DNA from: Selaginella tamariscina
Lineage: Eukaryota; Streptophyta; Lycopodiopsida; Selaginellales; Selaginellaceae
Reading direction: 5' to 3'
NCBI GenBank assembly: GCA_003024785.1
Contig: PUQB01000170.1
Span: 24,545 to 88,544 of the forward strand
Length of the DNA stretch: 64,000 nt
The position numbers were made by a program, and so were the translations under genes. Shown here piece after piece: positions 1 through 64,000 of this stretch (positions are counted from its first letter, which is position 1; each line of letters starts with the position of its first letter). Below the pieces are notes generated by a model, which ran no database searches, had not been told where the DNA came from, and saw only the letters and a program-made list of their open reading frames with translations.

Positions 1-797
1 AAGGTATTGATTATTGAATTCATACTTGCACTCTTGACTGATATCTACGTTTTCAGGTATTATTTCTTGATTTTGCTCATGTCACCGATACCTTTGTTGT
101 CGCCTTTGCCTAGAGGAATAAACTTCGTTGGACAAGATTTTATATAATGATGCTGATCCGAAGTGCATTGATTCGGTTGTTCACTTGGTTGTTAGGAATG
201 CGCCAAACAATTTTAAATTTCCAAATGACTGGACAGGCATCTGTTTGCACTCCAACGGGCCTGAACCTCCATCCGATACACTGATAGCTGAGAGGGACGT
301 ATTCAGCAATGTACATTATCCAAACATTACAAGTCAAGCGGCACGGAGCATCATCAACATAATCAGGGGTCCTCACAGTGATGCGTGGGTTTTTGACTAT
401 TGCACTAGGGGGTTTGTTTGAAGGAGTGTTACCTTCGGGATACATGTGTCTTTGCCGTTGAAACGGATAAGACCATGGTTGAGGACCTGAATAAGTGGAT
501 AGAGGGTTCTCAACTGACTACCCCAACAAACCCATACAGGAGTATTTGAGAAAGTTCCCTCCCGATAAGTGCGATAGCTCTAAAGACGAATCTGGTTCAA
601 TGTCGGAGTTTGAGGACGAACTTCAATTAGATATTAGACCAGAAGTTATCTCAAGGAGTACAGAACATTTACACACTCCATTACCCATGGAAACATCAAC
701 AGAAGATACAGAAGATCATGAACCATCTCACAAGCGGCTTAGACCTTCTTCGTTTCACTTAGAAGGTAATAGCGAAGAATTGTTAATAAGTTCTTAG
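1..797 (+). pseudogene. Methyltransferase-like gene, C-terminal part (first copy)
   Basis: The window opens in an intron whose acceptor (TTTTCAG near 57) precedes an exon reading YFLILAHVTDT. Further on comes GPHSDAWVFDYCTRG (about 367-412), which resembles motif I of amino-DNA methyltransferases: a hydrophobic strand with Asp, a Gly/Ser-rich loop, then a strand ending in Glu-Lys-Asp. An acidic, Ser/Glu-rich tail follows, ending at the TAG at 795-797; a downstream AATAAA (about 866) may serve polyadenylation. The frame is interrupted compared with the sister copies at 31,330-32,742 and 41,234-44,527. The methylase assignment is inference from weak motifs; a Pro-Pro catalytic motif is not visible. 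Confidence 0.4.
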
Positions 798-969
798 AGT
801 GACGAATAGTTGTAAATGAGTGTAACATAAAGCATTTTTGTATATTTCGTTTATATTTGTACAGAAAATAAATTCTCAAGGATTAATGAAGCTTTTAGTT
901 CAAACTGGGTCACACATTAACAAGGTAAATAATATACCTTGATAATTTTAAGGTAATCTAACTATCATT

Positions 970-2213
970 TTTCAGATATATGGATTTTCAGCATTGCCAT
1001 GAGGTAAGAGAGGGGTTTGGCAACAATTTCTTGTGCCACATGTCAGAATGATAAAGTTCATGCAGGAAATGGATAATAATGCAGTTCAAAACATCGTTAC
1101 CATGGGGCCACTTCAGTTTTTTCATCATTTCTATTGGCTTCAGTTCCGAAATCAATTTCTTCAGCGCCTGCAATATCTGAATCTTGTAAGGATGATGTAC
1201 AATTAAATGATAAAGAGATAGGCAACGAGATAGTGTCAACAGATAAATGTGAAAGGGAGCAAACAAGTGATTTGCAAAGTATTCAAGAGGCAACGCTATC
1301 CCATGTTACTCATGGCCATATTGTGTTGTTGAATGTCAATGGTGTTCTGCTTCATCGACAAGGCCCGAGGATAGGAAAAAAAGAAATCAAACAAGAGATT
1401 TCATTCCTTGTCATGGTAAATTTCGATATGATATTATTTTTCGTCCAGGGTTGGATCGTCTCTTTCAAAAGCTTAAGGAGATGGATGCGCTTATGGGGAT
1501 TTGGTCATGCATGCAGATTCACAACTTAACACCGCTGTTGAATTTGTTTAAGAAACATTGTAATGTTGCAAAAGAGGTGATTCGTAAAGATTTGGATTTT
1601 TGACCAACGAATATGTTATAAACCTTTCGAATTTTACAATATAAAAAAAGAAAGCAAGCCATACTTCTTCAAGAATGAAAGTAATTGGGACTCATGGGGA
1701 GATCAGTCGCTTAAGGATAATGAAGAACGCACAGATGTTAGTGGTAGACGACTCTCCTCAGAAGGCTATGTTCAACAAAACATTGCTTGTATTCTTTAAT
1801 CACTTTCGACCCATATTCTGATACCGATATCATGGATGACTAGTAAACTACTTGGATACGTGCCTCAGAAAGAAGAATCTCGAAAACTTTTGTGAGCAAT
1901 ATCCACTGTATCAAACATTTCCTAAAGCTTTTCTTTCTCGTGATTTTGAATTTTATAAAATGAAGTTTATCAACCGGGTGTTTTATAATATTATTCTTAA
2001 GGAACGTCAGTTTTAAATGAGCCTTTATGTAGACCTTCTCTTATCACATCTTATGTATTAACAAGGATGGCAACTCTCAATTGCATTCGTGAGAGTGTTA
2101 GGTGGTGGTAACAACATCAAGATATTGACCAAAATGATTCAATTAATCCGGAGAGTGATGATTTAGACAAAATGAGAAGATTTCTCTGTATGATAGGAAG
2201 AAAGTATTTATAA
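970..2213 (+). pseudogene. FCP1/NIF phosphatase-like gene (first copy)
   Basis: This is homologous to the better-preserved copy at 32,930-34,193. Visible parts are a Ser-rich leader, the phosphatase motif I region LLNVNGVLLHR (about 1,325-1,360) and a degraded VDDSP segment near 1,740-1,760. The FCP1/NIF family are HAD-fold phosphatases, best known for acting on the RNA polymerase II C-terminal domain or related targets. Here the first catalytic Asp is Asn, and several indels break the frame, so it is very likely inactive. The end is the TAA at 2,211-2,213. Directly downstream is AT-rich sequence and the transposon terminal repeat. Confidence 0.6.
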
Positions 2214-2558
2214 AAAAATTAACATGTTGATAAGAAAATGATTTCATTTGTAATTATGTTTGATAGTATTTCTTAATTATTGTAAACTATTTTTAGAATA
2301 ATATGAATATTCTAAGATATTTTAGGAATATTCCTTACTAAGTATTGAAGGATTAATTAATTAATTAATTAATATTTAAGGCTTAATTACATATTAATTA
2401 AATAATTAATTAATAATTAAAACTTAGTATTAATTAGTAATTTTTTTATATTCCCATTTTCACGTATCATGCCACTTTAGTTATAACGTGCATAGATGAT
2501 AAAAGTAATAAAATGAGATATAACTTATATATACTAATACACATATATTCATATGGAA
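2214..2558. other. AT-rich spacer holding the junction of two transposon copies
   Basis: Contains TTAATTAA-rich sequence with no gene, the terminal repeat at 2,481-2,494, and from 2,495 a segment matching 44,608 onward that leads into the palindrome array. Confidence 0.6.
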
Positions 2559-3562
2559 GGTGCGGCGGGATTAATCTCGCCACCTTTTTGGGGCCCTGAA
2601 CGGGTGTGCAGGATTAATCTCGTCACCCTTCTCGGTTTCAGAGAGAATTGGGCAGGATTTATTTGGCACACCCCTTCAGGGACTCCAGAAAGGCGGTGGG
2701 ATTAATCTCGCCCACCATGTAAGGGATGGTGAAATGAATCTCGCCACCCTTCTTAGTCCCCTCCATTGGTATGTTGTAAACCTTCTACGTCTCAGACAGA
2801 AACGTTTAGGATTGGTCCGACTCACCAATGGAGAAAAAAAGAAGGGTGGCAAGATTCATCCCTCCACCAGGCATTGAAGGCTCGGCAAGATTAATCCACC
2901 GCCCAAGCCCTTCCCGTAGGCCATGTGCGGCGGGATTAATCCCCCTAGGCCCTTTAAACAGGCATTTGGGGCGGGATTAATCCCGCCGCTCAGGACCTTC
3001 ACGCGGGTTATGGGCGGCATGATTAATCCCGCCGTCTAGGCCCAGCACGCAGGCCATGGGTGGCTGGATTAATCCCCGCACACCATGCCCTGCACGGAAT
3101 TCGGTGGGATTAATCCCGCCGCCTAGGCCCTTTAGACAGGCCATTGGCGGCAGGATAAATACTGCCGAATTTCGCGTAGGGCATGCGTATGCGGCGGGAT
3201 TAATCCCGCCGTCTAGGCCCAACACGTAGGCCATGGATGGCGGGATTAATCCCGCCGCTCTTCGGTTAGCCTCATGGGCGGCAGGATTAATCCTGCCGCT
3301 CATGAGGCTAACTGAATAGCCTGCCTGAAGGGTGGCGAGATTAATCCCGCCGCTCATGACCTGCATGTAGGGCCTCGGAGGCGGGATTAATCCCGCCGCC
3401 GAGCCTTTAACCATATAGCGGCGGGATTAATCTCGCCCCCGCGGGGCTAACCATATAGCAGTAGGATTAATCCCGCCGCTCGCGGGGCTAACCATATAGC
3501 GGCGGGATTAATCTGTCGCTCGCATGGCTAACCAAAGAGTGGCGAGATTAATCCCGCCGCTA
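2559..3562. repeat. Palindrome array L (first copy), unit GGCGGGATTAATCCCGCC
   Basis: About 19-20 copies of an 18-bp perfectly self-complementary unit, some degenerate (for example GGATTAATCTCGCC), spaced 30-60 bp apart. Spacers recur (GGCCATGGGTGG-like, GCTAACCATATAGCGG-like) and several extend the palindrome outward. Variants mostly change C to T or G to A inside the CG and CCG steps, as expected from decay of methylated cytosines. Reading frames rich in Gly-Leu-Ile-Pro-Pro across the array are by-products of the repeat. Confidence 0.9.
3265..3312. repeat. 48-bp near-perfect palindrome within array L
   Basis: The two 24-base halves are reverse complements with a single mismatch, centred on AGGATTAATCCT. 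The arms start GTTAGCCTCATG and end CATGAGGCTAAC. This could extrude a cruciform. The homologous site at about 45,295-45,345 keeps the arms. Confidence 0.85.
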
Positions 3563-3951
3563 CACACACATATATATCTATATGTATATGTGTGTGTAGG
3601 AGAGTGCGTGTGTGTGTAGACAAATCAGATAAAATTATACTAATACACACATATGTATATGTATATGGTATATCGTATGTGTGTGCTAAATAAATTAAAT
3701 TATACAGATACACACACACACACACATATATGTATATATATGTATATGTATACATGAGTGTGCGGTGTGTGCGAGAGATAGATAAATAAATAAAATATAC
3801 AGATACTGGTACACATAATATATGTATGTATATATGTACATAGGTATATATATATATATATGTATATGTATATCGTGTGTATGCGTGTGTGAGCGAATAA
3901 ATAAATCATACAGATAACACACACACACAACACACACATTATACACATATA

Positions 3952-4001
<50 letters not shown>

Positions 4002-4202
4002 ATAGGAGTGTGTGTGTGTGTACAAGAGATAGATAAATAAATGAATTATACAAATACTAGTACACATAATATATGTATGTATATATGTATATAGGTATAT
4101 ATATGTATCATGTGTATGGTGTGTGAGCGAACAATAAATCAGATAACAGGGTGTGCGTGTGTGTGTGCAAGAGATAAAACAATAAATAATAAAATTATAC
4201 AG

Positions 4203-4233
<31 letters not shown>

Positions 4234-4235
4234 AC

Positions 4236-4267
<32 letters not shown>

Positions 4268-4400
4268 ATATGTATAGGAGTGTGCGTGTGTGTGTGTGAG
4301 AGATAGATAAATAAATTATATTATTAAGATACACACAAATATAAATGTATATGTGATTAAAAATAAATAAATAAACTCAGGTGTGTGCGTGTGTGACAGA
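3563..4400. repeat. CA/TG and TA microsatellite block (first copy)
   Basis: Alternating (CA)n, (TG)n, (TA)n and TATGTATG runs, with recurring pieces such as GAGAGATAGATAAATAAAT. Period-2 runs open long spurious frames rich in Cys-Val or Tyr-Ile-His; none looks like a gene. Confidence 0.9.
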
Positions 4401-4745
4401 GAGGGAGATCTCAGCCTCTGCCGCCCTTGCTTCTTGAAACCCTAAGAATATACTTAAACCCTAAAAGAAATAGAATATATATTAACTCTAATCAAATATT
4501 CCTTCTAAGAATATACTTAAACTTTAAAAAGAATAAAAGATAGATTCGCCCTAAACGAATATTCTTTCATTATATTATCAGCGTGTGCGTGTGCGTGGGT
4601 GTATCAAATACACCCCAAGAATAAAAATCATGCAGGGATTTAACATGTGTGTGTCCATGAGAGTGTTAAAGTTTCACGTGTAGCAATACATATATACACA
4701 CATAGTATTATACACATAGACATACATACATATTAGTACATAATA
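4401..4745. other. Non-coding central region with duplicated AAGAATATACTTAAAC pieces
   Basis: No gene seen. Two related segments (about 4,437-4,500 and 4,505-4,560) contain AAGAATATACTTAAAC and end near GAATATTC. Conserved at 29,520-29,660 (inverted) and 46,680-46,800. Confidence 0.5.
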
Positions 4746-5240
4746 TTAAAGAGACAAAGTACATATTATGGATCATACATGGTGTGTATGTATGAGAGAA
4801 GAGAGACAGTACATATTATGGATCATGCATGTGTATGTATAAGAGAAGAGAGACAGTAATATTATGGATCATGCATGGTGTGTATGTATGAGAGAAGAGA
4901 GACAGTACATATTAACATGAATCATGTATGGTGTGTATGTATGAGAGAAGAGAGAGTGTTAACAAATTAAATTTATACACATTGGATATATTAGTACACA
5001 TATATACATACACACGTGTATACACACAGACATACATACATATTACATGTGTAAATTCAATGTGTTACATAGGGTTTAGGGTTTAGGGTTTAATATTGTA
5101 ACATCAGTACATATTATGGATCATGCATGGTGTGTATGTATGAAGGCTACATATTATGGATCATAATCATGCATGGTGTGTATGTATGAGAGAAGGGATT
5201 ATGCATGGTGACACTGTGTATGTATGAGAGAAGAGAGAGA
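4746..5240. repeat. ~50-bp tandem repeats with a telomere-like insert
   Basis: Several units of about 50 bp carrying ACATATTATGGATCATGCAT followed by GGTGTGTATGTATGAGAGAA; some are shortened. An interstitial TTTAGGG tract lies at 5,070-5,092. The same arrangement is at 46,985-47,560 and, inverted, at about 29,150-29,420. Confidence 0.75.
5070..5092 (+). repeat. Interstitial telomere-like repeat (TTTAGGG)3
   Basis: Three tandem TTTAGGG units, the plant telomere repeat. Flanked on both sides by element sequence, so not a chromosome end. Confidence 0.85.
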
Positions 5241-5557
5241 GTGTTAACAAATTAAAATCGTACACATTGCATATATTAGTACACATGTGTATATACACAG
5301 ACATATTATATATTACATGTGTAAATTCAATGTGTTACATACACACAGACTGAGTACATATAGATCATACATGCGTTGAAACGATGTTTTTCAATAAAGA
5401 AGCAACATATAATTTCTCAAGTTTGGTTTAGGGCAATGTGCATGTGTGTACATATGTGTCTCTTAAGTGCTTCTAATGCGTGTGCACGTGTATATATAAA
5501 TTTATGATTGTGTTTATATATGTGTGCAAAACAAACATTGAATTTTAAACATCGAAC

Positions 5558-6300
5558 ATATTTTAAATTATACATAATAATATATGATTTTATCTAATAT
5601 ATAGCCATATATAGTTTTAATAATATATATTAATTTAATATTGATAATAAGGTTTAACACTGGAATATTCTTGAAATAATAAGAATTTAATTGAGAAAAT
5701 CCCATTAATATATACAAATGTAGATCAAGTACTGAAATAATTAACTAAATTAATTATGATAATCATGTTTAATATTGGAATATTCTTGGAATAATAAGAA
5801 AATAATAAAGAATATCCATTAATATAAAGAAGATTAATTACTCAAGTAATTAAGAAAATGATATTAATATACACACTATGAAATATTTTAAATTATACAT
5901 AATAATAATCATTTTATCTAATATATAGTCATATATAGTTTTAAATATTATATTAATTTAATATTGATAATAAGGTTTAACATAGGAATATTCTTGAAAT
6001 AATAAAAATTAATTGAGAAAATCCCATTAATATATACAAATGTAGAATAATTACTAAATAATTAAGAATAAGACTAATTTAATTATGATAATCAGGTTTA
6101 ATATTGGAATATTCTTTGAATATTAAGAAAATAATAAAGAATATCCCATTAATAGTAGGAAATGTAAATTAATTACTCAGTAATTAAGAAAATAATAATA
6201 ATAAACAGACTATGAATATATTTTAAATGATACATAATAATATATCAATTTATTTATTGTATAAGTATATATATTATAATATATTAATAATATATACTTG
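5558..6300. repeat. ~330-bp AT-rich tandem repeat, 2.3 units
   Basis: The string ATATTTTAAATTATACAT recurs at 5,558, 5,883 and (with one change) 6,218, giving a 325-335 bp period. Each unit carries two related sub-blocks with GGAATATTCTTG(A/G)AATAATAAG. Conserved at 47,880-48,560 and, inverted, at 28,060-28,850. Confidence 0.75.
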
Positions 6301-6479
6301 AATATTAAGAATGTAGAATAATTACAAAAATTTTAATATTAAACAGCTTGAATCACTTGAAACATTAAATGCAATTTTAAAACACTCATTGGAATTGGAG
6401 AGTATATATGTCAGACTGTTGGTTATTTGTTTCAACTCATCTTAAATTTTATTTTTGTTCTTTTCAAAAATTTTGAATT

Positions 6480-6843
6480 TCTGACATAAGTATTGTCGTC
6501 TACATGTAAATTTGAAAATGCATTTAATTTCCCACTCAAATTCAGATCTGGTTCTTTCTCCGGCAAGGGTTTTTCATTTCTTATTTTTCACTCTTCAATT
6601 TTCTTTTTTCTTCATTGTGATCATCAGAGCGACATTAAATTGGGTGCGCTATTGTTTATAGGAAAACGGCGCCTTCAGTGCTGTTTATAAGTAAGTATTA
6701 TAAACAAATTTAGATATATTTATAAAGATTCACTCTCTCTTAAATTTAGAATTTAGGGGTTTAGGAATGCATTAGGATTATAATATATTCCGTTAGGGAT
6801 TTATCCCGTTTAAATATACTTTAACTTAATATTCTCGGTTAGC
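6480..6843 (+). other. Conserved leader and putative 5' exon of the transposase gene
   Basis: A stretch kept in all copies (27,580-27,840 inverted; 48,780-49,030) runs into GCGCCTTCAGTGCTGTTTA followed by a consensus donor GTAAGT (6,691). In the copy at 48,978 the motif is preceded by ATG; here the same position reads ACG. It could be the transposase leader exon, with palindrome array R lying in the intron that follows. The phase does not simply match the acceptor at 7,699, so a further exon or a non-coding leader is possible. Confidence 0.35.
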
Positions 6844-7555
6844 CGGGGCGCGGATTAATCCGGCCATTTTTTTTCGCCTCTTTGAAGAGGTGGCGGGATT
6901 AATCCCGCCACATCTCTTTATATTATGACAGATTAGTTCGGGCAATGCTTCTCCGCTCTTAAAAAGAGCGGCGGGATTAATCCCTCGATAACTCTCTCAA
7001 TGATAAGAGTTACTGAATTTATTAGAAAGAGTTGTCGGCGGGATTAATCTCGCCAACCATTTTAGGAGGCAGAGAAGGGGTGGCGGGATTAATCTCGCCA
7101 CCACTTCCCTGTTTTAAATATTTGTGGAGGATTTATCCCGAATCTCTTTGAAATCATAGTTTCGGAGAGAGTTGTGGCGGATTAATCCCGCCTATTCCCC
7201 GTCGTCAAGTTGTGGGCGGGATTAATCCCGCCCCTCTTCCTCGTCGGAGGGAGTCGCGGGATTAATCCCGCCGCCTCTCCACGGAGATCCGGCGGGATTA
7301 ATCCGCCGCTCTTCCTCGTCGGAGGGAGTCGCGCGGGATTAATCCCGCCGCTCTTCTCGTGGAGGGAATCCGCGGCGGATTAATCCCGCCGCTCTCTCGA
7401 GAGGAAGTCGGCGCGGGATTAATCCCGCCGACTCTCTCCGATGGGGTAGAGTCGCGGCGGGATTAATCCCCGATCTCTCCGAAGGGGAGTCGCGGCGGGA
7501 TTAATCCCGCGACTCACTCTAAGGGGTAGAGTCGGCGCGGGATTAATCCCGCCCA
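6844..7555. repeat. Palindrome array R (first copy)
   Basis: About 16 copies of the GGCGGGATTAATCCCGCC unit at roughly 40-bp spacing. Spacers are of the type TCTCCGAAGGGGTAGAGTCG or TCTTCCTCGTCGGAGGGAGT, whose ends are often self-complementary around the unit. Many units have lost one base compared with the inverted copy at 26,793-27,497. It lies between the candidate donor at 6,691 and the acceptor at 7,699. Confidence 0.9.
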
Positions 7556-7699
7556 TCAGTTGTATTAATAAAGCATGAGATATTATTTTATACATAATTA
7601 TGTATTATTGCACATGCATATTATTAAGTAACCGCAGTTCAGATTTCTTAAAATATTGCATAAACAGATATCATAAATAACACAATTATTTATGTGCAG

Positions 7700-10600
7700 G
7701 ACAATATGTTAATACTGGAGATAAAGTATGTCTTCTTCGGAACAACGAGATAGTTGGCACTGGAACTGTGGAAGTTCGAGATGATAATGCATCATGTCAC
7801 AATATTGCCCAAGGATCTTGTGTGTACGTATGGGTGAACACCATTTACAAGCATGTTGAGGTTCCGGAATGGAATTTGAGGAGGGTTCTCCTGTATTGTG
7901 GAATTTGGATGAAGTCAAGGCTGACACAGAATATGCAGAGTCACAAACAAACAGTAGCACGAGTTTACCAGATGATGGCTTGCCTGCTGTGATGGATGAG
8001 GTGATTCTCTTTCTTCATGAGATTGAAGGTTGGGAGAGGCATCATCACAGCTATAAATCCAATGGAAGCAGTGTCAGAAGAGAAACTAGGGTCCGACTTC
8101 GTGGGTGTAGTTGTGACAGAGGTTTCACCTAATGGCACATTGCATCCTGGATCCCTCGTGAGGTGGCGAACATCTGAATTAAGACGGCAAGATGGTTCAA
8201 CATATTCTGGGTTGGATTTCAATAATAACAACCCGGAAGAACAACTCATATTTGAAGAGGTTCCTTGCATTGGTCCTATTGTAAGAAAAAGGCGATTCAT
8301 GGGTTGCAGATCTTCCCCTGCAAGTTTCAGCAAGAGGGTAAGATGGATCCTACATCTTCCGAAAGTGTTACGAGCATTTCCACGATTGACTGTTGCAAGA
8401 AGAAGTGTTGTCAGATGGCAGACCGGAATGAAATTACCCAATGTAGACATGTCTTTCGTACGCTCACCCAAAAGCAAAGGCATGAGTTTGTATATGCTGC
8501 ACTAACTGGGTGTATTGATGGAATGGCCTCGGACACAGGTTATCATAGGTATTTAATAAGGTGGCCATCTGCTTCAAAGCTTGGTACAGTATATATGGGA
8601 TCCCAAAGACCACGTTCTACCGTCGGAGGGATGAGTGGCTAGATGGAGCGCGAACCTCAGTACATGGGAACACTGCTTGGTCAAAACCCGCTCTCACATT
8701 ATGGCAGCCATAGAGATACTCAAGGCTTTTGTGGAAGCAAATGCAGACAGGATCCTCACAAATGCCGAACCACAAATGCAGGGGTCAGGGAAAATCTCAA
8801 GGTTTTGCCTTCAATCTACACTCAATTGAAGCTGTGTGAACATGTGAACAAGTGCCTCAGTTTGATGGGGCTCCAAGCAATCTGCACTGGTACCTTCAAC
8901 AACATATGGAATACTCATTTTAAGGATGTGGAGATTGCAAAACACTCTAGCTTTTCCAAGTGTGACACTTGTACATCATTGAAGGCTGCAGAGGCTTGTG
9001 CAAAAACCTTGGTGGAGATCACTGCCATTCAAAAGAAGATGGAGGCCCACATGATTGCACAACAAACTTGCCGGTCTCAGTACTATGCACACCGCATGCT
9101 TTCTTGTCACGCCCATCAGAGTACCTGTGCTTGATCCATGACAAGATGGATCATTCAAAGACCAGCATTCCAAAGCTCTTGCAACACCAAAGTGCCTTGG
9201 AAATGTCATGAAACTTCCGATTTCATTGACAGGTGTGCTAACACATGGACACGGTTGTGAGTCATATGGACACTTTTCACTTCCACATTGGTCTAGCGAC
9301 TCCAATTTCACTATTGGGTCGTTGGCCATGTGTTTCAGAAACCTTGAAGCCCACTCACAGACAAGTCCTATCAGTGATCTCAAAGTGAAGAAACAACACC
9401 TTCAACCTTTACATAATGCTCTCATGAACACGTCTGCACTTGAGGCTACTTGGGAATATGAGAGGCATTGTCAGCAACCTGCACAAAAAAAGATGGCCCT
9501 GTTGAGAGTTCAGGTTCAGTGGAGGGATCTAGCTCAAATAGTGTACATGTGTCCTCAACATCAAATAAGCTTCCTCGTCATTTGCTTTTACAGATGGATA
9601 ATTGTGCAGGCGAGAACAAAAATAGGTAAATCATTTTACTTAAGGGTTTCTCAAGCTCATACTTACTTTTATTTTCTAGATATGTGCTAGCATACTTGTC
9701 AATGCTTGTTGCCAAAGGTGTGTTTGAAAATCACGCTCAGTTTTCTTATGGTTGGTCACACTCATGAAGATATTGATGCGTTCTTCAGCAAGGTCTCCAA
9801 CTCTACAAAAAGGACAAGTGCACTTACCTTACCATATGATGAATCTTTTTGAAAATTGCATCTCCAAAAAAAGTTGTGCTTTGCTTGTGACTGAGGTGCC
9901 AGACTTCAAAAAATTTCTCAAGGAGTATATAAAAGAGGGGTGATTCTTTAGTTGGTCACCTTGTGCCGCTACAATTCTTTTTCTCCATACGAGATGGTAT
10001 ACCTATTATGCAGTACAAGTTACGGCCATCAGAGCAGGAGTGGTTACCGAAAGAGGGGTTAATGCTCTTCAAAAGTGGAGAGAATGGAAAGCCACTTCTC
10101 CCAGAAGGACAACCAGACCCTATTCCATTGAGTGCCCAGCTCAAGGAACAAGAGGTTATTATTGATGGCATCAAAAAATATGTGGCATGGGTTCAAAAAT
10201 CGATGCCAAAGAATTCTGATAAGGCAACTGGTTACTCAGAACTATATAAGCATGTGGTCGACTATTGGGAGACTGTTGTTCGAGAGTTGGAAGGGCCTAC
10301 TGTCACAAGTACAGAATTGCAACACCCTTTTTGGCCTAAAACAAGGTGGCGAGAGGAGATTGAAATGACATCACTGAGCACAGACGACATAGAAGCCAGT
10401 AGTGATGTGGAAGTGCAAACCCCACACTTTGTTGGACAAAGGAACCAAAAACCTAAAGCATACTTTGATTGCTGCAAGGATCTTCAAAAACTAATGATGG
10501 TTCTCATTACTCCAGATGCGTCATATAATCAGCCTATTTGGATGGGTCAAATTATCGACACACCTGAAGTAATCACAAAAAATAGTATTGTTAAGGTTGC

Positions 10601-10802
10601 ATGGTTCAAACCACAAAAAAGGCGACACGAGAAGGAGAGCGAAAGATATAATGGATGCCTAGAGAAAACATGGTCTCCCAATCAAAAAGACCCAGCATGT
10701 TTTATAAATGTTAAATCCATTCGATATGGGTGGATGTCAAGAAGCGTTGATAAAGTCACGATTAACAAAACTGCAAGGGAATGTATGTTTTCTGAAGCTT
10801 AA
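7700..10802 (+). pseudogene. DUF7869-type DDE-like transposase (first copy)
   Basis: The main exon follows the acceptor TGTGCAG and ends at a donor after 9,625; the last exon starts at 9,680 and stops at 10,800-10,802. Order of parts: N-terminal basic/acidic region, CCKKKCC cysteine cluster (about 8,390), helix-turn-helix-like IPKTTFYRRRDEW region (about 8,600), CDTC zinc motif (about 8,964), LIHDKMDHSKTS (about 9,130; first Asp), LQMDNCAGENKNR (about 9,590; second Asp) and GHTHEDIDAFF (about 9,750; third acidic site). The spacing fits a DDE/RNase H-like transposase. It is broken: one base is missing at the start (ATGTTAAT against ATGTTTAAT), there are further shifts, and a frame change just before the GHTHEDID block is shared with the inverted copy. 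The last exon (279 residues) is open and ends in MFSEA. Confidence 0.7.
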
Positions 10803-12690
10803 AGCAATTACAAAATTATAAAATATCATATATTTAATATTCATAATTATTATAAACTCTTTAATAATAGTACCAAATTGTTTCTTAACTATATAATTTA
10901 ATTATATAAATATAAATAAATATATATGGAAGATTGACTATATTATTATAGGATTTTGTATATTATATATTATTACTACTACAAATTTTTAATTAATAAT
11001 GTTAATTATTAATTAACAGGGGGATTCGGTGCGTGTCTTCATGTTGTTCCATGAGATATTTTTAAATATTAATATTTTAATAACAACATCAATATTTATA
11101 TAATGTACCTCTTATATCTTCCTTAATTGTTATATTAGGCAATATATTATATAATTTAATACTTTTTACTTTTATAATGTTATTAATTTTTGATCCATGA
11201 ATGTTATAATTTATTGTAGAGTCAAATACAAAACAGAATATTCTAAAGAATATTCTGTTTTCAAACATATATTTTAAAGAATATTCTTTTAATATTAAAA
11301 AATGCTAATTAAATAATTAAAATTGCTAATTATGTCGTCCCCATTTTAATTACAACTTGCATAAATCATGTGTGGTTGCTCATTCCTCCTGCTCCATCTA
11401 CATTGTTCAGACTTTGATTTGTGATAGTGAAATACACCATAAAAGAAAACGCTACCGATTAATAATTAAATAAATTAGTAATTAAATATTTCTATAGCAT
11501 TTTTTGACTACAGTGTATTTCACTAGTTTGTGGCCATAACCACACTCATACTCATACTCTTCCTCACAAAACACTAACTGCCCTAGCCGCTCCTCAGTAC
11601 TACCACAATCCATATGTGATACCATCGATCTCCTCGCAGAATATTTCCAATTTTTCCTCTCAAAATCTAATTTAATAACTTCCTTACTCAATTACTAATA
11701 TTAAACTGTGGCTGGTTTATGCTACAGTGGTTTCAATGCTTCAGACGCTGTCTCTCCGTAATAATCTTTATCTGCTACAACATCTTGATCCACTTCAACA
11801 TCATCTACTTCAGTTACATGGAGCTCATGAAAATGCATTACCGTGTCTACACCATTAACATAATCTTCCACATAGTCTATAATATGGTCTTCCACTTGGT
11901 TTGTAGCATGAACCTGTATTCTCTTACGTGGTAAAGCATGTATGTGGAAATAAAAATCAGACTTGGAAAATGAGCAACCATATTCGTCTTATTTTACTAA
12001 GCATGATTCACATTTGCAAGAATAATACTTAAAACAAACGAACCATTATGCCATTTAAAAATTAATAGACATCTATAACAAAAGCATGTATGAATAAGTC
12101 AAACCTTAAACAGCTAATTGTAGGGCTGTACATTATAACTATGTTGTAATGGTGAACTTTTCAATACCGTTCAACTGGGAGATTGTAATTAAGAACATAA
12201 GCATGATTTTCTATAACAGCTTCCCATCCAAAGAACTCTATAAAAAAAACTCTTGTTTCTCCTCTACTGGTACCCACAACATATTTGCAACCTCAAGTAT
12301 ATCTCATCCAAATTACATTCTTTTCAACAAGTTCTACAACTTCTTCGAAAATACTTCTCATTGAAATATCATTAGTTCAAGTGCCAATTTTTTACCATGC
12401 TCAATACTATATTAATATAAATCATTAATAACCCTAAATGATCTGTCTTACGAATTTAATTTAATTATTCTAAAACTTATTTAATACCCTTTATTAATAA
12501 ATAGAATGGTGCTTAATTTTTTATTCTTCATTCAGTACTTCTAGATTTTTAATCCTTGGATTTTTTTACTTACACTAGTCAAGATCATTTATTACATATT
12601 TTCCAGATTATTTTATTTATATATATATATATTTTCAATTCTCTTAAATTTATATTACACGTATAAGTACACACATATGCAAGTGCAACA
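10803..12690. other. AT-rich spacer with transposon right end and hairpin
   Basis: No convincing gene. It holds a perfect inverted repeat at 11,230-11,261 (15-bp arms, AGAATATTC core) and the right terminal repeat at 11,340-11,363. From 11,364 on it is the 3' flank of the P450 gene. Almost the same sequence is at 52,660-54,566. Confidence 0.6.
11230..11261. repeat. Perfect inverted repeat near the transposon right end
   Basis: Fifteen-base arms (AAAACAGAATATTCT and its reverse complement) separated by 2 bases. The alternating GAA/TTC blocks also resemble heat-shock elements. A near-identical repeat is about 110 bp inside the right end of the other copy (about 53,088-53,115). Confidence 0.7.
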
Positions 12691-13258
12691 CTACCTCTTG
12701 GTGAGCTTAACAGGAAGGCCATGAACAGGCAGTGGCATAGGATCAATACTCACTCTTTCGTTGTCCATTACTAAATGCCAGTCGTAATTTAACACTAAGT
12801 AGTGTATAAAAACCAGAAACTCCATCCTCGCAAACTCATTGCCTGGACACATACGAGGCCCTCCTCCAAATGGAGTAAACACATACGGTTCTGGTCCACT
12901 ACCATCGAATCTACGTGGGTCAAACTTCTCCGGCTCGGGGAAGTACTCGGGTTTTAACCGGGTAGTGTTAACCGTCCAATACAACTTCAATAATATAGAA
13001 CAAAGTCATGATTATAGACGTTCTTGTGTGTGTATATGCATACCTGCCATCCTTTGGGAATGAGATATCCGGCAAACTCGAAATCCTTTGTGGCCTTTCT
13101 GAATGAGCCTTGAACTGGGGGATATAACCTTATGGATTCCATGGCGACTTTCCATGTCCATTTCATCTTCTTCAAGTCTTCCCAATCAAGCAAGTATTGT
13201 TGTTTCTCACTCTTGCTTTCCCTTATTTCCATATGTTCTGCACATATTCATTTATAGT

Positions 13259-13292
<34 letters not shown>

Positions 13293-13908
13293 ATAAATGT
13301 GCAAGTACCTTTAAGAAGCTGTTCTTTCCAGTAAGGATTTTCAGCCAACAACTTGATGGTCATAGTAAGAGAAGATGAACTAGTATCATGCCCTGCAACA
13401 GTAACACGAGTAAATTATCCTTAATCGCAGTTGTACTCATGAGTTTCCCATTCTCATCACATGTAGTAAGAAAAACAGAAAAATATCTAATCATCCTTGG
13501 TATCTTCTAGCTCCTTAAAATAACAGGATCGAGCAAATTGAATATAGTTTTCCTCGCTTTAAAGGCCTTGTAACATTTTGTACCAGGAATATTCACAGGG
13601 AAAGAGAGTAGACCCTTCACATATTCATAAAATGGACCCCTAAGTTTCTCCTGTGATCCTTCATCCTCTAAACCCAATAGCAGACTGCTGACTAATGAAA
13701 ATGTGAAAGCCTTCATTGAGTTGTATATTAAAACCTGTTCGTTCGTATTCCATTTTGATATGTGGTTTTTAGCTATTATACTCGCCTTGGGTATGTATCT
13801 CTGTAATGCCTCTGGCTTAAGAAATGCCATGTATTGTTGCTTTAATCTCCTGTGTTCTTGTCCATTCTTGACTGCTAATGAATGCTCACCAAGTAACGCA
13901 ATGGTTAT
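12691..13908 (-). pseudogene. CYP716-like cytochrome P450, first exon missing
   Basis: Exons are read as 13,908-13,309, 13,237-13,044 and 12,984-12,691 (TAG stop), by alignment with 54,567-56,400. P450s of the CYP85 clan, including CYP716, are ER-bound haem mono-oxygenases of terpenoid metabolism. Seen: I-helix AGHDT region, ExxR in MESIRLYPP (about 13,130), FDPRRF, and the haem loop [10 protein letters not shown] (about 12,842-12,871), ending KLTKR. Exon 1 is absent: upstream of 14,063 the sequence jumps to a second copy of the I-helix segment. One base is lost before AGHDT (GTTGCAGG against TTTGCAGG), shifting the frame. A (CA)n run fills the intron at 13,261-13,290. The exact substrate cannot be told. 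Confidence 0.8.
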
Positions 13909-14063
13909 CTGCATAAGTATATTGTACTTAAATTTTTATAAAAAGAAAAAGAATATTTATTAATTTACTACAGGTTAAAATATATGTGCATAAGCATAAG
14001 CACACGTGTGCCGACGTTACATGTAGGGTAGGCGGTGGCACGTTGATATAGGAAATATAACCC

Positions 14064-14157
14064 ATGAATTAGTATCATGCCCTGCAAACAGTAACACGAG
14101 TAAATTATCCTTAATCGCAGCTGTACTCATGAGTTTCCCATTCTCATCACATGTAGT
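14064..14157 (-). pseudogene. Duplicated I-helix fragment of the P450
   Basis: About 94 bp repeat the part of exon 2 that encodes the segment ending AGHDTNS. It sits where exon 1 and intron 1 should be and directly abuts the retroelement block. Its frame is intact over the AGHDT codons, unlike the main copy, so it is closer to the 35,072-36,968 copy and may have come by unequal exchange or template switching. Confidence 0.75.
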
Positions 14158-14830
14158 GACACTGAGACGTCCAGACTACCGTGTGACAGCAGTTACAAAT
14201 GAAAATTGAGTAAATTTTAATAAAATAGTTATTAATATATAAAATGAGTGTGACGGTACTAAAGTTTATATAACGGCCATTCTAAATCTCCTTATTAATA
14301 ATTATTTTAAATTTGATTTCATATAACGGTTATCTTAAATTAAATTTGTTAGTTATCCAAACTTAAATTAATGATTATTTTAAATTTAATATAATGATTA
14401 TCTTAACTTCACGATGTTAACATGGGTTAAGGATCAAATTAAGATAAATTTATTAAATTAAAAATGATAATTACCAAGATAATTGAGTTAAACATTAGAT
14501 TTAGGGATAAACTCATCAATTTAAGTATAATAACTAAGTTAAAATTCATCATATTCAAAATAATAGCTGAATTAAGAGTCTAGCTTAAAAATAAATTTAT
14601 TAGGTTAAAGAATAACAACTAAATTAAAAATTCAGTTTAAGGATAAACTCATCACTTAAGAATAATTAAATAATTAAGCTTAAGAATAAAGTTAAGGTTA
14701 AACTCATCAGGTTAAAAATAATAATTGAGTTAAAGATTTAAATTAAGAATAAACTTACTAAGTTAAGGATAACAATTAGATTAAAAGTCCAACTTAATAA
14801 TAAAATTACTATATTAAGAATAATAATTAC
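14158..14830. repeat. AT-rich degenerate repeat at the head of the retroelement block
   Basis: Starts GACACTGAGACGTCCAGACT and then holds loose repeats of TTAAGAATAATAACTAAGTT and TTAAGGATAAACTCATCA type. Matches 57,268-57,970. No coding signal. It may be an untranslated or LTR-proximal part of the Copia fossil. Confidence 0.5.
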
Positions 14831-15957
14831 ACTTTCCTATAGCCATTGCCTCCTTGGCATTAAGAGATGGTTTCATGACATGACTCGAGTTTGTCACCAT
14901 TGTTTGTGCTGGCTAGAGGAGGTGGTAGCTTGGGAATGCTAGGAGGAGTGGTGGTATCTTGATACAACTCGTTGCCAATGAATAAGTTAGCCATGAGTGT
15001 GGAAAGATCCAGTTATTCCAGGTTGTTGGTGCTTGAGGATGCAGCCGTTGTGGCTTGTGGAGTCATCAGAAGAGGTGTCGAGGGAAGAGAAGTACCATGA
15101 TCAACTCCTCCTCCTTTAGGTGCTCCTTCGACAACTCTCTTGGTCTACATCGCTGGATTGTCTAGTGATGGGTGGAGAATTGGAATGTTGTCCAAAATCT
15201 CAGAAAGATCCACCAGAGGTGGTGGAGAAATGGAAGGGAGTCTTAGGGAGTCTTATCTCGATAAAGATGAGCTTCATCAAACACCACATCTCGGCTCACC
15301 ACTAGTTTCCTACACTGACAGTTATGGAGTCGATAGGCTTTTACTTGAGTGTGATAGCCCATGAAGATGCATTTCTTGCTCTTGGGATCTAGCTTCTGAC
15401 ACTGAGAATTTGGAATGTAAGCGTAGTAACGCAACCAAACACCCAAAGATGCCCTAATTTGGGGCACTTCCCTATCCAACTTGAAATGGCACTTGTCCAA
15501 TGGAAAGTGTTGGCAGCCGATTCCGGAGATACACTATTGTGTTGAGTGCCTCTCCCCAACACATTTTGGGCGTGCCAACATGTTGAAGAAGGCAGCATAC
15601 ACTGTCCATAAGTGTCATGTTTAGGTGCTTGGCGACCCCATTCTATTGCGAGGTGTGGGTTGCGATGTACTCATGGTGGATTCCAACCTAAGCAAGAAAT
15701 GCAAGAGCCTCATTGCTCATATACTCACTGCCGCCATCTAAATGTAGTGTCTAGATGGTACAGCTAGTGGCATTTTCTGCTTAGCTTTTGTAGATTTGAA
15801 AGTGATGGTAGACCTCTCCCTTATGTGCCATGAGGGTAGCAACCACATAGCGTGAGTAGTTGTCAATGAACAAAATGAAGTACCGCTTATGAGTGAGAGT
15901 TGCTGCTAGCACATAGCACATGTCCGTGTGTACCAGCTAAAGAAGTCTTGAGGTGCC
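14831..15957 (-). mobile_element. Copia-type LTR-retroelement fossil (integrase region)
   Basis: The minus strand shows the conserved region after the Copia integrase core, with LDPKSKKCIFMGYHTQVKAY and VSRDVVFDEAH, both hallmarks of Ty1/Copia polyproteins. Only this part is recognised; reverse transcriptase and clear LTRs are not seen. It is an old, broken copy. A Ty3-type element is inserted at 15,958 on its right side. The same fossil with the same insertion is at 58,001-59,074. Confidence 0.75.
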
Positions 15958-16309
15958 TGGTTGATGGTGGTTCGACCACCATCAAACCACTAGCCAGTGT
16001 GAATGAGCGGCAACGCCAAACAGCCAAGTGGGGTAGGTACAATGGGTACTGACTGACAGTGACGACTATTAGGTGGTGTTAACAGCGGGCTAGATCCGAT
16101 TGTCCGATTAACTATTAAGGTACTTGGGACAACACGTGTAAGGGAGGCGCATTAAGACCATAGGACAAGACTTAGCCACATGGCGGCAAAACCAACAGGG
16201 GAGTGCCACCTGGGCCTATGACCTAGCACCAACCCACTATTTAAGAAGGAAGACAAGTAGTGGGTCGGGGTCCTTCTAGTTTGTCTTCATTGTATCTTGC
16301 TCCAACCTT
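15958..16309 (+). repeat. Left LTR of the Ty3-type fossil (recognisable part)
   Basis: Starts TGGTTGATGGTGG; contains CACTATTTAAGAAGG, a possible TATA box region, and runs to TTGCTCCAACCTT. Matches 24,034-24,378 and 59,075-59,430. The right edge is unknown because the partner LTR is truncated. Confidence 0.6.
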
Positions 16310-18429
16310 CTCTGGGGAAGGGGCCATCTTGTATCTCGACAAGCAATATATATGAATCTCTTCTGCTTACCATTGCCCCCTTGCCAGATCTCTCTTCTCC
16401 CTCCCTTGTTTGGTTTTCCCATCAGAAAGAGGTAGCAGCACTACTAGACGAGAGCTCCAACCCACATGTGCATGGACCTCGTGGCGTCCATGTAGAGGCC
16501 ACCACCGCACCTTCCTGCATATCCCAAGGTAAAGGCCGGACCTCTGGCTCGAATCCCCAGGACTGGATGTTGGCAACAATGTCTTAAGGCTACATAAGTC
16601 ACCCCACATCTGGCATGTGAAGTTCCCAATGACCATTTGTGGCGATCACAGAGGGATATTATTTACATGCGGATGGAGTTCACCGTAGCAAGTAGAGTTG
16701 CGGTCTGAAGGAGAGACTGAAGAGCCCAACTTAACTCATTGGATACCAACATGCTAGGAGGACATGTTGGGCTAGCCGGAAGAGGCTAATGGAGGGCAGG
16801 GAGATACCCTAAATGCCACAGTCGGCTTGAGCCTCACATGTCCGAGAGCACAACATAGACACCACATGGCAAAACCCCCGAGAAGTAGAAAACCCGACAC
16901 AACACCATTGAAGTCGGTCACAAGCTGTAGACGATGAAGAAAGGTATGAAGAACCCTTAACACATCCTAAACAGAAGAATCCCGGGTGTAAGAACATGTG
17001 GGAATGAGCAACACTTGGATGGGTGAGACCGTCCGGCAATGACCTATGACACAAAGTGGGACGGATGATAGGACAATGGAAGCCCTCCACCCCATCTCGA
17101 CGTAGGTGAAAGTGATGGCTACGATGAACCCCCACACCATATAGCTGAACCCGTATTTGACGAGTACCCCCAAGGGAGGAGACCTCGCGCAAAAGAACCC
17201 CAGGAGAGGGAATGCATGTGTTGGAGCAGGAAACTTGAAGCGGCAATGATAGCAAGGTAGTGATAGGGGACGAGAGCTGGAGGTTCTATGTGGCCAACAC
17301 TATGAGGGACGCAAGGTAGTAAACCCATGGCCACCATCACCAACAAGGCAAGGTTGGCAGGCCATGAATGCCCGAAAAGAGGGGATGAAGAGCCTCATCT
17401 AGAAGGCCCCCACAGGGAGGGGCGCCGACCACCAATGAAGAAACCTCTGCACCAAGAGTTCAGCATGTTAGACGATGCAGCATGCCAAGGTGAGTACCAA
17501 GATGGCGCATGAGGCTCTAAAAGGACATCAACGAGCTAAACAAACTAGGATGAGGCACCAGTGAGGGGGGCCACACAGTGGTCACTCTGGTAAGGGATGA
17601 GGGGATTTCATCCCAAGGCAAGGGAAATCCACCCGGGCAAGTAAGACCGTATTGACCACATGAGGGGATTCCACAAAGGCATACGGTAGAGCTGCAATAA
17701 CTACGAGATGAGGGATACTGTCTCAAGTGAGGAGAATTTGCCCCGGTAGCCATGACCGTTCAAACACCGGCAAAGAGATTCCGCAAGGTCACATGTTCCC
17801 AAGCCACCCGCTGGATGAGGGGATATCGTCCAGCTAAGGTATGCTGCACCACCAACAACCATGCTAGTCCCACGAAGGGGGATTTTGAGGGACATCCGGG
17901 AGGAGCCCATCCGCATCACCAACCTCAATAGAAGGGCGTGTGTGCACGGGAGGAAGAAGGTACCCACATGGTACAGAATGTAAACGACAGCATGTCTGAA
18001 GTTTAAGGACGAGACTGGAACACTTCCCAGGCCCAACAAGAAGCCATGGGAGTAGACCCGGTGACCTTACTAGCCCGCACGCTCAATTGGATGTAGAAGA
18101 GCACAGTGACAGTGCCCTTACCCGCATTCTAAGGAGCAAGGAGTGAAGACACTAACCAGCATGTACACAAGTTTGAACAGGTGTGTGAGTTGAGGAGCAT
18201 AAGCAAAACCACAAGAACCTAAGTGCATTCACATGCACTCTAGACAAGAACGCACATGCTTAGTGGATGCGATTCCATGAGGTAAATGAAGGAGCTCGCT
18301 AGGAGACCGCATGGAGGGCGTTCCTGGACATCTTTCGGAAAGAGAAGAGCGAGGAGGAGGTAATTCATAAGTTAGCTAACTTGAAACAAAAAGAAGAAGA
18401 GTTAGTCGACGAATAAACAGTCCGCATGC

Positions 18430-18960
18430 TAGGGTACATCGCCTTGTTAAGGGAACCCCCCATCCACCTGACCAAGAAGATGTGGTACCAAAAGGGATTA
18501 CGACTAGGGATCCCCCATCCACCTGACCAAGAAGATGTGGTACCAGAAGGGATTACAACTAGAGATTCACAAATGGATCGGGCTGGATGATGACCGAACA
18601 TTTGATAAATAGTCCAGTACATAATGATGACCGAACATTTGATAAATTACTCCAGTACTCCAAGAAAGCATAAAAGCAGGAAGCCCACAGACCAGAAGAT
18701 GTGGTACCAGAAAGGATTACGACTAGGGATCTCCCTGTCCACCTAACCAAGAAGATGTGGTACCAGAAGGGATTACGACTAGAGATTTGCAAATGGATCG
18801 GGCTGGATGATGATCGAACATTTGATAAATTAGTCCAGTACGCCAAGAAAGCATAATGATGACCGAATATTTGATAAATTACTCTGGTACGCCAAGAAAG
18901 CATAAAATCAAATTACTCCGGTACACCAAGAGAGCATAAAAGCGTAAAAGCGGGAAGCCC
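18430..18960. repeat. Tandem repeats inside the Ty3-type fossil
   Basis: Repeated units carry GAAGATGTGGTACCAGAAGG and GACCGAACATTTGATAAATT. Unit lengths vary (about 60-130 bp). The same cluster is at 61,570-62,075. Confidence 0.7.
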
Positions 18961-19949
18961 ACAGACCCAACTGGGATTCATAACATGCAAAGACAAGTAC
19001 TATGAGGCTTAGTGGCATGAACTTTACTCATAAGTTCTTCCCTGATGGAATCGAAGTCAAAACCACTCCGATACCAAATGTCACAACCTTTCTTTCTCCC
19101 CTTAAGCCAACTAGGCAAAGGGCCAAATGGTGTTTATAAGAGGGCCCCTAGTCATGATGACCTAGGTCTACTTGGGTCTTTTGCCCACATATCCCACAAT
19201 CTTTACGCAGGTAGTCAACCCACCAAGTTAGAACTATGACAAGTACTGTAGGGTCCCACAACACAAACGATTATTATTGACTAGCTAAGCTATTGCATGT
19301 AGCTGCATTAGTGGTGGAATGGAAGTCAAAGGGGACACTGAGAAATGGAGGAGCCAAGGGCGTAGGACTAATGGGAATGACCAACCCTATAGAAGGTTGT
19401 AGTCAGGGAAGCACAGCTAGAGGTCCCACTCTCAAGAGCGGCAATCTTATTACCAAGGTATGACGATAGGGATAGGCGACCGGAACACCAGGAGATGATT
19501 TGTGCCCTGTGCGGCTAGCACCCGCTCTACTGATGCTTCTGGATTTCGTTGATCAAGCCAATGTTGGAAGCGCAAGCCCTTGGCACTGTGAGGGTGGCAA
19601 ACGGACAAGCCCCCATTTGCTCAACACCAATCCCTGCGTTGTAGGCTAACCAGGTAACAGTGGTATCACCAAGGCTGGACTATGGGGAAAACACAAAATC
19701 ACAAGCTCAACAAGCAAAAGCGGCGAGGTGTCCATACATTCACGGAAAGGGGGGGGGCTACTGCGAGAAGGAATGAGTAGCAGAACCCTCGGGTTGGGGT
19801 AGTGGGTGAGGAGGCGCGCCGAAGTGACAGCCACTCAAGAGCCAACGAGACTCACCCAAAGCCAAAGATCATGGGGAGTGACAACGATACAAGAACACCT
19901 TGCAGACAGAATAATGGAGGACCAAGCATTGACAAAACAAGCCATAACT

Positions 19950-20290
19950 CGACCCAAGGTCACAATGACTACAGTCGACTTTGTGGACGACGTGCCAACC
20001 ATCCTCGTCCAAGTTGCGGGCCACATGATCCATGATGTGATCATAGACGGAGGTTCGGTCATGAACATCATGTTCAAGGAACTCCACTAAGAGTTGGGCA
20101 TGGTAACCCTGGAGCCTTCTCCTTCCACGTACAAATGGCGAACCAAGCCGAGGTGACACCCAAAGGCATCATAAGAAAAGTGGAAGTCAAGATCCAAATT
20201 ATCAAGTTCTGGATAAATATCATCGTCCTCAACATGCACAAGAAAGGGGCATTCAACATGCTTCTAGGTTGTTCCTGGCTCAGGGGTGCA
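19950..20290 (+). other. Retropepsin-like protease region of the Ty3-type fossil
   Basis: The plus strand shows a segment with DGGSVMNIM, close to the D-(S/T)-G-S active-site pattern of Ty3 proteases with Gly at the Ser/Thr position, followed by a LLGCSWLRGA block typical of the end of that domain. Repeated at about 63,110-63,440. Confidence 0.6.
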
Positions 20291-20840
20291 AAGGTGCAGC
20301 ATGACTAGGAACGCCAGTAGGTAAGATTCCGTACCGAGAAGGGACTAATGTCTATAACATTGACTCAAGTTCGGGCACTCCCGTCGGAGTTCTGAGCCCA
20401 GGAATACTACAGGCCAATTGGAACGGGGGATTACGTGATGATGAAGTGGCGCCCATCTGTGCCCTCCCACCAAGTTCATCTAGCATAGGTTAGGGGACCC
20501 ATGCTAGGGAGAATGACACCATGTGGACAGGCGGATGGCCGTGAAGGGAATCCCTAAAGCACAAGCCCCAAAGGAAACCCGTGCTAAGGATGGAATGTAG
20601 AAGCATCACCCCGCCCAGCTTAGGAGGGATACTAGGACAGAACTATGTACAGGAGGACTGGGACCTCCATGATAACAGTCAAATGGATTAATGTAGGACG
20701 GAAGAGACCTCAACTAGCTCAAGTCAATCCAAACACAATACGGGAGATCAAGAACTGACTCATCAACCACCTTTACAACTACGGAGGAAGATTAAGCTAG
20801 ACGTACCATGGCCAAGGGGGAGTGCCACTAGAGCTAAGCC

Positions 20841-21396
20841 TGTCACAACCTGATACAGGAAACAGGTTTCCGGATACAGGATACAGGATGCAGGATTTCA
20901 GATACAGGATACGGGTTACAGGATATGCATGCAGGATATTCCTACAGAATATACCTATAGGATATGCTACAGGATATGCCTAGAGGATAAGGGACACTAT
21001 TCTTAGCTCATGATTAGATTAGCTTGGAGTTGTGAGCATAAAAGCTCCGACCTAATTGTTGTACAATCAGTTACTATCAACACCAGTCTTTCTACGATCA
21101 TTCTTGTTCTTGTCTTGTTCGTGTCTTGCTCCTTGCCTCCTGCTCTTGTCTTGCTCCTGGATCCTGTCTTGTTCCTATCTTGTTCCTGGATCATGTCCTG
21201 CACTTTCCTGTCTTGCTCCCGGATCCTATCCTGATCCTGTCCTGCTCCTGGATCCGTCCTGTTCCTGTCTTATTCTTAGTTCCTATCCTGCTCTCGATCC
21301 TATTCCTGAGTCAAGCCTTCCTGTTCTTGGAATCCTGATCACTTCTTAGTTCCTGAAATCCTGCTCACTTCCTGGTTCCTGGATCGTGGCTTGACA
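20841..21396. mobile_element. Solo LTR with 5-bp target duplication
   Basis: A 556-bp insertion starting TGTCACAACC and ending GGCTTGACA, flanked by AAGCC at 20,836-20,840 and 21,397-21,401. The sister block at 63,961-63,980 has the uninterrupted site with a single AAGCC. The inside is rich in GGATACAG and TCCTGTCTTG short repeats, with ATAAAAGCTC as a possible TATA region. It is a relic from LTR-LTR recombination. Confidence 0.85.
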
Positions 21397-21401
21397 AAGC
21401 C

Positions 21402-24033
21402 AACCCAACAATGGTCCTAGTATGAGACCTAGCCACCAACAACGGTCCCATGCCAACCCAAGCCTTGGCCAGGAATACAAGCAACCCCAACTAATTGGGG
21501 ATCAGCTACGAAAGAAGGTGAGGGAAGACATTTGTTAGGGATGCCCCCTATCAGGGGTAATTCACGAGGTCCTCAAAGTAACACACAGGGACCGACAGCT
21601 GGACACCTCAGAGGGGAGAAGATAACCGAGAAGGCCCTATAGATAAGACTAGGGGGGGCACCACGATCCTACAAGACGCCATCAAGGCAGCAAAGAGCGA
21701 CAGCGGTGGACAATCACCACGACGGACAACCAACAGGAATTGCATGGAGCCATGCATCTACCCAAACCAAGCCCTGACCAAGGTGCCTTGGAATGAAGTA
21801 ATGACTGCAATAGGGAGCCCCCAAGGGAGGACGACATGGTGGGGGCAGCACAACCGGTAGGAGGGCCCCCAACCGCATGTATGGCCAGCTCACATGGCCA
21901 CATGGTCCACAAGGGTGGATTGCACGTGTAAGGCATGTACTACAAAGGTAATGATGGTTGGGCGGTGCCATCATTACGAATCAAGGCGCAAGGACAAACG
22001 CACCAATCACCTCAAATGACATCATGAGGACCACCACATCGGCAACACCCTTGGAAAGGGATGAACAGTTTGATGCCCTCAATCACCATGATGATGGAAT
22101 GGATGAATGCAATAAGTCAAAGGTCATCCATGAAATTCGCGTGTTCCTACAGAGGCCAGGTAAGAATAGCCGAACTCATTGCACCCAAGTACTCTAGATT
22201 CAAGGTGCTGATCGAGCAACCTGATGTCAAATGGCAGATGCACCTGCTCAAGTTCTTCAACCTCCCTTGGGGAGAAGTGGAGAACTCAGGGTTTGCCGAG
22301 AGAGCCAGACAGTTTATCCAGTCCGTACTGCTGGTACCCAGCAAAACCAAACGAATAGGGATTTGATTTTGTTAGTGGGTAGCACATCCTTCCACGTAAG
22401 GTTTGGCGAGCTGGCAGTGATGTCGATTACCAGAGGACGGCCTCATAATGATAGAGCTATCGAAAGCCAAGTCGTAGAGGTCCGCCACCAAAGGAACAAG
22501 GCATTACCACCCAAGGGGGGCATACATGGAAGGAAAGAGGCAGCCGAAATCATGGCACTTGTAGCCTTCATATTCACAGAAAGAACGAAGAGGCAAATCA
22601 CCATGCAACTGGCGAACAACCTTTGCAGAGCTTGGGAGGGGTCGTGGTGAACTGGGCAGAATGCCTTAAACATTACATGGTCTCGGCACTAACCCATGGG
22701 ATCTAAGGAGTCTGGAACAGGTCCAAGTGAAATACTTTCCACAGTCGGCCATGTCAATGTTATGACCGTTTGCTTGATCAACCGAGCTACAACTCCAATA
22801 TCGGCACAGCTCTAGGCCGATATAGTAGGAGACACGGAGGAAGGAGAGCTAGCCGGAATGAGTTAGGGCAACCAAGGGGAACAATCAGAGACCCTGGAGT
22901 CATCAAGGAAGAAAGCAAGAGACAACACCTCCTCTAAGTAGGAACAACCCAAGTACTCGAAACCCGTGAAAAGAGATGAAGGCCCCAGATGGCAAAACCC
23001 ATAAGGGTGGTCCCTTTGTCATTAGGACCCCCATTACCTTTGGATTTGACACCAAAAGTGGCTGGACAACCTGCAGGACCAACACAACCAAACAACCATG
23101 AGGAGACATGAGTGATTCTAAGGAGGAGCTTAAAGATACCTACCAACATTTCCATGCCGACGGCTGGTGGGCTTCATTGGCTCCCCTCAAACTCGTAGAG
23201 GCCTTCGACCGATTGAGGAAAGCAGTGGTGATGTACAACAACCTTGACCTCACGGGCTTGGCTAAGAAGCACGATGTCATAATAGCTAAGCTTATAGAAC
23301 GATGTTAGGCCGCACAAAAGAAAGCCAAGAAATACAGGGAATTGCTCTTCTAATGAACCCAATAGTATGAGATCACAGAGAGGGGGCGGAAGTGCATAGT
23401 GAAGGCCTGGAACACGCTATTGATGGGCCTCAGTAGGTTACAGGGTAGGCTCCACGACCACTCAAGCACGCCGTGGGCAGGCCATAGCAGAGAAAGAGCG
23501 GCAAACCATGAGCTCATGACAAGGATTGAACAAAGGGAGGGGGGAGCTCAAAGAAGTCCAAGCGAAGTTGGCAACTGTCAAGAAGGAAATGCACCAGCAC
23601 ATCACCCAACTCGCCAAAGCCAAGGCCGCACTCGGAATTGCTCAAGAGAAGCCCCCGCCAATAGAACCGTTGGTGATCATCTCGTTTCAGTCGAACATGG
23701 GGAGCGTGGCATGGCCAAGGCTCAACAGGACCACCACGGACCACCACCACAGAGTTAAGGGAGCAAGCCCAACAATAGACCCAATTCCTTGCATTAGGGA
23801 GCATTATAGCACTTGCATGAGAAAATTTGGGAGTTGGAAGCCCAATTGAAATGGACGCGAGGTACGAGGTGAAGATGCATGGAGCTATTGCATTACGAAA
23901 TGAATAATTGCCTCCTTAAAAATGAAGGTGGCCCAGTAGAGAACAAAGCCGCCACATACTGCTAGCACTATGGAGTAGGCTAGGACGAAGGAGTGCATGG
24001 CCCGAGACGTGCCAACAAGTAAGTCTGGGAATC
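21402..24033 (+). other. Remaining internal part of the Ty3-type fossil
   Basis: No domain is firmly recognised. Short plus-strand frames include a coiled-coil-like Lys/Glu/Ala-rich stretch at about 23,526-23,690, which could be a structural-protein remnant. The sister copy leaves the window before this part, so conservation cannot be checked. Confidence 0.35.
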
Positions 24034-24378
24034 TGGTTGATGATGGTTCGACCACCGTTCAAACTTAGCCAGCATGAATGAGTGGTAGAGCCACTGAGCA
24101 AGGGAGGTACAACGAGTATTGATCGACAGTGATGGCTATCAAGTGGTGCTGACAGTGGGCTAGATCTAGATCAACTATCAAGGTACTTGGGACAACATGC
24201 GTAAGGGAGGCACATTAAGACCATAGGACAAGACTCAGCCACAAGGCGGCAAACGAATGGGAGAGTGCCACCTGGGCCTATGACCTAGCACCAGCCAACC
24301 CACTATTTAAGGAGGAAGGCAAGCAGTGGGTCGGGGTCCTTCTAGTCCGTCTTCTTTATTATATCTTGCTCCAACCTT
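24034..24378 (+). repeat. Right LTR of the Ty3-type fossil, truncated
   Basis: Direct repeat of 15,958-16,309 with scattered substitutions. It ends in TTGCTCCAACCTT and then passes within a few bases into the inverted transposase gene. Confidence 0.6.
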
Positions 24379-24385
24379 TATTATT

Positions 24386-26645
24386 CCCCTCTTTTATATA
24401 CTCCTTGAGAAATTTTTTGAAGTCTGGCACCTCAGTCACAAGCAAAGCACAACTTTTTTTGAAGATGCAATTTTCAAAAAGATTCATCATATGCGGTAAG
24501 GTAAGTGCACTTGTCCTTTTTGTAGAGTTGGAGACCTTGCTGAAGAACGCATCAATATCTTCATGAGTGTGACCAACCATAAGGAAACTGAGCGTGATTT
24601 TCAAACACACCTTTGGCAACAAGCATTGACAAGTATGCTAGCACATATCTAGAAAATAAAAGTAAGTATGAGCTTGAGAAACCCTTAAGTAAAATGATTT
24701 ACCTATTTTTGTTCTCGCCTGCACAATTATCCATCTGTAAAAGCAAATGACGAGGAAGCTTATTTGATGTTGAGGACACATGTACACTATTTGAGCTAGA
24801 TCCCTCCACTGAACCTGAACTCTCAACAGGGCCATCTGTTTTTTGTGCAGGTTGCTGACAATGCCTCTCATATTCCCAAGTAGCCTCAAGTGCAGATGTG
24901 TTCATGAGAGCATTATGTAAAGGTTGAAGGTGTTGTTTCTTCACTTTGAGATCACTGATAGGACTTGTCTGTGAGTGGGCTTCAAGGTTTCTGAAACACA
25001 TGGCTAACGACCCAATAGTGAAATTGGAGTCGCTAGACCAATGTGGAAGTGAAAAGTGTCCATATGACTCACAACCGTGTCCATGTGTTAGCACACCTGT
25101 CAATGAAATCGGAAGTTTCATGACATTTCCAAGGCACTTTGGTGTTGCAAAGAGCTTTGGAATGCTGGTCTTTGAATGATCCATCTTGTCATGGATCAAG
25201 CACAGGTACTCTGATGGGCGTGACACAGAAAGCATGCGGTGTGCATAGTACTGAGACCGGCAAGTTTGTTGTGCAATCATGTGGGCCTCCATCTTCCTTT
25301 GAATGGTAGTGATCTCCACCAAGGTTTTTGCACAAGCCTCTGCAGCCTTCAATGATGTACAAGTGTCACACTTAGAAAAGCTAGAGTGTTTTGCAATCTC
25401 CACATCCTTAAAATGAGTATTCCATATGTTGTTGAAGGTACCAGTGCAGATTGCTTGGAGCCCCATCAAACTGAGGCACTTGTTCACATGTTCACACAGT
25501 TTCAATTGAGTGTAGATTGAAGGTAAAACCTTGAGATTTTCCCTGACCCCTGCATTTGTGGTTCGGCATTTGTGAGGCATCCTGTCTGCATTTGCTTCCA
25601 CAAAAGCCTTGAGTATCTCTATGGCTGCCATGATGTGAGAGCGGGTTTTGACCAAGCCAGTGTTCCCATGAACTGAGGTTCGCGCTCCATCTAGCCACTC
25701 ATCCCTCCGACGGTAGAACGTGGTCTTTGGGATCCCGTATATACTGTACCAAGCTTTGAAGCAGATGGCCACCTTATTAAATACCATGGATGTACTCTGA
25801 TAACCTGTGTCCGAGGCCATTCCATCAATACACCCAGTTAGTGCAGCATATACAAACTCATGCCTTTGCTTTTGGGTGAGCATACGAAAGACATGTCTAC
25901 ATTGGGTAATTTCATTCCGGTCTGCCATCTGACAACACTTCTTCTTGCAACAGTCAATCGTGGAAATGCTCGTAACACTTTCGGAAGATGTAGGATCCAT
26001 CTTTACCCTCTTGCTGAAACTTGCAGGGGAAGATCTACAACCCATGAATCGCCTTTTTCTTACAATAGGACCAATGCAAGGAACCTCTTCAAATATGAGT
26101 TGTTCTTCCGGGTTGTTATTATTGAAATCCAACCCAGAATATGTTGAACCATCTTGCCGTCTTAATTCAGATGTTCGCCACCTCACGAGGGATCCAGGAT
26201 ACAATGTGCCATTAGGTGAAACCTCTGTCACAACTACACCCACGAAGTCGGACCCTAGTTTCTCTTCTGACACTGCTTCCATTGGATTTATAGCTGTGAT
26301 GATGCCTCTTCCGACTTCAATCTCACGAAGAAAGAGAATCACCTCATCCATTACAGCAGGCAAGCCATCATCTGGTAAACTCGTGCTACTATTTGTTTGT
26401 GACTCTGCATATTCTGTGTCAGCCTTGACTTCATCCAAATTCCACAATACAGGAGAACCCTCCTCAAATTCCATTCCCAGAACCTCAACATACTTGTAAA
26501 TGGTGTTCACCCATACGTACACACAAGATCCTTGGGCAATATTGTGACATGATGCATTATTATCTCGAACTTCCACAGTTCCAGTGCCAACTATCTCGTT
26601 GTTCCGAAGAAGACATACTTTATCTCCAGTATTAAACATATTGTC
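24386..26645 (-). pseudogene. DUF7869-type transposase, inverted copy cut at its 3' end
   Basis: The best-preserved large exon in the window: about 648 codons uninterrupted from the acceptor at 26,646 to the donor before 24,699. It includes the CCKKKCC cluster, IPKTTFYRRRDEW, CDTC zinc motif, LIHDKMDHSKTS and LQMDNCAGENKNR. After the intron, the second exon has GHTHEDIDAFF (about 24,540-24,580) and KKFLKEYIKEG, then stops being homologous at about 24,385, where LTR sequence begins. The last ~280 residues present at 9,963-10,802 are gone. The frame change before GHTHEDID is shared with the first copy, so it predates their separation. The GDKVCLL...GTGTVEV region at the N-terminus resembles accessory domains of plant transposase proteins. 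Confidence 0.7.
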
Positions 26646-26792
26646 CTGCACATAAATAATTGTATTATTTATGATATCTGTTTATGCAATATTTCTAAGA
26701 AATCTGAATTACGGTTACTTAATAATATGCATATGCAATAATACATAATTATGTTTAGAGATAATATCTCATGTTTGATTAATACAACTGAT

Positions 26793-27497
26793 GGGCGGGA
26801 TTAATCCCGCCCACGAATCCCTCCGACGAGGAACGGTCGGCGGGATTAATCCCGGACCCCGACAAGGAAGAGTCGGCGGGATTAATCCGCCGCCTTCTCC
26901 TCGGGAAGAGCCGGCGGGATTAATCCCGCCGCTCTCCTCGGGGGGAGTCCGGCGGGATTAATCCCGCCGACTCTCTCGCCGGAGAGGAGTCGGCGGGATT
27001 AATCCCGCCGACTCCCCGGGAGAGAGTCGGCGGGATTAATCCCGCCGGACTCCGCGGAGGAGCGGCGGGATTAATCCCGCCGGCTCTTCCTTGTCGGAGG
27101 GAGTCCAAGGCGGGATTAATCCCGCCCACAATTCTTACGACGGGGAATGGGTGGCGGGATTAAACCCGCACATAACTCTCTCCAAAACTATGATTTCAAA
27201 GAGATCTCGGGATAAATCCTGTCCCCAAATCTTTAAAACAGGGAAGTGGTGGCGAGATTAATCCCGCCACCCCTTCCCTGCCTCCTAAAATGGTTGGCGG
27301 GATTAATCCCGCCGACAACTCTTTCTAATAAATTCTGGTAACTCTTCATCAGTTGAGAAGGTTATCGACGGGATTAATCCCGCCACTCTTTTTCAGTGGC
27401 GGAGAAGCATTGCCCGGGAGATGGTGGCGGGATTAATCCCGCCACCTCTTCGAAGAGGCCAAAAAGAAATGGCCGGATTAATCCCGCCGGCCCGGTT
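26793..27497. repeat. Palindrome array R (inverted copy)
   Basis: About 16 units, the cleanest array of the window, many perfect GGCGGGATTAATCCCGCC. Flanking bases extend the symmetry, for example a 30-bp perfect palindrome at 26,986-27,015 with arms GGAGTC and GACTCC. Confidence 0.9.
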
Positions 27498-28059
27498 AAC
27501 CTAGAATATTAAGTTAAAAGGATATTTAAACGGGATAAATCCCTAACGGAATATATTATAATCCTAATGCATTCCTAAACCCCTAAATTGTAATTTTAAG
27601 AGAGAATGTAAGAGAGTGAATCTTTATAAGTATTTTTAAATTTGTTTATAATACTTACTTGTAAACAGCACTGAAGGCGCCGTGCTTTCCTATAAAGAAT
27701 AGCACCCAATTTAATCTCGCCCTGAGATGATCACTATGAAGAAAAAAGAAGATCTAAAGAGTGAAAAATACAGAAATGAAGAAACCCTTGCCGGAGAAAG
27801 AACCAGATCTGAATTTGAGTGGGAAATTAAATGCATTTTCAAATTTACATGTCAGACCGACAATACATATGTCAGAAATTCAAATTTTTTAAAAAGAACA
27901 GAAAATAAAATTTAAGATGAGTTGACACAAATATCCGACACTCTGACATATATACTCTCCAGTTCCAATGAGTATTTTAAAATTGCATTTAATGTTATTC
28001 AAGTGATTCAAGCTGTTTAATATTACGAAATTTTAGACTATATTCTACATTCTTAGTAT
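27498..28059. other. Leader region of the inverted transposase copy
   Basis: Reverse complement of 6,300-6,843. The donor-like ACTTAC is at about 27,654-27,659, next to the GCACTGAAGGCGCC exon candidate. A 62-codon plus-strand frame here is antisense to this leader and is not taken as a gene. Confidence 0.4.
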
Positions 28060-28850
28060 TCAAGTATATATATTATATATATATATATATAAATATATAC
28101 TTATACAATAAATAAATTGATATATTATTATGTATCATTTAAAATATATTCATAGTCTGTTTATTATTATTATTTTCTTAATTACTCGAGTATTTAGTTT
28201 TCATTTCCTAGTATCAATGGGATATTCTTTAATATTTTATTAATATTTGAAGAATATTCTAATATTAAACCTGATTATCATAATTAAATTAGTCTTGTTC
28301 TTAATTATTGCAGTAATTATTCTACATTTGTATATATTAATGGGATTTTCTCAATTAATTTGTTATTATTTCAAGAATATTCATGTGTTAAACCTTATTA
28401 TCAATATTAAATTAATACACACTATGAACATATTTTAAATTATACATAATAATACATCATTTTATCTAATATATAGTCATATATAGTTTTAATAATATAT
28501 ATATTAATATCATTTCCTTAATTACTTGAGTAATTAATCTTCTTTATATTAATGGGATATTCTTTATTATTTTCTTATTATTCCAAGAATATTCCAATAT
28601 TAAACATGATTATGATAATTAATTTAGTTAATTATTTGAGTACTTAATTTACATTTGTATATATTAATGGGATTTTCTCAATTAATTTCTTATTATTTCA
28701 AGAATATTTCAATGTTAAACCTTTTTATCAATATTAAATTAATATATATTATTAAAACTATATATGGCTATATATTAGATAAAATCATATATTATTATGT
28801 ATAATTTAAAATATGTTCCTAGTGTGTTTATTAATATATTTTCTTAATTA
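28060..28850. repeat. ~330-bp AT-rich tandem repeat (inverted copy)
   Basis: Reverse-complement counterpart of 5,558-6,300. AAAATATATTC or AACATATTTTAAATTATACAT-type starts recur at a similar spacing. Confidence 0.65.
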
Positions 28851-29724
28851 TTCGATGTTTGTTTTGCACACATATATAAACACAATCATAAATTTACACA
28901 CGCATTACAAGAACTTACAAAAACACATATGCACACACATGCACAACCCTAAACCAAACTGAAGAAATAGGTTGCTTCTTTATTGAAAACATCATGTTCA
29001 ACGCATGTATGATATATGTACTCAATCTGTGTGACTGTATGTAACACATTGAATTTACATGTGTAATATTTATATTAAGCTTGTTGGGAGCAAACCCTAA
29101 ACCCTAAACCCTAAACCCTAATATGTAACACAATGAATTTACTCATGTAATATGTATGTATGTCTGTGTGTATACACGTGTGCATGTATATATGTGTACT
29201 CTGTATGTATATATGTGTACTTTCTGTCTTCTCTCATACATACACACCATGCATGATCCATGTTAATATGTACTGTCTCTCTTCTCTCAAACATATACAC
29301 CATGCATGATCTATAATATGTACTCGGTCTCTCTAATATTATGTACTAATATGTGTGTATGTCTGTGTGTATACACGTGTGTATGTATATATTATGTGTA
29401 TTAATATATGCAATGTGTATGTATGTATTGATACACATGAAACTTTAACACTCTCATGGACACACACATGTTAAATCCCTGCATGATTTATATTTTTGAG
29501 GTGTATGTGATACACCCACGCACACGCGCGCTAATAATATAATGAAAGAATATTCGTTTAGGGCGAATCTATATTTTATTCTTTTTAGGGTTTAAGTATA
29601 TTCTCAGAAGGAATATTCTATTAGGGTTAATATATATATTTAATTCCTTTAGGGTTTAGGTATATTCTTAGGGTTTCAAGAGGCGGCGGCTGTGAAATCG
29701 GCGGCGGCGGCTGTGCACACAGGT
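28851..29724. repeat. Central non-coding block with telomere-like tract (inverted copy)
   Basis: Holds the counterpart of the ~50-bp repeats (CATACACACCATGCATGATC about 29,237-29,310) and four CCCTAAA units at 29,092-29,121. No gene. Confidence 0.65.
29092..29121 (-). repeat. Interstitial telomere-like repeat (CCCTAAA)4
   Basis: Four tandem units of the plant telomere repeat on the strand expected for the inverted copy, at the position homologous to 5,070-5,092 and 47,311-47,335. Confidence 0.85.
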
Positions 29725-29730
29725 GAGATC

Positions 29731-29763
<33 letters not shown>

Positions 29764-30030
29764 ATATGTATAGGAGTGTGCGTATAAATTTATTTATTAG
29801 TTTTATCTCTCGCACACACACGCACACTCCTGTGTATGTATATGTGTGTGTGGGTGTGTGTTTGTTTATCTGTATGATTTTATTTGTTTCGCTCACACAC
29901 GCATACACACGATATACATATACACATATATATATATACCTATATACATATATACATACATATATTATGTGTACCAGTATCTGTAAATTTTTTTTTATTG
30001 ATCTATCTCTCCCACACACACGCACACTGC

Positions 30031-30097
<67 letters not shown>

Positions 30098-30159
30098 GTG
30101 TACCAGTATCTGTAAATTTTTTTTTATTGATCTATCTCTCCCACACACACGCGCACTGC

Positions 30160-30221
<62 letters not shown>

Positions 30222-30912
30222 CAATGCATATTAACAAATAGTATACAACACTAGTTTATATATATGCTTATATATTCATATGGGTTATATATCTATATAC
30301 ACACATATATATATGTGTGTGTTTATCTGTATAATTTTATTTATTTATTAGTTTTATCTCTCGCACACACACGCACACTCCTGTGTATGTATATGTGTGT
30401 GTGTGTGTTTGTTTATCTGTATGATTTTATTTGTTTCGCTCACACACGCATACACACAATATACATATACACATATATATATACCTATATACATATATAC
30501 ATACATACAACACTAGTTTATATATATGCTTATATATTCACAGACTCTCTCTCTTTCTCTATAGATTATATATCTATATACACACATATATATGTGTGTG
30601 TTTATCTGTATAATTTTATTTATTTATTAGTTTTATCTTTCGCACACACACGCACACTCCTGTGTATATATATGTGTGTGTGTGTGTTTGTTTATCTGTA
30701 TGATTTTATTTGTTTCGCTCACACGCATACACACGATATACATATACACACATATATATACCTATGTACACACATATATTAGGTGTACCAGTACTGTATA
30801 ATTTTATTTATTTATCTATCTCTTGCACACACACGTACACTCCTATACATACATACATACATACATATATATATATATACACACACACATATATATATGT
30901 GTGTTTTTATCT
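29725..30912. repeat. CA/TG and TA microsatellite block (inverted copy)
   Basis: The longest microsatellite block. It has internal duplications: a (CA)n(TA)n unit with GTGTACCAGTATCTGTAAAT occurs twice (29,968-30,110 and 30,097-30,220), and a ~310-bp unit starting ACACTAGTTTATATATATGC occurs at 30,248 and 30,507. No gene. Confidence 0.85.
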
Positions 30913-30924
30913 CGCTAAGCCCCT

Positions 30925-31325
30925 CGAGCGGGATTAATCCCGCCGCTATAGGTTTATAGCCTCGGCGGCGGGATTAATCCCGCCGCTATATGGTTGGGGC
31001 CATGGGCGGGATTAATCCCGCCGCCGAGGCCCTTCACGCAGGCTATGGGCGGCGGGATTAATCCCGCCGCTCTACGAAACCGAAGAGCGGCGGGATTCAT
31101 CCCGCCGCCCATAACCTGCGTGAGGGGCCTCGGCGGGGATTAATCCCGCCGCTCACCCATGCCCTGCGCGGAATGCGGGATTTATCTCGCCGGCAATGGC
31201 CTGTGTGAAGGTTCTAATGGGCGGGATTAATCCCGCCGGATTCCGCGCAGGGCATTTACAGGGGATGGCGGGGGATTAATCCCGCCGGGGTCGTAGGCGG
31301 GGATTAATCCCGCCGCCCAGGGAAT
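30925..31325. repeat. Palindrome array L remnant (inverted copy)
   Basis: About 10 units, mostly intact. It ends abruptly at about 31,325, joined to the methylase-like gene, so roughly half of the array and the ParB-like arm seen at 42,650-44,680 are missing. Confidence 0.9.
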
Positions 31326-31329
31326 TCAC

Positions 31330-32742
31330 GCAGTTCAATCTACAAAGGATGTAGACAACGATTTCAAGCTCACATGGTTGAAGCCTTTAAATGGAACAAC
31401 GATGGAGGAGATGGAAGTCTTGGCTGATTTGATGATCGATGGCAAACTACAATTAATAACAGCAGCCCAACCTCTCCTTTTCATCTCAAGGCAATGGAGT
31501 TGAAGACGGTCAGGCATTTCAAGGAGTGGTTGGGAATACACTGCCACAAACTGGGTTGGACCTCGACTTCAAATATGAAGAGTTAGCAAATATTTGCATG
31601 TGACGAACGATGATATGCTTGTCGAATGGGTGAACCAATCGGAAGATCTAGGCAAGAATCTATTGCACGCCAACGCCAAAAAGGAGAACATTGGGATGAC
31701 GCCTTCTCTTATGGCAGTCCTTCAGCAGCGGAGAACCGAATTGAACCTTATAAAGGAGGATGCTACGAATCACGACAAGCCCTACAGATGTTTGTTGTTA
31801 GATTTGGAGACTTTATGGGTAATATCACTGCTTGTAGGAAACCGTTTCAATTGTTCGTGATGGATCGGCGGGTGTCAAAAAATCTTTCGACAGATAGGGC
31901 ACTAGAGGATTTGGTGGAGAAACTTAGCCGTGCAAGCATATATAGAAGGTATTTATTATTAAATTCATGCTTGCGCTCTTCACTGATACCTACTTTTTCA
32001 GGTATTATTTCTTAATTCTTGCTCATGTCACCGATACTTTTGCCTTTGCCTTCGCCAAGAAGAATAGACATCGTTGGACAGGATTTATATGAACGATGCT
32101 AATCCCAAGTGCATTGATACTGTTGTTCACTTGGTTGTTAGGAATGCGCCAAACAATTTCAGCTTCCAAATGACTGGCCAGACATCTGTTTGCACTCCAA
32201 CGGCCCTGAACCTCCATCCGATACACCGATAGGTATGAGTGACGTATTCGGCAATGTACGTTATCCAAACATTACAAGTCAAGCGGCACGGAGCATCGTC
32301 AACTTGATCAGGGGTCCTCACAGTGATGCGTGGGTTTTTGACTACTGCACTAGGGGGTCCGTCTTGAAGGAGTGTTACCTTCGGCATACATGTGTGTTTG
32401 CCGTGAGAAGGATAAGACCATGGTTGAGGACCTGAACAAGTGGATAGATTGGGTCTCAACTGAGTACCCAACGAATCCATAAAGGCGTATTTGAGAAAGT
32501 TCCCTCCAGATAAGTGCGATAGCTCTGAAGGTGAATCTGGTTCAATCTCGGAGTCTGAGAACGAACATCAATCAGATATTAGACCGGAAGTTATCTCGAG
32601 GAGTACAGAACATTCGCACACTCCAGGACCCATGGAAACATCAATAGAAGATGCAGAAGATCTTGAACCATCTCACAAGCGGCTTAGACCTTCTTCGCCT
32701 CATTCAGAAGGTAATAGCGAAGAAGAATTGATAATGAATTGA
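31330..32742 (+). pseudogene. Methyltransferase-like gene, N-terminally truncated
   Basis: Homologous to 41,234-42,650 of the best element copy. It begins in mid-gene right after palindrome repeats, so the ParB-like part is lost. Parts in order: EEMEVLADL region, a helical region with LVEWVNQSEDLGKNLLHANA (about 31,620), a segment YRCLLLDLETLW where amino-methylases have their catalytic Pro-Pro motif, an intron at about 31,948-32,000, AHVTDTFAFAFAKKN, then GPHSDAWVFDYCTRGSVLKE (about 32,313-32,370; SAM-binding motif I-like) and an acidic Ser/Glu tail ending EEELIMN. Broken in several places. Function is inference. Confidence 0.4.
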
Positions 32743-32929
32743 TAGAGTGATGAATAGTTGTAAATGAGTGTAACATAAGGCATTTTTTGTATATTTCTTT
32801 TATATTTGTACAGAAAATAATTCTCAAGGATTAATGAAGCTTTTAGTTCAAACATGGGTCACACATTAACAAGGTAAATAATATACCTTAATAATTTTAA
32901 GGTCAGCTAATTATCATTTTGCAGATGTA
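32743..32929. other. Spacer between methylase-like and NIF-like genes
   Basis: Short AT-rich spacer with ACAGAAAATAATTCTCAAGG, conserved in all three copies. It may hold the 3' end of the first gene or an intron, if the two parts form one transcript. Confidence 0.4.
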
Positions 32930-34193
32930 ATGAAATAATTGAGAACATGATTTTCAGCATTGCCATGAGGTAAGAGAGGGGTTTGGCGACAATTTCTTGT
33001 GCCACATGTCAGAATGACAGAGTTCATGCAGGAAATGGATAATAATGCAGCTCAAAACATCGTTACCATGGGGGCCACTTCAGTTTTTGCATCATCATTT
33101 TTATTGGCTTCAGTTCCGAAATCAATTTCTTCAGCGCATGCAATATCTGAATCTTGTAAGGATGATGTACAATTAAATGATGAAGGGATAGGCAACGAAA
33201 TAGTGGCAACGGATAAATGTGAAAGGGAGCAAACAAGTGATTTGCAAAGTATTCAAGAGGCAACGCTATCTCATGTTACTCATGGCCATATTGTGTTGTT
33301 GGATGTCAATGGTGTTCTGCTTCATCGACAAAGGCCCAGGATAGAAAAAAGAAATCAAACAAGGAGATTTCATTCCTTGTCATGGTAAATTTCGATATGA
33401 TATTATTTTTCGTCCAGGGTTGGATCGTCTCTTTCAAAAGCTTAAGGAGATGGGTGCGCTTGTGGGGATTTGGTCATGCATGCAGATTCATAACTTAACA
33501 CCGCTGTTGAGTTTACTTAAGAAACATTGTAGTGTTGCAGAAGAGGTGATTCGTAAAGATTGGATTTTTGACCAGCGAATGTGTCATAAACCTCTCGAAT
33601 TTCACAATATAAGAAAGGAAAGCAAGCCATACTTCTTCAAGAATGAAAGAATAATTGGGACTCATGGGGAGATCAGTCGCTTAAGGATAACGAAGAATGC
33701 ACATATCTTAGTAGTAGACGACTCTCCTCAGAAGGCTATGCTCAACCAAAACATTGCTTGTATTCATCCAATCACTTTCGATCCATATTCTGATACCGAT
33801 ATCATGGATGAGCTAGTGAACTACTTGGATACGTGCCTCAGAAAGAAGAATCTCGAAAATTTTTGTGAGCAGTATCCACCGTATCATACATTTCCTGAAG
33901 CTTTTCTTTCTCGTGATATTGAATTTTATAAAATGAAGGATAGCAACCGGGCGCTTTATAATATTATTCTTAAGGAACGTCAGTTTTTAGATGAGCCTTT
34001 ATGCAGACCTTCTCTTATCACATCTTATGTATTAACAAGGATGGCAACTCCCAATTGCATTCGTGAGAGTGTTAAGTGGTGGCAACAACATCAAGATATT
34101 GACCAAAATGATTTGATTAATCCGGAGAGTGATGATTTAGACAAAATGAAAAGATTTCTTTGTATGATAGAAAGAAAGTATTTAAAAAATTAA
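32930..34193 (+). pseudogene. FCP1/NIF phosphatase-like gene, best-preserved copy
   Basis: The phosphatase domain runs from LLDVNGVLLHR (about 33,293-33,325) through FRPGLDRLF (33,410 on) and VGIWSC to VVDDSPQKAML (33,711-33,745). A 257-codon open frame covers 33,420-34,193. The FCP1/NIF family uses Asp-x-Asp at motif I; here the second Asp is Asn (DVNG), which is common in the plant subfamily with DLNG. The DD of VDDSP (metal site) is present. A frame break between motif I and FRPGLDRLF is evident. The leader is Ser-rich and Lys/Glu-rich. Its partner upstream is the methylase-like gene. Likely inactive as it stands; its role in a transposon is unknown. Confidence 0.65.
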
Positions 34194-35071
34194 TATGTTG
34201 ATAAGAAAATGATTTCATTTGTAATTATGTTTGATAGTATTTCTTCATTATTGTAAACTATTTTTAGAATAATATGAATATTCTAAGATATTTTAGGAAT
34301 ATTCCTTACTAAGTAAGGTTATTGAAGGATTAATTAATTAATTAATTAATATTTAAGGCTTAATTACATATTAATTAAATATTAATTAATAATTAAAACT
34401 TAAGTATTAATTAGTAATTTATTTATATTCCCATTTTCACGTATCATGCCCACTTTAGTTACAACGTGCATATGAGTTAAACAACTAATTGTAGGGCTGT
34501 ACATTATAACCATGTTGTAATGGTGAACTTTCAAATGGGAGATTGTAATTAAGAACATAAGCATGATTTTCTACAACAGCTTCCAATCTAAAGAACTCTA
34601 TAAAAAATCTTGTTCTCCTCTAACCCACAACATATTTTTAAAATCGAAATAATTTTCGAATGTTCCTTGCAACCTCAAGTATATCTCATCCAACTTACAT
34701 TATATTATTAACTTTTTAAAAATCTCTTCGACAAGTTCTACAACTTCAAAAATACTTCTCATTGAAATATCACTAGTTCAAGTGCCTCATGCTCAATACT
34801 ATATTAAAATAAATCATTAAAACCCAAAATGATTTGTCTTAAGAATTTAATTTAATTATTCTAAAACTTATTTAATACCCTTTTATAATAAATAGAATGG
34901 TGCTTAATTTTTTGGACCAACCACATACCTATTCTTCATTCAGTACTTCTCGATTTTTAATCCTTGGATTTTTTTACTTACAACATATTTTCCAGATTAT
35001 TGTATTTGTAAATATTTTCAATTCTCTTAAATTTATATTACACGTATAAGTAAACACATGCAAGTGCGACA
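34194..35071. other. AT-rich spacer with transposon end beside the P450 gene
   Basis: The terminal repeat TTACAACGTGCATA is at 34,459-34,472. Right of it the sequence matches the P450 3' flank from about 12,105 on; about 740 bp of that flank seen in the other loci is missing. No gene. Confidence 0.6.
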
Positions 35072-36968
35072 CTACCTCTTGGTGAGCTTAACAGGAAGGC
35101 CATGAACAGGGAGTGGCATAGGATCAATACTCACTCTTTCGTTGTCCATTACTAAATGCCAGTCGTAATTTAACACTAAGTAGTGTATAAAAACCAGAAA
35201 CTCCATCCTCGCAAACTCATTGCCTGGACACATACGAGGCCCTCCTCCAAATGGAGTAAACACATACGGTTCTGGTCCACTACCATCGAATCTACGTGGG
35301 TCAAACTTCTCCGGCTCGGGAAGTACTCGGGTTTTAACCGGGTAGTGTTAACCGTCCAATACAACTTCAATAATATAGAAAAAAAGTTGTGAATATAGAC
35401 ATTCTTGTGTGTGTGTGTGTCCATATGCATACCTGCCATCCTTTGGGAATGAGATATCCGGCAAACTCGAAATCCTTTGTGGCCTTTCTGAATGAGCCTT
35501 GAACTGGGGGATATAACCTCATGGATTCCATGGCGACTTTCCATGTCCATTTCATCTTCTTCAAGTCTTCCCAGTTGAGCAAGTAGTGTTGTTGCTCACT
35601 CTTGCTTTCCCTTATTTCCATATGTTCTGCACACATACATATTCACACAAACCTGTGCGCACGGACACACACACACAAATAGATAATAAATGTGAAAGTA
35701 CCTTTAAGAAGCTGTTCTTTCCAATAAGGATTTTCAGCCAACAACTTGATGGTCATAGTAAGAGCAGATGAATTAGTATCATGCCCTGCAAATAGTAACA
35801 CGAGTAAATTATCCTTAATCGCAGCTGTACTCATGAGTTTCCGTTCTCATCACATGTAGTAAGAAAAACAGAAGAATATCTTTAATATCATCTTTAGTAT
35901 CTTCTAGCTCTTTCCTCCTATTTAAAATAACAGGATCAAGCAAATTAAATATAGTTTCCCTCGCTCTGAAGGCTTTGTAACATCTTGTACCTGGTATATT
36001 CACAGGGAGAGAGGATAGACCCTTCACATATTCATAAAACGGACCCTAAGTTTCTCCTGTGACCCTTCATCCTCTAAACCCAGTAGTAGACTGCAGACTA
36101 ATGAAAATGTGAAAGCCTTCATTGAGTTGTATATTAAAACCTGTTCGTTCGTATTCCATTTTGATATGTGGTTTTTAGCTATTATACTCGCCTTGGGTAT
36201 GTATCTCTGTAATGCCTCTGGCTTAAGAAACGTCATGTATTGTTGCTTTAATCTCCTGTGTTCTTGTCCATTCTTGACTGCTAATGAATGCTCACAAGTA
36301 ATGCGATGGTTATCTGCATAAGGAATTGTTGTATATTGTACTTATAAATTTTTAAATTTACTACAGGTTAAAAATATACATATTTAACTATACATAAAGT
36401 AATATGATAACAATTTACAATATGTGCGTCTGGTATGTGGATAAGCATATGCACACGTGTGCCTACGTTACATGTAGGGAATGCTGGCGGTGCAGAGAAT
36501 GAGCACGTGGATATAGGAAATATAGATATCAATTAATTACTAATAAATATAAAAAAAAACTTGATCCGATGTTTCCTCGAATTGATGTACAAATCGGTAA
36601 ATTGGAAGTTCTAAGAATGCTATGTACACTTACCTTGGGCCAGGCATTAACAACCAGGTTATCTTCGTTGGAGAACAAGAACTTATTCCCAGATGGACTT
36701 GGCAAGACAACAATCCACTGACCAATGTGACGAGTCTTGAAGACAGCACCGAACTTTGCCATTCTCTCCTCGAAGAAGGTAGTTGCTCGGTTTGCTCGCT
36801 CTGCCCCCACCCATTTGAATGTCTCCCCAATTAGGGGCCATCCGAATCTGCCCGGAGGTACCTTGAGTTGATCTTTGTGTTTACTTTGGTACTGCCAGAA
36901 GATACTGCCTGTAATTATTAATATGCAGGAAAATAAGAAACCACTGCGAACTCAATCGTCGAGTCCAT
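35072..36968 (-). pseudogene. CYP716-like cytochrome P450, four exons, frame-shifted
   Basis: Starts at the ATG at 36,966-36,968 and ends at the TAG at 35,072-35,074, with the same four exons as 54,567-56,400. Seen: VPPGRFGWPLIGETFKWVG (exon 1), FEERMAKFG, a complete I-helix LLFAGHDTNSSALTMTIKLL (about 35,720-35,810), ESMRLYPP and [10 protein letters not shown]. Small deletions against the sister copies break it: one T-run base in the N-terminal anchor, one C in exon 2 (GGACCC for GGACCCC) and one G in exon 4 (CTCGGG for CTCGGGG). All are in short homopolymers, so assembly error is possible. The intact gene would be about 480 residues, normal for CYP716, an ER membrane terpenoid oxidase. Confidence 0.8.
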
Positions 36969-38004
36969 AGTTTTCAGGCCGATAAGAGAAATTACTAATC
37001 TGAGGAAATTCAGTGTTAGCTACGGTCAAAACGTAACAGCGTTTCATTATATATATACACACACTCACCGATGTACAAGTCGGATTATCACGTGAGTAAA
37101 TATTTACTAATATTGTAGCTAATAATGATTTCTTAAGTAATATAAACAATGAAATTGTCAGAGTTAAAAATAATTGCCAATGTAAACTGCTTACATTTTA
37201 AAAACAAATAAATAAAAAAAACAAAACTGCTGCTGTTCATATGAATCAGCACTATCTATGATCGTATTTCATTTTTGCGCTTACCTGTGGCTGCATTTGA
37301 GTGTAATTTGAATATTAATGTATTACAAAATGTATTTGTTTTAAATTAAGGATAGCTAAGTCTTATATTAATTATATAACATTTAATAATATTGGCTGTA
37401 AACTCTTTTTAGTAGTTAATCATGCTTATGAGTTAACAATGGTGCCACACCTTATTAATATGTATAAGGCATACTGAAATTGAGGTTTGAAATTACGAGA
37501 TGGAAGCTTTTTTTCCCCTTGTAATATTGTCCGTGTAAGTTAAAGAAGGCAACAAGTCTAAAGTAAGTGGGATCTTTTTATTCAATTTTGCAGCATGTGC
37601 TCACGTGCATTGAATTTGAAATGTGAATTTGACTCTTGTTTATGACCACGTGTCTATAATTTAGTATTGGTGGCCCTACCACAAGGGGTTAAGCAAACCT
37701 TAAGGTTAAATTAATCCCTAACCCAATTGGACCGACCAATAATCTAAAACCCAATGGGATTTTTTAAAAGTTTTATCATTACTTGAATTTTAAAATATAT
37801 TTAATAACATTAGACAAAGCTGTTTTTTTAATATATTTAAGACTCATTAATATAATTAGATAGAAAATAATAATTAATCTCTAAAGTATAAAGTAAATTC
37901 ATATTTAATTACAACCGAATGTGATATTGGGGTGTAATTACCATTTCGAATTTGAACACTTAGCTCAGCATTAAGCAGCATAACTTCTTGAGGTGAGAGT
38001 GTTG
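36969..38004. other. P450 upstream region, AT-rich
   Basis: Matches the 56,401-57,000 region at its start (GTGTTAGCTA, AACAGCGTTTCATT), so it probably includes the P450 promoter. No gene, and no clear motif beyond AT-rich stretches. Confidence 0.4.
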
Positions 38005-38500
38005 CCAATTCTTGGTCTGTTAAAGATTATTCGGACTAAGTTGATAAGTTGATTCTTCAAGCAAATGTACGATGATACTGGAGAGTTGACTCTTATAACT
38101 CTTGAGAAAAAAACTGTTAATTATAAAAGTATGATTCATGAATCATGCAATGGTGCTCGTTGTTACAACATTCATCTAACAGATTTTGCTGTGTTTGAAA
38201 TACACACCGAACAATTATCATCATTGCCACAGTAATTTATTCTTATTTTGGTTGGTGAAAAATCAGCATTTATATACTTAGGTAGCAGCATCATCTTATT
38301 TCAAAATGAGTATGTTCAATTGTATGTTCATCCTTGTTATTTACTTGAACTTGTGTACCTTATTGATTTAGATTTGGAGGGATGGCAATGGACAATATGT
38401 TACCACCGATTGTACGAAGAAGAAGCAGCATATTCGCACTAAGGGCGTGAAAAGCAAGCATAAGGTGTCAATTTGTAAATAAGAAAACTTTATAAGGATA
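38005..38500 (+). pseudogene. Unrecognised coding-like fragments
   Basis: A short open stretch (about 38,055-38,234) reads FFKQMYDDTGELTLITLEKK and on to EQLSSLPQ, then stops. A second (about 38,364-38,482) reads WRDGNGQYVTTDCTKKKQ and ends VSICK. Composition is less AT-biased than the flanks and the pieces look like exons of a former gene. I do not recognise the family. It is single-copy in the window, between a P450 copy and a P450 fragment. Confidence 0.3.
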
Positions 38501-38584
38501 ATAAATATGTAACTTTAAAACTTCCCAAGCATTACGCTTAAGAGAAGAGAGCCGTTTATAGTTTCGTAATGGATCTCTCTCTTT

Positions 38585-38850
38585 TGATATGTCCATTTCA
38601 TCCTTTTCAAGTCTTCCCAATCAAGTAAGTAGTGTTGTTGCTCACCCTTGCTTTCCCTTATTTCCATATGTTCTGCACATATTCATTTATAATCAACACA
38701 ACACACACACACACAAATAGTGAATAAATGTGCAAGTACCTTTAAGAAGCTGTTCTTTCCAATAAGGATTTTCAGCCAACAACTTGATGGTCATAGTAAG
38801 AGCCCATGAATTAGCATCATGCCCTGTGAACAGTAACAAGAGTAAATTAT
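38585..38850 (-). pseudogene. P450 fragment (parts of exons 2 and 3)
   Basis: Matches the P450 from the I-helix segment through the intron to the start of exon 3 (MEIRESK-like region), including a (CA)n run in the intron. The AGHDT codons read as G-H-D-A (GGGCATGATGCT), so the conserved Thr is lost. Both ends are cut. The flanks do not match the other P450 loci, so this is an isolated duplicate. Confidence 0.75.
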
Positions 38851-39566
38851 ACTTAATTTCAGATGACTCATGAGTTTCTCGGTTACATAGTTATTTGTAA
38901 TTACATGAGAATAGACTCAACAGTCACCATCATTGTCCACCAATCAACAGCACATCAATTTATAGTTCATCAGTCAATTGTAGATCAATCACTATTAACA
39001 CTTATGTGAATCACTTGTCTACTTGTCTTTAAAAAAAAATAATAATAATTGTTGGAACTATTTTGAAGAAGTATAAACAAATAGATACAATGAAAAAAAA
39101 AAAAAAACTTATGTTAATAATCGATCTCACTTTCGCTGATGAGAATATCTTCAACCGGCTTGTTTGAGGTGGCGAGGTTGATGTCGAACGTGTTTGTTGT
39201 TGTTGTTTGCTGTGGCTCTACTTTAACATGTTGTCCGGGCTCAACCTGTTATCCTGGCTCTACTTCAACCTGTTGATCCATAACCAAAGGCGAATCTAGG
39301 CTATTGCTCGTCTGCACACGACTAGACCGTCACTCAATAAATCCTTGTAATCTTTCAGGGCTTCTAGCTTCTGCTCAATCCCGGCAGTGCAATAACCGGC
39401 CATCTATATGTGCTAAGGACATGCTTATGGATGAATACCAGACGCGAATGCTCCTTATTGTATGCGTACTAGTAGGAAACACACCGCCAAGAATTGCTTG
39501 TCTAGAATGTGTGTATTTGTTTCTTTCGATATCTAGATCTTGTTAATATATCAGTATATAATAAAA
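38851..39566. other. Spacer with a possible minus-strand coding relic
   Basis: Minus strand at about 39,118-39,275 reads QQTTTTNTFDINLATSNKP after repeated VEPGQ-like units, a low-complexity tail with no family assigned. The rest is AT-rich with A-runs at 39,027 and 39,093. Confidence 0.3.
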
Positions 39567-39590
39567 TATGCACGTTGTAACTAAAGTGGG
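39567..39590 (+). repeat. Left terminal inverted repeat of the large transposon
   Basis: Begins TATGCACGTTGTAACTAAAG. It is the reverse complement, with 3 differences in 24, of 53,188-53,211. The same end follows the NIF-like gene in the other copies, at 2,481-2,494 and 34,459-34,472. It lies about 220 bp beyond the NIF-like stop codon. Confidence 0.6.
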
Positions 39591-39809
39591 CATGATACAT
39601 GAAAATAAAATATATAAATTACTAATTAATAATTAAGTTTTAATTATTAATTAATTAATAAATTAATCTTTCAATAATCTTACTTAATAAGGAATATTCC
39701 TAAAATATTTTAGAATATTCATATTATTTTAAAAATAGTTTACAATAATTAAAAATACTATTAAACATAATTATAAATGAAATCATTTTCTTATTAACAT
39801 GCTAATTTT

Positions 39810-41055
39810 TTATAAATACTTTCTTCCTATCATACAGAGAAATCTTTCATTTTATTTAAATCATCACTCTTTGGATTAATTGAATCATTTTGGTCAATAT
39901 TTGATGTTGTTGCCACTACTAACACTCTCACGAATGCAATTGGAAATTGCCATCCTTGTTAATATATAAGATGTGATAAGAGAAGGTATGCATAAAGGCT
40001 CATTTAAAAATTGACATTCCTTAAGAATAATATTATAAAGTGCCCGGTTGCTATCCTTCATTTTATAAAATTCAAAATCACGAGAAAGAAAAGCTTTAGG
40101 AAATGTTTGATACGGTGGATACTGCTTACAAAAGTTTTCGAGATTTTTCTTTGTAGTTCACTAGCTCATCCATGATATTGGTATCAGAATATAGGTCGAA
40201 AGTGATTGGATGAATATAAGCAACGTTTTGGTTGAGCATAGCCTTCTAAGGAGAGTCGTCTACCACTAACATATGTGCGTTCTTCATTATCGTTAAGCGA
40301 CTGATCTCTCATGAGTCCCAATAAATCTTTCATTCTTGAAGAAGTATGGCTTGCTTTCTTTTTTATATTGTAAAATTCGAGAGGTTTATAACATACTTGT
40401 TGGTCAAAAATCCAATCTTTACGAATCACCTCTTCTGCAACACTACAATGTTTCTTAAGCAAATTTAACAGCTGTGTTAAGTTGTGAATCTGCATGCATG
40501 ACCAAATCCCCACAAGCGCACCCATCTCCTTAAGCTTTTTGAAAGAGACGGTCCAACCTTGGACGAAAAATAATATTATATCAAAATTTACCATGACAAT
40601 GAATGAAATCTCCTTGTTTGATTTCTTTTTTCCTATCCTTGGGCCTTTGTCGATGAAGCAGAACACCATTGACATTCAACAACACAATATAGCCATGAGT
40701 AACATGGGATAGCGTTGCCTCTTGAATACTTTGCAACTCACTTGTTTGCTCCCTTTCACATTTATCTGTTGACACTATCTTGTTGCCTATCCCTTTATCA
40801 TTTAATTGTACATCATCCTTACAAGATTCAGATATTGCAGGCGCTGAAGAAATTGATTTCGGAACTGAAGCCAATAGAAATGGTGATGAAAAAATTGAAG
40901 TGGTCCCCATGGTAACAATGTTTTGAGCTACATTATTATCCATTTCCTGCATGAACTCTGTCATTCTGACATGTGGCACAAGAAATTTTCCCCAAACCCC
41001 TCTCTTACCTCATGGCAATGCTGAAAATCCATATTCTCAATTGTTTCATTACATT
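39810..41055 (-). pseudogene. FCP1/NIF phosphatase-like gene (best element copy)
   Basis: Same layout as 32,930-34,193, inverted. Motif I reads LLNVNGVLLHRQ (about 40,655-40,690), so both catalytic Asp positions are Asn. The leader frame at 40,581-40,979 runs without a break through motif I to CHGKF. A second frame covers LDRLFQ-like sequence, VGIWSC and KDWIFDQQ. The VDDSP region (about 40,250) is disturbed. The stop is TAA at 39,810-39,812. It follows the ParB/methylase-like gene on the same strand by about 180 bp, suggesting a shared transcript or tandem genes. Confidence 0.55.
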
Positions 41056-41233
41056 TGCAAAATAATAGTTAGCTGACCTTATAATTATCAAGGTATATTA
41101 TTTACCTTATTAATGTGTGACCCATGTTTAAACTAAAAGCTTCATTAATCCTTGAGAATTTATTTTCTGTACAAATATAAACGAAATATACAAAAATGCT
41201 TTATGTTACACTCATTTAAAACTATTTGTCACT

Positions 41234-44200
41234 CTAAGAACTTATTAACAATTCTTCTTCGCTATTACCTTCTGAGTGAGACGAAGAAGGTCTAGGCTGC
41301 TTGTGAGATGGTTCATGATCTTCTGTATCTTCTGTTGATGTTTCCATGTGTAATGGAGTGTGTAAATGTCTGTACTCCTCGAGATAACTTCCGGTCTAAT
41401 ATCTGATTGAAGTTCGTCCTCAGACTCCGACATTGAACCAGATTCGTCTTCAGAGCTATCGCACTTATCGGGGGAACTTTCTCAAATACTCCTGTATGGG
41501 TTTGTTGGGGTAGTCAGTTGAGAACCTCTCTATCCACTTGTTCAGGTCCTCAACCATGGTCTTATCCTTTTCAACGGCAAACACATGTATCCGAAGGTAA
41601 CACTCCTTCAAGACGGACCCCCTAGTGCAGTAGTCAAAAACCCACGCATCACTGTGAGGACCCCTGATCAAGTTGACGATGCTCCGTGCCGCTTGACTTG
41701 TAATGTTTGGATAACGTACATTGCCGAATACGTCCCTCAGCTATCGGTGTATCGGATGGAGGTTCAGGCCGTTGGAGTGCAAACAGATGCCTGGCCAGTC
41801 ATTTGGAAGTTTGAAATTGTTTGGCGCATTCCTAACAACCAAGTGAACAACCGTATCAATGCACTTGGATCAGCATCATTCATATAAAATCCTGTCCAAC
41901 GATGTTTATTCTTCTTGGCAAAGGCGAAGGCAAAAGTATCGGTGACATGAGCAAGAATCAAGAAATAAATACCTGAAAACGTAGTATCAGTGAAGAGTGC
42001 AAGCATGAATTCAATAATAAATACCTTCTTTGTACATGCTTGCACGGCTAAGTTTCTCCACCAAATCCTCTAGTGTCCTATCTGTCGAAGGATTTTTTGA
42101 CACCCGCCGATCCATCACGAACAATTGAAACGGTTTCCTACAAGCAGTGATGTTACCCCATAAAGTCTCCGAATCCAACAACAAACATCTGTAGGGCTTG
42201 TCGTGATTCGTAGCATCCTCCTTTATAAGGTTCAACTCGGTTCTCCGCTGCTGAAGGACTGCCATAAGAGAAGGCGTCATCGCAATGTTCTCCTTTTTGG
42301 CGTTGGCGTGCAATAGATTCTTGCCCAGATCTTCCGATTGATTCACCCATTCGACAAGCATATCATCGTTTGTCACATGCAAATATTTGCTGACCTCTTC
42401 GTATGTTGAAGCCGAGGTCCAACCCAGTTTGTGGCAGTGTATTCCCAACCACTCCTTGAAGTGCCTGACCGTCTTCAACTCCATTGCCTTGAGATGAAAA
42501 GGAGAGGTGGGGTGCTGTTGTTAATCTTAGTTTGCCATCAATCACCAAATCAGCCAAGACTTCCATCTCCTCCATCGTTGTTCCATTTAAAGGCTTCAAC
42601 CATGTGAGCTTGAAATCGTTGTCTACATCCTTTGTAGATTGAACAGACTTAGCCTTCGGCGTCTTACTGGGTTTCTTTGCAGACTTCTCTGAGGGCTCCC
42701 TTCACTTGTCTGCTTCTTCTTCAGTGTTCCTTTTGCAAAGGATTCCATAATCCCCAACCATTTGGCAAAGATCCTATCCTCGGGACAAGAAATCAACATC
42801 ATCAAAAAGGATGTTTCCTTCCCGCCCACCTGGGCAAAATCAACTGCTACAATTTCTTCAACTCTCTGAAAAAAAAGACAGATTAATATACCGGCGAGAT
42901 AAATCCCGCCCAAACAATTTGCTTACCCGGTATCCGCAATTGTGTATTCCCTGCAGTAGCTCTTTGTGGTCGCTGAAGAGATTCCCACACGGCTCGCGTG
43001 TGTTTGAACTTCTCCCATATTTTGCTGTTGTAGTGGTTGGTGTCTGCAGCGTCCCATTCCGCCGATAACTTATGGTACTGCTCGATTGTGAGATTCGGCT
43101 TCGCTAAAAATGCCGATCTTTTTCAGCTTCTCACGGGTATGCTCGGAAAGTTTTGTTGCCATCGTTCCTTTGTTGTGTTCATCGAGAAGTCGTTGGGCTG
43201 CCGTTATTGTGTGCTGACTAATGATGTAGTACTTGATTGATTTTCTATTCTCCGTCTGAATTTTCATTTGTTCCGGTGTTGTGATCCACACTTTGTCAGC
43301 GCCTTTGTTTCTCTCGTAGTATGGGCACAAAACAGCATTATGTGGAACGGTGTAAGAATTGTCGTCCTTCATCTTCTCCATGAGCTCAGCTACACGTTCC
43401 TGGTTGAGTGGCCTGTAATTGAAGTTTGGGTTGACGCTGCAATACTTAACCCTACACTCGTAAATCCTATCATCCAACATCATTTCCTTGTGGCTTATTG
43501 CAGCATGGATGCCACAGGTGCAGCTGACAAAACGACTGATGATTTCTTCTACGATCCAATCAACATGTGTGATCCCCGATTGATGCTGTTCTAATGTTCT
43601 CGGCACACTCTTCCAGCTCCCGAAATTTTCTAAGCAAATTGAACGTGATCTGTAAAGAACCTGAGACCGAGCCACCCTCTCAATCTCCCTATGATGTCGC
43701 TGTGTTCTTCTTCAATGTGAAGAGGGACGATTGCTCCACTTGTGGATGTTCTGTATTGTGAAGCAATCTCTGCTGAGAATACACCTACTCGATGAGTCTG
43801 AAGATCTTCGAAGTAGACATCTAATTGGATCCCCTCCATAGATGGGCTTTCATTAGTTGAAGAAGAACTCCACATCAACATCGTTAGTGAACACGTGAAC
43901 GTCATTATCCACAAGTCGACAAGACCACCCAAATTAATGTTGTAACTGGCGACCTCTGGATCCGAAACGTGACATTGGATGGAACAAGGCATATGTGTCG
44001 AGCATCGTTCAATCTGGGTTCGCAGCATGCTTTCGATGCTTTACTAGCACACCCACTTTCCATTGTTTTGCTTGTCCATGCGATGTGACAAGGTTAGTTT
44101 GACAGCAACCATGGTTGTTCCAATGCGCTTCCCGTTTAGTTTGAAATATGGCCAAGTTGATTCCAGAATCCCCTTGCCCATCTCTTCTCCTGCTCTCGTC

Positions 44201-44527
44201 TTCAATGTCACCTCAATTCCACATCTGAATACAAAATGAGTAATTCTTCAAGCACATATCCGAATATAACAGATTTTATTTTAATTCTTACCCAGAATTT
44301 GACGACTCCATACTAATGACTGAATCTCCTTGTTTGATCAAATCGTCCTTCTGCAAAATAATACATATGAATACAATCATATAAAAACGCACACACACTT
44401 GTATAAACCCGAATATACAAAAATAATACACAGATAAATTCACATACACCCTGGTTTGTCTGAGAGAAGTGGACGAAATTAACTGTCCAAAGCTCACATT
44501 TGTGCTAGTGCAAAAGAAAGATAACAT
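41234..44527 (-). pseudogene. ParB-like plus DNA-methyltransferase-like gene
   Basis: The longest version of this gene. From the 5' end: a start at 44,525-44,527 (MLSFFCTSTNVSFGQ), two small introns, an unrecognised domain (CGIEVTLKTRAGEEMGKG; then 43,630-44,028), a ParB-like region (RPLNQERVAELMEKM about 43,375-43,420; YYIISQHTITAAQRLL about 43,190-43,240), an intron with a palindrome unit (42,893-42,910), then the methylase-like part (LLLDSETLWGN about 42,170; GPHSDAWVFDYCTRGSVLKE about 41,600-41,660; VFAVEKDKTMVEDL). ParB-then-methylase fusions are known in phages and prophages. The usual Gly before QH and the Pro-Pro catalytic motif are not seen. Frame interruptions are present, so it is non-functional or spliced in a way I cannot resolve. 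Assignment is inference from motifs. Confidence 0.4.
42893..42910. repeat. Single palindrome unit inside a ParB/methylase-like gene intron
   Basis: GGCGAGATAAATCCCGCC, a two-mismatch relative of the array unit, lies between a donor (GTAAGC on the minus strand) and an acceptor (TTTTTTCAG). It is more than 1.7 kb from the nearest array. Confidence 0.8.
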
Positions 44528-44567
44528 TTCGTTTTAGAACCACCACAAATGTGAGCTCTGGACAGTT
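44481..44567. repeat. 24-bp inverted repeat over the ParB/methylase-like gene start
   Basis: Arms 44,481-44,504 and 44,544-44,567 are reverse complements with one mismatch (core CACAAATGTGAGCT), separated by 39 bp that contain the ATG at 44,525-44,527. In RNA this would form a stem-loop holding the start codon. Confidence 0.8.
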
Positions 44568-44681
44568 TTACAGAGTTTCCTAGCTTTTACTCGAAATATT
44601 ATGATAAGATGATAAAAGTAAATAAAATAGATATGCAACTTATATATACTAATACACATATATATTCACATGGAAGGTGCG

Positions 44682-45585
44682 GCGGGATTAATCTCGCCAC
44701 CCCTTCAATGCCTCCTGAAAGAGTGGGCGATTAATCTTTCCACCTTTCTGGAGGCCCTGAACGGGTGTGCGGGATTAATCCCGCCACCCTTCTCGGTCTC
44801 AGAGAGAACTGAACAGGATTTATTTGGCACACCCCTTCAGGGACTCCAGAAAGGCGGCGGGATTAATCTCGCCCACCATGTAAGGGATGGTGAAATGAAT
44901 CTCGCCACCCTTCTTAGTCCCCTCCATTGGTATGTTGTAAACCTTCTACGTCTCAGACAGAAACGTTTAGGATTGGTCCGACTCACCAATGGAGGAAAAA
45001 AAAAGGGTGGCAGGATTCATCCCTCCACCAGGCATTGAAGGCTCGACAGGATTAATCCCACTGCCCAACCCCTTCCCGCAGGCCATGTGCGGCGGGATTA
45101 ATCCCGCCACCTAGGCCCTTTAGACAAGCATTTGGTAGCGGGATTAATCCCGCCGCACGCCCATGCCCTACGCGAAATCCGGCGGGATAAATACTGCCGG
45201 ATTTCGCGCAGGGCATGCGTATGCGACAGGATTAATCCCGCCGTCTAGGCCCAACACACAGGCCATGGGAGGCGGGATTAATCCTGCCGCTCTTCGGTTA
45301 GCCTCATGGGCAGCGGGATTAATCTACTGCTCATGAGGCTAACCGAATAGCCTGCTTGAAGGGCGGTGGGATTAATCCTGCCGCTCATGACCTGCATGTA
45401 GGGCCTCAGAGGCGGGATTAATCCCGCTGCCGAGCCTCTAACCATATAGTGGCGGGATTAATTCCCGCTGCCCGCGAGGCTAACCATATAGCAGCGGGAT
45501 TAATCCCGCCACTCGCAAGGCTAACCATATAGCGGCGGATTAATCCCGCCGCTCGCAGGGCTAACCAAAGAGTGGCGGGCCACTG
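44682..45585. repeat. Palindrome array L (best element copy)
   Basis: About 18-20 units, the counterpart of 2,559-3,562, with more decayed units (for example GCGGGATTAATCTACTGC). Located in the divergent interval between the ParB/methylase-like start and the rest of the centre. Confidence 0.9.
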
Positions 45586-46126
45586 CTACACACATATCTA
45601 TATCTATATGTATATGTGTGTGTAGGAGAGTGCGTGTGTGTGTAGACAAATCAGATAAAATTATACTGATACACACACATATATATATGTATATGGTATA
45701 TCGTATGTGTGTGCTAAATAAATTAAATTATACAAATACACACACACACACACACACACATATGTATATATATGTATATGTATATACATGAGTGTGCGTG
45801 TGTGTGCGAGAGATAGATAAATAAATAAAATTATACAGATACTGTACACATAATATATGTATGTATATATGTACATAGGTATATATATATATGTGTATAT
45901 GTATATCGTGTGTATGTGTGTGTGAGCGAAACAAATAAAATCATACAGATAAACAAACACACACACACACACATATATATATATAGGAGTGTGCATGTGT
46001 GTGAGAGATACAATGAACAAATCAATAAAATTATACAGATACACACACACACACGCATATATATATACAGGAGTGTGCGTGTGTGTGCGAGAAATACAAT
46101 GAACAAATCAATAAAATTATACAGAT

Positions 46127-46168
<42 letters not shown>

Positions 46169-46415
46169 GTGTGTATAGATATATATATATATATGTATAG
46201 GAGTGTGTGTGTGTGTACGAGAGATAGATAAATAAATAGAATTATACAAATATTGGTACACATAATATATGTATGTATATATGTATATAGGTATATATAT
46301 ATATATATATCGTGTATATGCGTGTGTGAGAGAAACAAATAAAATCATACAAAAAACAGGAGTGTGCGTGTGTGTGCAAGAGATAAAATTAATAAATTAA
46401 TAAAATTATACAGAT

Positions 46416-46451
<36 letters not shown>

Positions 46452-46640
46452 CTGTGTGTGTGTGTATATATATATGTATGTATATATGTATAGGAGTGTG
46501 CGTGTGTGTGTGAGAGATAGATAAATAAATTATATTATTAAGATATACACAAATATAAATGTATATGTGATTAAAAATAAATAAATAAACTCAGGAGTGT
46601 GCGTGTGTGTGTGTTAAGAGAGAGATCTCACCTGTGTGTG
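45586..46640. repeat. CA/TG and TA microsatellite block (best element copy)
   Basis: Counterpart of 3,563-4,400 with longer runs; a ~105-bp unit with AGGAGTGTGCGTGTGTGTGCG occurs twice near 45,985 and 46,075. No gene. Confidence 0.85.
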
Positions 46641-47870
46641 AGAGAGAGGGAGATCTCACAGCCGCCGCCTCCGCCGCCCTTGCTTCTTGAAACTTAAGAA
46701 TATACCTAAACCCTAAAAGGAATAGAATATATATTAACCCTAATCAAATATTCCTTCTAAGAATATACTTAAACTCTAAAAAGAATAAAAGATAAACAAA
46801 TATTCTTTATTATATTATTAGCGTGTGCGTGTGCGTGGGTGTATTAAATACACCTCAAAATAAAAATCATGCAGGGATTTAACATGTGTGTGTCCATGAG
46901 AGTGTTAAAGTTTCACGTGTAGCAATATATATATACACACATAGTATTATACACATAGACATACATACATATTAGTACATAATATTAAAGAGACAGTACA
47001 TATTATGGATCAATTGCATGGTGTGTATGTATGAGAAGAGAGACAATACATATTATGGATCATGCATGGTGTGTATGTATGAAGAAGAGAGACAGTACAT
47101 ATTATGGATATGCATGGTGTGTATGTATGAGAGAAGAGAGACAGTACATATTAACATGGATCATGCATAGTGTGTATGTATGAGAGAAGAGAGAGAGTGT
47201 TAACAAATTAAATTCATACACATTGAATATATTAGTACACATATATATGTACACACGTGTATACACACAGACATACATACATATTACATGTGTAAATTCA
47301 ATGTGTTACATAGGGTTTAGGGTTTAAGGTTTAATATTGTAACATCAGTACATATTATGGATCGTGAATCATGGCATTGTTATGTATGTATGAAAGAGAG
47401 ACAGGCTACATATTATGGATCGTGATCGTGCATGTATGTATGTATGAGAAGAGAGACAGGCTACATATTATGGATCGTGATCATGCATGGTGTGTATGTA
47501 TGAGAGAAGGGATATGCATGGTGACACTGTGTATGTATGAGAGAAAAGAGAGAGTGTTAATAAATTAAAATCATACACATTGCATATATTAGTACACATG
47601 TGTATATACATAGACATATATATATATATTACATGTGTAAATTCAATGTGTTACATACACACAGACTGAGTACATATAGATCGTTGAACATGATGAATAA
47701 AGAAGCAACATATAATTTCTCAAGTTTGGTTTAGGGCAATGTGCATGTGTGTGCATATGTGTCTCTATAAGTGCTTTAATGCGTGTGCACGTGTATATAT
47801 AAATTTATGATTGTGTTTATATATGTGTACAAAACAAACATCGAATAATTAAGAAAATAATATTAATAAA
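46641..47870. repeat. ~50-bp tandem repeats and telomere-like tract (best element copy)
   Basis: Units with TACATATTATGGATC and GTGTATGTATGAGAGAAGAG run from about 46,985 to 47,560. A TTTAGGG tract is at 47,311-47,335, with one unit mutated to TTTAAGG. No gene. Confidence 0.7.
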
Positions 47871-47879
47871 CACACTATG

Positions 47880-48560
47880 AACATATTTTAAATTATACAT
47901 AATAATATATGATTTTATCTAATATATACCATATATAGTTTTAATAATATATATTATTGATAATAAGGTTTAACACTAGAATATTCTTGAAATAATAAGA
48001 ATTTAATTGAGAAAATCCCATTAATATATACAAATGTAGATCAAGTACTGAAATAATTAATTATGATAATCATGTTTAATATTGGAATATTCTTGGAATA
48101 ATAAGAAAATAATAAAGAATATCCCATTAATATAAAGAAGATTAATTACTCAAGTAATTAAGAAAATAATATTAATATACACACTATGAACATATGTTAA
48201 ATTATACATAATAATACATCATTTTATCTAATATATAGTCATATATAGTTTTAAATATATATATTAATTTAATATTAATAATAAGGTTTAACATAGAAAT
48301 ATTCTTGAAATAATAAGAAATTAATTGAGAAAATCCCATTAATATATACAAATGTAATAATTACTAAAATAATTAAGAATAAGACTAATTTAATTATGAT
48401 AATCAGGTTTAATATTAGAATATTCTTTCAATATTAAGAAAATAATAAAGAATATCCCATTAATAGTAGGAAATGTAAATTGATTACTCAAGTAATTAAG
48501 AAAATAATAATAATAAACAGACTATGAATATATTTTAATTAATATATAATAATATATCAA
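47880..48560. repeat. ~330-bp AT-rich tandem repeat (best element copy)
   Basis: ACATATTTTAAATTATACAT at 47,881 and its relative at 48,190 give a period a little over 300 bp, matching the other copies. Confidence 0.65.
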
Positions 48561-48779
48561 TTTATTTATTGTATAAGTATATATATTTATAATATATACT
48601 TGAATATTCAGAATGTAGAATAATTACTAAAATTTTGTAATATTAAATAGCTTGAATCACTTGAAGCACATTAAATGCAATTTTAAAACACTCATTGAAA
48701 TTGGAAAGTATATATGTCAGACTTCGGTTATTTGTTTCAACTCATATTAAATTTTATTTTCTGTTCTTTTAAAAATTTC

Positions 48780-49162
48780 GAATTTTTAACATAAGTATTG
48801 TCGGTCTGACATGTAAATTTGAAAATGCATTTAATTTCCCCTCAAATTCAGATTTGGTTCTTTCTCGGCAAGGGTTTCTTCATTTCCTTATTTTTCACTC
48901 TTCAAATTTTCTTTTTCTTTATTGTGATTAGCTCAGGAGCGACATTAAATTGGGTGTGCTATTGTTTATAGGAAAGCATGGCGCCTTCAGTGCTGTTTAC
49001 AAGTAAGTATTATAAACAAATTTAGATATAGTTATAAAGATTCACTCTCTTACATTCTCTCTTAAATTTAGAATTTAGGGGTTTAGGAATGCATTAGGAT
49101 TATAATATATTCCGTTAGGGATTTATCCCGTTTAAATATACTTCTAACTTAATTTTCGGTTA
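48780..49162 (+). other. Conserved leader and putative first exon of the transposase gene
   Basis: Here an ATG is present: ATGGCGCCTTCAGTGC starts at 48,978 and meets the donor GTAAGT at 49,003. The two other copies read ACGGCG. If it is real, translation starts here and palindrome array R (49,163-49,812) is intronic. Confidence 0.35.
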
Positions 49163-49812
49163 GCCGGGGCGGCGGGATTAATCCGGCCATCTTTTTTTCG
49201 CCTCTTCGAAGTCTCTCAACTGATAAAGAGTTACCTGAATTTATTAAAAAGAGTTGTCGGTGGGATTAATCTCGCCAACCATTTTAGGAGGCAGAGAAGG
49301 GGTGGTGGGATTAATCTCGCCACCACTTCCTTGTTTTAAATATTTGTGGGCAAGATTTATCCCAAGATCTCTTTGAAATCATAGCTTCGGAGAGAGTTGT
49401 GGCGGAATTAATCCCGCCACCTATTCCTGTCGTCAAAGTTATGGGTGGGATTAATCCGCCGGTACTTCCTCGTCGGAGGGAATCTGCCATGGGATTAATC
49501 CCGCCGCCTCTCCGACGAGGAAGATCCGGGGGCGGATTAATCCCGCCGCTTCTTCCTCATCGGAGGGAGTTCGCAGCAGGATTAATCCCGCTGCTTCTTC
49601 TTCGTCGGAGGGAATCTGCGCGGGATTAATCCGCCGCCTCTCTCCGATGAGGAAGATCCGGCGGCGGGATTAATCCCGCCGACTCTCTCCGATGGGGTAG
49701 AGTCGATGGGGATTAATCCCACGATTCTCTCCGAAGGGGTAGCTTCGTTGGCGGGATTAATCCCGTCGACTCACTTGAAGGGGTAGAGTCGGCGTCGAGA
49801 TTAATCCCGCCC
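49163..49812. repeat. Palindrome array R (best element copy)
   Basis: About 14 units with recurring TCTCTCCGATG-type spacers. It is shorter than the sister array because a segment near 49,210 is missing. Confidence 0.9.
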
Positions 49813-49959
49813 ATCAGTTGTATTAATGAAGCATGAGATATTATCTTTATACATAATTATGTATTATTGCACATGCATATTATTAAGTAACCGTAGTTCA
49901 GATTTCTTAAAAATATTGCATATACAGATATCATAAATAACACAATTATTTATGTTCAG

Positions 49960-52659
49960 GACAATATGTTTAATACTGGAGATAAAGTATGTCTTCTTCG
50001 GAACAATGAGATAGTTGGCACTGGAACTGTGGAAGTTCGAGATGATAATGCATCATGTCACAATTTGCCCAAGGATCTTATGTGTACGTATGGGTGAACA
50101 CCATTTATAAGCATGTTGACATTCCAGGAATGGAATTTGAGGAGGGTTCTCCTGTATTGTGGAAATTGGATGAAGTCAAGGCTGACACAGAATATGCAGA
50201 GTCATAAACAAACAGTAGCACGAGTTTACCAGATGATGGCTTTCCTGCTGTGATGGATGAGGTGATTCTCTTTCTTCATGAGATTGAGGTTGGGAGAGGC
50301 ATCATCACAGCTATAAATCCAATGGAAGCAGTGTCAGAAGAAAAACTAGGGTCCGACTTCGTGGGTGTAGTTGTGATAGAGGTTTCACTTAATGGCACAT
50401 TGCATCCTAGTCCCTCATGAGGTGGCGAACATCTGAATTGAGACGGCAAGATGGTTCAACATATTCTGGATTGGATTTCAATAATAACAACTCGGAAGAA
50501 CAACTCATATTTGAAGAGGTTCCTTGCATTGGTCCTATTGTAAGAAAAAGGCGATTCATGGGTTGTAGATCTTCCCTTACAAGTTTCAGTAAGAGGGCAA
50601 GATGAATCCTACATCTTCCAAAAGTGTTACGAGCATTTCCACGATTGACTACTGCAAGAAAAAGTGTTGTCAGAAGGCAAACCGGAATGAAATTACCCAA
50701 TGTAGACATGTCTTTCGTACGCTCACCCAAAAGTAAAGGCATGAGTTTGTATATGCTGCACTAACTGGATGTATTGATGGAATGGCCTCGGACACAGGTT
50801 ATCAGAGTACATCCATGGTATTAATAAGGTGGCCATTTGCTTCAAAGCTTGGTACAGTATATACGGGATCCCAAAGACCACGTTTTTTTCCGTCGGAGGG
50901 ATGAGTGGCTAGATGGAGCGCGAACCTCAGTACATGGGAACACTTGCTTGGTCAAAACCCGCTCTCACATTATGGTAGTCATAAAGATACTCAAAGCTTT
51001 TGTGGAAGCAAATACAGACAGGATGCCTCACAAATGCCGAACCACAAATGCAGGGGTCAGGGAAAATCTCAAGGTTTTGCCTTCAATCTACACTCAATTG
51101 AAGCTGTGTGAACATGTGAACAAGTGCCTCAGTTTGATGGGGCTCCAAGCAATCTGCATTGGTACCTTCAACAACATATGGAATATTCATTTTAAGGATG
51201 TGGAGATTGCAAACCACTCTAGCTTTTCCAAGTGTGACACTTGTACATCATTGAAGGCTGCAGAGGCTTGTGCAAAAACCTTGGTGGAGATCACTGCCAT
51301 TCAAAAGAAGATGTAGGCCCACATGATTGCACAACAAACTTGCCGGTCTCAGTACTATGCCACCGCATGCTTTTTGTGTCACGCCCATCAGAGTACTTGT
51401 GCTTGATCCATGACAAGATGGATCATTCAAAGATCAGCATTCCAAAGCTCATTGCAACACCAAAGTGCCTTGGAATGTCATGAAACTTCTAATTTCATTA
51501 ACATGTGTGCTAACACATGAACATGGTTGTGGGTCATATGGACACTTTTCACTTCCACATTGGTCTAGCGACTCCAATTTCACTATTGGGTCGTTAGCCA
51601 TGTGTTTCAAAACCTTGAAACCCACTTACAGATAAGTCCTATCAGTGATCTCAAGGTGAAGAAACAACACCTTCAACCTTTACATAATGCTCTCATGAAC
51701 ACATCTGCACTTGAGGCTACTTGGGAATATGAGAGGCATTGTCAACAGCCTGCACAAAAAACAGATGGCCTTGTTGAGAGTTCAGGTTCAGTGGAGGGAT
51801 CTAGCTCAAATAGTGTATAGTGTCCTTAACATCAAATAAGCTTCCTCGTCATTTGCTTTTACAGATGGATAATTGTGCAGGCGAGAACAAAAATAGGTAA
51901 ATCATTTTACTTAAGGGGTTAATGCTCTTCAAAAGTGGAGAGAATGGAAAGCCACTTATCCCAGAAGGACAACCATACCTATTCCATTGAGTGCCCAGCT
52001 CAAGGAACAAGAGGTTATTATTGATGACATCAAAAAATATGTGGCATGGGTTCAAAAATCGATGCCAAAGAATTCTGATAAGGCAACTGGTTACTCAGAA
52101 CTATATAAGTATGCGATTGACTATTGGGAGATTGTTGTTCGAGAGTTGGAAGGGCCTACTGTCACAAGTGCAGAATTACAACACCCTTTTTGGCCTAAAA
52201 CAAGGTGGCGAGAGGAGATTGAAATGACATCACTAAGCACAAAACGACATAAAAGCCAGTAGTGATGTGGAAGTGCAAACCCCACACTTTGTTGGATAAA
52301 GGAACAAAAAACCTAAAGTATACTTTGATTGCTTGCAAGGATGTTCAAAATAATGATGGTTTCATTACTCCAGATGTGTTATATAATCAGCCTATTTGGG
52401 ATGGGTTAAATTATCGACACACCTGAAGTAATTACAAAAATAGTATGGTTAAGGTTGTATGGTTCAAACACAAAGAAGGCGACACGAGAAGGAGAGCGAA
52501 AGATATAATGGATGCCTAAAGAAAACATGGTCTCCTAATCAAAAAGACTCAGCATGTTTTATAAATGTTAAATCGATTCGATATGGGTGAATGCCAAGAA
52601 GCGTTGATAAAGTCACGATTAACAAAACTGCAAGGGAATGTATGTTTTCTGAAGCTTAA
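49960..52659 (+). pseudogene. DUF7869-type transposase, internally deleted
   Basis: Same gene as 7,700-10,802. It keeps the CCKKKCC-like region, HTH region, CDTC zinc motif (about 51,232) and the second Asp block MDNCAGENKN (about 51,865). A deletion of about 430 bp runs from the intron (after ACTTAAGG near 51,917) to GGGGTTAATGCTC, removing the whole GHTHEDID block. Frame shifts are also present along the first exon, and a TAG interrupts KKM (51,314). It cannot make an active enzyme. Confidence 0.7.
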
Positions 52660-54566
52660 AACAATTACAAAATTATAAAATATCATATATTTATTATTCA
52701 TAATTATTATAAACTCTTTAAATAGTTTTGCTTAACTATATAAATTTAACTATATAACTATATAAATATAAACCCTATATATGGAAGATTGACTATATTA
52801 TTATAGGATTTTGTATATATTTATATATTATTACTACTATAAATTTTTAATTAATAATGTTAATTATTAATTAACAAGGGGATTCGGTAGGTTGTTCCAT
52901 GAGATATTTTTAAATATTAATATTTTAATAACAACATCAATATTTATATAATGTACCTCTTATACTCTTCCTTAATTGTTATATTAGGCAATATATTATA
53001 TAATTTAATACTTTTTACTTTTATAATGTTATTAATTTTTGATCCATCATGTTATAATTTATTGTAGAGTCAAATACAAAACAGAATATTCTAAAAGAAT
53101 ATTCTGTTTTCAAAATAATATTTTAAAAGAATATTTTTTAATATTAAAAAATGCTAATTAAATAGTTAAAATTGCTAATTATGTCGTCCCATTTTAATTA
53201 CAACTTGCATAAATCATGTGTGGTTCATCTACATTGTTCAGACTTCGATTTGTGATAGTGAAATACACCATAAAAGAAAACACTACGGATTAATAATTAA
53301 ATTAAATTAATAATAAAATAAATTAAATTAAATATTTCTATAACATGTTTAGACTACAATGTATTTCACTAGTTTGTGGCCATAACCACACTCATACTCA
53401 TACTCTTCCTCACAAAATAACTGCCCTAGCCGCTCCTCAGCACTACCACAATCCATCTGTGATTCCATTCGATCCCTCGCAGAATATTTCCAATTTTTCC
53501 TCTCAAAATCTAATTTAATAACTTCCTTACTCAATTATTAATATTAAACTGTGGCTGGTTTATGCTACAGTGGTTTCAATGCTTCAGACGCTGTCTCTCC
53601 GTAATAATCTTTATCTGCTACAACATTCTTGATCCACTTCAACATCATCTACTTCAGTTACATGGAGCTCATGAAAATGCATTACCGTGTCTACACCATT
53701 AACATAATCTTCCACATAGTCTATAATATGGTCTTCCACTTGGTTTGTAGCATGAACCTGTATTCTCTTACGTGGTAAAGCATGTATGTGGAAATAAAAA
53801 TCAGACTTGGAAAATGAGCAACCATATTCGTCTTATTTTACTAAGCATGATTCACATTTGCAAGAATAATACTTAAAACAAACGAACCATTATGCCATTT
53901 AAAAATTAATAGACATCTATAACAAAAGCATGTATGAATAAGTCAAACCTTAAACAGCTAATTGTAGGGCTGTACATTATAACTATGTTGTAATGGTGAA
54001 CTTTTCAATACCATTCAACTGGGAGATTGTAATTGAGAACATAAGCATGATTTTCTATAACAGCTTCCCATTCAAAGAACTCTATAAAAAAATTCTTGTT
54101 TCTTCTCTATTGGTACCCACAACATATTCTTAAAGTTGAAATAATTTTCAAATGTTCTTTGCAACCTCCAGTACATTTCATCCAAATTACATTCTTTTCA
54201 ACAAGTTTTACAACTTCTTCGAAAATACTTCTCATTGAAATATCATTAGTTCAAGTGCCAATTTTTTACCATGCTCAATATTATATTAAAATAAATCATT
54301 AATAACCCTAAATGATCTGTCTTACGAATTTAATTTAATTATTCTAAAACTTATTTAATACCCTTTTATAATAAATAGAATGGTGCTTAATTTTTTGGAC
54401 CCTATTCTTCATTCAGTACTTCTCGATTTTTAATCCTTGGATTTTTTTTACTTACACTAGTCAAGATCATTTATTACATATTTTCCAGATTATTTTATTT
54501 ATATATATTTTCAATTCTCTTAAATTTATATTACACGTAGAAGTAAACACATATGCAAGTGCAACA
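52660..54566. other. AT-rich spacer with transposon right end, P450 3' flank
   Basis: Counterpart of 10,803-12,690. The right terminal repeat ends at 53,211; the rest is P450 downstream sequence. No gene. Confidence 0.6.
53188..53211 (-). repeat. Right terminal inverted repeat of the large transposon
   Basis: Read on the minus strand it begins TATGCAAGTTGTAATTAAAA, matching the left end in about 21 of 24 positions. An identical sequence ends the first copy at about 11,340-11,363. It lies about 550 bp after the transposase stop codon. Confidence 0.6.
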
Positions 54567-56400
54567 CTACCTCTTGGTGAGCTTAACAGGAAGGCCATGA
54601 ACAGGCAGTGGCATAGGATCAATACTCACTCTTTCGTTGTCCATTACTAAATGCCAGTCGTAATTTAACACTAAGTAGTGTATAAAACCAGAAACTCCAT
54701 CCTCGCAAACTCATTGCCTGGACACATACGAGGCCCTCCTCCAAATGGAGTAAACACATACGGTTCTGGTCCACTACCATCGAATCTACGTGGGTCAAAC
54801 TTCTCCGGCTCGGGGAAGTACTCGGGTTTTAACCGGGTAGTGTTAACCGTCCAATACAACTTCAATAATATAGAACAAAGTCGTGATTATAGACGTTCTT
54901 GTGTGTGTGTATATGCATACCTGCCATCCTTTGGGAATGAGATATCCGGCAAACTCGAAATCCTTTGTGGCCTTTCTGAATGAACCTTGAACTGGGGGAT
55001 ATAACCTCATGGATTCCATGGCGACTTTCCATGTCCATTTCATCTTCTTCAAGTCTTCCCAATCAAGCAAGTATTGTTGTTTCTCACTCTTGCTTTCCCT
55101 TATTTCCATATGTTCTGCACATATTCATTTATAGTCAAACACACACACACACAGATAATAAATGTGCAAGTACCTTTAAGAAGCTGTTCTTTCCAGTAAG
55201 GATTTTCAGCCAACAACTTGATGGTCATAGTAAGAGAAGATGAGTTAGTATCATGCCCTGCGAACATAACACGAGTAAATTATCCTTAATCTCAGCTGTA
55301 CTCATGAGTTTCCCATTCTCATCACATGTAGTAAGAAAAACAGAAAAAATATCCCTAGCATCATCCTTGTATCTTCTGTCTCCTTCCTCCTATTTGAAAT
55401 AACAGGATCGAGCAAATTGAATATAGTTTTCCTCGCTCTAAAGGCCTTGTAACATTTTGTACCAGGAATATTCACAGGGAAAGAGAGTAGACCCTTCACA
55501 TATTCATAAAATGGACCCCTAAGTTTCTCCTGTGATCCTTCATCCTCTAAACCCAGTAGCAGACTGCTGACTAATGAAAATGTCAAAACCTTCATTGAGT
55601 TGTATATTAAAACCTGTTCGTTCGTATTCCATTTTGATAAGTGGTTTTTAGCTATTATACTCGCCTTGGGTATGTATCTCTGTAATGCCTCTGGCTTAAG
55701 AAATGCCATGTATTGTTGCTTTAATCTCCTGTGTTCTTGTCCATTCTTGACTGCTAATGAATGCTCACCAAGTAACGCAATGGTTATCTGCATAAGTATA
55801 TTGTACTTAAATTTATATAAAAGAAAAAGAATATTTATTAATTTACTACAGGTTAAAATATAGCATAAGCACACGTGTGCCGATGTTACATGTAGGGTAG
55901 GCGTGGCACGTTGATATAGGAAATATAACCCTTATTTAAATTTAATTGTTAAATTACTAATAAATATTAAAATAAATAATTAATTAATAAATTTCTGGCC
56001 CGATCCGATATTTCCTCTAATTCATATACAAACAGTAAAATGGAAGTTCTAAGGATGCTATGTACACTTACCTTGGGCCATGCATTAACAACCAGGTTAT
56101 CTTCGTTGGAGAACAAGAACTTATTCCCGGATGGACTTGGGAAGACAACAGTCGGCTGACCAATGTGACGAGTTTTGAAGACAACACCGAACTTTGCCAT
56201 TCTCTCCTCGAAGGTGCTCGGTCTGCTCGCTCTGCCCCCACCCATTTGAATGTCTCCCCAATCAGGGGCCACCCGAATCTACCCGGAGGTACCTTGAGTT
56301 GATCTTTGTGTTTACTTCGGTACTGCCATGAGATAGTGCTTACAATAATTAAGATGCAGGAAAATAAGAATACCACTGCGAGCTCAATCGTTGAGTCCAT
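54567..56400 (-). pseudogene. CYP716-like cytochrome P450, four exons, frame-shifted
   Basis: Exons 56,400-56,072, 55,787-55,174, 55,114-54,921 and 54,859-54,567 (TAG), all with GT-AG introns. Exon 1 starts MDSTIELAVVFLFSCILIIV, a typical membrane anchor, then VPPGRFGWPLIGETFKWVG. Exon 2 holds the substrate-pocket half up to AGHDTNSSS; exon 3 has MESMRLYPP (ExxR); exon 4 has FDPRRF and [10 protein letters not shown] (haem Cys). Intact length would be about 480 residues. Differences from the sisters: 7 bp missing in exon 1 before FEERMAKFG, one base missing before AGHDT, and one A missing after the haem loop (TATAAAACC). The CYP716 family oxidises triterpenes or related terpenoids; which substrate applies is not visible. 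Confidence 0.8.
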
Positions 56401-57267
56401 ATTTTTCAGACCGGCAAGAGAAAACTATTTAACATAACCAAGGAATTCCTTTTCTAATCTTCAGGAATCCAGTGTTAGCTAGGGACAAAATGTAACAGCG
56501 TTTCATTGTATTCTTGTATTGATCATGATCTCACCGATAGTACAAGAGTCAAGGAACCACATGAAAGAGTATTTACTAATATTGTAACTAATAATGATTT
56601 CTTTAAGTAACCAGAGTTAAAAATATATTGCCGATGTAAATTGCTTATATTTAAAAGAAAAAAGAAAAAGAAGAAGAAAAAAAACTGCTTCTGTTACACC
56701 GTGTATAAAGGGCGTATTTCATTTTTGCAGCCCACCTGTCGCATTTGAAATATTAATATATTACCTAATGTATTTGTTTTAAATTAAGGATAACTAAGTC
56801 TTATTTAACTGTTAAATATTTATATAATATTTTTCTTGAACTCTATACTCTCTTGTAGCTGCCTGCTATTTTATGTATCATTTGTTGTATTTTATAATCC
56901 AGCTAAATTTCAGCTAAATTTCAGCCATATTGATTGATATGATGTTAAAATATATGTGCAAGAATAAGGTCTGTAAAGGCGTATAAGTTATGAAGGCTAG
57001 AGTTAAAAATATATTGTCGATATCGAAGCCAACACCGTATAAAATAATGGGTTCTTTTTCTTTCATTTTTGGCAGCCCATGTGTACACGTGTCATTGCTA
57101 CATTGAAGTTGAAATAAAAACAGTACTAACAAAATGTAAGTAAATATATATGCACATTAGGCATACACAAACACACCCAATACACTTTACGATTATGCTT
57201 CCAAATGAGTAAATTATGGTCTTAAACTGCTTGTTCAAATGCACGCAATCACACTGCACTGAAACTG
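56401..57267. other. P450 upstream region
   Basis: AT-rich, probably promoter and 5' flank. It matches 36,969 onward at first, then differs. No gene or firm motif. Confidence 0.4.
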
Positions 57268-58000
57268 TGTGACACTGAGACGTTCAGACTACCGTGTGAC
57301 AGTGAAAATTGAGTAAATTTTAATAAAATAGTTATTAATATATAAATGAGTGTGACGGTACTAAAGTTTATATAACGGCCATTCTAAATCTCCTTATTAG
57401 TAATTATTTTAAATTTTATTTCATATAACGGTTATTTTGTTAGTTATCCAAACTTATTTAATGATTATTTTAAATTTAATATAATGATTATCTTAATTTC
57501 ACGAGGTTAACATGGGTTAAGAATCAAATTTGAAGATAAATTTATTAAATTAAGAATAATAATTAGGTTAAGAATTAAGTTAAGAATAATAATTATAACT
57601 TAAGGGTAAACTTACCAAGATAATTGCGTTAAACATTAGATTTAGGGATAAACTCATCAATTTAAGAATAATAACTAAGTTAAACATTCATCAGATTAAA
57701 AATAATAATTGAATTAAGAGTCTAGCTTAAAAATAAACTTATTAAGTTAAAGAATAACAACTAAATTAAAAATTCAGTTTAAGGATAAACTCACCACTTA
57801 AGAATCATTAAATAATTAAGCTTAAGAATGAAGTTAAGGTTAAACTCATCAGGTTAAAGATAATAATTGAGTTAAAGATTTAAATTAAGAATAAACTTAC
57901 TAAGTTAAGATAACAATTATATAAAAGTCCAACTTAATAATAAAATTACTATATTAAGAATAATAACTACGCTTTCCTATAGCCATTGCCTCCTTGGCAT
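57268..58000. repeat. AT-rich degenerate repeat, second retroelement block
   Basis: Matches 14,158-14,830 from GACACTGAGACG onward. Confidence 0.5.
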
Positions 58001-59074
58001 TAAGAGATGGTTCCATGACATGACTCGAGTTTGTCACCATTGTTTGTGCTAGCTAGAGGAGGTGGTAGCTTGGGAATGATAGGAGGAGTGGTGGTATCTT
58101 GATACAACTCGTTGTCAACGAACAAGTCAGCCACGAGTGTGGAAAGATCCAGTTGTTCCAGGTTGTTGGTGCTTGAGGATGGAGCCGTTGTGGCTTGTGG
58201 AGTCATCAGAAGAGGTGTTGAGGGAAGAGAAGTACCATGATCAACTCCTCCTCCTTCAACAACTCCTCTTGGCTCTACATCGGCTGGATTGTCTAGTGAT
58301 GGATGGAGAATTGGAACGTTGTCCAAAATCTAGAAAGATCCATTAGAGGTGGTGGAGAAATGGAAGGGAGTCTTAGGGAGTCTTATCTTGATAAAGATGA
58401 GCTTCATCAAACACCACATCTCGGCTCACCACTAGTTTCCTACATTGACAATTATGGAGTTGATAGGCTTTTACTTGAGTGTGATAGCCCACGAAGATGC
58501 ATTCTTGCTCTTGGGATCTAGCTTCTGACGCTGAGAATTTGGAATGTAAGCGTAGGTAACGCAACCAAGCACCCAAAGATGCGCTTCCCTATCCAGACTT
58601 GAAATGGCACCTGTCCAGTGGAAAGTGTTGGCAGCTGATTCCGGAGATACACTATTGTGTTGAGTGCCTCCCCAACACATTTTGGGCGTGCCAACATGTT
58701 GAAGAAAGCAGCATACACTATCCATAAGTGTCATGTTTAGGTGCTTGGCGACTCCATTCTATTGCGAGGTGTGGGCTGCGATGTACTCATGGTGGATTCC
58801 AACCTGAGCAAAGAAATGCAAGAGCCTCATTGCTCATATACTCACTGCCGCCATCTAAACGTAGTGTCTAGATGGTACAGCTAGTGGCATTTTCTGCTTA
58901 GCTTTTGTAGATTTGAAAGTGATGGTAGACCTCTCCCTTATGTGCCATGAGGATAGCAACCACATAGCGTGAATAGTTGTCAATGAACAAAATGAAGTAC
59001 CGCTTATGACTGAGAGTTGCTGCTAGCACATAGCACATGTCCGTGTGTACCAACTAAAGAAATCTTGAGGTGCC
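58001..59074 (-). mobile_element. Copia-type LTR-retroelement fossil, second copy
   Basis: Same integrase-region fossil as 14,831-15,957, with the Ty3-type element inserted at the identical point (59,075). Broken. Confidence 0.75.
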
Positions 59075-62000
59075 TGGTTGACAGTGGTTCGACCACCATC
59101 AAACCGCCAGCCAGTGTGAACGAGCAGTGGGGCCAAACAGCCAAGTGGGGGAGGTACAATGGGTACTGATTGACAGTGACGACTGTCAGGTGGCGTTAAC
59201 AGCGAGCTAGATCCGATTGTCCGATTAACTATTAAGGTACTTGGGACAACACACGTAAGGGAGGCGCATAAAGACCATAGGACAAGACTTAGCCACATGG
59301 CGGCAAACCAATAGGGGAGTGCCACCTGGGCCTATGACCTAGCACTAGCACACTATTTAAGAAGGAAGACAAGTAGTGGGTCGGGTCCTTCTAGTTTGTC
59401 TTCTTCATTGTATCTTGCTCCAACCTTCTCTGGGGAAGGGGCCATCTTGTATCTCGACAAGCAATATATGAATCTCTTCTGTTTACCATTGCCCCCTTGC
59501 CAGATCTCTCTTCTTCCTCTCCTTGTCTGGTTTTCCCATCAAAAGAGGTAGCAGCACTACTAGACGAGAGCTCCAACCCACATGTACACGAACCCTCATG
59601 GCGTCCATGTAGAGGCCACCACCGCACCTTCCTGCATATCCCAAGGTAAAGGCCATACCCTCTGGCTCGAACCCCCAGGATTGGGTGTTGGCAACAACGT
59701 CTTGGCGATCATCAAGGCTACATAAGTCACCCCACATCTGGCCTGTGAAGTCCTCAATGACCATTTGTGGCGATCATAGAGGGATATTATTTACACGCGG
59801 ATGGAGTTCACCATAGCAAGTAGAGTTGCGGTCTGAAGAAGAGACTGAAGAGCCCAGCTTAACTCATTGGAGATTAGTGAATACCAACCGGCTAGGAGGA
59901 CGTGTTGGGCTAGCCAGAAGAGGCTAATGGAGGAAAGGGAGATACCCTTAATGCCACAGTCGGCCTGAGCCTCACATGTTCGAGAGCACAATGCAAACAC
60001 CACATGACAAAACCCCCGAGAAGTAGAAAACCCGGCACAACACCATTGAAGTCGGTCACAAGCTATAGACGATGAAGAAAGGTATGAAGAACCCTTAACA
60101 CATCCTAACAGAATCCCGGGTGTAAGAACGTGTGGGAATGAGCAACACTTGGATGGGTGAGACCGTCCAGCAATGACCTATGACACAAAGTGGGACGGAT
60201 GATAGGACGATGGAAGCCCTCCACCCCATCTTGACATAGGTGAAAGTGATGGCTACGATGAACCCCCACACCACATAGCTGAACCCGTATTTGACAAGTA
60301 CCCCCGAGGGAAGAGACCTCGCGCAGAAGAACCCCAGGAGAGGAATGCATGTGTTGGAGGCAGGAAACTTGAAGTAGCAACAAGCATAGGTAGTGATAGG
60401 GGACGAGAGCTGGAGGTTCTATGTGGCCAACACTACGAGGGACGCAAGGTAGTAAACCCAGGGCCACCATCACCCAGCAAGGCAAGGTTGGCAGGCCGTG
60501 AATGCCTGGAAAGAGGGGATGAAGAGCCTCATCTAGAAGGCCCCCATAGGGAGAGGCGCTGACCACCAATGAAGAAACCTCTGCACCAAGAGTTCAGCAT
60601 GTCAGACGATGTAGCATGCCAGGTGAGTACCAAGATGGCGGTATGAGGCTCTAAAAGGGTCAATGAGCTAAACAAACTAGGATGAGGCGCCAGTGAGGGG
60701 CCACACAGTGGTCACTCTGGGTAAGGGATGAGGGGATTTCATCCTAGGGCAAGGGAAATCCACCTGGGCAAGTAAGACTGTATTGACCACATGAGGGGAT
60801 TCCACAAAGGCATACGGTAGAGCCGCAATAACTACGAGACGAGGGATACTGTCTTAGGTGAGGAGAATTTGCCCTGGCAGCCATGACCGTTCAAACACCA
60901 CAAAGAGATTCTGCAAGGTCGCATGTTCTGCCAAGCCACCCGCTGGACGAGGGATATCGTCCAGCCAAGGTATGCTACGCCACCAACAACCATGCTAGTC
61001 CCACGAAGGGGGATTTTGAGGGACATCCGGGAGGAGCCCATCCGCATCACCAACCCTCAATAGAAGGGCGTGTGTGCACGGGAGGAAGAAGGTACCCACA
61101 GGGTACTAGAATGTAAATGACAGCATGTCTGAAGTTGAAAGACAAGACTGGAACACTTCCTAGTCCCAACAGGAAGCCATGGGAGTAGACCGGTGACCTT
61201 ACTAGTCCGCACGCTCAATTGGATGTAGAAGAGCTCACAGTGACAGTGCCGTTACCCGCATTCTAAGGAGCAAGGAGTGAAGACCAGCATGTACACAAGT
61301 TTGAACAGGTGTGTGATTGAGGAGCATAAGCAAAACCACAAGAACCTAAGTGCATTCACATGTATTCTAGACAAGAAGGCACATGCTTAATGGATGCGAT
61401 TCCATGAGGCAAACGAAGGAGCTCACTAGGAGACCGCATGGAGGGCGTTCCTGGACATCTTCGGAAAGAGAAGAGCAAGGAGGAGGTAATTCATAAGCTA
61501 GCTAACTTGAAATGAAAAGAAGGAGAGTTAGTCGACGAATAAACAATCTGCATGCTAAGGTACATCGCCATGTTAAGGGAACGCCTCGTCCACCTGACCA
61601 AGAAGATGTGGTACCAGAAGGGATTATGACTAGGGATCCCCCGTCCACCTGACCAAGAAGATGTGGTACTAGAAGGGATTACGACTAAAGATTCGCAAAT
61701 GGATAGGGCTGGATGATGACCAAACATTTGATAAATTAGTTTGGTACACCAAGAAAGCATAATGATGACTGAACATTTGGTAAATTACTCCAGTACGCCA
61801 AGAAAGCATAAAAGAGGAAGCCCACAGACCCAGAAGATGAGGTACTAGAAAGGATTACAACTAGGGATCCCTCCGTCCACCTAACCAAGAAATATGGTAC
61901 CAGAAGGGATTATGACTAGAGATTTGCAAATGGATCGGGATGGATGATGACCGAACATTTGATAAATTAGTCTGGTATGCCAAGAAAGCATAATGATGAC

Positions 62001-64000
62001 CAAACATTTGATAAATTACTCCAGTACGCCAAGAAAGCATAAAAGTGTAAAAGCAGGAAGCCCACAGACCCAACTAGGATACATAACATACAAAGACAAG
62101 TACTATGAGGCTTAGTGGCATGAGCTTTACTCATAAGTTCTTCCCTGATGGAATTGAAGTCGAGACCACTCCGATACCAAATGTCACAACCTTTCTCTCT
62201 CCCTTAAGCCAACTAGGCAAAGGGCCAATTGGTATTTATGAGAGGGCCCCTAGTCATGATGACTTAGGTCTACTTGGGTCTTTTGCCCACATATCCCACA
62301 ATCTTTACCTAGGTAGTCAACCCACCAGGTTAAAACTATGACAAGTACTGTAGGGTCCCACAACACAAACGATTACTATCGACTAGCTAAGCTCATGAGT
62401 AGCAAGCTACTGCAGGTAGCTACATTAGTGGTGGAATGGAAGTCAAAGGGGGACACTGAGAAACGGAGGAGCCAAGGGCGTAGGACTAATGGGAATGACC
62501 AACCTTGCAGAAGGTCGTAGTCAAGGAAGCACAGCTAGAGGTCCCACTCTCGAGAGCGGCAATCTTACTGACCAAGGTATGACGATAGGGATAGGCAACC
62601 GGAACACCAAGAGATGATTTGTGCCCTGTGCAGCTAGCACCTGCTCTACTGATGCTTCTAGATTGAGTTGATCAAGCCAATGTTGGAAGCGCAAGCCTTT
62701 GGCACCGCGAGGGTGGCAAACGGACAAGCCCCCATTTGCTTGACACCAATCCCTATGTTGTAGGCCAACCAGGTAATAGTGGTATCACTAAGGGTGGACT
62801 ATGGGGAAAACACAAAATCACAAGCTCAACAAGCAAAAGCGGCAAGGTGTCCATACATTCACGGAACCGAAGAAAGGGGGGAGGGGCTACTGCGAGAAGG
62901 AATGAGTAGCAGAACCCTCGGGGTTGGGGCAGTGGGTGAGGAGGCGCGCCGAAGTGACAGCCACTTCAGAGCCAATGAGACTCACCCAAAGCCAAAGATC
63001 ATGGGGAGTGACAACGATACAAGAACACCTTGCAAATAGAATAATGGAGGACCAAGCATCGACAAAACAAGCCATAACTCGGCCCAAGGTCGCAATGACT
63101 ACAGTCGACTTTGTGGATGACGTGCCAACCATCCTTATCCAAGTTGCGGGCCACATGATCCATGACGTGATCATAAACGGAGGTTCGGTCATGAACATCA
63201 TGTTGAAGGAACTCCACCAGGAGTTGGGCATGCCAACCCTGGAGCCTTCTCCCTTCCACGTATAGATGGCGAACCAAGCCGAGGTGACACTCAAGGGCAT
63301 CATAAGGAAAGTGGAAGTCAAGATCCAAATTATCAAGTTCTGGATAAATATCATCGTCCTCAACATGCACAAGAAAGGGGGATTCGACATGCTTCTAGGT
63401 TGTTCTTGGCTCAGGGGTGCAAAGGTGCAACATGACTAGGCACGCCAATAGGTAAGATTTCGTACCGAGAAGGGACTAATGTCTGTAACATCGAATCAAG
63501 TTTGGGCACTCCTGTCAGAGTTCTGAGCCCAAGAATACTATGGGCCTGATTGGAACGGGGGACTAGGTGATGATGAAGTGGTGCCCATCTCTACCCACCC
63601 ACCAAGTTCGTCTGGCATAGGTTAGGGGGACCCATGCTAGGGAGAATGACACCATACGGACAGGCGGATGGCCGTGAAGGGAATCCCCGAAGCACAAGCC
63701 CCAAAGGAACCCGTGCTAAGGATGGAATGTAGAAACATCACCCTGCCAGCTTAGGAGGGATACAGGATGGAACTATGTATGGGAGGACCGGGACCTCCAT
63801 GATAACAGTCAAAAAGATTAATGTAGGGACGGAAAAGACCTCAACTAGCTCAAGTCAATCCAAACACAATATGGGAGATCAAGAACCGACTCATCAACCA
63901 CCTTTAGAACTACAGAGGAAGATTAAGCTAGACGTACCATGGCCAAGGGGGAGTGCCACTAGAGCTAAGCCAACCCAACAACGATCCCATGTCAACCCAG
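59075..64000 (+). mobile_element. Ty3-type LTR-retroelement fossil, second copy, runs off the window
   Basis: Matches 15,958-21,470: left LTR (59,075-59,430), gag-like stretch (about 61,430-61,530), tandem repeats (61,570-62,075), retropepsin-like region (about 63,110-63,440). It lacks the solo LTR present in the other copy. Broken in many places. Confidence 0.65.
61570..62075. repeat. Tandem repeats inside the second Ty3-type fossil
   Basis: Units with GAAGATGTGGTACCAGAAGG and CGAACATTTGATAAATTA, as at 18,430-18,960. Unit order is the same, so they expanded before the block was duplicated. Confidence 0.7.

Follow-up and report, generated by a model that had tools for sequence, protein, structure and literature searches.

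A probable Sola-like DNA transposon with divergent transposase and accessory gene arms in Selaginella tamariscina

CACTA (En/Spm) elements carry repeat arrays and encode more than one gene product, and VANDAL elements of the MULE group have a transposase different from the one described here and make longer target duplications. In the sections of the literature that deal with these superfamilies, CACTA elements are described as large plant elements with short terminal repeats, CACTA or CACTG ends and a 3-bp duplication, and Sola elements as having a 4-bp target duplication, a DDD transposase, terminal repeats within 11–1124 bp and a size of mostly 2–9 kb, with some larger than 15 kb (PMC10741241). 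Sola is present in the moss Physcomitrella and, as far as these sections go, seemingly uncommon in flowering plants (PMC10741241), and copies are tabulated in the fern Ceratopteris (PMC6890710). In VANDAL elements, the relevant section describes an element-encoded, sequence-specific protein, VANC, that counters silencing (PMC10398659).

We analyzed a window of 64,000 nucleotides from the lycophyte Selaginella tamariscina, and read the feature of interest as a single cut-and-paste DNA transposon of the autonomous type, about 12–17 kb long, Sola-like and with divergent transposase and accessory arms (probability roughly 0.78). Its 4-bp duplication and the candidate D-D-D pattern of its DUF7869 transposase appear to fit the Sola superfamily best, in a comparison made with published descriptions: the 4-bp target duplication is common to both (seen in copy C, in the nested copy A' with its empty site, and in 8/8 ANNT-listed and 3/7 unselected pairs of ends, all described below), and terminal inverted repeats of at least 11 bp and overall size both fall within the reported Sola range. 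In contrast, palindrome arrays, a NIF-like gene and a second arm of genes are all present here but go unmentioned in the sections describing Sola. With CACTA it shares repeat arrays and more than one gene product and, to judge from the sections cited above, a large size, a plant host and short terminal repeats, but its ends read ATGCA, its duplication is 4 bp and its arrays lie internally, beside the gene starts. The preliminary description knew of no named plant element carrying these genes together; our literature searches likewise found none, nor any description of a transposase combined with a second gene set and two palindrome arrays, but the anatomy points to a known superfamily. A multi-gene transposon of ~14 kb whose exact ends number 1,525 in 300.7 Mb, and many of whose gene copies are open, would form a major part of this genome, and its transposase domain is filed merely as DUF7869, a name for which the literature search found no paper.

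A single element, copy C, occupies positions 39568–53210 of the window, with the 4-bp duplication AAAT on both sides (Table 1); for random pairs, such a flank match is expected at a rate of 1.9% over three registers, 5.6% over nine, or 3.9% given local composition. The inverted ends begin ATGCA(C/A)GTTGTAA, and counting from ATGCA the C-type and A-type ends of copy C agree at 20/24 bases; the matching 24-bp ends first proposed for 39567..53211 stand, with the true boundary one base inward on each side. Five 14-mer ends occur in the window at ≤1 mismatch (0.07 expected; none of 100 shuffles reaches five), and five 24-mer ends at ≤3 mismatches (0/100 shuffles). The proposal that the same ends recur in other copies holds genome-wide and needs some correction within the window: copies A and C sit within a near-tandem duplication of 42–43 kb, and the A-type ends at 11363 and 53211 represent one duplicated insertion because the flanking DNA matches as well, while copy B lacks an A-type end. 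The C-type end at 2494 is part of a second element, A', nested inside copy A and flanked by AGAT on both sides; copy C holds AGAT once at the same site, which is the empty site. An inversion within copy A, considered for its inverted arm, was dropped when leftward extension of the sequence revealed this nested insertion.

Table 1. Positions of element features within the window.
Feature	Position	Strand	Remarks
C-end arm of second element A', nested in copy A	1..2493	+	A-type end outside window, near C472:15641
Copy A (outer element), right part: arrays, center, transposase, A-type end	2494..11362	+	homologous to 44607-53210, segmental duplication
Target-site duplication AGAT of nested A'	2494..2497		empty site in copy C at 44607-44610
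Copy B: C-type end, NIF-like gene, arrays, center, transposase; cut off at 24386	24386..34471	- (reverse)	
Longest transposase frame in window, 650 aa, start of DUF7869	24699..26651	-	Pfam PF25273 E 2.5e-12
Left target-site duplication AAAT, copy C	39564..39567		
C-type terminal inverted repeat ATGCACGTTGTAACTAAAGTGGG, copy C	39568..39590	+	
Broken NIF-like (HAD) phosphatase gene, copy C	39833..41009	-	frames + Pfam PF03031 on other copies
Broken arm gene(s), copy C, earlier "ParB/methylase-like" gene	41468..44040	-	frames; without family match
Left array of palindrome GGCGGGATTAATCCCGCC, 15 copies at ≤4 mismatches	44681..45550		
Non-coding center: AT-rich, microsatellites, 49-bp and 338-bp tandem repeats	45551..49170		
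Right array of palindrome GGCGGGATTAATCCCGCC, 12 copies at ≤4 mismatches	49171..49811		
Broken DUF7869 transposase gene, copy C	49897..52675	+	~0.4 kb missing (holds GHTHEDID motif in copy A)
A-type terminal inverted repeat ATGCAAGTTGTAATTAAAATGGG, copy C	53188..53210	-	
Right target-site duplication AAAT, copy C	53211..53214		

Across the 300.7-Mb genome, the exact 14-mer end occurs 1,525 times (reversed control, 2), spread over many contigs and with many different 4-mer flanks; ANNT directly precedes 771 of the 1,525, at an A frequency of 0.317 in the window. All nine inward-facing pairs lying 5–25 kb apart among 100 listed end places were examined (E1–E9), comprising seven C-A pairs, one A-A and one C-C. 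The transposase and arm genes stand in identical order in E1, E2, E4, and E5 (E1 contains 2.5 kb of N, and the first arm pieces are unmatched there), and the order kept elsewhere runs A-type end, transposase, non-coding center, second arm, NIF-like gene, C-type end. Taken without selection on flanks, three of the seven C-A pairs have matching flanks (E1, E3, and E5) and E2, E4, E6, and E7 are mismatched; since E3, E6, and E7 contain pieces of more than one copy, just E1 and E5 match among the four simple copies. ANNT stands at 9/14 outer ends of E1–E7. Among the first 100 of the 771 ANNT places, identical 4-bp flanks were found in all eight inward pairs 10–20 kb apart (chance 0.134 per pair), at distances of 11.9–16.7 kb; five of these pairs are new, and NIF and transposase pieces are both present in 5/5. 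E9, taken at first for a C-C element flanked by ATAT, was left out of the eight because a third, internal C-type end with the same flank makes its pairing ambiguous. Many genomic copies keep open frames. The preliminary description had proposed searching for opposite-facing ends 5–20 kb apart, and recurring ends, target duplications and an empty site were all found; it had named ends that fail to co-occur, or arms lying apart, as evidence against its view of a single DNA transposon whose two gene arms diverge, and what we see is the same ends co-occurring with the same gene order genome-wide.

The transposase arm is confirmed by Pfam as encoding a DUF7869 protein, as first proposed; the best stretch of the PF25273 match in the 650-aa frame covers profile positions 52–75 of 192. 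Long relatives exist, one of them from the fern Adiantum nelumboides, and six of nine scanned carry DUF7869 (E 4.1e-41 to 7.6e-48); tblastn confirmed no relatives in viral and genome contig sets. The motifs HDKMD, LQLDN, and GHTHEDID are conserved, and residues D526/D529, D664, and D704/D706 of relative P0001 are conserved in all aligned rows covering them (16, 13, and 12 of 19 rows), the sole exceptions being V at 704 and S at 706 in one row. By this argument from alignment conservation, the protein has a candidate D-D-D catalytic triad. Transposase pN/pS is 0.17 between copies B and A, 0.40 between B and C, and 0.90 for the A–C tail.

On the second arm, the NIF phosphatase-like gene of the preliminary description is upheld by PF03031 matches above the Pfam cut-off, one from a copy-B read-through (E 7.9e-12) and one from a genomic copy with an open frame (E 2.3e-11); taken by itself, the individual copy-B frame reaches 21.2 bits, slightly below the 21.8-bit cut-off. 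The catalytic motif of NIF/HAD phosphatases is DxD. Phosphatase activity is doubtful here because the frames examined lack DxD and read LLDVNG or LLNVNG instead; pN/pS of the gene is 0.42–0.80. The ParB/methylase-like assignment of the remaining arm is unsupported: no such match appeared in the databases searched or in the profile comparison, within the limits set by the few relatives that can be aligned. Broken and open frames gave no ParB or methylase match in Pfam, NCBIfam, PHROGs, PDB, or phage and plasmid tblastn; in Pfam, the open 478-aa arm frame has no ParB match, the open 273-aa frame matches no family, and no arm piece matches a methylase. The 818-aa read-through had no matches at E 0.001 in a set of 5.8 billion proteins, and hhalign against seven ParB proteins gave a probability of 0.8%, outside the motif and with shallow profiles on both sides. 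The ParB resemblance is one seen by eye, open copies reading YYIISGQHTITAAQRLL with the motif SGQHxxxAA. Matches to PH_BUD3_C (E 0.0017–0.14), all under the cut-off, were taken as chance, and a 1,941-aa frame around the arm piece at C567 was discarded as a gene fusion, since part of it reads through a run of N. Arm piece 42014–42520 is under purifying selection (C–B pN/pS 0.14); piece 41468–41740 is not consistently so (2.70 against B, 0.44 against A). The codon tests are thus mixed overall, and the pair of non-coding controls yielded values of 0.78 and 0.31, the latter from few changes.

Between the arms, the center is non-coding and repeat-rich, bearing out the structured non-coding center first claimed, and Rfam returned nothing there at gathering scores. 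The two arrays adjoin the two divergent gene starts, with their 18-bp palindromes ~44 bp apart, or about four helical turns; elements hold about 25–47 palindromes each, and the genome 27,128 perfect copies (control, 0). In the mechanism we envisage, the transposase (~1,050 aa) would cut at the ATGCA(C/A)GTTGTAA ends, and insertion would duplicate the 4-bp target, a site that often reads ANNT. The transposase arm extends outward to the A-type end and the divergent arm, with one or more accessory genes and the NIF-like protein last, to the C-type end, each arm beginning beside its palindrome array. The arrays may be binding sites for a regulator encoded by the element itself, which would drive both divergent promoters or relieve their silencing, a putative likeness to VANDAL and VANC in possible mode of working only. 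That an arm gene encodes this regulator, as a sequence-specific and perhaps far-diverged ParB-like protein that loads on the palindromes as ParB does on parS, keeping both promoters open or countering silencing, strikes us as rather unlikely; if it were so, one transposon-encoded protein would have ~27,000 genomic binding sites. The paired arrays offer a testable handle on how the element controls its own expression.

Chance proximity in the window of two separate elements, one with the transposase and one with the arm genes, might account for the inverted orientation in which the arm adjoins the center in copy A, and for E8, which has transposase pieces without arm genes, and E9, which has arm genes without transposase. 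The inverted arm, however, belongs to the nested element, which has its own transposase and an A-type end beyond the window, and full-length copies recur: the same order is kept in E1, E2, E4, and E5, and five more loci have both end genes. Among 40 places matching arm piece m1, an exact C-type end lies 2.5–3.1 kb away in 13 and an exact A-type end 11.3–12.5 kb away in 6, and in none does an A-type end take the expected C-type position. We regard two elements as very improbable. Equally improbable is that the copies are segmental duplications of a dead relic rather than a mobile family. The near-tandem duplication holding copies A and C would suit a relic, as would the window genes, damaged by frameshifts, deletion or truncation, but the 1,525 ends, with varied flanks and distributed over many contigs, the matching duplications, the empty site, and the scattered similar copies would not. 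Near-identical open genes abound as well: 135/135 transposase tails scored at ≥99% identity (the best-scoring of 6,300 candidates) and 149/150 arm pieces at ≥96% (the best-scoring of 4,625) are without a stop. Aligned over 15,044 of 15,089 bases, E5 shares 98.2% identity with the portion of E7 that consists of a single element; in the same comparison, E2 stands at 96.4% and E4 at 95.1%.

One transposon being the preferred reading, a Tc1/mariner-like or CACTA-like affiliation is improbable, if less so than the two readings above. For CACTA, the relatives P0001 and P0006 weakly resemble Transposase_23 (TNP1/En/Spm) at their N termini, with sub-threshold E values of 6.6e-4 and 0.0029; against this stand the ATGCA termini and 4-bp duplication in place of CACTA/CACTG and 3 bp. 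For Tc1/mariner, the end reads TA and then TGCA, making a TA duplication formally possible in copy C; it is rejected on the A' empty site and the 4-bp flank matches, the A' junction and empty site fitting AGAT without an indel and ANNT standing at half of the flanks.

The element delimited in the window is, at a probability of roughly 0.78, a real, high-copy, multi-gene DNA transposon of Sola-like type with many similar copies in the Selaginella tamariscina genome; we hold back from a higher figure because one fetched locus with matching flanks (E3) is also composite, and because the second non-coding control in the codon tests has a low pN/pS. The end motif TATGCA(C/A)GTTGTAA, which the window contains in five places when one mismatch is allowed, occurs exactly 1,525 times (765 + 760) in the 300.7 Mb searched (1,391 contigs, with the window at C472:24545-88544), against two occurrences of the same pattern read backwards, which bears out the claim in the preliminary description that the same ends recur in other copies. 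Among 100 end places listed without further selection there are nine inward-facing pairs 5-25 kb apart (E1-E9), seven of which join a C-type with an A-type end, the two terminal variants. In tblastn searches with window pieces, the transposase adjoins the A-type end and the arm genes and NIF-like gene run towards the C-type end in E1, E2, E4, E5, and, within the composite E7, the part at the A-type end; in E1, which includes 2,500 N, the first arm pieces are unmatched, while E8 yields transposase pieces and no others, and E9 arm pieces and no others. Each end is accompanied by its gene in all five further paired loci, and the proposal that both arms form one unit is upheld. E5 is 98.2% identical to the single-element part of E7 (15,044 of 15,089 bases), 96.4% to E2, 95.1% to E4, 92.3% to E1 (9,733 bases), and 90.0% to window copy C (13,047 bases). 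Among 40 listed arm-gene places on contigs with complete end lists, an exact C-type end lies at a distance of 2.5-3.1 kb in 13 and an exact A-type end at 11.3-12.5 kb in 6, and none has an A-type end at the expected C-type position. Among 17 transposase-tail places listed on such contigs, 8 are followed after 507-511 bp by an exact A-type end. Mutated ends are scored as misses in these counts.

Several observations point to a 4-bp target-site duplication. With termini set at ATGCA, copy C has AAAT on either side, a match expected for random pairs in 1.9% (three registers), 5.6% (nine registers), or 3.9% (local composition) of cases. A second element, starting near C472:15641 in the adjoining contig DNA and inserted in copy A, has AGAT at both sides, and copy C at the matching site carries a single AGAT without the insertion (ATTATGATA-AGAT-GATAAAAG). 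ANNT precedes 771 ends. Among the first 100 of these listed, the inward-facing pairs with a separation of 10-20 kb number eight; each joins a C-type with an A-type end and each has identical 4-mer flanks (0.134 expected per pair), in a list preselected for ANNT. Among the seven C-A pairs taken without that selection, flanks match in E1, E3, and E5 and differ in E2, E4, E6, and E7; E3, E6, and E7 are composite, each with parts of more than one copy. Elsewhere (L026 266-506, C125:494565-494805), two inward-facing C-type ends 240 bp apart are both flanked by ATAT, possibly a miniature (MITE-like) derivative.

Positions of features in the window
Feature	Position	Remarks
Copy A (outer element)	to 11362	
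C-type end of the element nested in copy A	2494	
Copy B	24386-34471	reverse orientation
Copy C	39568-53210	
Longer arm piece	42014-42520	
Shorter arm piece	41468-41740	
Cytochrome P450 exon fragments, repeated	13507-13914, 34723-36322, 38589-38878	DNA similarity
Cytochrome P450 exon fragment, repeated	55302-55874	PDB matches: P450 120, taxadiene 5-alpha hydroxylase, CYP90B1
LTR-like repeats	15957-16309 and 24033-24378	~81% alike, ~8 kb enclosed

The DUF7869-type transposase named earlier is recovered in a 650-aa frame of copy B, which holds the start of that domain (PF25273, E 2.5e-12). Its relatives, one of them from the fern Adiantum nelumboides, reach 1,074 aa and match DUF7869 strongly in six of nine scanned. 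HDKMD, LQLDN, and GHTHEDID are conserved motifs that likely form a DDD triad. Transposase_23 (TNP1/En/Spm) weakly matches the N terminus of two relatives, P0001 (19-70) and P0006 (14-70), just below the Pfam cut-off. The gene has a GT-AG intron after NKNR. The window copies probably could not have mobilized themselves, since copy C is without the GHTHEDID stretch and copies A and B have a common frameshift just upstream of it. Past selection on the transposase sequence finds support in codon tests (pN/pS 0.17 for B-A and 0.40 for B-C; third-position excess p 0.002 and 0.046), with a value of 0.90 for the A-C tail; all 135 tails scored, the best-scoring subset of 6,300 genomic candidates, are free of stops. 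The codon tests likewise support past selection on the longer arm piece (pN/pS 0.14, p 0.004); for the shorter the values are 2.70 and 0.44, and for the two non-coding controls 0.78 and 0.31, the second of these based on few changes. Of 150 arm pieces scored (the best of 4,625 genomic candidates), 149 are stop-free. Support is weaker for the NIF-like gene (0.42-0.80); its proposed phosphatase-like domain is confirmed, with DVNG at the position of the DxD motif present in active NIF-type enzymes. Domain, protein-set, and profile searches gave no support for the ParB/methylase-like assignment of the arm genes.

Within the window, 86 of 87 copies of GGCGGGATTAATCCCGCC (up to 4 mismatches) are grouped into six arrays, each element having one on either side of its centre. 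Per-position conservation is 86-100% in the core GGATTAATCC against 30-60% in the spacers, a contrast that the mismatch limit biases towards the 18 positions. Both arrays together hold 41, 36, and 47 copies in E2, E4, and E5. Perfect copies number 27,128 genome-wide (control 0; expectation ~0.001 if GC is taken as 40%), and among the first 100 places listed, all on C1, 12 of 17 clusters are paired 3.1-3.8 kb apart, with a median of 44 bp for spacings under 60 bp. When the accessible literature text was searched with the palindrome, with its inner 12-mer, and with the C-type end, the sole match was a single occurrence of the inner 12-mer in a cell-invasion protein paper.

By description (PMC10741241, in the portion consulted), the closest known group is the Sola superfamily, which the element resembles in the length of its duplication, in size, in its repeats, and in a candidate DDD motif. 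The element is set apart by its own arm genes and internal palindrome arrays, a combination for which the portions of the literature searched held no published description. Membership in Sola is unproved, the likeness being one of description rather than of comparison with Sola sequences.

Copies A and C are alike because they sit in a 42-43 kb duplication with P450-like flanks. If a clock is assumed, A and C are the closest pair in the flanks (2.2% substitutions versus 4.9 and 5.9), whereas A and B are the closest in the transposase (1.3% versus 3.5 and 4.3), a discordance suggesting that movement or gene conversion followed the duplication. The point at which copy B breaks off lies within ~10 bases of the end of the right LTR-like repeat, with no clear target duplication seen at this junction, and between the LTR-like repeats AT skew is strongly positive over much of the length. 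The P450 fragments belong to a cluster that has been duplicated locally and that received the element insertions.
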